This document shows, piece after piece, positions 1 through 51,603 of a DNA stretch of 51,603 bases. Within the stretch, counting starts at the first letter, position 1; every line of letters starts with the position of its first letter. The DNA comes from a virus. The position numbers and the translations under genes were made by a program. Location of the stretch: positions 1 through 51,603 of the IMG/VR virus record IMGVR_UViG_3300043395_002760; one strand, given 5' to 3'. Under the pieces are notes generated by a model. The model was not told the origin of the DNA. It saw nothing but the letters and a program-made list of their open reading frames with translations, and made no database searches.

Positions 1-162
1 GTTGAAGCATACGTTGATCGCTTGCTTGACAACATGAGCACCAAAGATCTGCTGCGAATTGTAGGAGATCAGATGGAAGAAACTCTGCAAAGTTATACTG
101 ATGAAGAGTTAATCTCTGAGGTTGAATCATACTATCCCGATCTGCTGGAAGAAGAGGTCTGA
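1..162 (+). CDS. Hypothetical protein, 3' end only
   Basis: An open frame enters from the left edge and stops with TGA at 160-162, giving the last 53 residues of a protein whose start lies outside the window. The fragment is strongly acidic, ends in LLEEEV, and looks entirely helical. It contains the stretch MSTKDLLRIVGDQMEE, a style I associate with short unknown cyanophage proteins, but I cannot name a family. A G/C-rich hairpin follows at 219-258. An internal ATG at codon 12 could make a shorter product, but the uninterrupted upstream frame argues for a truncated longer gene. Confidence 0.6.
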   Translation, partial: VEAYVDRLLDNMSTKDLLRIVGDQMEETLQSYTDEELISEVESYYPDLLEEEV

Positions 163-218
163 TGCAGATACGCTGAAAAACCCGCCAACGGTCTCCAGCG
201 TCCTATTATGAAGATACA

Positions 219-258
219 GGAGGGGGTCGGCAGGGACGCTCTCCCTCTCCCCCCCTCC
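219..258 (+). terminator. Nested G/C-rich hairpin, possible terminator or processing site
   Basis: GGAGGGGG (219-226) pairs perfectly with CCCCCTCC (251-258). Inside the loop AGGGA (232-236) pairs with TCCCT (242-246). There is no T-run after the stem, so intrinsic termination is uncertain. It lies between two small genes. Confidence 0.45.
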
Positions 259-276
259 AAATTCACTTTCAGGATC

Positions 277-432
277 ATGAACTTCCGTACCCGTTGCAAC
301 ACTCCTACCCGCTTCACTCTTGCTGAGATCGAAGCACAATGCAAAAAGGCAATTCTGGAGGCAGGTCTTCCTAAGCGTCAAACTCCCTGCCCCAAAGGTC
401 ATTCTGCCGTTTGGCAATGTGCCTGCAAATAG
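277..432 (+). CDS. Small hypothetical protein, 51 aa
   Basis: I start this gene at ATG 277 and not at the in-frame ATG at 208, because the longer version would run through the perfect hairpin at 219-258. The leader before 277 also resembles the one before the next gene (TTCACT ... ATCATG). The product has four cysteines, CPKGH and WQCAC near the C terminus plus one at residue 6 and one near residue 21, so a small metal-bound fold is possible. No family is recognised. The codons are richer in C-ending triplets than those of the tail genes downstream. Confidence 0.5.
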   Translation: MNFRTRCNTPTRFTLAEIEAQCKKAILEAGLPKRQTPCPKGHSAVWQCACK

Positions 433-442
433 TATTCTTCAA

Positions 443-461
443 GGGGGACTAATCCTCCCCC
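443..461 (+). terminator. G/C hairpin between small genes
   Basis: GGGGGA (443-448) pairs with TCCCCC (456-461) around a 7-nt loop, just after the stop at 430-432. There is no following T-run. Position and style match the hairpins at 219-258 and 1214-1234. Confidence 0.4.
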
Positions 462-484
462 ATTCTTCACTCTCTCTTAGAATC

Positions 485-664
485 ATGAAAGACTACGTTC
501 CTCAACACTTCCGCCCTTTTACTGATGTGAATGAGGTGATGCGTGAATTAGAGGCAATGAGTATTCAATACGGTTTGCCTATTGCCTATCTGATGCAAGA
601 GTTCGTGGTTGATGGCATTCTGCAGATCGACACTTCATACGTTCCCCCCGCATGTTCTAACTGA
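485..664 (+). CDS. Small hypothetical protein, 59 aa
   Basis: The start chosen is ATG 485, directly after the hairpin and after a leader that repeats the pattern upstream of the 277 gene. A longer in-frame reading from 320 would overlap the previous gene in another frame and is not supported. The product looks helical (FTDVNEVMRELEAMSIQYG) with no membrane segment and no motif I recognise. It sits in a run of five consecutive genes of 44 to 60 residues, which is typical of accessory gene clusters in large phages. Confidence 0.55.
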   Translation: MKDYVPQHFRPFTDVNEVMRELEAMSIQYGLPIAYLMQEFVVDGILQIDTSYVPPACSN

Positions 665-673
665 GATTGAATC

Positions 674-808
674 ATGAAAACACAAGTTCGCTTCTGGTGT
701 CCTATCTCTGCCACGTGGAAGAACCTCTGGTTTGTGACATACTCTGAGGCATGTTCCATGACTGACTTCCTCATTGCTTGTGGAACTAAGGCATCGATTG
801 TAATCTGA
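674..808 (+). CDS. Small hypothetical protein, 44 aa
   Basis: ATG 674 to TGA 806-808 encodes 44 residues. The start lies 9 bases after the previous stop and has the same ATCATG context as its two upstream neighbours, with no clear Shine-Dalgarno sequence. The peptide is rich in aromatic residues and cysteine (FWCPISATWKNLWF) and ends in a hydrophobic CGTKASIVI. It is too short for a confident family call. Support comes from tight packing, conserved start context and lack of a better overlapping frame. Confidence 0.45.
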   Translation: MKTQVRFWCPISATWKNLWFVTYSEACSMTDFLIACGTKASIVI

Positions 809-867
809 ATTCATGGGAATGTGTTTGCCCTAAAGTTACACTTACTGTCCTATTCTTTCTTTTGATT

Positions 868-1026
868 ATGTCTCGCGACGTTCTGATTTCTCTGCTTAGC
901 AAAGGTCAAGATGGTAACCAAATTCTCCAAATTCTGGATGCACTTACTGATGGGAGCGTTTCTGCTTCCAATTCTGAGGTTTCTGATTCGCTAAATCTTT
1001 CTGTTCAACTCTTCCCCGGTGCATGA
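868..1026 (+). CDS. Small hypothetical protein, 52 aa
   Basis: ATG 868 to TGA 1024-1026 encodes 52 residues beginning MSRDVLISLLSKGQDGNQIL. The first half is probably helical and the second half is Ser-rich and acidic. In large phages and bacteria, similar short proteins with a GxxGxxIL-like turn followed by a disordered tail are common and mostly uncharacterised. The stop overlaps the next start within ATGATGATG, so the two genes are probably translated in a coupled manner. No function can be assigned. Confidence 0.5.
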   Translation: MSRDVLISLLSKGQDGNQILQILDALTDGSVSASNSEVSDSLNLSVQLFPGA

Positions 1027-1205
1027 TGATGTCCAAGCGTATGCTCCTTCAAGCAGCAGATTCTGATGGTTATGTGACCTGGAAGCAAGCACGTAGGTTT
1101 GCACAAGGTCATGATTGGTTTGATGAGTTTGTTGATACATTTAAGGCATGTGCATGGGGTGATAAGGTTTATGCTGAAGATCTGTTAGATTGGGCGGGAT
1201 ACTGA
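1023..1205 (+). CDS. Small hypothetical protein, 60 aa
   Basis: The reading frame opens at ATG 1023 inside the previous stop. Two further in-frame ATG codons follow immediately, so the true start may be 1023, 1026 or a few codons later. The product is a compact mixed-charge protein with three tryptophans, residues YVTWKQARRFAQGHDWFDEF being the most distinctive stretch. It could be a small helical DNA- or protein-binding module, but I recognise no family. It closes the small-gene cluster and is followed by a hairpin at 1214-1234. Confidence 0.55.
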   Translation: MMMSKRMLLQAADSDGYVTWKQARRFAQGHDWFDEFVDTFKACAWGDKVYAEDLLDWAGY

Positions 1206-1213
1206 TAATCAAC

Positions 1214-1234
1214 GGGGGTCCATTCGTGACCCCC
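1214..1234 (+). terminator. Perfect 7-bp hairpin closing the small-gene cluster
   Basis: GGGGGTC (1214-1220), loop CATTCGT, GACCCCC (1228-1234). The hairpin begins 9 bases after the stop of the 60-aa gene. The following bases are AGTATAG, not a T-run, so it may terminate inefficiently or protect a 3' end. Confidence 0.5.
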
Positions 1235-1409
1235 AGTATAGTATTCGTTCGTATTCGTGATTGACAGTTATTATGATGCGGATGTGCCGCGTTTATGCGG
1301 GCATAGCGTGATTAAGGCCCCCCTTAGCTAAATTGAAGGGTCCCCCTAGACTACAGAGGTGACAAATCGAGAGTGATATCTCACATGCATAAAAAATTTC
1401 CGGGACCCA

Positions 1410-1478
1410 CCAAGACTCTCCAAGGGTCGCCAAGACTCTCCAAGGGGGGCAAAGGGATCTCCAAGTCCCCTCCAAGGG
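1410..1478 (+). repeat. Short direct repeats, unit CCAAGACTCTCCAAGGG
   Basis: Two identical 17-base copies occupy 1410-1426 and 1430-1446, a spacing of 20 bases. Two degenerate copies of the CTCCAAG core follow at 1459-1465 and 1470-1478. The array is non-coding in the forward frames I accept. Confidence 0.75.
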
Positions 1479-1534
1479 ACCCCCAAAGAAAAAAATCTGC
1501 GGGTTAAAAAAATTTTCCGGGGGGTTGACAACTA

Positions 1535-1541
1535 CTAAATA
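1535..1541 (+). promoter_or_regulatory. Late-promoter-like motif CTAAATA
   Basis: CTAAATA lies 36 bases before the glycosyltransferase start and matches the T4 late -10 element TATAAATA at six of its last seven bases. It is the only such motif in the intergenic interval and would start the structural block. Confidence 0.5.
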
Positions 1542-1576
1542 GGACGATAAAATGAGTTTGAAGTGTTCTTAAAATT

Positions 1577-2353
1577 ATGGCAAAAGGATTTAGAGTTAAA
1601 GCGAAACCGCCGACAGCTGGCACGGGCCCCGAGACTTCCTGGGACTACGCAGCCATTAAAGAGCGTATGCGCGGAAAAACAATCGTGTTTTGCCTGCCAG
1701 GGCGCGGTTGTTCATTTACATTTCTCAAAGCGTTTGTGCAACTCTGCTTTGATATGGTACAGAGCGGTCTGAGTATTCAGATCTCTCAGGATTACTCCTC
1801 CATGGTCAACTTCGCCCGCTGTAAGTGCCTTGGAGCAAACGTGCTGAGGGGTCCCAATCAGGTTCCCTGGGACGGCAAACTTCCTTACGATTATCAACTG
1901 TGGATCGACAGCGACATCGTATTCAACACAGAAAAATTCTGGCAATTGTGCGATCTTGCACTGTCTGAGGACGGCACGGAACGTGAAGTCACCGCAGGAT
2001 GGTATGCAACAGAGGATGGGCACACTACCTCAGTTGCTCACTGGTTGGAGGAAGAGGACTTCCGTAACAACGGTGGTGTGATGAATCACGAGACCGTAGA
2101 GACCATGGCACGTCGCAAGAAGCCCTTCACAGTAGATTACACTGGGTTTGGTTGGGTTCTCATTAAGAAGGGTGTCTTTGAGAATCTCGAATATCCTTGG
2201 TTTGCTCCTAAGATGCAAGTCTTTGAGTCTGGAGCAGTTCAAGACATGTGTGGAGAAGATGTGTCATTCTGTCTTGATGCAAAAGAAAGGGGATTTGAAA
2301 TCTGGTGCGACCCTCGTATTCGCGTTGGTCACGAAAAGACTCGTATTATTTGA
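1577..2353 (+). CDS. GT-A fold glycosyltransferase
   Basis: The 258-residue protein would transfer a sugar from a nucleotide-sugar donor. Visible evidence is a beta strand FCLPGRGCS near residues 38-46, the metal-binding DxD motif as WIDSDIVF at 109-116, a FGWVLIKKGVFE segment near 191-202, and GEDVSFC at 226-232. Late comes His252 in VGHEK, placed like the final metal ligand of GT-A enzymes. No signal peptide or membrane segment is seen. It is first in the late block before the baseplate genes. The acceptor cannot be deduced; virion proteins, DNA or host surface glycans are all possible. The start at 1577 follows a weak AT-rich leader. Confidence 0.75.
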   Translation: MAKGFRVKAKPPTAGTGPETSWDYAAIKERMRGKTIVFCLPGRGCSFTFLKAFVQLCFDMVQSGLSIQISQDYSSMVNFARCKCLGANVLRGPNQVPWDGKLPYDYQLWIDSDIVFNTEKFWQLCDLALSEDGTEREVTAGWYATEDGHTTSVAHWLEEEDFRNNGGVMNHETVETMARRKKPFTVDYTGFGWVLIKKGVFENLEYPWFAPKMQVFESGAVQDMCGEDVSFCLDAKERGFEIWCDPRIRVGHEKTRII

Positions 2354-2389
2354 TTTTCTCGTTTTATACACAAAGGAGTTTAATTTATT

Positions 2390-2530
2390 ATGGCAAAGCG
2401 TCCTAGTTTCACTGGTGCTCAAAAGATCGAATCCAAGCCGAAGAAGTCTCGTCAAGGAAGGGGTCATCACACCAAACTAAGTGCTACGTCTCGCAATGGG
2501 CGCAATAAGCGTTATAGGGGACAAGGTTGA
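2390..2530 (+). CDS. Very basic 46-aa protein
   Basis: ATG 2390 to TGA 2528-2530 encodes a peptide starting MAKRPSFTGAQKIESKPKKS and ending KRYRGQG. It has a strong Shine-Dalgarno AAGGAG about ten bases upstream. About a third of residues are Lys, Arg or His and only one is acidic, so it probably binds nucleic acid or an acidic partner and is disordered. The gene stops exactly where the next begins (TGA directly followed by ATG), suggesting coupled translation. I recall similar short basic proteins in this place in cyanophages but know no function for them. Confidence 0.7.
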   Translation: MAKRPSFTGAQKIESKPKKSRQGRGHHTKLSATSRNGRNKRYRGQG

Positions 2531-3136
2531 ATGGAAACTTCAGATGAATGGAACCAAATTCATTTGAAAGATCTTTGGGTTTATAACAAACTCAATTTGA
2601 GTAGGGTTTTGGGTTATGCATGTGGTCCCGCTGGAGCACGTGTTCCAAAACCCTCTTTTTATATGGTGCGACCATCCATGAATTTAAATGGAATGAGTCA
2701 ACATGCGAAAAAAATGTTTCTGTATGATCATACAGATCACATCTATCCAAGTGATTTTTGGTGTGAATATTTTGAAGGGCATCATATTTCAGTTGACTAT
2801 TACGAAAAGAAACCAATTCTTACTGTAATTGGTAGTCGTGATAGAGAAGATCTTTTTTACAAATGGACCCGTTGGTTCAAATTGGAAGATTATACCATCA
2901 AATTTCCAGAGATTTTAAACGATTTAGTTGGAGATTACCCCTACATTAACTGTGAATTCATTGGTGAACGGTTAATTGAGGTTCATTTTCGTCAAAATCC
3001 AAATTTTCAATATAATAATAGAGTCGCAGTTCCAATTTGGAGAGGCGATGAGGTCAATCAGGTTCGTTATATTCAAGAAGGATACCGTTGGATTGACGCT
3101 CCAGCTTATGAAAGACTAGGTTTTTATGTTAAATAG
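2531..3136 (+). CDS. Possible ATP-grasp-like ligase protein, 201 aa
   Basis: The protein shows motifs that suggest, but do not prove, an ATP-grasp carboxylate-amine ligase core. FYMVRPSMNLNGMS resembles the strand carrying the phosphate-binding loop, FWCEYFEGHHISVDYY the linker and hinge region, and LIEVHFRQNP the strand with the metal-binding Glu and Asn of that fold. At 201 residues it is shorter than usual ATP-grasp enzymes (about 300), so it would be a reduced form. It does not resemble T4 gp53, which I considered because of its position ahead of gp25. It abuts the basic 46-aa gene upstream with no gap and is followed after 7 bases by a small acidic gene. Confidence 0.45.
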   Translation: METSDEWNQIHLKDLWVYNKLNLSRVLGYACGPAGARVPKPSFYMVRPSMNLNGMSQHAKKMFLYDHTDHIYPSDFWCEYFEGHHISVDYYEKKPILTVIGSRDREDLFYKWTRWFKLEDYTIKFPEILNDLVGDYPYINCEFIGERLIEVHFRQNPNFQYNNRVAVPIWRGDEVNQVRYIQEGYRWIDAPAYERLGFYVK

Positions 3137-3143
3137 GTAAAAA

Positions 3144-3443
3144 ATGTCAAATCAACACGAAAAAAATCAAGAGATTATGCGCGAATTGTGGCAAAATGAG
3201 GATTTAAGTGATTTGGAAGCAAATCCTTCCACTTTTGAAGGCAATCATTTTGCTCACGGGTCAGGTTTTCATAAAGCAAGAATGCTTCGTGAGATAAATC
3301 ATGATAATGACACCCCAAAACGTCATGATTTCGTGGTTCAAAACGAACTTCATGAGAAAATTCGTAATGATGAGGATTATGATGATTGGGATTATGGAAC
3401 TGAACCCACATATGGGAAAAAATGGGAGAATAACCTGGAATAA
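3144..3443 (+). CDS. Hypothetical acidic protein, 99 aa
   Basis: The 99-residue product is highly charged and hydrophilic, with many Asn, Asp, Glu and His, including NEDYDDWDYGTEPTYG near the C terminus. No hydrophobic core or membrane helix is visible, so it may be flexible or need a partner. No family is recognised. It follows the ATP-grasp-like gene by 7 bases and precedes the late promoter of the baseplate block. The antisense frames over this gene are only shadows. Confidence 0.6.
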   Translation: MSNQHEKNQEIMRELWQNEDLSDLEANPSTFEGNHFAHGSGFHKARMLREINHDNDTPKRHDFVVQNELHEKIRNDEDYDDWDYGTEPTYGKKWENNLE

Positions 3444-3447
3444 TACA

Positions 3448-3455
3448 CATAAATA
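3448..3455 (+). promoter_or_regulatory. Late promoter motif CATAAATA before gp25
   Basis: CATAAATA matches the T4 late -10 consensus at seven of eight bases and lies 22 bases before the gp25 start. It is the last clear motif before 18897, so it may drive a transcript of about 15 kb. Confidence 0.65.
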
Positions 3456-3477
3456 AGGTAGATTTATTATCTTATTC

Positions 3478-3879
3478 ATGCCAGTTCAACGGGTAAGTAG
3501 AGGATTTAAAGATTTAAGCATGTCGTTTTTGGCAAATCCTGTCAATTATGACCTAATTGCACTCAAAAATGAGTCTGCAATTGCACGTGCTGTCAGAAAT
3601 CTGGTCCTCACTCAACCCGGAGAACGGTTTTTTAATGACAATTTGGGTTCCAGAGTGAGTGCTGCACTGTTTGAGAACATGGATGAAATTACTGCTGGAT
3701 TTATTCAGCAGGAAATAGAAGATACAATCAATACATATGAACCCAGAGTTAAATTAATTGAAGTTATAGTCTCACCTAACTTCGACAATAATGAATTTAA
3801 TGTGACCGTTTCTTACGAAATAGTTGGAATTGACGTTCCGGCACAACAATTAACATTTGCTCTTCAGCCAACTCGATAA
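3478..3879 (+). CDS. 25: Baseplate wedge subunit gp25
   Basis: At 133 residues the length equals that of T4 gp25 (132). The family signature of gpW/gp25 proteins is clear: a disordered start, FLANPVNYDLIALKNESAIARAVRNLVLTQPGERFF (residues ~18-53), then the NLGSRVSAALFE turn and the beta strand VTVSYEIVG near the C terminus. In T4, gp25 joins gp6 and gp53 in the inner baseplate and its relative in contractile injection systems helps start the sheath. The gene is followed without a gap by gp6, its structural partner. Confidence 0.95.
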   Translation: MPVQRVSRGFKDLSMSFLANPVNYDLIALKNESAIARAVRNLVLTQPGERFFNDNLGSRVSAALFENMDEITAGFIQQEIEDTINTYEPRVKLIEVIVSPNFDNNEFNVTVSYEIVGIDVPAQQLTFALQPTR

Positions 3880-5790
3880 ATGGCACTAGTAAACTTCACA
3901 AATCTGGATTTTGATCAGATAAAATCATCAATCATAGAATATCTGATATCAAACTCAGATTTTTCCGATTATGATTTTGAAGGATCCAATCTGTCAACGA
4001 TTATAGATGTTTTAGCATTTAACACCTATATCTCATCATATAACGCCAATATGTTGAGTAATGAGGTGTTTATTGATAGTGCTACGCTAAGGGAAAACGT
4101 AGTCTCCCTAGCAAAGCAAATAGGATATCTTCCACGATCTAGAAGAGCATCTAGAGCATCAATATCATTTACAGTAGATACTACAGATTCCCCGAACAAA
4201 TCCACCACAATTACCCTCCAGAAGGGTCTTGTATGCACCAGCAACGCCCGTTTCGGATCACAGAGTTATACCTTTGCCATTCAGGATGATGTGACCGTTC
4301 CAGTCGTTTCTGGAGTGGCATCCTTCAATAATGTTTACGTCTATGAGGGGTCATATGTAACCGCAGAATATACTGTTGATGAGAACAATCCAAATCAAAA
4401 ATTTTTACTTGACAATGAGGGAGTTGATACATCATTAATTAGAGTTACTGTATTTGATCCTGGTTCAAATACTGGTGTTAAATATCAACTGTCAAATAAT
4501 TTGATTGATGTAAATTCCACATCAAGAGTTTATTTTCTGCAAGAAATTGCTGATGAAAGATATGAAATTATTTTTGGTGATGGAATTTTTGGAAACAAGT
4601 TGATAAATGGAAGCAGAATTGAAATTTCATATCATGTGTCAAATGGAGAAAGTGGAAATGGTGTTGCCGGTTTCACTTTTAATGGCCGCCTGCGCGATAA
4701 TAATGATACCGTAATCTCTGCAGGAATCTCTGTACTTACCGCAGACACGTCATCAAGATTTGGGACACCAATTGAAAGCGCAGAGTCCATTCGTAGATAC
4801 GCACCAAAAATTTATGAAGCTCATAACAGAGCAGTCACTGCAACTGATTATGAATCAATCATTCCAATCATTTTTCCAGAAACTGAATCAATTTCCGTAT
4901 TTGGTGGTGAGGATCTAAATCCACCACAATTCGGAAAGGTTTTTATTACTATCAAACCAATTAATGGTACATATATTCCATCATCAATTAAAGACAATCT
5001 TAAGAGAACACTTCGTAAGTATTCTGTTGCTGGAATTGTACCGGAGATACTAGATCTCAAGTATCTCTATGTTGAGGTTGATTGCACTGCTTACTACAAC
5101 ACGAATACGAGTTTGAGTTCAAGTGCCGTCCGAACTAAGATCATTAACAATATTGAAAGATATGCAGATTCAACTGAACTGAATCGCTACGGTGCAAGAT
5201 TTAAGTATAGTAAATTCCTTAAGCTCATTGATGATAGTGATGCATCTGTAACATCAAACATAACTACTTTGGCAATGAGAAGAGATCTTCGCATTGCGCT
5301 TGGGAAATATGCTGATTATGAGATTTGTTACGGAAATGCTTTCCACATAAAGAATATTAATGGATACAATATCAAGTCATCTGGGTTTAAGATAAGTGGG
5401 GTTTACGATTTCGTTTACTTAACTGACATACCAAACGCAGATCTGAAAACCGGAAAAATTATATTCTTTAAACTTGATGTTAGTGGTGGTGTTGGAACCA
5501 TAGTTAGAAAGAATGCGGGAATAGTAGATTATGAAAAAGGTGAGATTGTTTTATATCCATTAAATATTATTGAAACCACAAAATTTGATTCCGCAGATTC
5601 AATTGTTGAAATTTCGGTTTCACCAAAATCAAATGATGTCATCGGATTACAGGATCTTTATTTGCAGCTAGATATTAATAACACTTCTGTCAACATGTTG
5701 GCAGATCCGATTACATCAGGATCAGATTTTTCTGGTTCAACCTATACGGTTACTTCAAGTTACTCAAACGGTGCACTCGTCAGACTATAA
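3880..5790 (+). CDS. 6: Baseplate wedge subunit gp6
   Basis: The 636-residue protein is close to T4 gp6 (660). The N-terminal portion (NLDFDQIKSSIIEYLISNS, then NTYISSYNANMLSNEVFIDSATLRENVVSLAKQIGYLPRSRRAS around residues 46-90) is the conserved J-like baseplate region. VTATDYESIIPIIFPE and the FITIKP strand region further on fit the gpJ/gp6 fold. Two gp6 copies per wedge form the iris ring of the T4 baseplate. The start codon follows the gp25 stop immediately and its own stop is 3 bases from gp7, so the three are one translational unit. Confidence 0.93.
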   Translation: MALVNFTNLDFDQIKSSIIEYLISNSDFSDYDFEGSNLSTIIDVLAFNTYISSYNANMLSNEVFIDSATLRENVVSLAKQIGYLPRSRRASRASISFTVDTTDSPNKSTTITLQKGLVCTSNARFGSQSYTFAIQDDVTVPVVSGVASFNNVYVYEGSYVTAEYTVDENNPNQKFLLDNEGVDTSLIRVTVFDPGSNTGVKYQLSNNLIDVNSTSRVYFLQEIADERYEIIFGDGIFGNKLINGSRIEISYHVSNGESGNGVAGFTFNGRLRDNNDTVISAGISVLTADTSSRFGTPIESAESIRRYAPKIYEAHNRAVTATDYESIIPIIFPETESISVFGGEDLNPPQFGKVFITIKPINGTYIPSSIKDNLKRTLRKYSVAGIVPEILDLKYLYVEVDCTAYYNTNTSLSSSAVRTKIINNIERYADSTELNRYGARFKYSKFLKLIDDSDASVTSNITTLAMRRDLRIALGKYADYEICYGNAFHIKNINGYNIKSSGFKISGVYDFVYLTDIPNADLKTGKIIFFKLDVSGGVGTIVRKNAGIVDYEKGEIVLYPLNIIETTKFDSADSIVEISVSPKSNDVIGLQDLYLQLDINNTSVNMLADPITSGSDFSGSTYTVTSSYSNGALVRL

Positions 5791-5793
5791 GCA

Positions 5794-8700
5794 ATGAATG
5801 ATACTAGAATTAAGATAAGTTCAATTCTTGAAAGTCAGCTTCCCGACTTCATAAAAGAGGAATTCCCATTTGCTGAGGAATTTCTAAGACAATATTACAT
5901 AGCTAATGAGTATTCTGGGGGTCCATTAGATCTTCTCCATAATATTGATAAGCATGTATCTCTTGATGCTGTAACAAATGTAGTGAGTTCAACTACACTT
6001 ACATCTGACGTAAGTACCTCAACTGATAGGATCTATGTTGAGTCAACAGGTGGTTTCCCAGATCGTTATGGATTGATTCAGATTGACGATGAAATTATTC
6101 TGTATCAAACTAAAGAATCCACTTATTTTGATGGTTGTACTCGTGGATTTAGTGGCGTTTCGTCTTTGGAATCAAATATTCCAGATGAGTTAATTTTCTC
6201 AGAGACTGTTGCAGCAATTCATGAAAATGAAGCAGAAGTTAAAAATCTGAGTGTCTTATTCTTACAACAATTCCTGACCAAAATTAAGTCACTGATTGCC
6301 CCAGGATTTAAAAAAAGAGAACTTGCAGAAGATCTAAACGAAGGAATATTTCTTTCTCATATTAAAGACTTTTATTCATCAAAAGGAACTGAGGTTTCCT
6401 TTAAAATTCTTTTTAATGCCCTATATGGAAGAAATGTAGATCTAATTCGCCCAAGGGATTTTCTAATTGAACCATCTGACGCAGAATTTAGAATTACAAA
6501 GGATCTTGTAGTAGAGGCGATTTCGGGAAACCCAGAAAAATTATTAAATGCCACCATTTTTCAAGATGAAAATGACTTTATCTTTAGAGCAAGTGGTGCT
6601 GTAACTCAAGTAGAACGTATTTTAAGGGGAGATAAAGAATTTTATATTCTTAGCTTAGACTCCGACTATAATAGAGATATTAACGTATCCAGTGGTACGA
6701 TTGCTGGTACATTTTCAATTCACCCAAAAACCAAAAATATTTCTGAAGCATCTGCCGGAAATACAGTATTAGATGTTGATTCTACAATTGGGTTTCCACA
6801 ATCAGGACAACTCAGAGTAGATCTTGCCAATAGAGCAACGATTTATATCGATTACACATCAAAATCAACAACACAATTCTTTGGGTGTAGTGGAATTGTA
6901 GATAATATCCCAATAAATTCGGAAATTAAACTCCATTCGGTAGGAGGAAAGGAAATCTATGTATATGGATATGGTGGATTAGAGAGAGAAAAAATAGAAG
7001 TTAGGGTAAATGGAGTAATTTCTAATTTAACAATACCAGGAAAACCACCAGTTCAACTTTCACCCGGAGATAGAATTAACATAAAAAGTCTTGGTGAGAA
7101 CCTGACTTCAAAAAAAGCAAATAATTGGATTTTCAATATTCCGGTTGTTTATGATATTTCATCAATATCAGAACCTTCGGGAACATCTTTCATCTATACG
7201 GTTTCTACATTTGACACTCATGATTTTAAAGTTGGAAATCAGGTCACTTTTATTGCAACAGATGGATCCACATTTACGGGTGGATATATTTCATCCATCA
7301 TCAATCTGACTACCGTTCAGGTAACTCAGAATAGTTTGATTCCGAATAAAGATAGAATTAAGTCCATTAAGAATAATTTACTTAAGGCTGCAGTCAATGA
7401 TCCGGTTAGATATCCAGAAATTGTACAATACAATACAAATATACAAAATGTTTATTGTAGCGAAACTGACAAGGATGAATTGTATGTAACATCTGCTTCA
7501 ATTCCAACATATCTTGGTCAAAATTTGGATCTTGAAGACAGATCAATAGAATTTTCTGGATCATTTAATGGAAAGGATCTAGTTTTCCAAACAGAACATT
7601 CATTTTATACTGGAGATTCTGTAATCTATAGACCAGCGAATGATGAGAATTCAATCGCATCTGAGGGGATTTATTTTGTAAGGGTCATTTCTCCCACATC
7701 AATTCGCCTTGCAAAATCACGTGATAATATTTTCAATGCAGATCTAACTGGGGATGATAGTTACTATGTGTCATTCTCTGGAACCATCAATCCTGGATAT
7801 GAAAGTAGAATAGAATTAACCGATTTCTCTTTCAGAAATCTACAGAAACAGCCAGTAGAATCTCAAAGATTAATAAGAAAAATCTCTAATCCAGAATTTG
7901 ATAACTCTGAACACACAACTCCTTCTGGCCAGATTGGTATATTTATCAATGGAGTTGAAATTATCAACTACAAATCCAGAAATTTTGTGTATCATGGTCC
8001 AATTGATGATGTTGCAGTAACTGCCGGTGGAACTGGATACGATATTATTAACCCACCATCACTTATTATAAGTGATCCATCTGGTGTTGGAGCGACTGGT
8101 AATCTATCAATTTCCGGATCATTATCTAGAGTTGATATTCAAAATCCTGGTTTTGATTTCATTGAAGATCCTGTTATTGAATTGACAGGTGGTGCTGGAG
8201 AAGGGGCAAGAGCAATTGCCAATTTAATTGAATTTTCTCATAAAGTATTTTTTAATTCATCATCTGCATCTGGGGTTAATATAACAACCGATGTTATTGG
8301 GTTTTCCACTTATCATGGATTTAGGAATTATGAGCAGGTGATTTATAATCCAGAAAATCAGCAAATTATTAGTGGATTGACAACAAATGCATCATACTAT
8401 ATTTCATTCCCATCTGGACATAATGGCACCAAAATTCTACTTCACAAATCATTATCTGATGCAGCATCCGGAATTAATACAGTATCTTTAGATTCTCTTG
8501 GTTACGGTTTACAATCATTTACATCAACCATTAGGAAGAAAAAAATTGGTTCTATAACCATATCAGATCCGGGATCTGGATATAAAACAAGAAAAGTTAG
8601 ATGTTCTCCTTCGGATATTGATATTACTGCCAATATCTTAAATATAAAATCCCATGGATATAATAGTGGGGAGAAAATTGTTTATTATCCATCAGCAACT

Positions 8701-11700
8701 CCAATTGGGGGACTTGTTTCTGGGACAAGTTACTTTGTAACTGTGGTCAATGAGGATCAGATTAGATTATCATCTATTGGGACTGGAAATACTTCTGCGG
8801 CATTTTATTATCAATCGAAGCAATATGTTAATATAACATCATCTGGATCTGGATATCATGATTTTAACTATGAACCAATTACACTGAATGTCAGAGGTAG
8901 GATTGGTGTGTCCACTGAATCTGGACAGGATTTTAATGCAAAACTTGTTCCGGTATTTTCTGGAGAAATATATGGAGTTCATTTGACTGCCAATGGAACC
9001 AATTATGGTTCATCTGGGATTCTTAATCATAATCGTCAGCCAAATTTCAATATAGTTTCTGGCACAAATGCTCAAATTACCCCAATTATCTCTGGCGGTA
9101 AAATTACAAACGTTGTTATTGCAAATGGTGGAAAGAATTATAATACAAATCCAATTCTAACTGTAGATTCCAAATCTGGATCTGGGGCAAAATTAACCCC
9201 AATAGTTCAGAATGGAGTAATCGTTGGTGTTTCAATTATCGACAGCGGACGTGATTATAAGATCAATGATACTTCAATTACGGTCACAACTACAGGTCAG
9301 GGATCCAAATTCCAGGCAGTGATTAAATCATGGACAGTTGATCTAGTAAAGAGATTGATTGAAAAGAAAAATATAGTCGATGATGATGGAATCATTGATC
9401 AGGGATTGAATTCGGAGATAGGTCTTCAGTATTGTCACGCATATGCACCAAGATCTTTGAGAAAAACTGTGTTAAGTGAGTCCTTTGTCGCAGGACAATT
9501 GACTTATACACCAGATTTGACATTTGCAGATAATGGGTATGAAAAAGATTCCATATCACATTCTCCGATTATCGGATGGGCATATGATGGGAATCCAATT
9601 TATGGCCCATATGGATATTCAGATCCATCTTCTCCAGGATCAGTGAAGAGGATGATTTCTAGTTATGTCACATCAATAGATTCAAATCGCCCATCACAAT
9701 ATCCACTTGGTTTCTTTGTGAATGATTATATCTATGACGCTAGTGGGGATTTAGATGATCATAATGGAAGATTCTGCGTTACACCAGAATATCCAAATGG
9801 AACATATGCATATTTCTGCACAATAGGAAACCTTGCCAATAGCGGCCCATTCAAATTCTTCAGAGAGCCACAATTTCCTTATGTAATTGGAAATACATAT
9901 CACTCAAAGCCAATCGAATTTAATTTCTTAACTGCAAGTAATCAAAATTCCTATGATATTGCGAAACATCGCTTACTAAGAAACGTATCGCCGTATAAAC
10001 TTTTAACTGAAAAAACTTCATATGAATTTTTACCAGGACCAGAAGTATTCAGATCCTCATTTGGCAAAGTAGAGTATATTGGATCCGGTGCTATTGATAA
10101 TATTGAAATTATTGATGGCGGAGAAAACTATTCTTCTGGCGACGAATTGATATTTGATGACTCGGGAACTGATGGTCATGGAGCAGCTGCCGAGATTGAT
10201 CTGATTAATGGTAAGCAAGTATCTCAAATAAGTTTAGCATCTACAGTTACATCCAATATCCAGTTTATTAAGGCATCACCAAATCAACCCTATAAATTTG
10301 TTGGATTTTCATCAACGATTCACAATCTTACCAATCTTGATGAAGTTCAGATTGACATCGAGGGGGAAAAGTCTTCATTTGATACGATAAGATACGATGA
10401 GAATAGACTATTCTTAACATCGGTTTCTGTAGCAGCAACGATTTCTGGAATAACAACGTACCTGAATGTAACTGGAAATCTGGAGTATCCAAATGTTAGA
10501 GAGAATGATATTTATCAATTTGGACAAGAACAAGTTAAAGTTTTAAATATTGATACTTTATCGCAAAGAATTAGAGTTCTTCGCAACCAAAATGGAACTT
10601 CCGGTGTGTCATCACTTCCAGTTGGATTTGCTCTTACGGAAAAATCCAAGAAATTTGGTATTAATTTTGGCATCACAACATCATATGCAGCACAATTGGA
10701 TAAGGAGTATTACTTTAATCCATCAGAATCTGTTGGATTGGGTACACGAAGTGGAGTTGGTATCAACTCAACACTCATCTTTACAAATCCAGGTGCAGGA
10801 ATTACTCAAATAAAGATTCCAACAAGATCAATTTATATTCCAAGTCACAATATTAATACCGGAGATGAGCTTATTTACAGCTCAAATGGTGGACAGGGGA
10901 TTATAGTATCAATAAATGCAGGTGTTTCAACATATGTATTGTCTAGTAACACTAAGGTATATGCTGCTAAGATCACAAATGATATTATTGGTATTGCAAC
11001 CGTAAGAGTTGGATTAGGCACTACGGGATCGTTCGTGGGTCTTGGATTAACTCCAAATGCAAGTCTACTATATTTCACTGGATTTGGAACTTCTACATAT
11101 CACAGTTTCAAAAAAATACAATCAAATCCTCTTATTGGAAGTGCTACGAAGAGAACGGTTACTGTATCTACCGCATCAACTCATGGACTCAATGTTGCAG
11201 ATCAGATCAATCTAACCGTCACATCTGGAATCACAACATCTATTGTTATTAAATACAACTCAACTCACAATAGAATGGTTGCCAATCCAATTGATTTTGT
11301 CTCTGCTGATGTCAATTCAGTCACAGATGAAATTAGGATTCATAATCATGGGTTTGTTACAGCACAGAAAATTATATTCAATTCAACATCATCTCCAGGT
11401 GGTCTAATAGACGATACGATTTATTATGTAATTGTTGTCAATAACAACACAATTAAACTTGCAAATAGTCGTTATGACGCCCTAAATGGGATTAACGTAG
11501 ATATAACATCAGAGTCCATAGGAACTATTTCCCCAATCAATCCACCATTAACGCTAACTAAAAACAGCATCGTTGATTTTGATTTGTCAGATACATCTCT
11601 ATCTTATATACTTGGATTATCAAATCTAAGTGCATTTGAGTTCAATTTATATACTGATGGTGAATTTGAAAATAAATTCCTATCAACCAGATCATCTTCC

Positions 11701-14700
11701 ACATTTGAAGTTACAAAAACTGGAAATATTGGCGTAGATATAGATGCCAAGGTCACTCTATCAATAAACGATGAGGTTCCAAAAATACTTTATTATCTCA
11801 TCGATCCAATCAATCTATCACAAAATACACTCACCGATGTTCCAGTAACTGTTGATAAAGAAGTTTCCGGAAACAATACAATTAACTTGGTCGATAGTCA
11901 ATATAATGGATCATACTTGATTAAAGATGCACCCACCACAACATCATTTGAATTCCAATTCAGAAAAACTCCAGAGGTAAACTCTTATACAATTTCGAAT
12001 GCAACCAATACTTTTATTAAGTATACCACAAATTCTCCAACTGGATTTGGATCTATTGCTTCAATCAAATTAAATTCTGGAGGTAATAATTACAAATATC
12101 TCCCCAAAATATCATCAATTGACTCAGATTTTGGCAAAAATGCAGTTCTAATTGTCAATAGTGATAATATTGGGTCCTTAAATAAGGTCTCATTCTCTAA
12201 TATTGGATATGACTATTCATCAGATGCATCTTTGAGACCTACGACCACTCTTCCAAACATCATAAAAGTAAATCCATCATATTCATTTGAGTCAATTGGG
12301 ATCACATCTTCTGGAAGAAATTATACTATTGCACCAAATCTAATAGTTATTGATACAAAAAATGATACTTATTTGTATGAGGTTGAATTAGATTATAAAG
12401 TTGGCGATACTTCTGTTAATATCATTAGTAATACATCACGTCTTCAGGGAGAACCTAAAATTATTCCAGTTGACAACATTAATGGAACAAAAATTTCGGC
12501 AATTCAATTTAATGATTTGAGCAAGGATGTTGTGGTTTCACTGGCATCCACATATAGTGTTTCATCGCAGTTTCCATTTGCTATTGGAAAGAAAATCCTA
12601 ATTGAAAATACGTCGGTTGGAATTACAACTGAAGATAGATTTGGAAATATTGTAGTTACGCAAACAGGAAAGGGATATAATTCAGCAAATTATAACTACT
12701 CCTTGTTTACAATTACTGATATAGATCCCGATTATGGTGGACTTAATCCATCAATCACATACAATTTGAGTGATTATTTAAGTGGATCAGATGAACCGGG
12801 AACATTCAATTCATTAGAATCGTATGGGAAGGTGATTCTTGAGGAAGAATTCCCCGTGTTTAATTGGACATTGGCAAAGGGAGTATTTTCTCCAGGAGAG
12901 ACCATCATCTCTGGATTAAATGTAGGAACGGTTATTTATTGGGATGATATCAATGAATATTTGAAAGTATCATCCGTTGATAATTTTTATCCTGGTGATT
13001 TCATAACATCCCGAGTTACTGGATTGGAAGTTGAAATTACGGAAGTTTTCACATATGATTCAAATTTTGACATAGGAGCGTCATCGATTGTCACTAAGGG
13101 ATGGAATAGTAATACAGGATTCCTTAATGATACATTACAAAGAATTCATGATAGTGATTATTATCAATATTTTTCATATTCACTAAAATCTGAAATTGAA
13201 ATCGCCAAATGGGATGATGCAGTAAGCAATTTAAACCATACTGCAGGATTTAAAAAATTCAGCGATCTTCAAGTGGAATCAACGATAGTTGATTATACTG
13301 CCGGCATTCAAACATCACAAGGTAATGGTGATGTTCTAGTCTTTGCGGATTTAATATCTGATGTTAATGTGAATACGGTTTATGATTTTGATCTTGCAAC
13401 AGAAACTGTGTTGAATATAGACAATTATTTGAAATCTGATCAAATTCTATTTAAAACCAAAGTAATTCAGGATTATATCCAAGCAGTATCAAATAGAGTT
13501 TTGGTAATTGATGATATTAGCGACGAATTTACGAATGCTGCTGGTATTGAAAATTATGGCGTGGCTGATCGTTTCTCATCTGGCAGAACGAAAAAATATA
13601 TTATGTGGGTTGGAGACAGATCGGTAAACTTTGATAATCAAAGACAGGTACAGTTGATAACTCTTCTTCAATATAATACTCAGGGATATATCAACCAATA
13701 TGGAAAGGTTTATAGTGATGTTGATCTGGGCGATTTTGATTATCGCTATATTGATGGAAATAATGAATTACTATTCTATCCAATTAAATCAGAAGTTAAT
13801 GACTATGAGATGAGCGGACTGTCTCTTGTATTGAATGATTCTGGTGCCACAACAGGATATTATGGACTTGGATGTGTTGATATGAGATCATCGTCCACAA
13901 CCATTCCTGCCGGTGCTGGCGCTGGAACAACCAATAGTGTTGTTGGCATTGCATCAACATATAGAGCAGCGAAGTTTATGATTCAAATATCAAATGATGC
14001 TCAATCATATTTTGAATACAGTGAGGTTTCTATTGTTCACGACAACACCAATATCGTTCAATTAGAATTCAATAATCTGGCATCTTCAACTTCAGAGTCT
14101 GATGTCGGATTGGGGACATATATGGCAAATATCTCCCCATCTGGATTAAATTTGTGGTTTATTCCTAAGAATACTACCACCGTAGATTACGAATTTAATA
14201 TTGATACGATAGCAATATCGGGATCTTCTACTAGTGTTGGTTCAACCATCTTCCCAGGTGCCACTGTTGAAACCTCATACACTTCTATTGCATCCACAAC
14301 CCTCCCAACAAAAGTTGCACAATACACAAGTTTCTATCGAGGTGCTTATTATATTGTTCTTGTCCATGACACTACAAATAATAGATATCAAACATCCGAA
14401 GTTATGGTTACGGATAATGATACTGATGTTCAGATATTAGAATTTGCCACATTGACAACAAACTCTGGATTGGGGACTATAAGTGCTGGCATAACCACTG
14501 CCACCGAATTAACATTTGTTCCAGCACCCGGAATTAATGCAAATGTTAGGGTCATTCAATTTGCACTTGGTCCATCAAGGAGCACAATTCCTGAGAATGA
14601 TCTAAATCTTGGGTCCACATCTACAATCGATTATACGGATGGAACATTCACTGGAACTGAATTGGCCCGCAAGAAATCATTTGATTTATATTATGATGGA

Positions 14701-17700
14701 TATCCACTATTCCAAAAGGAAATTAATCCAGCACAAGATTTAATATTATCAAATTCATCAGTATTTCTACCAAACCACTTCTTTAGTACAGGAGAAGAGA
14801 TTGTTTATAGCCCAGGAGAGACTGGTTCTGCAATAGGAATTGCAACAACTTCAATAGTAGGAGTGGGAACAACAAATAAATTACCAACATCCGTTTATAT
14901 CATTAAAAATGATAATTCATCATTCAAATTTGCAGCAAGTGCTACAGATGCTCTAAACTTCGCAAATCTCACAATTACTGATGTTGGAGTAGGTACGGAA
15001 CATCTCCTAACCTCTATTAGACAAAACAGCAGGTGTATCATTTCCCTTGATAATGTCATCCAATCACCTGTCGTATCGACTGCTATTACATCATCACTTT
15101 CATCACCAGCTTCAATTGCAGCAGAAGTAATTTCTCTGACTGGAATTTCATCATTCTTCGCTGGAGATTTTGCACAGATTGGTAATGAAATTGTTACAAT
15201 TCGTGCGATTGGATATCTTGGTGTGACTAATGACATTCTTGTAAGAAGAGGTTGGTTAGGATCGGTTGCATCTGCACATACTACTGGAACTATCATTAGA
15301 AAGGTGTATGGAAATTATAATATCATTAATAACACAATCCACTTCGCAGAGTCGCCATACGGCAATCTACAACTTGGAGGAACTAGACCAGATGAGCAAG
15401 ATTATGTTGGATTAGATGTTCGTTCATCCTTTAGTGGAAGAACTTTCCTTCGCTCAGGAATTTCTGAAGATCCTTACGCTAAAAATGTAGTTTTTGATGA
15501 TCTATCACAAAAATTTAATGGAATTTCCAGCCAGTTCTCACTTCAAAGTAATAGAAATAATATATCCGGAATTTCTACCGGAAATGCGGTTGTATTACTC
15601 AATAATGTTTTCCAGAATCCACAAAATATTGATTATGCTCTTTCAGAAGTTTCTGGAATTACTTCCATTAGATTTACTGGGGATCGCACTGCAGCAAATT
15701 CTGATGTCAATTCAACATCTCTACCTAGAGGTGGAGTAATTGTTTCCGTGGCAACCACTGAGGGATTTGGATATCAGGCACGTGTTTCTGCAGGTGCAAC
15801 TGCAAGAGTTTCCGTTGCAGGGACAATTCAAACTCTGTCAATTGGAAACACGGGTGGTGGATATAGAGCAAGTTCAGAATATGATATTGTAACATCCATT
15901 AGTCATCCAGTTGGTATTGGATCTACTGTAATTCATATTGCAAATACAGAAGCAGTTATTAATAAACTTGCATATTCCTCAGTTAATAAGATTAGCGTTG
16001 GTGCGGCATTAACTAATGTAACAATTGTAAGTGTTGGTAACACATTCATTAGAATTGGCGTTGGTTCTGGATCATCAATTTCTATTGCGTCAGGAACTCC
16101 CGTTCATATTGAACTTAAGAGTCCAACTGCCGGTCTTGTTAATATCAGTGTTGCAAGATCCGATATTGGAAATGCGGAGTTTGTTGGATTTACAACCATA
16201 GTTGCTGGCAGAATTTCTCCAAATTATGTAATTACAAATCCAGGATCTGGATACACCAATACAAATCCACCACTAGTAATATTTGATGATCCTCTGCCAT
16301 ATAGTAATATTCCACTTCGCTATTCTACATCATCCCCGACAAGTGGACTTGGAACTGAAGCATCTATTGATATTGTTGTTGGAAGTGCATCGAGCGTAAT
16401 TTCATTTGAGATTAAGAATTATGGATATGCTTATGGAAATGGAGAAATATTGACCGTTCCTGTTGGAGGACTTGCCGGAATTCCAACAGATACAACGAAA
16501 CCATTTAGAGAATTCAAACTAACAGTAGAATCAATATCTGCTGATAGTTTCGTTGGGTGGAGTATTGGAGATTTGCAAGTTTTGGATTCAATAGAATCTT
16601 TATTCAACAACGTTGATGTCAACTTCCCACTGTCAATCAATGGAGAAAGAACTAGCATACGTTCTCGCGTTGGTTCAGATGTGCGTGAAGATGCTTTACT
16701 CTTAGTATTCCTCAACAACGTGCTGCAGGTGCCTGGAGAAGCATATCAATTTGATGGGGGATCTACACTAAGATTTTCCATTCCACCAAGATTTGGTGAT
16801 AGATGCTCGATTTTATTCTATAGAGGAACTTCCTCTGTCGATACAATTGATGTTGAAGTTTTGGACAGCATTAAAGTTGGTGATACAGTTACTCTGAATG
16901 ATGGAAATGTCATATATCAAGAAGATGCCAGAATTGTTACTGATATTGTTTCAACAGATGCTGTTACGACCAATATCTATAATGGATCTGGAATTAATCC
17001 AGATCAAACATATGAAAGACCTTTATCTTGGACAAAACAAACTGTCGATCTTATAATAGACGGAGAAGAAATCGGAAAAGATAGAGAACTTTATGAGGCA
17101 AATATATTCCCAACTGCAAAGATTATTAAAGATGTTTCTACAGCATCAACTGAGATTTTTGTTGACAATGTAAAGACATTTTTTGATCACGTTAAGGAAT
17201 ATCCAGATGCGCTGCAAGATAGGCAGCAAGATGTTATAATTCACGAATCAAAATACATAGTTGGTGCATCTGCCACATGCACAGTATCTGGAATTGGATC
17301 CATAACGAAAGTTACCATTACCAATGGTGGAGTTGGATACGAATCTGGAGAAACTCCTCAGATTTCATTTGGAAACATTCCAAATACACGTGCAACAGGA
17401 ACGGCTGGTATTACAACATCTGGTTCTATTGTTAATGCAAACATTTCAAATGCTGGATTGGGTTACTCATATGCTCCTATAGAATCACTTTCTGTGATAA
17501 GTTCTGGATCTGGTTGGCCAAATACTGGATTAGCATATACATTCTCAAATGTGAGAATTAATAATACATATAGCAACGGATATAATGCGATATGTGACAT
17601 AACCATTATAAATGGATCACTATTATCAGTCTCGGTTTCTAATGGAGGATTTAATTATCATGTAGATGATGAACTATATGTAAATGTTGTTAATTATGAT

Positions 17701-18885
17701 GGAACTGATTTGATTCTCAGTTCGCCACTAAATCTAAAAGTATCTTCAATTGCTCCACCACCAGTTATTTTTAGCGAACCATCCTTCAATCGTGAGGTAA
17801 TGTCAGTTTCTTATCAAGGAGACTTTGGTATTATTTCTGGAATTGGAACGACATCATATGCAGGTGTTACTACTGGATTGGTATTTGATTTTGTAATTCC
17901 AAAGAATTCTTTCCTTCGTGATGTTAATGTGAATGGAACGGTTGGAACTGCAACAACAGGAATAAGTGGAATTAAGACTGGATATTATTTTGTCATTCAT
18001 GATTCCAATATAGGAGATTCTGTAATTTCTCTTGAAACAGATAATTCTCCTCTTGGAATTGGAACCACATTCATGAATAACATATTCAAAGTGGAAGCGG
18101 TTTCTATTGCGCGGACAGATGCTCTTGGATTGGGTGTAACATGGGTTGCCAGAGTTACAACTAAAGTTTCAAATTATAACAATTTCCTCACTGGAGTTGG
18201 ACGTAGCACATATTATGGACAATATTCTTGGGGAAGATTGTATAACTTGGAGAGAGTTATTAAGTCAAATATTGGTGCGTATAGAGGAGAAAATCTTCTC
18301 ACATATAGTGAATTTGAAAGCGGGTGGACAAATACCGGGGGTGTCGGTATAGCGCAAACTGAATATATTGCACCATTCTCATCATCCTATGGAACAAAAA
18401 TTACAGCGGCCGCATCTGACACTGGACTATTAAGGGCAACTGCGTCCCTTGTTTCTGGAACAAGTTATACATATAGTGTTTATGTGAAGCCGATTTCTGG
18501 AAATGAAAAGGTGTATTTCGGATCAAATACTGGCACTAGTGTATCAGTATCTCTTGATTTTGACTCTTCAATTCCATCCATTTCAAGCAAAACAGGATCT
18601 ACATCCAACAGGATGCTGATCCCACAAGCAAACGGATGGTATAGAGCATCATTCACATTTAGTGCTACTGCTTCTGCCGCACATAACTTTATTATCTATA
18701 GCGAAACTTCTAACGATAATGTGTTCGCTGTGTGGGGAGCTCAGGTAGAATCTGGAGTAAATCTAACTCAATATTCAAAAGTATCTCATACTGCCGTTAG
18801 AAGAAACACCGCCGTGACTGATGAGAATACATACCCAGTTCTTAGAAGATATAATAATCTTAGATTCAGGGGTTATAAATCATAG
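5794..18885 (+). CDS. 7: Giant baseplate wedge protein gp7-like, 4,363 aa
   Basis: Position between gp6 and gp8 and the conserved start (residues 1-60, ISSILESQLPDFIKEEFPFA) identify it as the gp7 wedge protein. A second conserved block lies at about 155-260 (LIAPGFKKRELAEDLNEGIF, FNALYGRNVDLIRP). T4 gp7 has 1,032 residues; this is over four times longer. The extra mass is modular: an IDDEIILYQ...CTRGFSG module (~75-130), many GGxGY beta repeats (~750-1170), SHGF...TGEKIVYYP type repeats, a YHYH-like segment (~1260-1350), two related domains starting near 2723 and 2848, a second RG module near 3125-3175, and a C-terminal carbohydrate-binding-like domain (~4166-4325). No frameshift is visible. 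A host-contacting role is inference. Confidence 0.88.
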   Translation: MNDTRIKISSILESQLPDFIKEEFPFAEEFLRQYYIANEYSGGPLDLLHNIDKHVSLDAVTNVVSSTTLTSDVSTSTDRIYVESTGGFPDRYGLIQIDDEIILYQTKESTYFDGCTRGFSGVSSLESNIPDELIFSETVAAIHENEAEVKNLSVLFLQQFLTKIKSLIAPGFKKRELAEDLNEGIFLSHIKDFYSSKGTEVSFKILFNALYGRNVDLIRPRDFLIEPSDAEFRITKDLVVEAISGNPEKLLNATIFQDENDFIFRASGAVTQVERILRGDKEFYILSLDSDYNRDINVSSGTIAGTFSIHPKTKNISEASAGNTVLDVDSTIGFPQSGQLRVDLANRATIYIDYTSKSTTQFFGCSGIVDNIPINSEIKLHSVGGKEIYVYGYGGLEREKIEVRVNGVISNLTIPGKPPVQLSPGDRINIKSLGENLTSKKANNWIFNIPVVYDISSISEPSGTSFIYTVSTFDTHDFKVGNQVTFIATDGSTFTGGYISSIINLTTVQVTQNSLIPNKDRIKSIKNNLLKAAVNDPVRYPEIVQYNTNIQNVYCSETDKDELYVTSASIPTYLGQNLDLEDRSIEFSGSFNGKDLVFQTEHSFYTGDSVIYRPANDENSIASEGIYFVRVISPTSIRLAKSRDNIFNADLTGDDSYYVSFSGTINPGYESRIELTDFSFRNLQKQPVESQRLIRKISNPEFDNSEHTTPSGQIGIFINGVEIINYKSRNFVYHGPIDDVAVTAGGTGYDIINPPSLIISDPSGVGATGNLSISGSLSRVDIQNPGFDFIEDPVIELTGGAGEGARAIANLIEFSHKVFFNSSSASGVNITTDVIGFSTYHGFRNYEQVIYNPENQQIISGLTTNASYYISFPSGHNGTKILLHKSLSDAASGINTVSLDSLGYGLQSFTSTIRKKKIGSITISDPGSGYKTRKVRCSPSDIDITANILNIKSHGYNSGEKIVYYPSATPIGGLVSGTSYFVTVVNEDQIRLSSIGTGNTSAAFYYQSKQYVNITSSGSGYHDFNYEPITLNVRGRIGVSTESGQDFNAKLVPVFSGEIYGVHLTANGTNYGSSGILNHNRQPNFNIVSGTNAQITPIISGGKITNVVIANGGKNYNTNPILTVDSKSGSGAKLTPIVQNGVIVGVSIIDSGRDYKINDTSITVTTTGQGSKFQAVIKSWTVDLVKRLIEKKNIVDDDGIIDQGLNSEIGLQYCHAYAPRSLRKTVLSESFVAGQLTYTPDLTFADNGYEKDSISHSPIIGWAYDGNPIYGPYGYSDPSSPGSVKRMISSYVTSIDSNRPSQYPLGFFVNDYIYDASGDLDDHNGRFCVTPEYPNGTYAYFCTIGNLANSGPFKFFREPQFPYVIGNTYHSKPIEFNFLTASNQNSYDIAKHRLLRNVSPYKLLTEKTSYEFLPGPEVFRSSFGKVEYIGSGAIDNIEIIDGGENYSSGDELIFDDSGTDGHGAAAEIDLINGKQVSQISLASTVTSNIQFIKASPNQPYKFVGFSSTIHNLTNLDEVQIDIEGEKSSFDTIRYDENRLFLTSVSVAATISGITTYLNVTGNLEYPNVRENDIYQFGQEQVKVLNIDTLSQRIRVLRNQNGTSGVSSLPVGFALTEKSKKFGINFGITTSYAAQLDKEYYFNPSESVGLGTRSGVGINSTLIFTNPGAGITQIKIPTRSIYIPSHNINTGDELIYSSNGGQGIIVSINAGVSTYVLSSNTKVYAAKITNDIIGIATVRVGLGTTGSFVGLGLTPNASLLYFTGFGTSTYHSFKKIQSNPLIGSATKRTVTVSTASTHGLNVADQINLTVTSGITTSIVIKYNSTHNRMVANPIDFVSADVNSVTDEIRIHNHGFVTAQKIIFNSTSSPGGLIDDTIYYVIVVNNNTIKLANSRYDALNGINVDITSESIGTISPINPPLTLTKNSIVDFDLSDTSLSYILGLSNLSAFEFNLYTDGEFENKFLSTRSSSTFEVTKTGNIGVDIDAKVTLSINDEVPKILYYLIDPINLSQNTLTDVPVTVDKEVSGNNTINLVDSQYNGSYLIKDAPTTTSFEFQFRKTPEVNSYTISNATNTFIKYTTNSPTGFGSIASIKLNSGGNNYKYLPKISSIDSDFGKNAVLIVNSDNIGSLNKVSFSNIGYDYSSDASLRPTTTLPNIIKVNPSYSFESIGITSSGRNYTIAPNLIVIDTKNDTYLYEVELDYKVGDTSVNIISNTSRLQGEPKIIPVDNINGTKISAIQFNDLSKDVVVSLASTYSVSSQFPFAIGKKILIENTSVGITTEDRFGNIVVTQTGKGYNSANYNYSLFTITDIDPDYGGLNPSITYNLSDYLSGSDEPGTFNSLESYGKVILEEEFPVFNWTLAKGVFSPGETIISGLNVGTVIYWDDINEYLKVSSVDNFYPGDFITSRVTGLEVEITEVFTYDSNFDIGASSIVTKGWNSNTGFLNDTLQRIHDSDYYQYFSYSLKSEIEIAKWDDAVSNLNHTAGFKKFSDLQVESTIVDYTAGIQTSQGNGDVLVFADLISDVNVNTVYDFDLATETVLNIDNYLKSDQILFKTKVIQDYIQAVSNRVLVIDDISDEFTNAAGIENYGVADRFSSGRTKKYIMWVGDRSVNFDNQRQVQLITLLQYNTQGYINQYGKVYSDVDLGDFDYRYIDGNNELLFYPIKSEVNDYEMSGLSLVLNDSGATTGYYGLGCVDMRSSSTTIPAGAGAGTTNSVVGIASTYRAAKFMIQISNDAQSYFEYSEVSIVHDNTNIVQLEFNNLASSTSESDVGLGTYMANISPSGLNLWFIPKNTTTVDYEFNIDTIAISGSSTSVGSTIFPGATVETSYTSIASTTLPTKVAQYTSFYRGAYYIVLVHDTTNNRYQTSEVMVTDNDTDVQILEFATLTTNSGLGTISAGITTATELTFVPAPGINANVRVIQFALGPSRSTIPENDLNLGSTSTIDYTDGTFTGTELARKKSFDLYYDGYPLFQKEINPAQDLILSNSSVFLPNHFFSTGEEIVYSPGETGSAIGIATTSIVGVGTTNKLPTSVYIIKNDNSSFKFAASATDALNFANLTITDVGVGTEHLLTSIRQNSRCIISLDNVIQSPVVSTAITSSLSSPASIAAEVISLTGISSFFAGDFAQIGNEIVTIRAIGYLGVTNDILVRRGWLGSVASAHTTGTIIRKVYGNYNIINNTIHFAESPYGNLQLGGTRPDEQDYVGLDVRSSFSGRTFLRSGISEDPYAKNVVFDDLSQKFNGISSQFSLQSNRNNISGISTGNAVVLLNNVFQNPQNIDYALSEVSGITSIRFTGDRTAANSDVNSTSLPRGGVIVSVATTEGFGYQARVSAGATARVSVAGTIQTLSIGNTGGGYRASSEYDIVTSISHPVGIGSTVIHIANTEAVINKLAYSSVNKISVGAALTNVTIVSVGNTFIRIGVGSGSSISIASGTPVHIELKSPTAGLVNISVARSDIGNAEFVGFTTIVAGRISPNYVITNPGSGYTNTNPPLVIFDDPLPYSNIPLRYSTSSPTSGLGTEASIDIVVGSASSVISFEIKNYGYAYGNGEILTVPVGGLAGIPTDTTKPFREFKLTVESISADSFVGWSIGDLQVLDSIESLFNNVDVNFPLSINGERTSIRSRVGSDVREDALLLVFLNNVLQVPGEAYQFDGGSTLRFSIPPRFGDRCSILFYRGTSSVDTIDVEVLDSIKVGDTVTLNDGNVIYQEDARIVTDIVSTDAVTTNIYNGSGINPDQTYERPLSWTKQTVDLIIDGEEIGKDRELYEANIFPTAKIIKDVSTASTEIFVDNVKTFFDHVKEYPDALQDRQQDVIIHESKYIVGASATCTVSGIGSITKVTITNGGVGYESGETPQISFGNIPNTRATGTAGITTSGSIVNANISNAGLGYSYAPIESLSVISSGSGWPNTGLAYTFSNVRINNTYSNGYNAICDITIINGSLLSVSVSNGGFNYHVDDELYVNVVNYDGTDLILSSPLNLKVSSIAPPPVIFSEPSFNREVMSVSYQGDFGIISGIGTTSYAGVTTGLVFDFVIPKNSFLRDVNVNGTVGTATTGISGIKTGYYFVIHDSNIGDSVISLETDNSPLGIGTTFMNNIFKVEAVSIARTDALGLGVTWVARVTTKVSNYNNFLTGVGRSTYYGQYSWGRLYNLERVIKSNIGAYRGENLLTYSEFESGWTNTGGVGIAQTEYIAPFSSSYGTKITAAASDTGLLRATASLVSGTSYTYSVYVKPISGNEKVYFGSNTGTSVSVSLDFDSSIPSISSKTGSTSNRMLIPQANGWYRASFTFSATASAAHNFIIYSETSNDNVFAVWGAQVESGVNLTQYSKVSHTAVRRNTAVTDENTYPVLRRYNNLRFRGYKS

Positions 18886-18896
18886 TTCGGAGGCAT

Positions 18897-18904
18897 GATA
18901 AATA
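18897..18904 (+). promoter_or_regulatory. Late promoter motif GATAAATA before gp8
   Basis: GATAAATA, followed by a second AATAAATA-like step, sits in the 39-base gap between gp7 and gp8, 21 bases before the gp8 start. Confidence 0.65.
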
Positions 18905-18924
18905 AATAAAAACCGTTTGAAAGA

Positions 18925-20484
18925 ATGTCTGCCATCATTACTGACCAATTAAGAATTTTGAATGCGAAGACCTTCGTAAACGAAGTTTCCTCCTCCACAA
19001 ATTCATATTACGTTTTTGTCGGATTGCCCAATGCACCCGAGGTTCAATCGAACTGGGATAGTGCTCCACCAGCACCAAAGGACAGCTTTGATGAGGAGAA
19101 TAGTTATTGGGATACGATGATATCCATGATCAAAATCAAACCTGAGGACATTAAGCAGGTCATCAGGAAAAATGAATGGACCTCAGGTGTTACTTACGAT
19201 ATATACCGTCATAACGTAAGCAGAACTAATCCATCCCAACCTTCTGGAGCAACTAGTTTATACTCTTCAAACTATTATGTAATTAATAGTGATTATAGGG
19301 TATATATTTGTTTGAATAATGGACAAGATCCTGAGAATTCGCAGGGCAGACCATCATTGGATGAACCAACATTCACCGATTTGGAACCAAGATCTGCTGG
19401 CAATAGTGGTGATGGATATATTTGGAAATATTTGTATACAATTAGTCCAGCAGATATTGTAAAATTTGATTCTTTAAACTTTATTCCTGTACCAAAAAAT
19501 TGGGAATCAAACACTGACAATGCTTCCATTAGAGAGAATGCCGAAACTAGTGGACAAATAAAAACAATTCTCATTAAAAATCGTGGAGTTGCGCTAGGAA
19601 GTCCAAATGTAACTTATTCAGATGTTCCCATCAATGGAGATGGATCTGGAGCTAAGGCAACTATTGTTATTAACAACGATTCTACAGTTGAAAGTATCAC
19701 CATTTCAAGTGGTGGGTCTGGATATACATATGGCACTGTAGATCTTGCTGCCGGTGGGGTTCCAACAGGAACAACTTCTCCGCAATTTGAGGTTATTATT
19801 CCACCCGCAGGTGGACATGGAGCAGATATTTACAAAGAACTTGGTGCATATAGTGTTCTGATTTATTCCAGAATTTCAAATGACACGCAAAACCCAGATT
19901 TTATTACCGGAAACCAGATTGCTAGAATTGGAATAATAGAATCTCCTCAGGCATACAATTCATCAACTGTATTAACGTCAGAAAAAGCATCCGCTTTAAG
20001 CGCAATTAAATTAACAGGTGCTGGTTATAGTTCAGCAACTTTTTCGGCAGATAGTTTCATCACACAAACAGTTGGAACTGGGCAGACAGCAGTTGGAAGA
20101 GTGATTTCTTATGACCAAGTAACTGGAATTTTAAAATATTGGCAGGATAGATCTCTTGTCGGATTTAATACGAACGGCACTCAGAATTCATCTCCGTCTT
20201 ATGGATTTAATCTGATTGGTTTTACTACTTCAACTTCAGGAAGTGGAAACACAAGAATTTATCAGAATGATGGTATTACATATTTTAATATCGACACAAC
20301 ATTTAACGGTGCGAGTGCGGTCATAAATAATAAGACATATTATCTTGGTCAAAGCTTTGTCAGTGGATTGTCTAATCCTGAAGTAAAACCACACTCAGGA
20401 AATATCATTTATGTTGATAATAGACCATCTATTACAAGATCATCCAATCAAAAAGAAGATATTAAAGTAATTTTGCAATTCTAA
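18925..20484 (+). CDS. 8: Baseplate wedge subunit gp8, enlarged
   Basis: The N-terminal half carries the gp8 signature: ITDQLRILNAKTFVNEV, YYVFVGLPNAP, IKPEDIKQVIRKNEW and YVINSDYRVYICLNNG, then GDGYIWKYLYTISPADIVKF. T4 gp8 has 334 residues and this protein 519. The additional sequence includes a GGxGY-type beta repeat (residues ~210-290, with TISSGGSGYTYG) of the sort seen in its neighbours gp7 and gp14. A more typical C terminus follows (KPHSGNIIYVDNRPSITRSS). gp8 is a dimer in the T4 wedge, binding gp7 and gp10. Its stop is 6 bases from the next gene. Confidence 0.93.
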   Translation: MSAIITDQLRILNAKTFVNEVSSSTNSYYVFVGLPNAPEVQSNWDSAPPAPKDSFDEENSYWDTMISMIKIKPEDIKQVIRKNEWTSGVTYDIYRHNVSRTNPSQPSGATSLYSSNYYVINSDYRVYICLNNGQDPENSQGRPSLDEPTFTDLEPRSAGNSGDGYIWKYLYTISPADIVKFDSLNFIPVPKNWESNTDNASIRENAETSGQIKTILIKNRGVALGSPNVTYSDVPINGDGSGAKATIVINNDSTVESITISSGGSGYTYGTVDLAAGGVPTGTTSPQFEVIIPPAGGHGADIYKELGAYSVLIYSRISNDTQNPDFITGNQIARIGIIESPQAYNSSTVLTSEKASALSAIKLTGAGYSSATFSADSFITQTVGTGQTAVGRVISYDQVTGILKYWQDRSLVGFNTNGTQNSSPSYGFNLIGFTTSTSGSGNTRIYQNDGITYFNIDTTFNGASAVINNKTYYLGQSFVSGLSNPEVKPHSGNIIYVDNRPSITRSSNQKEDIKVILQF

Positions 20485-20490
20485 AGTATC

Positions 20491-23400
20491 ATGCCCCAAG
20501 AATCCAATCTCAACATTTCGCCATATTTTGACGATTTTGATCCCAGCAAAAATTATTATAAGGTTCTTTTTAATCCTGGAGTTCCTATTCAGGCCAGAGA
20601 ACTGACAACTCTACAGTCTGTTTTACAATATCAGACTGAAAGTGTTGGAAAGCACCTATTTAAAGAGGGGTCTGTTGTAATTCCTGGACAAATGCGTTAT
20701 GATAATCCCATATACGCTGTAGAATTGAATGATACTTATAATGGATCTCCAATTTCACTCTATTTTGATAGTCTCCTGAACAAAAAAATCAGGGGATCTA
20801 CTAGTGGAGTTTCTGCGGAAGTAGTGTATCTACTTAAAGCATCAGATTCTGAGAGGGGAAATTATACGATCTATGTTAGATATCTTGAGAGTGGTGGCGC
20901 CGATTTTACAGAGAAGGTATTTACCAGTGGTGAAACTTTGTTGTTGGAGTCTCCATTAACATATGGATCCCTTTCAATTCCATCCGGACAGGGAGTTTGT
21001 GATACTATTTCCACAAATGCAACCTCTGAAGGTTCTTCAGTAGTAGTTGCAAATGGAATTTATTTTGTAAGAGGATTCTTTGCAAATGTTGAGGAGCAAA
21101 GAATTCTTCTGGATCAATATGGAACTAGACCATCTTATAAGATTGGTTTTAATGTAATAGAATCTATAGTTACTGCTGGAGAAGATAGTTCACTATTTGA
21201 TAATGCACAAGGATATTCCAATTATGCAGCTCCTGGTGCAGATAGATTCAAGATCGATCTTGAATTAACTAAAAAAGAACTAACTGATTTAGATACGGAT
21301 AATTTCGTAGAGATTATGCGTGTGGAGAATGGACAACCAACATTCTTTGAGAAAAATACTCAATATAATCTCATCAGAGATGAGCTTGCAAGGAGAACAT
21401 TTGATGAGTCTGGAAATTATTTCGTAAAGCCATTTAGCTTTATTGTAAGAGAGAGTCTTAACGATAGATCAAGAATTAATGGAATATATTTTGAGGGGCA
21501 ATCAACGGTCAATGGAAATACACCAAGTGAAGATAAGATGGTGTATCAAATTGGTCCAGGAAAGGCATATGTAAATGGATATGATGTAGAAACTATTTCA
21601 GCTCGCCTTCTTGACGTTCCAAAGACAAGGACTACCAAGACTGTAAAGGATCAGGCAATAAATTTCAATGCAGGAAATCTATTCATCCTGAATAATGCAT
21701 ATGGTTCACCTGCTGTTGGATTAGGAACAACTGCGACTGTAAGTTTGATGGATTCTCGTATTGGAGCATCCGCACATGTTGCAACTGGAACCACAATCGG
21801 CGTTGCAAGAGTATTTGATTTTGTTCCAGAGTCTGATTATGTTGATGATAAAAGTAGACTTGAACTAAGATTAATTGACATACAAACATATACAAAACTA
21901 AGTCTCACTACACCAATTACCTTAACTACTCCAGCACGTATTGTTGGAAAGAAGAGTAGGGCTGGGGGATATTTGGTGAGCAATGTGTCGAACTCAACGG
22001 ATTTGACACTTTATCAGGTAAATGGAGCATTTTTAGATAATGAATCAATTATCATTAATGGTGTTGATAATGGTAGATTAATTTCAACTTCCACTGATTA
22101 TAGTATCAATGATATAAAATCAGTATATGGAAAGAGTGGAATTTCCACATTTAATGCAGATCTAGTTCTTGGCAAAAAAAGTTATATTGCCAAGCCAGGA
22201 ACGTCATTCCAAGTTACACTTGGTGTTGGAAATATATCAACTATTTCATCTGGATTAGAAAACACGTTTACAAATATAGTTAAAATTGGCGATATCATCT
22301 CATATCCTTCATCAACATATACCGGGGATCCTGTCTATAATAAAGTAACAAGTATTGCCGCTGATGGAACTTCATTCACAGTTACTGGTGTAACAACAGT
22401 AACTGGAATATGTAATGGCACTCTTCCAACATCGACAAGAAATATTCAGAATATAATTAAGATTGCACCATCGGTCTCAGACAGATCATCTCTTCTCACA
22501 AGATTGGGTGCAAATAATGTCGTATCCTTGAGCATTGAAGAAGGCGAGGTCGTACAGAGACGGTTATATTCAAATATTTCTGTATCTGGAAACTCACTTT
22601 CAATAACAATTGATGCAAATGATACTGATATTTACTTTGAATCATTTGACGAAGATAGATTTGTAATCACATACTCAAACGGTTCAATTGAGCCAATGAG
22701 ACGGGATAAATACAATCTTTCTGCAAATGGAAAGGTTTTGACTTTCTACGGACTTACTGTTGCAAGTGGAACTGCAGATGTAATCACGACCGTTAAAAAC
22801 TTAAAGCCAAATTCAAAAACTAAAAAATTACAAAAGGTCAATACCTTAGTCATTAATAGATCATCAGAAGCATCTTCCGGAATTGGAACCACAACTCTCA
22901 ATGATGGATTGACCTATAATAATGTATATGGAACTAGAGTTCAAGATGATGAAATTTGTCTGAATGTTCCTGATGTTGTAAGAGTTCTGGCAATATATGA
23001 ATCAGAAGATACATCAGATCCATCTCTTCCATATTTACAATTATCTGCATTTAGTGGACCAACCAACAATAACGTAGATTTTACAATTGGTGAGTGGATT
23101 ACTGGATCATCTACTGGAGCCACTGCAATCATTGTCGCCAGAAGAGACACTGATAAATTGGAGTATGTGTACTTAAATAGCTTTAAGTTCAGTGTAGATG
23201 AAGTTATCAAGGGGAAAGAGAGCACGACTCAAGCAACTGTAGTGGCAATTAGTGCTGGATCCAAAAACATAACTAAAAATTTCTCAGCAGATACTGGTCA
23301 GAGAGATACTATCTATGATTATGGAAGAATTATTAGAAAGAAAAATGTAATTGCACCAAAAAGAAGAATAAAGGTTGTATTCCAAAATTATACTATTGAC

Positions 23401-26400
23401 TCTAATGATACTGGTGAGTTTATTAGCGCAAATAGCTATTCTGCTGAAAATTATAAGCACGATGTATATTTGTGGAACGGTGAAAGACTGACAGATTTCA
23501 TTGATATTCGCCCACGTGTCGCTGAATACTCAACATCAAGTACCAAATCTCCATTTGAATTTAGTGCAAGAAATTTTGCTTCGGATGGGCAATATTCTAA
23601 GTATATACTTGCTCCCGATGAAACTCTAGTTACTAGCATAACATATTATCTTGGTAGAATTGATAGGGTATTTTTAAATCCAGACGGAACATTTGAGGTG
23701 TCTCAGGGAACTCCATCAGACACACCAGTTCCGCCACTACTCAAGGCAAATGCATTAGATATTGCAACTGTCTATATTCCACCATTTGTTTATAATGTTC
23801 CTAGTATTGGCATTGACATGTCTGTTCATAAGAGATATCGTATGTCCGATATTTCTTTACTTGAAAATAGAATTGAAAGAGTTGAAAGATATACAACTCT
23901 CAATATGCTTGAGCAAAAGACAGAGAATTTCCAGATTCGCGATGCAGAAACTGGACTCGATAGATTTAAGTGTGGTTTCTTTGTTGATAATTTTAACAAT
24001 TATGATTTCCAAGATCAATATAATATCAATTTTAGAGCAACAGTTGATACCACAACTGCCACTTTGAGACCAAATCATCACACAACGTGCGTTGAACTTC
24101 AAATTGGTTCTGAAGTTATTGATGGAGTGACTACTGTTTATAATCCCGATTTGGATCATAGCTTTGTTACTAATCTTGGAACCACTAAGATTAGAAAAAC
24201 TGGCGATTTGGTTACACTTGCATACCAAGAAAAGTTGTATTATGAGCAACCATATGCAACCAAGACTGAGAGTGTCACTCCATTCTTGGTTAGGTATTGG
24301 GAAGGATTTATTGAACTTCATCCCCCTATTGATATTTGGGTAGAAGAACGTGAATTGGTTAGACACACATTTAATCAAGTAACCACAACAACAGTTCTAC
24401 CAGATGAAAATATAACGATCACTGAAAATGTAGTCGTTGATGGTCCAGTTAGAACAACTCCGCCAAGAACCAGAACAACATCTCAATTCTGGGGAATTGT
24501 AGTTACAAACGGCGATCAAAGAGTTGTTGTTGGAGCTAGAGTTTCAAATACTGGACAAGGAAGACAAACATGGGCGGGTGTTGATGTTCAAAATCCCCCA
24601 CAGAGAGTTCTTGTTGGATCTGGTAACGCCACCGAACCAGGATTCTCCAATACCGACCTCCCACCAACAGGAGGAACTATAACCAGTAGAAGAGGGGTTG
24701 ATGTTAGAAACGGTGATCAAAGAGCATTCGTTGGTAGAGAAACTGGAACTATTCAGGAAGGAAACAGAACTACAGAATTTACAACTGCAGTTGACGTTGC
24801 TAATGGTTCAGATCAAAGAGTTTGGATTGGTAGCACCAGGACTACAGAGACTATTCCAGGAGAGCAGGTACAAACAACCACAACAACGAGAACTACAAGT
24901 AATACAGTAACTACTGTAATTCCACAAGAAATTATTGTCAGAGATTCTGTTGAGCAACAAACATCACATTGGACTGAGATTATTAGATATGCTAGAAGCA
25001 GAAACGTTGAGTTTGATGTTAAGGGACTAAGACCGGTTACAAGATTCTATTCTTTCTTTGAAGGCATTGACGTAAATAAGTACATCACTCCAAAACTTCT
25101 TGAAATTCAAATGGTTTCGGGTAGATTCAAAATTGGAGAAACTGTTACTGTTGATCCCCACTTCACATCTGGTGATATACGTTTCCGTCTTTGCACTCCT
25201 AATCATAAGGTTGGACCCCATAATAGTCCAACAGAAACCTATAAATTAATTCCATACACACAATCAACTCCCCCATCTGATTATAGTGAGTCATCAACTT
25301 TCTTAAACGTTGATACAAGAGCTCTTCAACTTCCATCGGAAACTGAATATTATGGTTTGGTTAAACCAAATATGAGATTGATCGGAGCATCTTCTGGGGC
25401 AGTTGCTGTAGTGAAGAGTAATATTCGTTTAATTTCTGACAATAGTGGAAGATTGATTGGATCACTATTCATTCCAGATCCAGCGATTCAGGGCAATCCA
25501 CAGTGGATTAATGGCGAAAATACCTTTATGGTAATTGATGTTCCATCTCTGGATCTAATCAATGAAAGAGATGAGTATATTAGTAATACTAAAGTAAGCG
25601 AAAGTTCTGCTGAGGCAGAATATGTGTCGGGCGGTATTTCGAATGTAACCGAAACAAATATTATTACCACAAGAAATGTCACAATTATTCCGGCAAGAAA
25701 ACGTAATGTAACTACAATTACTAATACAACAACGCATGAACCAGTCCCAACTCAACCAACAAGACCAAATTGGGAGACAAGGGATCCTTTGGCACAATCA
25801 TTCTATATTCCAGATGACACTGGGGTGTTTATAACGTCAGTTGATGTATACTTTGAAACCAAAGATGATACAATTCCAGTAACATTCCAACTGCGTCCAA
25901 TGATTGCGGGAGTGCCTAGCAATGTCGTAATTCCACTTTCTGAGGTCACTTTAATCCCAGATCAAGTCAACACTAGTGCGGATGGGTCCATTCCAACTAG
26001 ATTTACGCTTCCATCTCCAGTATATCTACCAGGACCAAGATCTCAAGTCGTAAGACAGGCGCCGATTGGAAGTCAGCAAACATCAGAATTTGCAATTGTC
26101 CTTCAATCAAATAGTCCAAATTATAGAGTGTTTATCTGTGAACTTGGTGGAAGGGACATTAAGACTGGAATTAAGATGTCACAACAACCGACGTTGGGAA
26201 GTCTATTCAAGTCACAAAATGGATCAACTTGGTCGCCCGCGCAGGCAGAAGATCTGAAATATAAAATTAATAGAGCCGAATTTGTAGATGAAGGTCTGAC
26301 CAGATTCTACAATCCAAAGATTGATTTGAGGAGTCAATTGACCACCGTAACCGGTGCAAACCAGTTCCGACCACTTTCTAAGAGAATTCTAATTGGTATT

Positions 26401-28281
26401 GCAGAGACATCTGGATATAGTGCCAATGTTGTTCCTGGAGTAAATATTATTCAAGGTAGTGCATCAGGAGTTCTAATTGGTGTTGCTGGATCGATCACTA
26501 CTGGAACAGGTGTTACAGTAGTAAATGCTGGAACAGGATATACAAATGGAACATTTAGTAGCATATCACTAGTTACAGAAACTGGATATGGTCAAGGAGC
26601 AACTGCAAATGTTGTAGTGAGTTCAAATGTGATCAATAGTGTTACTATTGTCAATCCTGGACATGGGTATCAAGTTGGAGATTCTCTTCTTGTTCCTTCA
26701 TTAGGACAGAACGTTGGATATGGTGGCAGAGTTGTCGTTAAAACAATTGCATCAAACAACTCATTCCTACTCGATGAAGTTCAAGGAACGTTCGCCGTTG
26801 GTGTAACAACACTTAGATACAAAAATTCTTCCGGAATATCTACTATTGTTGGCGCAGGCGTAACTATTAGAACAATTACCGAAGATCAATATTATGATGG
26901 TCGTCATATGAAGGTATTCCATGCAAATCACATGATGCACTCAACTGAAAACTATGTGCAAATATCAGAGTTTAGACCACCTCTGAATGAAATCAATACT
27001 ACTACAACGCAAGTTGTAACATCATCTGAAGCGACTAGTATTTCAGTTGCATCAACAACCGGATTTGATACATTTGAGGGATTGTCAGTTTCATCTGCAA
27101 ATCCAGGATATGTTCAAATTGGAAATGAAGTGATTAAGTATACCGGGGCAAGTGGTGGGAAACTAACTGGCATTGCAAGGGGTCCATCTGTAGACGGATC
27201 TCAGGCACAATCATACGCTATTGGTGCTCCAGTATACAAGTATGAGTTCAATGGAATTTCAATTCGTAGATTGAATAAAGTTCACAATTTTGCTCAAGTA
27301 AGCAATAATCATCCAATTGATTTGAATAGTTATCATATTAAGATTGATACAGGCGCTACTGATTTCGAAGGTGTTGGTATTGGATCAAATAGAACAGATT
27401 TATATTGGAAGTCCACAATTCAAGGCGGAAGATCTGGAACTGTTCTGACGAATAATATTCAATATGAAATGATTACTCCCAACGTTGCTACCATTATTCC
27501 AGCAAAAACAAATCTGATTACTAGACTTCGTACATTTACTGGAACTAGCGTTGGTGGTGAAGAAAAGTCCTTCGAAGACGATGGATTTATTGACATTTCT
27601 CTAGACGACTCAACATATTTCTCTAAACCAAGATTACTATGCTCTAGAGTCAATGAGGAAAGGTTTATTACAAATTCACCAGGAAAGCGTTCCTTATCGT
27701 TTGAATTTTTATTAAAAACAAGTGATGATAGAGTATCTCCTGTAATCGATACTATACAAACTGCTGCAATTTTGACAACAAACTTGATCAACAATCCACT
27801 TGGTATTGGAGATGATGCAACTTATGCAGATGATGATACCGTAAGGTCACTAGATAAAGATAAGCACTCTGCGATCTATATCTCCAAACCAGTCAGACTC
27901 AAGCTTCCAGCCAATTCCCTGAAAGTTCTTCTGACTGCTAGTAGAAATGATATGAATGACGTTCGCGTTTTATATCAATTGTTCAGAGATGATGCTCCAG
28001 AAGCTTCTCAAAATTATGAACTTTTCCCTGGATATTTGAATTATCAAATTGATGGGGATGGAATTAAGAGAGTTGTTGATGCATCAAGAAATGATGGTTC
28101 TGCTGATTCAAACATCACAGAATCTTCCGATAGATCATTTAAAGATTATGAGTATTCAGTTGATGATCTGCCAGATTTCAATGGATTTGCTATTAAAATT
28201 GTAATGGCATCTGAAAATCAGGCAACACCCCCAATTCTAAAAGATTTGAGGGCAATTGCTACTCTCAGACCAACGGCATAG
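20491..28281 (+). CDS. Giant DUF4815-type virion structural protein, 2,596 aa
   Basis: The N terminus (PYFDDFDPSKNYYKVLF, VPIQARELTTLQSVLQYQ, EGSVVIPG; residues ~10-68) is the start of DUF4815 proteins, which in marine T4-like phages follow gp8. Another family landmark is the segment at ~1109-1195 with RYRMSDISLLENRIERVE and GLDRFKCGFFVDNF. At ~1764-1830 DPLAQSFYIPDDTGVFITSV leads into a beta domain. Between them lie four NGDQRV-like repeats (~1332-1455). GGxGY repeats (~2010-2090) and an RG module (~2185-2250) recur from gp7. It occupies the place of T4 gp9-gp12, so a peripheral baseplate or fibre-attachment role is likely but unproved. No catalytic motif is visible. Confidence 0.85.
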   Translation: MPQESNLNISPYFDDFDPSKNYYKVLFNPGVPIQARELTTLQSVLQYQTESVGKHLFKEGSVVIPGQMRYDNPIYAVELNDTYNGSPISLYFDSLLNKKIRGSTSGVSAEVVYLLKASDSERGNYTIYVRYLESGGADFTEKVFTSGETLLLESPLTYGSLSIPSGQGVCDTISTNATSEGSSVVVANGIYFVRGFFANVEEQRILLDQYGTRPSYKIGFNVIESIVTAGEDSSLFDNAQGYSNYAAPGADRFKIDLELTKKELTDLDTDNFVEIMRVENGQPTFFEKNTQYNLIRDELARRTFDESGNYFVKPFSFIVRESLNDRSRINGIYFEGQSTVNGNTPSEDKMVYQIGPGKAYVNGYDVETISARLLDVPKTRTTKTVKDQAINFNAGNLFILNNAYGSPAVGLGTTATVSLMDSRIGASAHVATGTTIGVARVFDFVPESDYVDDKSRLELRLIDIQTYTKLSLTTPITLTTPARIVGKKSRAGGYLVSNVSNSTDLTLYQVNGAFLDNESIIINGVDNGRLISTSTDYSINDIKSVYGKSGISTFNADLVLGKKSYIAKPGTSFQVTLGVGNISTISSGLENTFTNIVKIGDIISYPSSTYTGDPVYNKVTSIAADGTSFTVTGVTTVTGICNGTLPTSTRNIQNIIKIAPSVSDRSSLLTRLGANNVVSLSIEEGEVVQRRLYSNISVSGNSLSITIDANDTDIYFESFDEDRFVITYSNGSIEPMRRDKYNLSANGKVLTFYGLTVASGTADVITTVKNLKPNSKTKKLQKVNTLVINRSSEASSGIGTTTLNDGLTYNNVYGTRVQDDEICLNVPDVVRVLAIYESEDTSDPSLPYLQLSAFSGPTNNNVDFTIGEWITGSSTGATAIIVARRDTDKLEYVYLNSFKFSVDEVIKGKESTTQATVVAISAGSKNITKNFSADTGQRDTIYDYGRIIRKKNVIAPKRRIKVVFQNYTIDSNDTGEFISANSYSAENYKHDVYLWNGERLTDFIDIRPRVAEYSTSSTKSPFEFSARNFASDGQYSKYILAPDETLVTSITYYLGRIDRVFLNPDGTFEVSQGTPSDTPVPPLLKANALDIATVYIPPFVYNVPSIGIDMSVHKRYRMSDISLLENRIERVERYTTLNMLEQKTENFQIRDAETGLDRFKCGFFVDNFNNYDFQDQYNINFRATVDTTTATLRPNHHTTCVELQIGSEVIDGVTTVYNPDLDHSFVTNLGTTKIRKTGDLVTLAYQEKLYYEQPYATKTESVTPFLVRYWEGFIELHPPIDIWVEERELVRHTFNQVTTTTVLPDENITITENVVVDGPVRTTPPRTRTTSQFWGIVVTNGDQRVVVGARVSNTGQGRQTWAGVDVQNPPQRVLVGSGNATEPGFSNTDLPPTGGTITSRRGVDVRNGDQRAFVGRETGTIQEGNRTTEFTTAVDVANGSDQRVWIGSTRTTETIPGEQVQTTTTTRTTSNTVTTVIPQEIIVRDSVEQQTSHWTEIIRYARSRNVEFDVKGLRPVTRFYSFFEGIDVNKYITPKLLEIQMVSGRFKIGETVTVDPHFTSGDIRFRLCTPNHKVGPHNSPTETYKLIPYTQSTPPSDYSESSTFLNVDTRALQLPSETEYYGLVKPNMRLIGASSGAVAVVKSNIRLISDNSGRLIGSLFIPDPAIQGNPQWINGENTFMVIDVPSLDLINERDEYISNTKVSESSAEAEYVSGGISNVTETNIITTRNVTIIPARKRNVTTITNTTTHEPVPTQPTRPNWETRDPLAQSFYIPDDTGVFITSVDVYFETKDDTIPVTFQLRPMIAGVPSNVVIPLSEVTLIPDQVNTSADGSIPTRFTLPSPVYLPGPRSQVVRQAPIGSQQTSEFAIVLQSNSPNYRVFICELGGRDIKTGIKMSQQPTLGSLFKSQNGSTWSPAQAEDLKYKINRAEFVDEGLTRFYNPKIDLRSQLTTVTGANQFRPLSKRILIGIAETSGYSANVVPGVNIIQGSASGVLIGVAGSITTGTGVTVVNAGTGYTNGTFSSISLVTETGYGQGATANVVVSSNVINSVTIVNPGHGYQVGDSLLVPSLGQNVGYGGRVVVKTIASNNSFLLDEVQGTFAVGVTTLRYKNSSGISTIVGAGVTIRTITEDQYYDGRHMKVFHANHMMHSTENYVQISEFRPPLNEINTTTTQVVTSSEATSISVASTTGFDTFEGLSVSSANPGYVQIGNEVIKYTGASGGKLTGIARGPSVDGSQAQSYAIGAPVYKYEFNGISIRRLNKVHNFAQVSNNHPIDLNSYHIKIDTGATDFEGVGIGSNRTDLYWKSTIQGGRSGTVLTNNIQYEMITPNVATIIPAKTNLITRLRTFTGTSVGGEEKSFEDDGFIDISLDDSTYFSKPRLLCSRVNEERFITNSPGKRSLSFEFLLKTSDDRVSPVIDTIQTAAILTTNLINNPLGIGDDATYADDDTVRSLDKDKHSAIYISKPVRLKLPANSLKVLLTASRNDMNDVRVLYQLFRDDAPEASQNYELFPGYLNYQIDGDGIKRVVDASRNDGSADSNITESSDRSFKDYEYSVDDLPDFNGFAIKIVMASENQATPPILKDLRAIATLRPTA

Positions 28282-28288
28282 TAACAAA

Positions 28289-28519
28289 ATGGAATATATT
28301 AAAGTAAAGGATAGAGATCATTTAGTTAGGGATACTTATTCCAATGGTTTAGTGAATACTGATATTGATGGATACAATAAATATGTTGCGTCGTATCAAA
28401 CCAGACATAAAGATGCACAAAAAATAAAAAATATGGAGGAAGAAATTTCCTCCATAAAGAATGATCTTAATGATATTAAAAATCTTTTGAGGAGCATTGC
28501 AAATGGTTCAACCAGTTGA
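28289..28519 (+). CDS. Small coiled-coil protein, 76 aa
   Basis: I start at ATG 28289, because the longer frame from 28256 overlaps the end of the previous gene. The product begins MEYIKVKDRDHLVRDTYSNG. It then has a heptad-like helix KIKNMEEEISSIKNDLNDIKNLL (residues ~46-68), strongly suggesting a coiled coil. The N-terminal hook (DRDHLVRDTYSNGLVNTD) is one I associate with small proteins beside gp13 in marine T4-like phages, but I have no function for it. Its end overlaps the next gene by 17 bases. Confidence 0.7.
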   Translation: MEYIKVKDRDHLVRDTYSNGLVNTDIDGYNKYVASYQTRHKDAQKIKNMEEEISSIKNDLNDIKNLLRSIANGSTS

Positions 28520-28700
28520 AATTGAATTATCTTGCCTCAGCAATCTTTTTGAATATGAAAAGATGTCAAGAAGCATAGATAGTATTGAGGATCTTGAGAC
28601 TCTTAGGATTGTTGCTAAAAACGCGATAAAATTATACATAGCTCAACAAGAACTTCTATCTCAAACACCCCTTTCCCACTTTCTAGGTCCTGAAGAATAA
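28503..28700 (+). CDS. Small hypothetical protein, 65 aa
   Basis: ATG 28503 is preferred over a TTG at 28497 because GAGGAG lies about ten bases upstream of the ATG. The product MVQPVEIELSCLSNLFEYEK... is helical and acidic, ending in HFLGPEE. It overlaps the coiled-coil gene before it by 17 bases, and its stop TAA shares one base with the gp13 start (TAATG). It is therefore probably co-translated with the neck gene. A conserved companion of gp13 is the likeliest role, but no family is recognised. Confidence 0.7.
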   Translation: MVQPVEIELSCLSNLFEYEKMSRSIDSIEDLETLRIVAKNAIKLYIAQQELLSQTPLSHFLGPEE

Positions 28701-29527
28701 TGGCACAACCATCTACCAGACAAGAACTAGTTGATTATTGTAAAAGAAAATTAGGAGCTCCTGTCCTAGAAATTAATGTTGCCGATGAGCAAATTGATGA
28801 TTTGGTAGATGATGCTATTCAGTTTTTTCAAGAAAGGCATTTTGATGGGGTTTCTCAAGTATTCCTGAAGTATCAGATTACTCAGGATGATATTGACCGT
28901 GGACAACAGAAAGTTGGAATCACAACAACCACAGTAAGTCATAATGTTGGACTAACAACTTCATTTAGTTTTAATGAAACTGGAAATTATTTACAAATAC
29001 CACCAGATGTGATTGGTATTACAAAGGTGTTCCATTTTGAAGGAACTAATACCATTTCCCGAAATATGTTTAGTGTTAAGTACCAACTTTTCTTGAATGA
29101 CGTATATTACTGGGGGGCAATTGAAATGCTTTCCTATGCAATGACGAAAACATATCTTGAAGATATTGATTGGTTACTAACGACTCAGAAGCAGATTAGA
29201 TTCAATAAAAGAATGGATAGATTATATTTGGATATTGATTGGTCTTCCGTAAGTGCTGGACAATTTCTTATTTTTGACACATATAAGGTTCTCAATCCAA
29301 ATGATTATGCAAGAGTGTGGAATGATTCATTCCTTAAGTTGTATTTAACTGCTCTAATCAAACGACAGTGGGGGCAGAATCTAATTAAATACCAAGGAGT
29401 AAAGCTCCCCGGAGGTGTTGAACTAAATGGTCGCCAATTATATGATGATGCACAGAGAGAAATAGATATGATCATGGATAAGATGTCTAGCACATATGAA
29501 CTTCCACCTCTGGATATGATCGGTTAA
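28700..29527 (+). CDS. 13: Neck protein gp13
   Basis: The 275-residue protein (T4 gp13: 309) has the family start MAQPSTRQELVDYCKRKLG followed by VLEINVADEQIDDLVDDAIQFFQERHFDG. Conserved middle and end segments include NYLQIPPDVIGITKVF, YYWGAIEMLSYAMTKTYLED and YLTALIKRQWGQNLIKYQGVKLPGG. gp13 forms the head-completion ring beneath the portal in T4 and contacts gp14. Gene order gp13-gp14-gp15-gp16 is retained here. One-base overlap with the previous gene implies coupled translation. Confidence 0.94.
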   Translation: MAQPSTRQELVDYCKRKLGAPVLEINVADEQIDDLVDDAIQFFQERHFDGVSQVFLKYQITQDDIDRGQQKVGITTTTVSHNVGLTTSFSFNETGNYLQIPPDVIGITKVFHFEGTNTISRNMFSVKYQLFLNDVYYWGAIEMLSYAMTKTYLEDIDWLLTTQKQIRFNKRMDRLYLDIDWSSVSAGQFLIFDTYKVLNPNDYARVWNDSFLKLYLTALIKRQWGQNLIKYQGVKLPGGVELNGRQLYDDAQREIDMIMDKMSSTYELPPLDMIG

Positions 29528-29531
29528 TAAT

Positions 29532-30929
29532 ATGCTTAATCCATTTTTTCTACAAGGATCTGCCGGTGAGCAGGGATTGATTCAGGATCTCATTAATGAG
29601 CATCTGAAAATTCATGGCGTTGATGTGCATTATATTCCACGCCAATATATAACTCAAAATTCAATTATTGAGGAAGTTATTGAATCCAAATTCAATAACG
29701 CATATCCAATAGAAGCGTACTTGGTCAACTATGATGGATATGGGCAGAATACCCAAATTCTATCCAAGTTTGGTATTCAGGCATTAAATGAACTTGTTAT
29801 TGAAATTTCTAGAGAGAGATTTGAATCTTATATTTCTCCGCTAATCACGGGCACTCCAGGCATTAAAGAATCATCAAGACCAAAAGAAGGTGATTTAATT
29901 TATTTCCCACTTGGAGATAGATTATTTGAAATTAAATTTGTTGAGCACGAAAAACCGTTCTATCAATTAAAAGGAAATTATACATATGAGTTGAGATGTG
30001 AACTGTTCAGATATCAAGATGAAGTCATAGATACGTCCATTGAAGAGATTGATGATAGTGCCATTGAATCTGGATTTATTCAGACTCTAAGACTAATTGG
30101 TATTGGAACAACCGCAGTAGCAACTGCAAGTATTGTCAATGGAGGTATTCGACTTTTCACACTTAGCAATCGAGGGCATGATTATAAAAACCCGCCAACA
30201 GTTGCAATATCATCATCACCAACTGTCGGTGGTAGAACTGCTGTTGGTATTGCAACTTTGATAGATGGTTTGGTTGATTGTGATGGTCTGGAATCGGGTA
30301 GAGTTCAAGGAATTGAATTGGTAAATGCCGGCAGTGGATACTCTTTATCACCAGCAAAGCCACCAACTGTAATTATTCTTGGTGGTGGCGGTGCGGGGGC
30401 AATATCAACCGCCACAGTTGCTAATGGAACAGTTGGCGTAATTACAGTCACAAATGCAGGTTCTGGATATATTCATCCACCAACTGTCACATTTAGTTCT
30501 CCTGGCGCAGGAATTACTGCACGTGGAGTGGCGTATATCAATAGCACCACTGGTAATGTAACAGCAATTAGAGTTATTGATGGTGGTTCTGGATACACTT
30601 CTCCACCAACGATCACTCTTACTAGTCCAAGTGTAAGTGGGATAGGAACATATACCTTTAATGAGGTAGTTGTTGGAAGTAGCAGCTCCACCACGGCAAG
30701 AGTCAGAAGTTATGATGTAACAACAGGATCTCTTGAAGTTGCTATTATTTCTGGAGAATTTATTGAGGGTGAACAAATTGTTGGACAAACATCTAATGCA
30801 TCGTTCACAATTTTCTTTGATAATAATAAGGAGGATATATCAGATCCTTATACACAAAATGATGAATTACAAAATGAATCCGCAGGCATCATAGATTTTT
30901 CGGAAGAAAATCCATTTGGTATGCCATAA
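29532..30929 (+). CDS. 14: Neck protein gp14 with inserted beta repeats
   Basis: The first ~185 residues (MLNPFFLQGSAGEQGLIQDL, IHGVDVHYIPRQYI, FGIQALNELVIEISRERFE, GDLIYFPLGDRLFEIKFVEH) are the conserved gp14 body. The last ~35 residues (SAGIIDFSEENPFGMP) are the conserved end. T4 gp14 has 256 residues and this protein 465: about 230 residues of Gly/Thr/Ser-rich repeats are inserted between them. These are built of GGIRLFTLSNRGHDYKNPPT-type units (NAGSGYSLSP, NAGSGYIHPP, DGGSGYTSPP). gp14 joins gp13 at the head-tail interface, so the insertion would decorate the neck. Confidence 0.93.
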   Translation: MLNPFFLQGSAGEQGLIQDLINEHLKIHGVDVHYIPRQYITQNSIIEEVIESKFNNAYPIEAYLVNYDGYGQNTQILSKFGIQALNELVIEISRERFESYISPLITGTPGIKESSRPKEGDLIYFPLGDRLFEIKFVEHEKPFYQLKGNYTYELRCELFRYQDEVIDTSIEEIDDSAIESGFIQTLRLIGIGTTAVATASIVNGGIRLFTLSNRGHDYKNPPTVAISSSPTVGGRTAVGIATLIDGLVDCDGLESGRVQGIELVNAGSGYSLSPAKPPTVIILGGGGAGAISTATVANGTVGVITVTNAGSGYIHPPTVTFSSPGAGITARGVAYINSTTGNVTAIRVIDGGSGYTSPPTITLTSPSVSGIGTYTFNEVVVGSSSSTTARVRSYDVTTGSLEVAIISGEFIEGEQIVGQTSNASFTIFFDNNKEDISDPYTQNDELQNESAGIIDFSEENPFGMP

Positions 30930-30964
30930 TACTTTGTTAAATATAGTTAACGCAAATCCCGATC

Positions 30965-31966
30965 ATGTTTGAATATTTTTATCACGAAATCATAAGGAAG
31001 ACTGTTGTTGCTTTTGGATCCCTTTTTAATGGAATTCAAATCAAACATCTGAACTCCTCTGATCAGACCATATCCACCCAAAAAGTCCCTTTGGCATATG
31101 GACCAACGCAAAAGTTTCTAGCTAGGTTGGAACAAACTCCATCTGATCTGAATAAGCAAACTCAAATTACTCTACCAAGAATGTCATTTGAGTATGTTAA
31201 TATGATGTATGATCCTTCAAGGAAAGTCACCACAACACAATCATTTCTATCTGGATTGGCGGAAGATGGTACTCAGATAAGAAAAACCTATATGCCAGTT
31301 CCATATAATGTTGAATTTGAACTGAGCATTATGACAAAATTGAACGAAGATATGCTTCAGATTGTTGAGCAAATTCTTCCATATTTTCAACCAGCATATA
31401 CATTGACAATTGATATGTTGGAATCTATTGGCGAAAAAAGAGATATTCCTATCATCCTTGAGGGAATGACCATGGATGATAGTTATGAAGGAGATTTTCA
31501 GACAAGAAGAGCATTAATTTATAAACTAAGATTTATTGCAAAATTATATCTTTTTGGCCCAGTTTCTTCCAAGAATATCGAAAGGGATATTATCAAAAAG
31601 GTTTCTATTGGATTTGCATCTGGAGCAAGATCTGGACTCACTCCAAGAGATTTGGTATATACTGCAGAACCAAGAGCACTTCAAAGTTATAGTAATAATA
31701 CTATAGCACTACTTTCTAATGATATTGATGAGACACTAAGTAGCCTTGAGGTGAGTGATCCTGGACCAATACCAAAAGAAAGTTACATTACAATTGATAA
31801 TGAAACTATATATGTAGAAAATAAAATTAATGGAGTCCTTTTTGTTCAAAGAGGAGTTGATGGCACCACAAGAACATCACATGTTTCTGGATCCGAAGTC
31901 AAATTAATCACCACGGCAGATGATGCGCTTATAGAATTTGGTGATGATTTTGGATTTCATGAATAA
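30965..31966 (+). CDS. 15: Tail completion / sheath stabiliser gp15, extended
   Basis: The T4 gp15 pattern is plain: MFEYFYHEIIRKTVVAFGSLF, IQIKHLN, PLAYGPTQKFLARL, VEFELSIMTKLNEDMLQIVE, QILPYFQPAYTLTI. gp15 caps the tail tube and sheath in T4 and binds the neck. T4 gp15 has 272 residues; the 333 here include a C-terminal extension (~258-333). That extension contains ITIDNETIYVENKINGVLFV and QRGVDGTTRTSHVSGSEV, a module also found in gp7 and the DUF4815 protein. A weak GTTAAATA motif occurs at 30936 in the 35-base gap upstream. Confidence 0.92.
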   Translation: MFEYFYHEIIRKTVVAFGSLFNGIQIKHLNSSDQTISTQKVPLAYGPTQKFLARLEQTPSDLNKQTQITLPRMSFEYVNMMYDPSRKVTTTQSFLSGLAEDGTQIRKTYMPVPYNVEFELSIMTKLNEDMLQIVEQILPYFQPAYTLTIDMLESIGEKRDIPIILEGMTMDDSYEGDFQTRRALIYKLRFIAKLYLFGPVSSKNIERDIIKKVSIGFASGARSGLTPRDLVYTAEPRALQSYSNNTIALLSNDIDETLSSLEVSDPGPIPKESYITIDNETIYVENKINGVLFVQRGVDGTTRTSHVSGSEVKLITTADDALIEFGDDFGFHE

Positions 31967-31981
31967 TTTGGGGTGGTAAGT

Positions 31982-32410
31982 ATGAGTAGCGAAAAGCAGT
32001 TTGAATCAATAAATCAAACTTTTAATGTAGATGTTGAAGTCGGTGAGATTGTAAAGGTGGAAGATGATCTCACCAAAATTCCAAATAAATCGGGGGACGA
32101 TGTAAAATCCGATTATGAATATACAAGGGCAAATCTATATTCCCTGATAGAAAAGGGGCAAACTGCGATTGATGGTATTTTGGAACTCGCCCAAGAGGGT
32201 GAGCAAGCAAGGGCATATGAAGTCGCAGGTCAGCTAATCAAAAACGTTGGAGATGTAGCTGATAAACTTCTGGATCTTCAAAAGAAATTAAAAGATGTTG
32301 AAAGTGAGACCACATCTAAGGGTCCAACAAATGTAACAAACGCTCTTTTTGTTGGGTCAACAGCAGATCTATCCAAGTTGATTAAGAATAATCTAAATTT
32401 AGATAAATAG
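31982..32410 (+). CDS. 16: Terminase small subunit gp16
   Basis: ATG 31982 is preferred over GTG 31973, with GGGGTGG just upstream acting as a weak ribosome site. The 142-residue protein has the T4-type small terminase helices: DYEYTRANLYSLIEKGQTAIDGILELAQ (~40-67) and AYEVAGQLIKNVGDVADKLLDLQKKLKD (~75-102). The tail GPTNVTNALFVGSTADLSKL is characteristic of the family. It would recognise concatemeric DNA and control gp17. T4 gp16 has 164 residues. Its partner gp17 lies about 4.7 kb downstream. A late promoter motif overlaps its stop codon. Confidence 0.92.
   Translation: MSSEKQFESINQTFNVDVEVGEIVKVEDDLTKIPNKSGDDVKSDYEYTRANLYSLIEKGQTAIDGILELAQEGEQARAYEVAGQLIKNVGDVADKLLDLQKKLKDVESETTSKGPTNVTNALFVGSTADLSKLIKNNLNLDK
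32402..32409 (+). promoter_or_regulatory. Late promoter motif GATAAATA overlapping the gp16 stop
   Basis: GATAAATA covers the last codons of gp16 (TAG stop at 32408-32410) and lies 17 bases before the next start. Confidence 0.55.
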
Positions 32411-32426
32411 TTAAAAACCAAGAAAA

Positions 32427-32762
32427 ATGGCAGCTGCAGAAGTAACAACCTTAGTAATTGAAAAAGGAACGTACTTTGAAGCTACGTTTACTCTATTTGA
32501 TCCTGATCAATCTACGGCAGTTCTTTCCGGATTAACAACTTCATATGCAAGGATACGCAAACACCCAGAAGCGACAGCATATGAAGAATTTAGTAAGACA
32601 ATTACAACCGGAACGGGAACTATTAGATTATCTTTAACTGGTGAGCAAACTGCAAATTTATCTGCAGGAAGAAATTATTTCGACGTAATTTTAACTCTAG
32701 GTGGAAATAAGGTAAAGGTTCTTAAGGGAACTGCAATTGTAGAGGAGAGTGTATCGGCATGA
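32427..32762 (+). CDS. Beta-rich structural-type protein, 111 aa
   Basis: The 111 residues alternate in a beta-sandwich-like pattern (VTTLVIEKGTYFEATFTLFD, TIRLSLTGEQTANL, RNYFDVILTLGGNKVKVLKG). The arrangement resembles small domains that join or decorate phage fibres and baseplates (BppU N-terminal type), where a polarised polymer-like input domain precedes a fibre. I cannot be sure of homology. It shares four bases with the next gene (ATGA overlap), which has a fibre-like motif, so the two are probably made together. It opens the island between small and large terminase. Confidence 0.7.
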   Translation: MAAAEVTTLVIEKGTYFEATFTLFDPDQSTAVLSGLTTSYARIRKHPEATAYEEFSKTITTGTGTIRLSLTGEQTANLSAGRNYFDVILTLGGNKVKVLKGTAIVEESVSA

Positions 32763-33103
32763 CATATAAAGTAACGACTTCTATTAGTGGTTATTCTTAT
32801 AATACAAAATCAAGCACTCCATATTCATATAAGGTTACATTTTCACCCACACTCCAAGTATCGATAGGTGCATCAGTGGCCACACTCAACGATTTAACAG
32901 ATGTAGAAATTAGCGGAACTAATGATAAATATGTTCTTATGTACGACCAAGCATCTGGAAAATGGAAAGATGTGAATCCAGATCTTGTTCTAAGCGCATC
33001 TTCTACAACCGAAACAATTCAACCAGGATTACCAAGTAATTTCCTTAACGAGTTGGATATTCAACTCGATGATCGAATTGATTTGGATGCTGGAACGTTT
33101 TAA
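32759..33103 (+). CDS. Fibre-associated structural-type protein, 114 aa
   Basis: The start ATG overlaps the upstream stop. The first 40 residues are Ser/Thr/Tyr-rich beta sequence (YKVTTSISGYSYNTKSSTPY). They are followed by the motif TLNDLTDVEISGTNDKYVLM and YDQASGKWKDVNPD (~43-75). That kind of motif recurs in tail fibre and virion proteins of marine T4-like phages. The C terminus is acidic and ends LDAGTF, an ending similar to DGGTF of the next gene. A role in fibre assembly is inferred from these features and position only. Confidence 0.7.
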   Translation: MTYKVTTSISGYSYNTKSSTPYSYKVTFSPTLQVSIGASVATLNDLTDVEISGTNDKYVLMYDQASGKWKDVNPDLVLSASSTTETIQPGLPSNFLNELDIQLDDRIDLDAGTF

Positions 33104-33106
33104 TAT

Positions 33107-33115
33107 CTATAAATA
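33107..33115 (+). promoter_or_regulatory. Late promoter motif CTATAAATA
   Basis: It contains TATAAATA (33108-33115), a perfect match to the T4 late -10 consensus, 39 bases before the 410-aa fibre-like gene, which also has AAGGA as ribosome site. Confidence 0.75.
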
Positions 33116-33154
33116 TCAATAGAAGAATAGACCTCTAGTAGAAAGGATCAAAAA

Positions 33155-34387
33155 ATGGCAGCACCAACCATTCAATTTAAAAGAGGCAATCAAACTGGTA
33201 TAGGAACTGCTTCAAAATTGGCAGGTGAACCAGTATTTACTACGGATAAACTAGAATTATATGTTGGAACTGGGTCAACTCATGCTCTGGTTGGTTCAGC
33301 AAGATACTGGAATAGGGAAACACCAACTGTAGGATCCTCTGTTCGATTGGTTGAAGGTAGTGGTAATGGATCCAATTATGTTGCACATAAATCCCCAGAC
33401 TCCCTTTCCGGTGATCTAACTTATACTTGGCCAGGATCAATTTCTGCAGGAAACTTTCTTCAAGTTGCTGGTGATGGAACTTTATCCTGGGCTACACCCG
33501 CAGGAGGATTTTCCAACTTTATTATTTCTGATGGCAACGCTGCAAATAATGCTCAGGTTGATAGTGGAGAAACTATTGAATATAAGGTCACTGCCGGAAC
33601 CGGTATTACCGTTACTGTTGCTCAAGGAACTCCAAATACAGTAACATATGCTGGAGTCAATGCTTCTACGTCAGTAAAGGGTGTTGCATCCTTTACCACT
33701 GGCGACTTCTCAGTTTCATCTGGTGCAGTTTCTCTTGGAACAACTTATTTAAATCGCGTAACAACACAAAGTGGTGATGCAATTCCATCTTCCCACATTC
33801 TTACAATTACCGGATCTACGAATGAAATTGACACCGCAGCATCTGGATCAACAGTAACAATAGGACTTCCAAATGATGTTGTAATTACAACTTCTCTGGA
33901 TGTTCCAACCCTTGACGTTGCTACAATTAGACATACAAATAACACAAACGCAGCGACAATTGATACTTCCGGAAATATTACAGCTGCTCAGAACCTCACA
34001 GTTAGTGGCAACCTGTATGTAAACGGAAGCACCACTCAAGTAAACACAACTTCACTTACAGTTGAAGATAGTCTAGTTGAGCTTGGTGTTGTTGATGGAT
34101 CGGTTCCCGCATCGGACCTGAATAAGGATCTTGGTCTGATCATGAACTGGTATGACACTCAACTCAGAAGAGCTGCTATTTTCTGGGATGATAGTGCAAC
34201 TAGAGTTGCAATTGCACAATCCGTAACAGAAACATCCTCCGTATTAACAGTTGCTGCCTGGGCATCAGTTGAGGTTGGGCAAGTTTGGATAAACGATACT
34301 GCAGGTCAAAACGTTGTTATTGGATACAATGGAGGAACATCACAAAGAGAACTTCAGAATATAGTTGTAGATGGTGGAACCTTCTAA
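33155..34387 (+). CDS. Tail-fibre-like structural protein, 410 aa
   Basis: The N terminus, PTIQFKRGNQTGIGTASKLA followed by GEPVFTTDKLELYVGTG, matches the short trimeric beta-prism-like domain seen at the start of tropism-determinant and fibre proteins (Mtd N-terminal or hyaluronidase-like). The centre is Gly/Ser/Thr-rich beta sequence (GDLTYTWPGSISAGNFLQVA, AGTGITVTV). The C-terminal third (NLTVSGNLYVNGSTTQVNTT, LTVEDSLVELG, NKDLGLIMNWYD, RRAAIFWDDS) is common in marine T4-like phage fibre proteins. No peptidase or chaperone domain is seen. Likely a short fibre or collar protein. Confidence 0.78.
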   Translation: MAAPTIQFKRGNQTGIGTASKLAGEPVFTTDKLELYVGTGSTHALVGSARYWNRETPTVGSSVRLVEGSGNGSNYVAHKSPDSLSGDLTYTWPGSISAGNFLQVAGDGTLSWATPAGGFSNFIISDGNAANNAQVDSGETIEYKVTAGTGITVTVAQGTPNTVTYAGVNASTSVKGVASFTTGDFSVSSGAVSLGTTYLNRVTTQSGDAIPSSHILTITGSTNEIDTAASGSTVTIGLPNDVVITTSLDVPTLDVATIRHTNNTNAATIDTSGNITAAQNLTVSGNLYVNGSTTQVNTTSLTVEDSLVELGVVDGSVPASDLNKDLGLIMNWYDTQLRRAAIFWDDSATRVAIAQSVTETSSVLTVAAWASVEVGQVWINDTAGQNVVIGYNGGTSQRELQNIVVDGGTF

Positions 34388-34406
34388 AATTAATCCATAA
34401 AAACCT

Positions 34407-34414
34407 GATAAATA
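34407..34414 (+). promoter_or_regulatory. Late promoter motif GATAAATA abutting a terminator stem
   Basis: GATAAATA ends at the base of the terminator stem at 34415. If the start site is spaced as in T4, transcription would begin near 34420, inside the stem, so transcripts from this promoter would lack part of its 5' arm. Confidence 0.6.
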
Positions 34415-34438
34415 GGGGAGTAATTTACTCCTCTTTTT
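34415..34438 (+). terminator. Intrinsic terminator after the 410-aa fibre-like gene
   Basis: GGGGAGT (34415-34421) pairs with ACTCCTC (34426-34432), with one G-T pair and a small AATT-type loop, followed by six T residues (34433-34438). The next gene begins two bases later. Confidence 0.75.
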
Positions 34439-34439
34439 T

Positions 34440-34664
34440 ATGTCTATGTCTGAAGAAGATTTGAGATCTGTTATTGCATCGTATCAGAGCAAATCATTTG
34501 AGTTGTTCAATTCAAATATTGTATATGAAACCCAGATTCACACTCTACAGAAAAGAGTGGAATCTTTAATGGCAGAGAATGATCATTTGAGATCACATAT
34601 TGAAGCATTAAATGCATCTTCCGCCGAGTCAAAGAAGAAAACTCCTAGGGGTGAAAATTCATAA
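34440..34664 (+). CDS. Small coiled-coil protein, 74 aa
   Basis: The first in-frame ATG is 34440, with a second at 34446 giving MSEEDLRSVIASYQSK; either may be used. No Shine-Dalgarno sequence is present, since the bases just before the start are the terminator's T-run. From about residue 25 a heptad pattern (TQIHTLQKRVESLMAENDHL) predicts a coiled coil, and the end is basic and disordered (SKKKTPRG). It resembles an oligomerising accessory protein. The stop overlaps a further late promoter motif. Confidence 0.65.
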   Translation: MSMSEEDLRSVIASYQSKSFELFNSNIVYETQIHTLQKRVESLMAENDHLRSHIEALNASSAESKKKTPRGENS

Positions 34665-34667
34665 ATA
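34660..34667 (+). promoter_or_regulatory. Late promoter motif CATAAATA overlapping a stop codon
   Basis: CATAAATA includes the TAA stop (34662-34664) of the 74-aa gene. It lies 87 bases before the next start, unusually far, with two palindromes in between. Confidence 0.5.
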
Positions 34668-34680
34668 AGATAAGACCAAA

Positions 34681-34698
34681 TCCCCTCATATGAGGGGA
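34681..34698. repeat. Perfect 18-bp palindrome
   Basis: TCCCCTCATATGAGGGGA reads the same on both strands. It begins about 14 bases after the CATAAATA motif, roughly at the start of the transcript it would make. It could be a transcript 5' hairpin or a protein-binding site. Confidence 0.8.
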
Positions 34699-34719
34699 CT
34701 CAATATACATATATTGAGT
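34698..34719. repeat. Perfect 10-bp inverted repeat with CA spacer
   Basis: ACTCAATATA (34698-34707) and TATATTGAGT (34710-34719) are exact reverse complements separated by CA. It shares one base with the adjacent palindrome and is not followed by a T-run, so it is not a typical terminator. Confidence 0.8.
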
Positions 34720-34753
34720 TAATGACGGTATATACCACTACTAATGTAATGCA

Positions 34754-35437
34754 ATGGCTGCACCAATTATTCAGGTAAGACGTTCCGCAGTATCTGGAAA
34801 AATTCCCACGACAGCAGATCTCCTTCCAGGAGAATTTGGAATTAATAGCGCAGATGGAAAGGTTTATATAGAAAAATCTGCGGGGATTACGACAGTCCTT
34901 CCCGTAAATCCATGGACGGTTGGAATAGGAAGTACCTCATTTGACATGTATCATCTCAATGGAAGAGTTGCTATTGGAACTGATGCATATGCAGGTCTTC
35001 TTACAATCGGAGATGTTGACACCTCATTTGTTAGAGGTTCTCTTGCAGTAAAAACCATACCAACAACCGGAACTCTTGGAGATTCTGCAATTTATTTTGA
35101 GGAGAAAGTTGGTAATGAGGGGTGGTACATGACGGTTGACGTTGATGGGGACCTCAACTTCAACAATTCATCCTCATCAATAAACTCTGTTGAATTTATA
35201 GATGCAACTGATGATGTTCTAATTAGAAAAGGTCATCTTGGCATTTTAACTACAAACTCCACGGATGCCTTAACTGTCTTTGGAAATGGAAGAATTACTG
35301 GTGTCACCACTATCACAGGAGACTGTAGGGTTGGTGTGAGCACAGCTGCTGGAATAATTTTAACCTCTCAAAATGGAACTAAGTATAGATTGCATGTAAC
35401 TAATGCTGGAGTTGTTAATACCGTTCTTGTTCCATAA
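34754..35437 (+). CDS. Fibre-like protein, tandem paralogue A, 227 aa
   Basis: The N terminus, MAAPIIQVRRSAVSGKIPTT then LLPGEFGINSADGKVYIEK, is the same kind of short fibre N-terminal domain as in the 410-aa protein. The middle (residues ~55-150) is variable beta sequence. The C-terminal third (SVEFIDATDDVLIRKG, then FGNGRITGVTTITGDCRVGV) is nearly identical to paralogue B. No enzymatic motif appears. Both copies end in a hydrophobic beta strand. It probably encodes a short virion fibre or decoration protein; the receptor role is inference. Confidence 0.75.
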   Translation: MAAPIIQVRRSAVSGKIPTTADLLPGEFGINSADGKVYIEKSAGITTVLPVNPWTVGIGSTSFDMYHLNGRVAIGTDAYAGLLTIGDVDTSFVRGSLAVKTIPTTGTLGDSAIYFEEKVGNEGWYMTVDVDGDLNFNNSSSSINSVEFIDATDDVLIRKGHLGILTTNSTDALTVFGNGRITGVTTITGDCRVGVSTAAGIILTSQNGTKYRLHVTNAGVVNTVLVP

Positions 35438-35457
35438 CCAATTGTGATTGAAAAATA

Positions 35458-36144
35458 ATGGCAGAATCAATTATCCAAGCAAGGCGCTCATCAGTAGCTG
35501 GAAAGATTCCCACGACAGCAGATCTCCTCCCAGGAGAATTTGGAATCAATAGCACAGATGGAAAGGTTTATATAGAAAAATCTGCAGGTATTACAACAAT
35601 TATCGCTGTTAATCCATGGAACGTTGGAATTGGTAGCACATCATTTGATATGAACTTTTCAAATAATGGAAGAGTTGCTATTGGATCCGATCTTCATATA
35701 TCTCTCCTTTCAGTTGGGGATGTATCTAACTTTGTTACTCGTAGAGGGTCTCTCTCTATTAAAACAATACCAGTTACATCTTCGGTTGGTGAGGCGGCAC
35801 TTTACTTGGAGGAGCAAACCGGAACTGAAGGGTGGTATGTCACAATTAATGTGCTTGGAGATATGCTATTCAGCAATTCCGGATCGGCCACATATTCCGT
35901 TGAATTTATAGATGCAACTGATGATGTTCTGATTAGAAAGGGTGATATTGGAATTTTAACTACAACAGCAACTGATGCCTTAACTGTTTTTGGAAATGGA
36001 AGAATTACTGGTGTCACCACTATCACAGGAGACTGTAGGGTTGGCGTGAGCACGAATGAAGGTGTGATCCTAACTTCTGCAAACGCCACTAAATATAGAC
36101 TAATTGTTGACAACTCTGGAAATTTGAGCACTGTCGCGACATAA
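35458..36144 (+). CDS. Fibre-like protein, tandem paralogue B, 228 aa
   Basis: This gene begins 20 bases after paralogue A and has the same length and layout. Both share the N-terminal GKIPTTADLLPGEFGINS and the C-terminal GNGRITGVTTITGDCRVGVS, while the centre diverges (FSNNGRVAIGSDLHISLLSV against HLNGRVAIGTDAYAGLL in A). An 80-base stretch near the 3' end is 78/80 identical between the copies (35264-35343 and 35974-36053). It has no separate late promoter, so it is probably co-transcribed with A. Confidence 0.75.
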   Translation: MAESIIQARRSSVAGKIPTTADLLPGEFGINSTDGKVYIEKSAGITTIIAVNPWNVGIGSTSFDMNFSNNGRVAIGSDLHISLLSVGDVSNFVTRRGSLSIKTIPVTSSVGEAALYLEEQTGTEGWYVTINVLGDMLFSNSGSATYSVEFIDATDDVLIRKGDIGILTTTATDALTVFGNGRITGVTTITGDCRVGVSTNEGVILTSANATKYRLIVDNSGNLSTVAT

Positions 36145-36159
36145 TGAATATGGGGATTA

Positions 36160-36166
36160 CTAAATA
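36160..36166 (+). promoter_or_regulatory. Late-promoter-like motif CTAAATA
   Basis: CTAAATA lies 26 bases before the Cys-cluster gene at 36193 and is the same variant as the motif at 1535. Confidence 0.5.
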
Positions 36167-36192
36167 TATCAGAGGATCCACCATCATAGACG

Positions 36193-37038
36193 ATGAAATA
36201 CGAAAATCACAATCAAATTCAGGAAGGAAAAAAACCACTTCCTTTAGAAAAAATGAGCCTTAAGGCATTCGATAAGGATCAAAAGGCACAATCTGAAAGA
36301 GGATGTGAAAAAAGGGGTGGATGTGACAAGAGAGATAAATTAGAAAATCAGGCCAGAATGATTAGAATGGCCATGCAAGAACATAGGAATAAAAGCACAA
36401 CGGACCTGACAAAAACCAATTTATCTGCACTAGTATCTGAAGCAAAAAGAGAATGTGATGATTGTGATGAATGCTCAAAGTGCTCAAAATCAGTTTGTCC
36501 CGTATGCGAAAAGAATCCATGCATATGTTCTGATGAACTTAAAGAGGCAGTTCGTCGCATAAATGCAGTAACAGGAAATCTCATTAGTGTTGAGGTTTAT
36601 TGGAGAGGTAGGAATTTTTTGCACAAGATGTTTTTTGCGCAAGCAAAATTCCCAACCAGACAACAAGTAATTGATCAAATTAATAAGGTATATCCAGGAG
36701 CAAGACTGATCAGATATAAAGTTGCCACGGATTTTGAACCAGGAATGCTTTTGCAGGTTAGGGAGGGTATTGATAAGGACTCTATGCCCTGCAATAAACC
36801 CAAAGCACAAGCAGTTGGTGACTCCAAAACCGGAAAATCTCATGTCGTAAAGGCATGTGAGGGTGGAAAGGAAAAGATTATTCGGTTTGGGCAAAGAGGT
36901 GTAAAAGGATCTCCAAAGAAAGAGGGAGAATCTGAAGCATATGCAAAGCGCCGTCAGAGCTTTAAAGCAAGACATGCAAAGAATATTGCGAAAGGAAAAA
37001 TGTCTGCTGCCTATTGGGCCGATAAAACAAAGTGGTAG
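36193..37038 (+). CDS. Cys-cluster protein with C-terminal DUF5872-like domain
   Basis: The 281-residue protein has three parts. Residues 1-85 are charged and helical, with MSLKAFDKDQKAQ and two early cysteines (38, 44). Residues 88-112 hold eight cysteines (88, 91, 94, 97, 102, 105, 110, 112) spaced as zinc- or iron-binding knuckles. A middle alpha/beta segment (AVRRINAVTGNLISVEVYWR, ~119-190) looks structured. The C terminus (~208-281: GDSKTGKSHVVKACEGGKEK, IRFGQRGVKGSPKK, RHAKNIAKGKMSAAYWADK) matches DUF5872, a basic module found in phages. Function is unknown; DNA binding near the packaging motor is plausible because gp17 follows. Confidence 0.75.
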   Translation: MKYENHNQIQEGKKPLPLEKMSLKAFDKDQKAQSERGCEKRGGCDKRDKLENQARMIRMAMQEHRNKSTTDLTKTNLSALVSEAKRECDDCDECSKCSKSVCPVCEKNPCICSDELKEAVRRINAVTGNLISVEVYWRGRNFLHKMFFAQAKFPTRQQVIDQINKVYPGARLIRYKVATDFEPGMLLQVREGIDKDSMPCNKPKAQAVGDSKTGKSHVVKACEGGKEKIIRFGQRGVKGSPKKEGESEAYAKRRQSFKARHAKNIAKGKMSAAYWADKTKW

Positions 37039-37077
37039 GAATTTAAGTTTTATTTTTTGAGTATTTGGTAATAATTT

Positions 37078-38724
37078 ATGGGTCATGATATTTACTTGGG
37101 CAATCCCAATCTGAAAAAAGCGAATACACAAATGGAGTTTACTCAAGAGCAAATTCTTGAGTTTATAAAATGTAAAGAAGATCCTGTATATTTTACACAG
37201 AATTACATTCAAATTGTAACACTTGATCATGGATTGCAGCCATTTAGGATGTATCCATTTCAAGAGAAATTGATCCAAAACTTTCATGATCACAGATTTA
37301 ATATCTGCAAGATGCCACGGCAAACGGGAAAGTCAACCACTGTGGTGTCCTTTCTTTTGCACTATGCCGTATTTAATGATAGTGTAAACATTGGCATTCT
37401 GGCAAACAAAGCAGCCACTGCAAGAGAGTTGCTGAGTAGGTTGCAGATCGCATATGAGAATTTGCCCAAGTGGATGCAGCAAGGCATCTTGTCGTGGAAC
37501 AGAGGGTCCTTAGAGCTCGAAAATGGATCCAAAATTTTAGCAGCTTCCACATCAGCATCTGCTGTCCGAGGAATGTCTTTCAACATTCTATTCTTGGACG
37601 AATTTGCATTCGTTCCAAATCATATTGCAGATTCATTCTTTGCATCCGTTTATCCAACAATTACTTCTGGTAAGTCAACCAAAGTTATTATTGTATCAAC
37701 ACCACATGGTATGAATCATTTCTACCGCATGTGGCACGATGCTGAGCGCGGAAAGAATGAATACGTTCCAACGGATGTTCATTGGTCAGAAGTTCCTGGT
37801 CGCGATGTGGAGTGGAAAGCACAAACAATTGCAAACACTTCTGAAGCACAATTCAAGGTTGAGTTTGAATGCGAATTCCTTGGATCAGTTGATACACTCA
37901 TTTCTCCAAGTAAACTACGATCTTTGGTATATGAAACACCAAGTTTGAGTAATGGTGGACTAGATGTATACTTTGAGTCAGAAGAGTATCATGATTATCT
38001 AATTACAGTTGACGTTGCAAGAGGTGTTGAAAAGGATTATTCTGCATTTGTTGTTGTTGACATCACGACATTTCCACACAGAGTTGTGGCAAAATATAGA
38101 AACAACCAGATTAAACCCATGTTGTTTCCAAGTATAATTTATGAAGTGGCTAAGAATTATAACAATGCATATATTTTATGTGAAGTAAATGATGTTGGAG
38201 ATCAGGTTGCAAGTATTCTTCACTATGATTTGGAATACCAGAATATACTCATGTGTTCCATGAGAGGAAGAGCGGGACAGATTGTTGGTCAAGGATTTTC
38301 CGGTAAGAAGACACAAATGGGCGTCAAAATGTCCAAAACAGTGAAGAAGGTCGGTTCTCTCAACCTCAAAACCATGATTGAAGAGGATAAACTTCAATTT
38401 TGGGATTATGACATAATGAGTGAACTGACAACATTCATTCAAAAGCATAATTCATTTGAAGCAGAGGAAGGATGTAATGATGACCTAGCCATGTGCTTGG
38501 TGATTTATGCTTGGTTAGTGGCACAAGATTACTTCAAAGAATTAACTGACCAAGATGTTAGAAAGAGATTATATGAGGAGCAAAAGAACCAGATAGATCA
38601 AGACATGGCACCATTTGGGTTTATTGTAGACGGGACAGAAGATAGTAGTTTTGTTGATGAAACTGGCGAAAGATGGTTCACTGACGAATATGGAGATATG
38701 TCGCATATGTGGAACTACATGTAA
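37078..38724 (+). CDS. 17: Terminase large subunit gp17
   Basis: The 548-residue packaging motor has Walker A MPRQTGKST (79-87), Walker B ILFLDEFAF (170-178, catalytic Glu175), the coupling motif VSTPHG (206-211) and an RNase H-like nuclease beginning LITVDVARG with Asp312. T4 gp17 has 610 residues. It translocates DNA into the prohead through the gp20 portal and cuts the concatemer, guided by gp16. The start MGHDIYLGNPNLKKAN is the usual form in marine T4-like phages, supporting ATG 37078. No intron or inserted endonuclease interrupts it. Confidence 0.96.
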   Translation: MGHDIYLGNPNLKKANTQMEFTQEQILEFIKCKEDPVYFTQNYIQIVTLDHGLQPFRMYPFQEKLIQNFHDHRFNICKMPRQTGKSTTVVSFLLHYAVFNDSVNIGILANKAATARELLSRLQIAYENLPKWMQQGILSWNRGSLELENGSKILAASTSASAVRGMSFNILFLDEFAFVPNHIADSFFASVYPTITSGKSTKVIIVSTPHGMNHFYRMWHDAERGKNEYVPTDVHWSEVPGRDVEWKAQTIANTSEAQFKVEFECEFLGSVDTLISPSKLRSLVYETPSLSNGGLDVYFESEEYHDYLITVDVARGVEKDYSAFVVVDITTFPHRVVAKYRNNQIKPMLFPSIIYEVAKNYNNAYILCEVNDVGDQVASILHYDLEYQNILMCSMRGRAGQIVGQGFSGKKTQMGVKMSKTVKKVGSLNLKTMIEEDKLQFWDYDIMSELTTFIQKHNSFEAEEGCNDDLAMCLVIYAWLVAQDYFKELTDQDVRKRLYEEQKNQIDQDMAPFGFIVDGTEDSSFVDETGERWFTDEYGDMSHMWNYM

Positions 38725-38735
38725 ATCTCCAAAAT

Positions 38736-38743
38736 AATAAATA
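38736..38743 (+). promoter_or_regulatory. Late promoter motif AATAAATA before the sheath gene
   Basis: AATAAATA lies 36 bases before gp18, which also carries a strong AAGGAG ribosome site, as expected for a highly expressed virion gene. Confidence 0.65.
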
Positions 38744-38779
38744 TTTTTAGAAATATCTGAGTTTCAAGGAGCAGAAAAC

Positions 38780-40969
38780 ATGGCGACTCCTCAATTGTCT
38801 CCCGGTGTACTTATTAGGGAGGTTGATTTAACAGTAGGAAGAGCTGATAATGTCCTAGATAATATTGGAGCAATTGCGGGTCCATTTGCAATCGGTCCAG
38901 TTGAAGACCCAATTGACATCTTTACCGAGCAAGAACTTATTAAGACATTCGGTAAGCCACTTTCCACTGATGCACAATATGAGTATTGGCTGAGTGCATC
39001 TTCTTTCCTGTCATATGGTGGAATTCTCAAAGTTGTAAGAGCTGATGGCGGTTACTTAAATAACGCCAATGCTGGCGTTGGTATTGCATACACCACAGCG
39101 GTTAAGATTAAGAATTTTGATGATTATGAGGCAAATTGGGCAGATGACATTGCCGACTATGTTTTTGCTGCGAAGAATCCAGGTACTTGGGCAAACAATC
39201 TCAAAGTTTGCATGATCGATGACTTGGCAGATCAAACTATTGGTATTGCCACTGCCAACTTGGGCAATATTGGTGCCAGAATTGGATATGCAGTTACAGT
39301 TGGCATTAATAGCGTATTTGCTGGTGTAGGTGCCACAGAGCTCTTTACAGGATCCATTAGAGGCATCATTACTGGCATTACAACCAATGCAACTGGAAAT
39401 AGCTATATTGACGTTAAGATCGTTGAAAGAGTAACTTCCGCAGGTGTAGCTACTGCAATTGAGTATGCAGAGCTTGCCAGAGCATTCTCATTCCTCAAAA
39501 ATGACTCCCTCACATTCAGAAATAATTCTGGATTGGGTGTTGGTACTGGATTCATTGCAGCAGAAGTTGAGGATTGGTACGAATCACAAAAACTTGAACT
39601 CACAAATGCTTCGATTTATTGGAGATCTATTGCTCCAAAACCACAGACAAACAGATATGTTGCTGATAGAAGCGGTAAGAATGATTCTATGCACATCGTC
39701 GTTATTGACGATACCGGATCTGTAACTGGAATTACAGGCAATCTCCTTGAGAAGCATATTAACATTTCCAAGGCAAAGGATTGTATCTCTGCGGTTAATT
39801 CTCCTCAGAAGATTTTCTGGAAAGAGTATATTGCACAATTCTCAGATTATCTTTATGTTGGTGACAATCCATCTACAGGTGCTGATCCTTATAATGATAC
39901 ATACCCAAGAGCAGTTGGATTTACCACCGCTGGTGGATATACTCCAATTTCAGAATCTGATGGATCCTGGAACCGCGAATCACAGGGAATTGTCTTTAGC
40001 TCCATTGGAAATGTAACTTATCACCTTAAGGGTGGTGTTGATTACTCCCCAGCCGGAGGAATGAGAGCAGAACTGGGAGATTTAATTACTGGTTATGAAC
40101 TCTTCTCCAACAAAGATGAGATTGCTGTTGATTACCTTCTACAGGGTCCCGGACTTCTCAACAAAGACGAGTCGCAGGCAAAGGCAAATCATCTAATTTC
40201 CATCGCAAATCTTAGAAAAGATTGCATGGCAATGATTTCCCCACATCGTACAGATGTTGTTGACTTAACAAATACAAATACACAGACTGATAGAGTGATT
40301 GAATTCTTCAGTTCACTTGGTTCATCTTCGTATGTTGTATTTGATAGTGGTTATAAGTACATGTATGACCGCTTCAATAACAAGTTCCGTTACATTCCTT
40401 GCAACCCAGATGTTGCTGGTCTGTGCGTAAGAACAAGCATCTTTGCATATCCTTGGTTCTCACCTGCAGGTCAGCAAAGAGGCATCCTCAATAATGCAAT
40501 CAAACTCGCATACAATCCAAACAAAGCTCAGAGAGATAGACTGTATCCACAGCGTGTAAACGCAATTGTGAATCAGCCTGGTATTGGTATTCTTCTCTTC
40601 GGAGATAAGACCGCTCTCGGATATGCTTCAGCGTTCGATAGAATCAACGTTCGTCGTCTATTCTTGACCGTTGAGCAAGCACTTGAGAGAACCGCACAAG
40701 CACAACTCTTTGAACTGAACGATCAAATCACAAGATCTAACTTCGTAAATATCGTAACACCATATCTACGTGATGTTCAAGCGAAGAGAGGTCTCTATGG
40801 ATTCCTTGTAGTTTGCGATGAGACAAACAACACACCTGATGTAATCGATAATAATGAGTTCAGAGCAGACATCTTCCTGAAGCCTGCTAAGTCCATTAAC
40901 TATGTAACCCTGACCTTCGTAGCAACTCGCACCGGAGTTGACTTTGAAGAGGTTGCAGGTACTGTTTGA
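38780..40969 (+). CDS. 18: Tail sheath protein gp18
   Basis: The 729-residue contractile sheath subunit (T4: 659) starts with the family motif LSPGVLIREVDLT. The conserved C-terminal domain (IKLAYNPNKAQRDRLYPQRV, IVNQPGIGILLFGDKTA, DRINVRRLFLTVEQALERTA, ANNEFRADIFLKPAKSINYV-like end) is complete. Its middle (~200-330), with GVGATELFTGSIRGIITGIT, is variable and surface-facing by analogy. Strong ribosome site AAGGAG. It precedes the tube gene gp19, as in T4. The 3' half uses more C-ending and CGT codons than the giant baseplate genes, fitting high expression. Confidence 0.96.
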   Translation: MATPQLSPGVLIREVDLTVGRADNVLDNIGAIAGPFAIGPVEDPIDIFTEQELIKTFGKPLSTDAQYEYWLSASSFLSYGGILKVVRADGGYLNNANAGVGIAYTTAVKIKNFDDYEANWADDIADYVFAAKNPGTWANNLKVCMIDDLADQTIGIATANLGNIGARIGYAVTVGINSVFAGVGATELFTGSIRGIITGITTNATGNSYIDVKIVERVTSAGVATAIEYAELARAFSFLKNDSLTFRNNSGLGVGTGFIAAEVEDWYESQKLELTNASIYWRSIAPKPQTNRYVADRSGKNDSMHIVVIDDTGSVTGITGNLLEKHINISKAKDCISAVNSPQKIFWKEYIAQFSDYLYVGDNPSTGADPYNDTYPRAVGFTTAGGYTPISESDGSWNRESQGIVFSSIGNVTYHLKGGVDYSPAGGMRAELGDLITGYELFSNKDEIAVDYLLQGPGLLNKDESQAKANHLISIANLRKDCMAMISPHRTDVVDLTNTNTQTDRVIEFFSSLGSSSYVVFDSGYKYMYDRFNNKFRYIPCNPDVAGLCVRTSIFAYPWFSPAGQQRGILNNAIKLAYNPNKAQRDRLYPQRVNAIVNQPGIGILLFGDKTALGYASAFDRINVRRLFLTVEQALERTAQAQLFELNDQITRSNFVNIVTPYLRDVQAKRGLYGFLVVCDETNNTPDVIDNNEFRADIFLKPAKSINYVTLTFVATRTGVDFEEVAGTV

Positions 40970-41015
40970 TTTAAATTCGTAACGATATACACAACTACAG
41001 CAAGAGGATTTAAAA

Positions 41016-41630
41016 ATGGCAACTATTCCAGTAAGAGGTATCTCTCAATTCAAATCCCAATTGGTTGGCGGCGGTGCCCGCCCCAACCTCTTTGAGGTTG
41101 ACGTAACATTTCCATCAGGTGTGAACCTTGGCGTTCAAGGTGATGGTGGTGGATCATTCGACGCAAACAACTTCAGATTCCTGTGTAAGGCGGCCGCCCT
41201 TCCAGCATCTAACGTTGCTCCCGTAGATGTTCCTTTCAGAGGACGTATTCTTAAGGTTGCTGGCGACAGAACCTTTGACACCTGGACTATCACCGTTATT
41301 AACGATGAAAACTTCAGTCACAGAAGGTCCTTTGAGGCGTGGATGCAGAATATCGCTCAGTATGGCGATCACTCTGGTCTCACCAATCCAGCAGATTATA
41401 TGGGAATGGCAAAAGTTTATCAACTTGGTAGAGCACCTGTTGTTCAGCAAGGAAATGCAACCAACTCCGGAAATGCAGAGATTCTTGCCCAATATCAGTT
41501 TGTAGACATCTTCCCAACCAACGTTTCTGCAATTGATCTCTCATATGAGTCAACAGACACAATTGAAGAGTTCACTGTAGAGATGCAGGTTCAATACTAC
41601 TATCCAGAAGCCGCTGGCGCTGGCGCTTGA
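41016..41630 (+). CDS. 19: Tail tube protein gp19
   Basis: The 204-residue protein (T4 gp19: 163) shows the tube family pattern: an N-terminal strand region FEVDVTFPSG, the AAALPASNVAPVDVPFRGRI segment, ILKVAGDRTFDTWTITVIND, and ENFSHRRSFEAWMQNI. The C terminus carries IEEFTVEMQVQYYYPE. It stacks as hexameric rings inside the sheath. The gene follows gp18 by 46 bases with GAGG as its ribosome site and is closed by a strong terminator at 41652. Codon use is in the highly expressed class. Confidence 0.96.
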   Translation: MATIPVRGISQFKSQLVGGGARPNLFEVDVTFPSGVNLGVQGDGGGSFDANNFRFLCKAAALPASNVAPVDVPFRGRILKVAGDRTFDTWTITVINDENFSHRRSFEAWMQNIAQYGDHSGLTNPADYMGMAKVYQLGRAPVVQQGNATNSGNAEILAQYQFVDIFPTNVSAIDLSYESTDTIEEFTVEMQVQYYYPEAAGAGA

Positions 41631-41651
41631 TTTATCAGATATTTACTACCA

Positions 41652-41678
41652 GACTCCCCGAAAGGGGGGTCTTTTTTT
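41652..41678 (+). terminator. Strong intrinsic terminator after gp19
   Basis: GACTCCCC (41652-41659), a GAAA tetraloop, GGGGGGTC (41664-41671) with one G-T pair, then seven T residues (41672-41678). Confidence 0.92.
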
Positions 41679-41680
41679 AT

Positions 41681-41688
41681 GATAAATA
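41681..41688 (+). promoter_or_regulatory. Late promoter motif GATAAATA before the portal gene
   Basis: GATAAATA begins three bases after the gp19 terminator's T-run and 33 bases before the gp20 start, marking a transcription-unit boundary. Confidence 0.7.
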
Positions 41689-41713
41689 GAGCAGATCAAT
41701 TAATCCTCTAATA

Positions 41714-43381
41714 ATGACTCGTTTGTTTGGTTTTTCTATTGAAGACGACTCTAATAAATTATCACCCACTACAGTGTCACCCGTGCCCGAAAATAATGAG
41801 GACGGCGTTGATCACTATCTAACTAGTGGTTTTTTTGGTTCATATGTTGATATTGAAGGCGTCTATAGATCTGAGTTTGACTTAATCAAAAGATATCGTG
41901 AGATGGCTCTTCATCCAGAATGTGATAGTGCTATTGAAGATATTGTGAATGAGGCAATTGTTTCGGACTCTAATGATGTTCCAGTTAAGATTGAATTATC
42001 TAATCTAAATGCTAGTGATGGTATTAAGAAAAAAATCAGAGATGAATTTAAATACATTCTTCAATTGATGGATTTCAATAAAAAATGCCATGAAATTTAT
42101 AGAAACTGGTATATCGACGGAAGGATTTATTACCACAAATTAATTGATTTCAAAAATCCACATGAAGGAATTCAGGAGTTGAGATATATTGACTCTATGA
42201 AAATCCGCTACGTTCGTCAACAAAGAAAGGAAGATGACCATAGAAAAAATATAACTTATAGGCAGACTGGTGGAACAAATCCATTGGACTATGAGTTTCC
42301 ACAAATTGACGAATATTTCATCTTTACTCCACAATCAAATTATACCACCCAAAACCCATCATCCATGGGAGGAGATGGTGGAATTAAGATTGCCAGGGAT
42401 GCAGTTGCATATTGCAATTCGGGATTAATTGATCGAAATAAAGGTATTTGCCTCTCATATCTACATAAAGCAATTAAGTCACTCAATCAACTGAGAATGA
42501 TTGAAGACTCTCTCGTGATCTATAGATTGTCAAGGGCCCCTGAAAGAAGAATTTTCTATATCGATGTAGGAAATCTTCCAAAGGTGAAGGCAGAGCAATA
42601 TTTGCGCGATGTGATGATGCGCTATAGAAATAAACTTGTATATGATGCATCAACTGGGGAGATCCGTGATGATAAAAAGTATATGAGTATGTTGGAAGAT
42701 TTCTGGCTTCCACGTAGAGAAGGTGGAAGAGGTACTGAAATCACAACTCTTCCTGGTGGACAAAACCTTGGTGAAATTACAGATATTGAATATTTCAAGA
42801 AGAAGTTATATCGCTCCCTAAACGTTCCTCCATCAAGAATGGATGGTGATGGTGGATTCAATCTAGGAAGATCATCAGAAATTCTCAGAGACGAATTGAA
42901 ATTCACCAAGTTCGTTGGACGTTTGAGAATGAGATTCTCAAATCTTTTTAATGATATGCTTAAGACTCAATTGATCCTTAAGAACATCATTACTCCAGAA
43001 GATTGGGAAAAAATGTCTCAACACATTCAATATGATTTTCTTTATGACAATCATTTCTCTGAACTTAAGGATGCCGAACTTATGACAGAGAGATTGAATT
43101 TGGTTGCTACAGCAGAACCGTATGTTGGAAAATACTTCTCCAAGGATTATGTCAGGAAGCAGATTCTTCGCCAGACTGATTCAGAATGTGAGGAGCAGGA
43201 TCAAATTATTAAAAAAGAAATCGAAAATGGAGAAATTCCAGATCCAAATGCACCTATTGATCCAGCAACCGGACAACCGATGGATCCAAATGCATCTCCA
43301 GATCTAGGTAATCCAATCATGGAACCAGATCTTGAATCTGATGCAGCGACTGTTCAACCACCCAAGGGTGGTGAAATATAA
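41714..43381 (+). CDS. 20: Portal vertex protein gp20
   Basis: The 555-residue portal (T4 gp20: 524) has the family signatures FDLIKRYREMALHPECDSAI, EDIVNEAIV, the IYRNWYIDGRIYYHKLIDFK strand, RLSRAPERRIFYIDVGNLPK, and the long clip and stem region ILRDELKFTKFVGRLRMRFS. GDGGFNLGRSSEI and LNVPPSRMDGD are also typical. It forms the dodecameric ring through which gp17 pumps DNA and on which the prohead starts. The C-terminal 50 residues are acidic and Pro-rich. The stop overlaps a perfect late promoter motif at 43377. Confidence 0.96.
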   Translation: MTRLFGFSIEDDSNKLSPTTVSPVPENNEDGVDHYLTSGFFGSYVDIEGVYRSEFDLIKRYREMALHPECDSAIEDIVNEAIVSDSNDVPVKIELSNLNASDGIKKKIRDEFKYILQLMDFNKKCHEIYRNWYIDGRIYYHKLIDFKNPHEGIQELRYIDSMKIRYVRQQRKEDDHRKNITYRQTGGTNPLDYEFPQIDEYFIFTPQSNYTTQNPSSMGGDGGIKIARDAVAYCNSGLIDRNKGICLSYLHKAIKSLNQLRMIEDSLVIYRLSRAPERRIFYIDVGNLPKVKAEQYLRDVMMRYRNKLVYDASTGEIRDDKKYMSMLEDFWLPRREGGRGTEITTLPGGQNLGEITDIEYFKKKLYRSLNVPPSRMDGDGGFNLGRSSEILRDELKFTKFVGRLRMRFSNLFNDMLKTQLILKNIITPEDWEKMSQHIQYDFLYDNHFSELKDAELMTERLNLVATAEPYVGKYFSKDYVRKQILRQTDSECEEQDQIIKKEIENGEIPDPNAPIDPATGQPMDPNASPDLGNPIMEPDLESDAATVQPPKGGEI

Positions 43382-43384
43382 ATA
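43377..43384 (+). promoter_or_regulatory. Perfect late promoter motif TATAAATA over the gp20 stop
   Basis: TATAAATA matches the T4 late consensus in all eight bases and includes the portal's TAA stop (43379-43381). It lies 38 bases before the gp67-like gene. Confidence 0.75.
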
Positions 43385-43421
43385 ATGAAGAAATTTTTAC
43401 CACTTAAACAAAGGATTAGAT

Positions 43422-43586
43422 ATGGAAATGGATGACCTTATGGATATGATCGTTGCTGATAGTTCACCTTCGGACATTAGCGACAAGATCAAAGACATTT
43501 TATTCTCAAAAGCATCTGAAAGAGTGGATGTTGCAAGACCAATTGTTGCATCATCAATGTTTCAATCACCAAATGATGAGGATTGA
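43422..43586 (+). CDS. 67: gp67-like prohead core peptide, 54 aa
   Basis: ATG 43422 to TGA 43584-43586 encodes 54 residues: an acidic start (MEMDDLMDMIVADSSPSDIS) followed by DKIKDILFSKASERVDVARP and a hydrophobic VASSMF end. Position directly after the portal, small size and acidic helical composition match T4 gp67, a prohead core component (80 residues) later destroyed by the gp21 protease. The sequence itself is too short for a firm homology claim. The stop overlaps the alternative TTG start of the next gene. Confidence 0.7.
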   Translation: MEMDDLMDMIVADSSPSDISDKIKDILFSKASERVDVARPIVASSMFQSPNDED

Positions 43587-43588
43587 TT

Positions 43589-44443
43589 GTGGATCAAACT
43601 GGGAAGTCAGATCTTTCTAATTTTTTTGCTGCTGTAGGATCCGCAAAGAGGGAGCAAAAACAAGCAATCGATTCTCTTCTTGGAGATATCGATAGATCCT
43701 TTGATGCTCTATGGGAGCAATTAAAATCCCATAAGACAGTTGATCAAATTGCACAGAAGCATAAAGTGCCCGTCTCTAAGATAAAAAAACAGTTAGAAAT
43801 GGGAACAAAAGTAGAAACAGAGCATACCAATAATAAAGAACTTGCTTCATATATTGCGTTGCAGCACTTAGACGAACTTCCCGATTATTACGATCGTTTA
43901 AAAACTGTAGAGAAGAAATCACCAAAAGCATCTAAAAAAACGGTCAAAGAGGAAACTTTGATTGAAAAATCTTTAGGATTTTTGGCAGAACCATCGGATA
44001 CAAAGGTTCAAAATGATCCCCTAACTCCCCTGAATCAGAACTTTGTCACTGCGCAGCAACTTCAGGATCACTATAAAAAGTTTCTCTCCAGAATTCAGCA
44101 ACAACTATCTACTCTGGGTGGTGGTGGAGAGACGAATTTAACATACATGGATGTTCCAGTTACTTATGTAACCACATCCACTTATTCCGTCACTCATAAA
44201 GACTATTATATTGGTGTAAATTACGCTGGTGCGGTGACAATTACTCTTCCATATGCTGATAGGGAAGGCAAAAAATTTGTAGTTAAAGATGAGCTTGGTG
44301 AAGCATCAAAGGGCACCAACAGATATATCACAATTCTACCATCAGGATCCGATTTAATTGACGGTAGGGATAGAGCAATTCTTGCTTATGATTACGGATC
44401 GCTTACGTTTATTTGGAGAGGTAATTCCTGGAGGGTAGTATAA
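43589..44443 (+). CDS. DUF5661-like fusion virion protein, 284 aa
   Basis: GTG 43589 is preferred because TGAGG lies 7-11 bases upstream; TTG 43583 is the alternative. The start DQTGKSDLSNFFAAVGSAKR is followed by a helical segment with KIKKQLEMGTKVETEHT and LASYIALQHLDELPDYYDRL (~65-105). That segment matches the core of DUF5661, a short module scattered among phages. After a Lys-rich linker comes a beta domain (~185-284: SVTHKDYYIGVNYAGAVTIT, LIDGRDRAILAYDYGSLTFI) like small fibre or decoration domains. So it appears to be a helical domain fused to a surface-type domain. Its position between the core peptide and the prohead protease suggests a head-associated role, not proved. Confidence 0.75.
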   Translation: MDQTGKSDLSNFFAAVGSAKREQKQAIDSLLGDIDRSFDALWEQLKSHKTVDQIAQKHKVPVSKIKKQLEMGTKVETEHTNNKELASYIALQHLDELPDYYDRLKTVEKKSPKASKKTVKEETLIEKSLGFLAEPSDTKVQNDPLTPLNQNFVTAQQLQDHYKKFLSRIQQQLSTLGGGGETNLTYMDVPVTYVTTSTYSVTHKDYYIGVNYAGAVTITLPYADREGKKFVVKDELGEASKGTNRYITILPSGSDLIDGRDRAILAYDYGSLTFIWRGNSWRVV

Positions 44444-45651
44444 TGTCTCACTTATATGATCAATCGCCACTTGGAAAAGGATTTTCTGGAGATCTTTTTG
44501 GACGGTTAAAAGTATCAAATCCATATACATTATTTGATTCCACTCACAGATATAGTCAAGATGGTGACTATAATGATGTGATTGTTGGTTCTGGATCAAC
44601 TTCAGGAATTATAACATCCCAGAGCACAGCAACTCTCACGATTGGATCAACTTCTGGGTGCTCGTATATTCGCGAAAGTAAAAGAGTATTTAAATATCAA
44701 CCAGGAAAATCCTTACAATGCTTACAAAGCTTTGTATTTAATGAACCAAAGGCAAATTTGGTTCAGAGAGTTGGTTATGCATCATCCGAAAATGGATTGT
44801 TGTTAGAGAAAGATGGTTTTAATGTAAACTATGTCCTGAGAACCACAAGGAGTGGAGTTTCAACTTCGATTGTTGTTCCCCAATCTAACTGGAATCTAGA
44901 TACCTTAGATGGAAATGGTCCAAGTGGATATACATTAAACTTAAATAATATTCAGATCATGTTCTCTGAACTTGAGTGGTTGGGTGGAGGAGCACTCAGA
45001 TCTGGATTTATAATTGATGGAAAATTTATCGTGGCACATCAGTTTAATCATGCCAATCATCTTGATGGCGTCTACATGACCACAGCATCTCTTCCAATTA
45101 GATATGAAATTTTTAATAACGGAAATGTTGGATCAGCATCTACACTAAAACAAGTGTGTGTAACTGTTCAATCAAATGGAGGATATGAAAGAAAAGTTGC
45201 CCCCGACGTTGTAACAAGGCCCGCACCTTTAACTGGAATTGGTTTAACATTTGTACCAATAGTATCATATTCACTATCCCCTGGAAGAGAGGATGCAATT
45301 ATTCTTCCTCATGATTATCAGGTACTGCCATTGTCCAATAATATAAATTATGAAATTGCATTAATTAAAAATACAACTTTGGTTGGCGCAGCATTCTCTG
45401 CGTCGGCATCACCAAACGCTCATTTTGACAGATCTGCAACTGCGCTTTCTGGTGGACTTATCTTCCATAGGCAGTATATTACTGGATCAAATCAAGCGGG
45501 TGGGGCAATTTCTGTAGAATCTGAGTATAACTGGGATCTTCAGCTTGGTAGAACACAAGATAAAGTAAGTGATACTCTTACTTTGGCAATCAGAACCTTA
45601 TCTGGAACCGGTGATGCCATTGGATCTTTAGCATTTTATGACCTAACTTGA
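44443..45651 (+). CDS. Virion structural-type protein, 402 aa
   Basis: The start shares one base with the previous stop (TAATG), so the pair is probably co-translated. The product begins SPLGKGFSGDLFGRLKVSNP, a phrase I associate with marine T4-like structural proteins, and contains LNLNNIQIMFSELEWLGGGA and FIIDGKFIVAHQFNHANH (~165-215). The fold looks wholly beta, jelly-roll or lectin-like. No protease, lysin or chaperone motif is visible. I cannot assign a T4 counterpart. It lies between gp67-like and gp21, outside the fibre region, so a capsid decoration or head fibre role is possible. Confidence 0.72.
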   Translation: MSHLYDQSPLGKGFSGDLFGRLKVSNPYTLFDSTHRYSQDGDYNDVIVGSGSTSGIITSQSTATLTIGSTSGCSYIRESKRVFKYQPGKSLQCLQSFVFNEPKANLVQRVGYASSENGLLLEKDGFNVNYVLRTTRSGVSTSIVVPQSNWNLDTLDGNGPSGYTLNLNNIQIMFSELEWLGGGALRSGFIIDGKFIVAHQFNHANHLDGVYMTTASLPIRYEIFNNGNVGSASTLKQVCVTVQSNGGYERKVAPDVVTRPAPLTGIGLTFVPIVSYSLSPGREDAIILPHDYQVLPLSNNINYEIALIKNTTLVGAAFSASASPNAHFDRSATALSGGLIFHRQYITGSNQAGGAISVESEYNWDLQLGRTQDKVSDTLTLAIRTLSGTGDAIGSLAFYDLT

Positions 45652-45658
45652 TAAAATT

Positions 45659-45666
45659 AATAAATA
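45659..45666 (+). promoter_or_regulatory. Late promoter motif AATAAATA, with CTAAATA nearby
   Basis: AATAAATA (45659-45666) overlaps by one base of spacing a second CTAAATA (45668-45674). Both precede the 45689 gene; the first is at the better distance (23 bases). Confidence 0.6.
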
Positions 45667-45688
45667 ACTAAATAAACGCCCAAAGAAA

Positions 45689-46240
45689 ATGACGCATAGA
45701 CCAGTTGGAGTTGGGACTTCCTTTGCAATTACTACTACAGCAGCCGCATCTGTTCCAATCTCAGTACAAACAAAATCACTTCGCATTGTTGCTGATGGAG
45801 CATCTGCTCACGTAGCAATTGGTTATAGCCCCGTGGCTGTTGTAACAGACTACATCATTCCATCTGGAACTTCTGCAACGTTGGCATTAGATACTGGAAC
45901 GCAGGTTGTTGCTGGTATGACGACTGGAACATACACTTCCGTAACTTTCGCAGAAGGAACTGGAACTGTATTTGAAGTTGGTGATTATGTAACATTCACA
46001 TCCACACTTCAATCATATTGGAACTTTACCCATCAAAAAGTAATTTCAGTAGACAATAAGGCATCTTATGATGGTGTATTCTCTACTGGAATTGGCATTT
46101 CGTTCAATTCTGCGGGGATTTTAACCGCATTCACTTCCCCAGATGGTGTCTTAAGAAGATCGGTTAAAGTTTCTGCGCGAACAACTTCTGGATCAGGAAC
46201 ACTTTATGCCCAACAAGTTCAACTTACCGGAGATGCCTAA
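45689..46240 (+). CDS. Virion structural-type protein, 183 aa
   Basis: The 183-residue product, MTHRPVGVGTSFAITTTAAA..., is rich in Thr, Ser, Val and Gly with alternating hydrophobic residues, indicating a beta fold. ADGASAHVAIGYSPVAVVTD and EGTGTVFEVGDYVTFTSTLQ are representative. I recognise no named family, though the second phrase resembles the SHGF...GE-type modules in gp7. Its stop is one base from the gp21 start, so it is co-transcribed and probably translationally coupled with the protease. No signal peptide or membrane helix is seen. Confidence 0.7.
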   Translation: MTHRPVGVGTSFAITTTAAASVPISVQTKSLRIVADGASAHVAIGYSPVAVVTDYIIPSGTSATLALDTGTQVVAGMTTGTYTSVTFAEGTGTVFEVGDYVTFTSTLQSYWNFTHQKVISVDNKASYDGVFSTGIGISFNSAGILTAFTSPDGVLRRSVKVSARTTSGSGTLYAQQVQLTGDA

Positions 46241-46241
46241 G

Positions 46242-46892
46242 ATGTTACTTATTACAGAGGAAATTGAATCAGTAAAGGTAATTACTGAAAGTATAAACGG
46301 CAAAAAAACTCTATTCATCACTGGACCATTTCTTCAAACCGAAATGGCAAACCGCAATAATAGAGTATATCGCCTTCCTGTAATGGAGAGGGAAGTTAAG
46401 CGTTATACAGAAAGTTACATTAATAAGGGGCGTGCTTTAGGAGAGTTGGGGCATCCAGATGGACCAACTGTGAATCTTGACAGAGTTTCTCATAAAATTG
46501 TTGCTCTCACTCAAGAGGGTAATAACTTTATAGGAAAGGCACAAATTCTGTCAACTCCTATGGGCAAAATTGCAGAATCCCTTCTTAAAGAAGGTGTAAC
46601 TCTTGGAGTTTCTTCAAGAGGTATTGGTTCTGTAAGGCAGACTAAAGAAGGTTATATGGAAGTTGGTGAAGACTTCATGCTTGCAACTGCCGCCGATATT
46701 GTGGCAGATCCATCTGCACCTGATGCATTTGTTCAGGGAATTATGGAGGGAAAAGAGTGGGTTTGGGAAGGTGGAATCCTTCGTGAAAAACTCGCTGAGT
46801 CCACAGCAAGAAGAATTAACACTTTAGTTGACGAACATAGATTGCAGGAACATAAACTACAATTGTTTAATGAGTTTCTAGCAAATCTTTAA
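46242..46892 (+). CDS. 21: Prohead core scaffold protease gp21
   Basis: ATG 46242 gives 216 residues, close to T4 gp21 (212). A longer frame from 46206 would run back into the upstream gene and is rejected. The serine protease of the herpes-assemblin type shows His71 in GELGHPDGP and Ser124/125 in LGVSSRGIGSV, followed by the conserved VADPSAPDAFV. The N-terminal NNRVYRLPVMEREVKRY is also typical. It trims gp22, gp67 and gp23 during prohead maturation. The gene is followed by a late promoter and the scaffold gene. Confidence 0.95.
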   Translation: MLLITEEIESVKVITESINGKKTLFITGPFLQTEMANRNNRVYRLPVMEREVKRYTESYINKGRALGELGHPDGPTVNLDRVSHKIVALTQEGNNFIGKAQILSTPMGKIAESLLKEGVTLGVSSRGIGSVRQTKEGYMEVGEDFMLATAADIVADPSAPDAFVQGIMEGKEWVWEGGILREKLAESTARRINTLVDEHRLQEHKLQLFNEFLANL

Positions 46893-46894
46893 TT

Positions 46895-46902
46895 TATAAA
46901 TA
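46895..46902 (+). promoter_or_regulatory. Perfect late promoter motif TATAAATA before gp22
   Basis: TATAAATA starts three bases after the gp21 stop and lies 39 bases before the gp22 start, which also has GGAGA as ribosome site. Confidence 0.78.
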
Positions 46903-46940
46903 AATATAGATTCATTCTAGGAAAACATCGGAGAGTTCAA

Positions 46941-48080
46941 ATGTCCCGTGAAGATTTACAAGAGATGGAAGTAGGCACTAAGCAATCCAAAACCGCCGCG
47001 AATTCTGGTGCACGTGCAGCAGATCCAATGGCACATTTGTCCGGAGACACTCCAGGACAAACTGCAAGTTGGGAAGATCTTGGTGGACCTACACCTGAAA
47101 ACTATAAGTCTGACGACGATTCAGCCAAACTCAAGACACCTGGCGCAACACTCAAGCAAGTGAGAGATGTTGTGAATAGAGGTGCTAAAGCTGCCGACGC
47201 TATGCCACATATGAGTGGTGCGGTTAAGGAGGAAGAGGAAGTTGAATACGATGAGGACGAAGAACTCCTAGAAGCTGCTGCAAAAGAAGCGGATGAGGAT
47301 GATGACGAAGATGAGGATGAGGATGAGGATGAAAAGGAAGAGTGCAAGGAAGAAGTAGAAGAGTATGACATCGAAGAAGATGTTAATGCTCTCCTTTCTG
47401 GCGAAGATCTTTCTGAAGAATTCCAAGAAAAGGCTCGCACCATCTTTGAGTCCGCACTTCTATCCAAGGTTGCTGAAATCAAGGAAGACCTTGAAGTTCA
47501 ATACGAAGAGCAACTCCTAGAAGAAGTCGAATCTATCAAAGAATCACTAGCACTTCGCGTAGATTCGTACCTGGAGTACGTTGCGGAAGAGTGGTTTACT
47601 GAGAATGCTCTAGCAATAGAGCATGGTCTTAAGACCGAACTTACTGAATCGTTCCTCCATAACTTAAGAGGACTTTTTGAAGATCATTATGTAACAATCC
47701 CTGAAGATAAATATGATGTTCTTGAGAGCATGGTAGAAAAACTTGATGAAATGGAGACAAAACTCAACGAGCAAATCGAAAGGAATGTAACTCTCAATAA
47801 GCGTCTTGCAGAGGCTGTTGCTGACAACATTCTTGATGAAATTTCTGAGGGCCTTGCGGCAACACAGAAAGAGAAGCTCGCTTCCCTTGCAGAAGGTGTT
47901 GAGTTTGAAAGTGAAGAAGCATATCGTGAGAAAATGGAGACTCTAAAGGAAGCATATTTTGCTTCTATTGCTCCTAAGGCTAAAACTGAAACTCTGTCCG
48001 AAGGTGTTGACACATCTCCGGAAGCGATCTCCGGATCGATGGCAAAATATCTGAAGACTCTTTCGGCATTTAGCAAATAA
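46941..48080 (+). CDS. 22: Prohead core scaffold protein gp22
   Basis: The 379-residue scaffold (T4 gp22: 269) is highly acidic and helical. Residues ~96-150 are almost all Glu and Asp, encoded partly by a GATGAG tract (47291-47333). The C-terminal half is a long coiled coil (VTIPEDKYDVLESMVEKLDE, NKRLAEAVADNILDEISEGL, LPS-like end SMAKYLKTLSAF). That end is the conserved gp22 signature. The N terminus contains an internal repeat: NSGARAADPMAHLSG (21-35) and NRGAKAADAMPHMSG (79-93). It would be degraded by gp21 during maturation. Confidence 0.93.
   Translation: MSREDLQEMEVGTKQSKTAANSGARAADPMAHLSGDTPGQTASWEDLGGPTPENYKSDDDSAKLKTPGATLKQVRDVVNRGAKAADAMPHMSGAVKEEEEVEYDEDEELLEAAAKEADEDDDEDEDEDEDEKEECKEEVEEYDIEEDVNALLSGEDLSEEFQEKARTIFESALLSKVAEIKEDLEVQYEEQLLEEVESIKESLALRVDSYLEYVAEEWFTENALAIEHGLKTELTESFLHNLRGLFEDHYVTIPEDKYDVLESMVEKLDEMETKLNEQIERNVTLNKRLAEAVADNILDEISEGLAATQKEKLASLAEGVEFESEEAYREKMETLKEAYFASIAPKAKTETLSEGVDTSPEAISGSMAKYLKTLSAFSK
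47291..47333 (+). repeat. GATGAG-type simple repeat inside gp22
   Basis: An imperfect tract of GATGAG and GATGAC units encodes the Asp/Glu run of the scaffold. Such a tract can change length by slippage in steps that keep the frame. Confidence 0.7.
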
Positions 48081-48090
48081 TTGAATTTAA

Positions 48091-48096
48091 TATAAT
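48091..48096 (+). promoter_or_regulatory. Possible TATAAT element before gp23
   Basis: TATAAT lies 37 bases before the capsid start within GAATTTAATATAATTC, a weak inverted repeat. No good -35 box is seen 17 bases upstream and no late motif is present, so this is a weak call. Confidence 0.3.
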
Positions 48097-48132
48097 TCAA
48101 ACGTAAACAACTATTCTAAAAGGTAAAAGCAA

Positions 48133-49554
48133 ATGTTCCATTCCGAGCAATTGCAGGAAAAGTGGGCTCCACTGCTCAATTATGGTGAAGAGATCAAAGA
48201 TCCTCATCGTAGAGCCGTAACCGCTGTCCTGCTCGAAAACCAAGAAAGATTCCTCCGTGAGCAATCTGCATTTGATAACGGTTCGATGCAGTCCCTGATG
48301 GAAGCACCAACCAACAGCGGCAACGCTGCTGGTTCTCAAGGTGGATTTGGCGGCGGCGCTGGCAACACTGTTGCTGGTTTCGATCCCGTTCTGATCAGCC
48401 TCATTCGTCGTTCTATGCCAAATCTGGTCGCTTATGACCTGGCTGGCGTTCAACCAATGACCGGCCCTACTGGTCTGATTTTCGCAATGCGTTCGCGCTA
48501 TGTTAATCAGTCTGGTACTGAGGCATTCTATAACGAAGCAGATACAGTATTCTCTGGTCAGGATGCTGTTTATGGCAACGCAATCAACCAAGCCTTCGCT
48601 GACAACAACGCTGGTATTGGTAGCACCATTCAGTCCGGCACCAACCCAGCAGTTCTCAACCCAGTTGGCACCGCATCCTCCCTCGGTTATACCGTTGGTC
48701 AAGGTATGCCTACTGGCGACGCTGAAGATCTTGGCGTGGGAACTGCAGCTTTCAACGAGATGGCATTCTCGATTGAAAAGGTCACTGTAACTGCTAAGTC
48801 ACGTGCTCTGAAGGCAGAATACAGCCTTGAGCTTGCACAAGACCTGAAGGCAATCCACGGTCTGAATGCTGAAGCGGAACTCGCAAATATTCTCTCTACT
48901 GAGATTCTTGCTGAGATCAACCGCGAAGTCATCAGAACCATCTATAAGGTTGCTGAGCAAGGTGCTGTAGAAAATACCGCAACTCCTGGTGTATTTGACC
49001 TTGACGTTGACTCCAACGGTCGTTGGTCTGTTGAGAAGTTCAAGGGTCTCCTGTTCCAGATCGAGCGTGATGCAAACAGAATTGCACAAAGAACTCGTCG
49101 CGGAAAGGGCAACATTGTTCTCTGCTCCGCAGACGTTGCTTCTGCACTGAGCATGGCTGGTGTTCTTGATTACACCCCAGCACTCAACGCAAACCTCAAC
49201 GTTGATGACACTGGCAACACCTTCGCAGGTGTTCTGCTTGGTAAGTATCGTGTATACATTGATCCTTATTCAGCAAACCTTGCTGCTGGTAACACATTCA
49301 CCTCTAACCAGTATTACGTTATTGGTTATAAGGGCGCATCTCCTTATGATGCTGGTCTGTTCTACTGCCCATACGTTCCTCTCCAAATGGTTCGTGCTGT
49401 TGGTCAGGACACCTTCCAGCCCAAGATCGGATTTAAGACCCGTTATGGTCTTGCTGCAAACCCATTTGCAGAAGGCACCACTCAGGGTCTTGGCCGCCTG
49501 CAGGTTAATGCAAACCGCTACTATCGTCGCGTGGCGGTCAAAAATCTTATGTAA
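48133..49554 (+). CDS. 23: Major capsid protein gp23
   Basis: The 473-residue precursor (T4: 521) has the family features LQEKWAPLLNYGEEIKDPHR, PVLISLIRRSMPNLVAYDLA-type segment (written DPVLISLIRRSMPNLVAYDL here), GVQPMTGPTGLIFAMRSRY, TVTAKSRALKAEYSLELAQD and GYKGASPYDAGLFYCPYVPL. A candidate gp21 cleavage site is LME57/Ala58, fitting the T4 LxE or IxE rule. Codon use (CGT and CGC for Arg, many C-ending codons) is the most biased in the window, fitting very high expression. A strong terminator follows at 49578. Confidence 0.97.
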   Translation: MFHSEQLQEKWAPLLNYGEEIKDPHRRAVTAVLLENQERFLREQSAFDNGSMQSLMEAPTNSGNAAGSQGGFGGGAGNTVAGFDPVLISLIRRSMPNLVAYDLAGVQPMTGPTGLIFAMRSRYVNQSGTEAFYNEADTVFSGQDAVYGNAINQAFADNNAGIGSTIQSGTNPAVLNPVGTASSLGYTVGQGMPTGDAEDLGVGTAAFNEMAFSIEKVTVTAKSRALKAEYSLELAQDLKAIHGLNAEAELANILSTEILAEINREVIRTIYKVAEQGAVENTATPGVFDLDVDSNGRWSVEKFKGLLFQIERDANRIAQRTRRGKGNIVLCSADVASALSMAGVLDYTPALNANLNVDDTGNTFAGVLLGKYRVYIDPYSANLAAGNTFTSNQYYVIGYKGASPYDAGLFYCPYVPLQMVRAVGQDTFQPKIGFKTRYGLAANPFAEGTTQGLGRLQVNANRYYRRVAVKNLM

Positions 49555-49577
49555 ATTTTTGTTACAAAGATTTTTCC

Positions 49578-49602
49578 AAGGGTCCTTCGGGACCCTTTTT
49601 TT
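49578..49602 (+). terminator. Strong intrinsic terminator after gp23
   Basis: AAGGGTCC (49578-49585), the very stable TTCG tetraloop, GGACCCTT (49590-49597), then a T-run to 49602. Confidence 0.95.
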
Positions 49603-49631
49603 ATACATAGTATGTTAAGAACCTCCGTGAC

Positions 49632-50117
49632 ATGTGTTATATTTACAAAGCAACAAACAAATTAAATGGTAAAATTTATATTGGGAGATGTGCTGGGACA
49701 GTAGAAGAACGTGAATATAAGCACTGGTGGTATGCAACAAATAAAAATGCAAATACACCTTTCCCAAATGCACTAAGAAAATATGGTCGCGAAAACTTTA
49801 AGTGGGATATTGTGGAGGAGGTGACAGCAGATGTTGCAGGAGAAAGAGAGATTTATTGGATAGACAAACTAAACCCAGAATATAACGCAACACGTGGTGG
49901 TGATGGTGGTAGATTTGGAGTTCCATGTCCAGAACACGTTAAAGAAGCGGCAAGACAATCCAGAATAGTCTCCGTGAGGGATAAAACAACGGGCAAGGTA
50001 TACAAGTCCATGAAAGATGCCAGAGAAGATACTGGGGTCCTTGAAAGTAGCATCAGTAGATCATTAAGATATAACGGTCCTGGTTCTAGATGGGAAAAGT
50101 ATGTCTATATACTCTGA
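49632..50117 (+). CDS. GIY-YIG homing endonuclease, free-standing
   Basis: The 161-residue protein has a GIY-YIG nuclease domain: YIY at residues 3-5, KIYIGR at 14-19 (Arg19), Glu73 in REIYWIDKL and Asn85 in PEYNATRGGDGG. All key residues are present, so it is probably active. The C terminus looks like DNA-binding modules: VPCPEHVKEAARQS (NUMOD3-like, ~97-110) and GKVYKSMKDAREDTGVLESS (NUMOD1-like helix-turn-helix, ~121-146). It stands between the gp23 terminator and tail gene gp3 and is not inside an intron. It would cut a related genome lacking it, most likely near this site, and spread by repair. Confidence 0.88.
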   Translation: MCYIYKATNKLNGKIYIGRCAGTVEEREYKHWWYATNKNANTPFPNALRKYGRENFKWDIVEEVTADVAGEREIYWIDKLNPEYNATRGGDGGRFGVPCPEHVKEAARQSRIVSVRDKTTGKVYKSMKDAREDTGVLESSISRSLRYNGPGSRWEKYVYIL

Positions 50118-50124
50118 CATAAAC

Positions 50125-50151
50125 TTGCACAAAATACCTAGTCGCTATAAA
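50125..50151 (+). promoter_or_regulatory. Possible sigma-70-like promoter
   Basis: TTGCAC (50125-50130) and TATAAA (50146-50151) are 15 bases apart, immediately upstream of the 35-aa membrane peptide gene. The spacing is short, so the call is weak. Confidence 0.3.
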
Positions 50152-50156
50152 ATATT

Positions 50157-50264
50157 ATGGAACTTGCAAATTTACTCATGAATCTTGCCGTGAAGACTAT
50201 TATCATTTTTTCAATCATTGGTTGTTGGTTGTATTGGGGGATTAATAATGCTTACCCAGGATAA
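50157..50264 (+). CDS. Single-helix membrane peptide, 35 aa
   Basis: ATG 50157 to TAA 50262-50264 encodes a 35-residue peptide with one clear transmembrane helix, TIIIFSIIGCWLYWGI (residues ~14-29), preceded by MELANLLMNLAVK and followed by NNAYPG. Small membrane peptides of this kind occur in phages as lysis or membrane-modifying factors, but nothing here shows a function. It lies after the homing endonuclease and its stop overlaps a late promoter. No good Shine-Dalgarno sequence is seen. Confidence 0.5.
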   Translation: MELANLLMNLAVKTIIIFSIIGCWLYWGINNAYPG

Positions 50265-50267
50265 ATA
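50260..50267 (+). promoter_or_regulatory. Late promoter motif GATAAATA over the small peptide's stop
   Basis: GATAAATA includes the TAA stop at 50262-50264 and lies 21 bases before the gp3-like gene. Confidence 0.65.
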
Positions 50268-50287
50268 GATAAAAATGTTAATTTGAA

Positions 50288-50878
50288 ATGGCAATAAGCA
50301 ACGGTTTAAAAAACCAAATTACCAACAGAAATTTTCTTTCAAATGTTGGATTTCAACTAATTCTAAACAGAGCGCCAAAAGTTGCTTTCTTTGGAAACGG
50401 CGCACAAATACCTGGAATTAGTCTTGGTGCAGCTCTACAACCAACCGGACTAAAGGATATTGATGTACCAGGGGATAAGGTTCAATTTGATGATTTCCGT
50501 GTCAGATTTCTAGTTGATGAAGATCTAGAGAACTACATGGAAATTCACCATTGGATACGTGGTTGTGGATATCCAGATAGTCTTAGAGACATCTATGATC
50601 GTCAATTTACCAATCCCGGATTAGATGTTCAGCATCACCCATCACTTCTAAATCTCTTCTGTGATGGTACGCTAAATATTCTTACTAGCGCCAACAATCC
50701 ATCATTCAAAGTAGTTTTCCGGGATCTGTGGCCAACATATCTGAGTCAGTTAGATTTTAATGCAACCGATCCAGATTTAGAGTATATTACCGCTGAGGTA
50801 TCATTTAAGTACACTATCTACGACATAGTTACTTTGGGAGGCGAACCATTACATTATGTACAACCAGATCAATCTTGA
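50288..50878 (+). CDS. 3: Tail tube-like protein, gp3-type tail completion
   Basis: The 196-residue protein belongs to the tail-tube fold superfamily: NFLSNVGFQLILNRAPKVAF, then FGNGAQIPGISLGAALQP, the long GDKVQFDDFRVRFLVDEDLE stretch, NYMEIHHWIRG, and a final strand AEVSFKYTIYDI. In marine T4-like phages the gene between gp23 and uvsY is generally called gp3, the tail completion protein (T4: 176 residues) that ends the tube. gp54 (baseplate-tube junction) has a related fold and is the main alternative. It overlaps uvsY by 23 bases. Confidence 0.75.
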   Translation: MAISNGLKNQITNRNFLSNVGFQLILNRAPKVAFFGNGAQIPGISLGAALQPTGLKDIDVPGDKVQFDDFRVRFLVDEDLENYMEIHHWIRGCGYPDSLRDIYDRQFTNPGLDVQHHPSLLNLFCDGTLNILTSANNPSFKVVFRDLWPTYLSQLDFNATDPDLEYITAEVSFKYTIYDIVTLGGEPLHYVQPDQS

Positions 50879-51299
50879 GACAATTCAACAAATGTGGGAG
50901 AAAGATGCTCACATTGACATTGATAATTTACACACGGAATCTTTAAATATTCCCGTTCTTCACGCAAAATATTTTGAACTATATAATACGATAATTCTTC
51001 TGAGAAAGAAAGCAGAGCAGCAGAGAAGAAATATAAGACACGAACGGTATGAGTATTACTCTGGAAAGGCAGATCCTGATGTTTATGAGGAGAATCCATT
51101 TCCAAAGAAAATTCGCGATAAAGATACTTTACAAAAATACTTGGATGCAGATACTAAACTTTCTGATATTGCACTCAAAGTAGAATACTATGATACGATT
51201 TTGAATTACATAGAAAGTATTTTGAAGGTGATTCAGAATAGAACATATCAAATTAAAAATGCGATTGAATTTATTCGGTTCTCGGCAGGACTTGGATAA
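50856..51299 (+). CDS. uvsY: UvsY recombination mediator
   Basis: The 147-residue protein (T4 UvsY: 137) matches family layout: an N-terminal helix ending WEKDAHIDIDNLHTESLNIP, the LHAKYFELYNTIILLRKKAE helix, the RHERYEYYSGKADPDVY motif (T4 has RLDYYSGRGD) and the C-terminal NRTYQIKNAIEFIRFSAG. UvsY loads the UvsX recombinase onto ssDNA bound by gp32. The start overlaps the end of the gp3-like gene, so it is co-expressed with a virion gene; T4 itself places uvsY near uvsW. Confidence 0.93.
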   Translation: MYNQINLETIQQMWEKDAHIDIDNLHTESLNIPVLHAKYFELYNTIILLRKKAEQQRRNIRHERYEYYSGKADPDVYEENPFPKKIRDKDTLQKYLDADTKLSDIALKVEYYDTILNYIESILKVIQNRTYQIKNAIEFIRFSAGLG

Positions 51300-51322
51300 T
51301 ACCTCATTCGTTGGAGGTAAAT

Positions 51323-51603
51323 ATGGCAGAACTAATCATTGGAAAATCAAATGAGGTGTTTTTAAAGGTAGAAACAGAACCTCATGTTGAGTATGAGTTA
51401 AGAGATCATTTTACATTTGAAGTTGAAGGGGCAAAGTTTATGCCTCAATATAGACGTAGAAATTGGAATGGTGAGATACATCTATTTGATCTAAGAAACA
51501 AACACATTTATGTGGGCCTCTTGGATAAATTGGTAGAATTCTGTCATCAATATGGATACACATACAAATTTAAGGACAATAAATTCTACGGAAGTCCATT
51601 TGA
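51323..51603 (+). CDS. uvsW: UvsW helicase, N-terminal part
   Basis: Only the first 93 codons are in the window; the frame is open at the right edge. The sequence YELRDHFTFEVEGAKF, then RRRNWNGEIHLFDLRNKHIY and LLDKLVEFCHQYGY, matches the N-terminal substrate-recognition domain of T4 UvsW (ELRDFFSFEADGYRF, GNWDGRIRLLD). Helicase motifs would lie downstream. UvsW unwinds branched recombination and R-loop structures. GGAGG, about five bases before the start, is an excellent ribosome site. It follows uvsY by 23 bases. Confidence 0.93.
   Translation, partial: MAELIIGKSNEVFLKVETEPHVEYELRDHFTFEVEGAKFMPQYRRRNWNGEIHLFDLRNKHIYVGLLDKLVEFCHQYGYTYKFKDNKFYGSPF

Follow-up and report, generated by a model that had tools for sequence, protein, structure and literature searches.

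The window, which is the whole 51,603-nucleotide stretch of the virus record that was analysed, contains a giant gene that probably encodes the gp7 wedge subunit of a marine cyanophage of the T4-like type, with a large peripheral arm of all-beta structure attached to it. The product is a real and conserved giant wedge protein of an already known type, and its layout, with a split core and an added domain near the C-terminus, is worth recording. By its motif and profile matches to T4 gp7, the gp7 core is present, divided by a large insert at a point equivalent to T4 residues about 840-865; both ends of T4 gp7 have no counterpart in the protein.

The reading frame runs without interruption from an ATG through 4,363 codons to a product of 473 kDa, in agreement with the original prediction of a single 13-kb gene of 4,363 residues, and a frame this long would stay open by chance, given the base composition, with a probability of about 6e-138. 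The gene order is gp25 (3478), gp6 (3880), gp7 and gp8 (18925), and the gp6-gp7-gp8 slot was found in about 100 related loci. Residues 2-3376 match the 'baseplate wedge subunit' profile of PHROG 2885 (profile length 4,179, E=0). The source record is a 51.6-kb IMG/VR virus contig of the T4-like cyanophage type, with a major capsid protein about 80% identical to those of the Synechococcus phages S-B05 and S-B43. An error of assembly or frame that fused separate genes could be suspected in such a contig, and the ORFs of some relatives are split; we give this practically no credence, since 49 other loci encode orthologues of 3,681-5,195 aa and three close relatives (L091-L093) match at 72-76% along the available gp7 parts, the odd C-terminal domain included. 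An artefact origin was rejected, being contradicted by complete isolates, which have single ORFs of 3,884-5,195 aa, and by the full-length alignment of the orthologues. The features of the gene and its neighbours are listed in Table 1.

Table 1 Features of the giant gp7 and adjoining wedge genes. Positions are those of the window, aa those of the giant gp7; outer boundaries of the core halves, insert and extension are approximate.
Feature	aa	Position	Strand	Basis or remark
gp6 baseplate wedge, presumed gp7 partner		3880..5790	+	PF21379, PF21871; phrog_219
Giant gp7	4,363 aa, 472.9 kDa	5794..18885	+	uninterrupted ATG ORF, gp6-gp8 slot
gp7 core, first half	1-320	5794..6753	+	short-gp7 alignment; T4 gp7 in PDB E=4e-8
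Insertion of ~95 residues in first core half	64-157	5983..6264	+	gap in all aligned short gp7s
Motif i, core DFYSSKGTEVSFKILFNALYGRNVDL	184-217	6343..6444	+	equals T4 gp7 725-758
Insert of 2,056 residues	321-2376	6754..12921	+	motif spacing, AF2, repeats; all-beta families A, B, D
YHYH domain inside insert	1252-1343	9547..9822	+	Pfam PF14240 E=2.3e-24
gp7 core, second half	2377-2545	12922..13428	+	match to OC gp7
Motif ii, contains YYQYFSYSLKSEIEIAKWDDAVSNLNHTAGFKKFSD	2446-2494	13129..13275	+	equals T4 gp7 about 861-889
C-terminal extension of 1,818 residues	2546-4363	13429..18882	+	missing in MA01; separate ORF in B23, L021
Family C, three ~128-aa tandem repeats	2595-2949	13576..14640	+	self-matches to E=2e-13
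Two-ORF break point in B23 and L021	about 2930-2985	14581..14748	+	homologous position
Genus-specific inserted domain	4167-4340	18292..18813	+	RcGTA head-spike / E217 gp45-like
gp8 baseplate wedge		18925..20484	+	PF09215 E=1.3e-16; phrog_438

The part shared with T4 gp7 corresponds to T4 residues about 646-904 and to nothing else of that protein; T4 residues 1-645 and 906-1032 had no counterpart in the window protein (hhalign E=0.72 and 0.53). A profile built from the window N-terminus and its relatives reached T4 gp7 in the PDB at E=4e-8, the next unrelated match standing at 0.58, and a profile of 21 short gp7s reached T4-type gp7 there at E=1.7e-10 and 1e-8; T4-type gp7 chains were the only significant PDB matches of the core profiles. 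On T4 gp7 itself, the strongest match of the short-gp7 profile covered 649-840, and a further one 865-904. Motif i aligned with T4 gp7 725-758 at E=1.6e-7 by hhalign and at E=6.7e-12 by iterated profile. The second core block bears a YYQ-FSY...W...V...HTAGFKKF motif, the counterpart of T4 861-889; the direct match of this motif ii to T4 gp7 is weak (E=0.0026 to 0.053; 0.016 by iterated profile), and the motif has the same order and spacing in short gp7s, whose alignment with T4 includes this part. Block 2451-2500 of the core, 62% identical among giants, belongs to the more conserved blocks, and profile self-comparison detected no repeats within the second core half (aa 2377-2545). The insertion in the first half contains one copy of repeat family D (67-116 self-matching 313-366).

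Short gp7s of 400-1,030 aa, including those of environmental contigs, occupy the same slot and bridge T4 and the giants. The short proteins of Ochrobactrum phage OC (631 aa) and Stenotrophomonas YB07 (503 aa) share the core start, the motifs and the slot with the window protein and align with it in separate blocks, OC gp7 6-184 corresponding to window 7-288 (E=6e-13) and OC gp7 189-290 to window 2401-2512 (E=6.5e-11). They differ from it in motif spacing (98-437 against 2,216) and in having no large C-terminal extension. Iterated profiles of motifs i and ii, run over all fetched loci, gave a spacing of 106 in T4, 98-121 and 263-437 in short gp7s, 1,615 in MA01, 1,864-2,337 in cyanophage giants (window 2,216) and 2,720 in Syn9, with the motifs in the same order in the window, the short gp7s and T4. 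T4 gp7 (1,032 aa; PDB 5hx2, 5iv5) is like the window protein in its core at ~646-904, its motif order and its gp6-gp8 slot, but has 645 residues before the core and 127 after it, whereas the window protein has 2,056 inside and 1,818 after. Since short gp7s start at the core, these N-terminal 645 and C-terminal 127 residues of T4 look T4-branch-specific rather than defining.

The window protein thus has what marks a gp7: the first core half, the second half after it, and the place between gp6 and gp8. The core profiles, the motif pair and the slot uphold the gp7 identity proposed in the original prediction. Its further claim that the conserved gp7 ends are kept fails, the T4-like part being aa 1-320 and the internal 2377-2545; retention of both ends was dropped as an explanation when the terminal 450 residues of giants matched T4 gp7 only at E=0.62. 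A location of the whole shared part at the N-terminus was likewise abandoned after motif ii had been located at 2,446-2,494.

Public records label the giant gene gp7, a label that the motif evidence supports at the level of sequence. Two papers state otherwise: Sullivan et al. listed gp7 in the non-cyanophage core (PMC3037559), and Zaragoza-Solas et al. reported it to be absent from cyano- and pelagimyophages, with VrlC in its stead (PMC7029224). Our results offer a sequence-level correction, namely that gp7 exists in cyanomyophages with its core divided; they also place the insertion point precisely, at T4 gp7 about 840-865, and supply size intermediates. The published replacement by VrlC could instead mean that the giant is a fibre or receptor-binding protein with a borrowed gp7-like segment, the wedge role having moved to VrlC (20491-28281, DUF4815), and in line with this the homologue in Syn9 bears the annotation 'putative fiber' and the chain contains YHYH and head-spike-like domains. 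We consider this improbable: both core halves are retained in every giant that covers the region, with the identity noted above for block 2451-2500; slot and order match those of short gp7s that hold little else; the gp6 and gp8 partners adjoin and are conserved; and the DUF4815 gene sits beside gp7, not in its place.

As a gp7 wedge subunit, the window protein is of ordinary length for cyanomyoviruses, in which a giant gp7 is the norm. It ranks fifth by length among 50 complete cyanophage orthologues (ORFs of >3,600 aa from isolates and viral contigs, window included; median 4,025 aa), and a tblastn search with its first 600 residues matched 466 phage records, nearly all from cyanophages. Genes in the same slot encode 5,195 aa in P-SSM2, 4,307 in P-TIM68, 4,156 in S-SM2, 4,067 in both Bellamy and SynMITS9220M01, and 3,884 in S-CAM9; lengths computed from annotated coordinates are 3,048 aa in S-PM2, 3,328 in S-RIM44, 4,446 in P-HM1, 6,076 in Syn9 and 6,603 in P-RSM4. 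Because such sizes are normal in this virus group, a length of 4,363 aa is unsurprising, and the rarity implied by the title of the original prediction gives way to a protein that is standard in cyanomyoviruses; proof that this length is common had been named there as refuting the idea, and the rank of 5 in 50 and the same-slot genes of up to 6,603 aa supply it. The protein combines the full-length profile match and the length of ~3,700-5,200 aa that characterize giant gp7 (PHROG 2885). It resembles the other giant gp7s of the Kyanoviridae in slot, length class, module order, split core and conserved C-terminal motif, and differs from them in an added domain at 4167-4340 and in the stretches 3351-3450 and 3901-3950, which are rare in the others. 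Relative to T4 gp7, each copy has 354 kDa of extra mass, which comes to about 2.1 MDa in total on the assumption of six copies, as in T4.

The added chain is largely modular. Profile self-comparison of the window gp7 gave 69 matches at E<1e-5 and 130 at the looser cut of E<1e-3, against none in the reversed control at either threshold, and repeats cover 2,269 of its 4,363 residues; raw blastp self-comparison found no repeats, the families being detectable only by profiles. Growth by stacked modules had been predicted and is confirmed by these self-matches, although the geometry differs: instead of more than 3,000 residues between kept ends, 2,056 lie in the core and 1,818 after it. Copies of family A lie near 594, 841, 934, 1679, 1833 and 2974; those of family B, with G-x-G-Y signatures, at 735, 1054-1102, 2075, 3325, 3465 and 3820; the tandem copies of family C at 2595, 2706 and 2831; and those of family D at 67, 313, 1572 and 3125. 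Family B modules are also present in gp8, gp14 and the 2,596-residue DUF4815 protein, and therefore one building block serves several virion proteins. Structure prediction, which had been suggested as a check, gave a confident all-beta AF2 model for aa 300-1400, a chain of beta domains with pLDDT 83.9 and pTM 0.70. Among viral predictions, a fold search with this model found Bellamy gp7 (TM 0.80) and other cyanophage proteins. The same search in the PDB returned no match at E<=0.001, and for this reason the position and function of the arm are what we infer.

Relatives differ in how the extension is attached. The gp7 of MA01 has the insert and no extension, its chain ending after motif ii. Judged by its length of 1,937 aa, ORF122 of S-CREM2, a cluster C counterpart, probably has the same arrangement of an insert without an extension; this protein was found in virions by mass spectrometry, with 91 unique peptides and 27.2% coverage (PMC10665884). 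In B23 and L021 the chain is encoded by ORF pairs (2845+1081 aa and 2921+1105 aa), with stop and start codons coupled at the homologous break. The gp7 genes of S-SSM7 and S-SKS1 are split too, the C-terminal part of S-SSM7 being a separate ORF. In S-SKS1, four consecutive ORFs (707, 1571, 1062 and 592 aa; L007:15983-28369) cover most of the giant; their N-terminal pieces lack annotation in the record, and a natural split and sequencing errors are both possible.

The split genes, which in B23 and L021 have coupled codons at a homologous place, would fit a polyprotein from which cleavage near residue 2,930-2,985 releases gp7 proper and a second, peripheral protein. Such processing seems unlikely to us: among the 43 loci of the giant clade in which both neighbours can be seen, 38 have the extension fused in a single ORF, and the split genes show no more than that the link is optional. 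Some relatives (B23, L021, S-SSM7) do without an intact chain, and the dispensability of the covalent link in these three speaks for a peripheral role. In a gp6 tree of 116 loci, in which the root is drawn only, the giants form one clade with a support of 92. The lone 'short' gp7 inside this clade, that of L088, is a giant gp7 broken into two frames. A single clade of giants fits a single origin of the gp7 expansion.

The domain at 4167-4340 ends about 25 residues short of the C-terminus. The three close relatives L091-L093 carry it at the same place; it is absent from the 49 other orthologues, which have no aligned residues at 4201-4300, and tblastn found no match to it in phage records. Profile searches match the domain to the RcGTA head-spike fibre Rcc01080 (6tb9, E=1.7e-4), E217 gp45 (8env_K, E=1.1e-3), 9b45_v of another phage ('gp46 Baseplate wedge 2', E=3.3e-3) and the tail protein family phrog_5939 (E=1.2e-8). 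With a low-confidence model of the C-terminal region as query (pLDDT 68.6, pTM 0.37), Foldseek placed E217 gp45 (8env_K) first by probability among the local fold matches, with 1.00 over 117 columns at E=0.05; besides this short E217 gp45 match, only chance-like long alignments were obtained in the PDB. Pfam returned FNG for the domain, below the cut-off and in two relatives only. Rcc01080 and E217 gp45 share a domain homologous to window 4167-4340, and their parent proteins differ from gp7. The ligand of RcGTA head-spike fibres is capsule polysaccharide (PMC7296036, PMC10218006). In E217, gp45 completes a (gp44)2-gp45 triplex as its third chain and anchors the tail fibre (PMC10329688). A contact role of the window domain is likely on these grounds, although polysaccharide binding is known for the RcGTA head-spike fibre (PMC10218006) and would apply to the window domain by homology alone.

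We propose that the giant gp7, by virtue of its demonstrated homology, most likely joins a pair of gp6 chains in every one of the six wedges. The core equivalent to T4 about 646-904 would hold gp7 in the wedge. The core loop at T4 about 840-865 is inflated by ~2,056 residues of beta modules with a YHYH domain among them, and the core is followed by ~1,800 residues more. This extra chain would most likely point away from the wedge as an articulated arm, widening the baseplate and offering docking and contact surfaces for fibres and host; in this genus, the RcGTA head-spike-like domain would add a probable point of contact with polysaccharide. The peripheral or adsorption role suggested in the original prediction is plausible, and the extra domain favours it in the genus. 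In keeping with a peripheral role, fibre-connector genes are annotated next to gp7 both in S-SSM7, where gp7 is split, and in P-TIM68, where it is fused. A bolder possibility, which we hold only tentatively, is that the cyanomyovirus wedge initiator has itself turned into the adsorption apparatus, with six gp7 arms, each longer than 2,000 residues and with a still unsolved fold, taking on the work done in T4 by peripheral baseplate proteins, and with genera re-aiming it via sugar-binding-like domains near the chain end. We found no solved cyanomyovirus baseplate containing a giant gp7.

Several neighbouring genes are of interest in their own right. The 2,596-residue DUF4815 protein (20491-28281) is encoded right after gp8, and its S-SM2 equivalent bears the name VrlC. 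A gp7 repeat module recurs at residues 1975-2068 of this DUF4815 protein. In the neck protein gp14 (29532-30929), a module at 186-366, standing after the gp14 N-terminal part, is shared with gp7 992-1167 and 3789-4007 (E=4e-8). A 410-residue protein (33155-34387) has an Mtd_N domain, the N-terminus of the major tropism determinant (E=3.7e-8). Between the portal and downstream structural genes lies a TTG-start ORF of 286 residues with a DUF5661 domain (43583-44443). Finally, a tandem duplication (34754-35437 and 35458-36144) comprises ORFs of 227 and 228 aa that are 71% identical, and their N-termini resemble the tail-fibre family phrog_17885.
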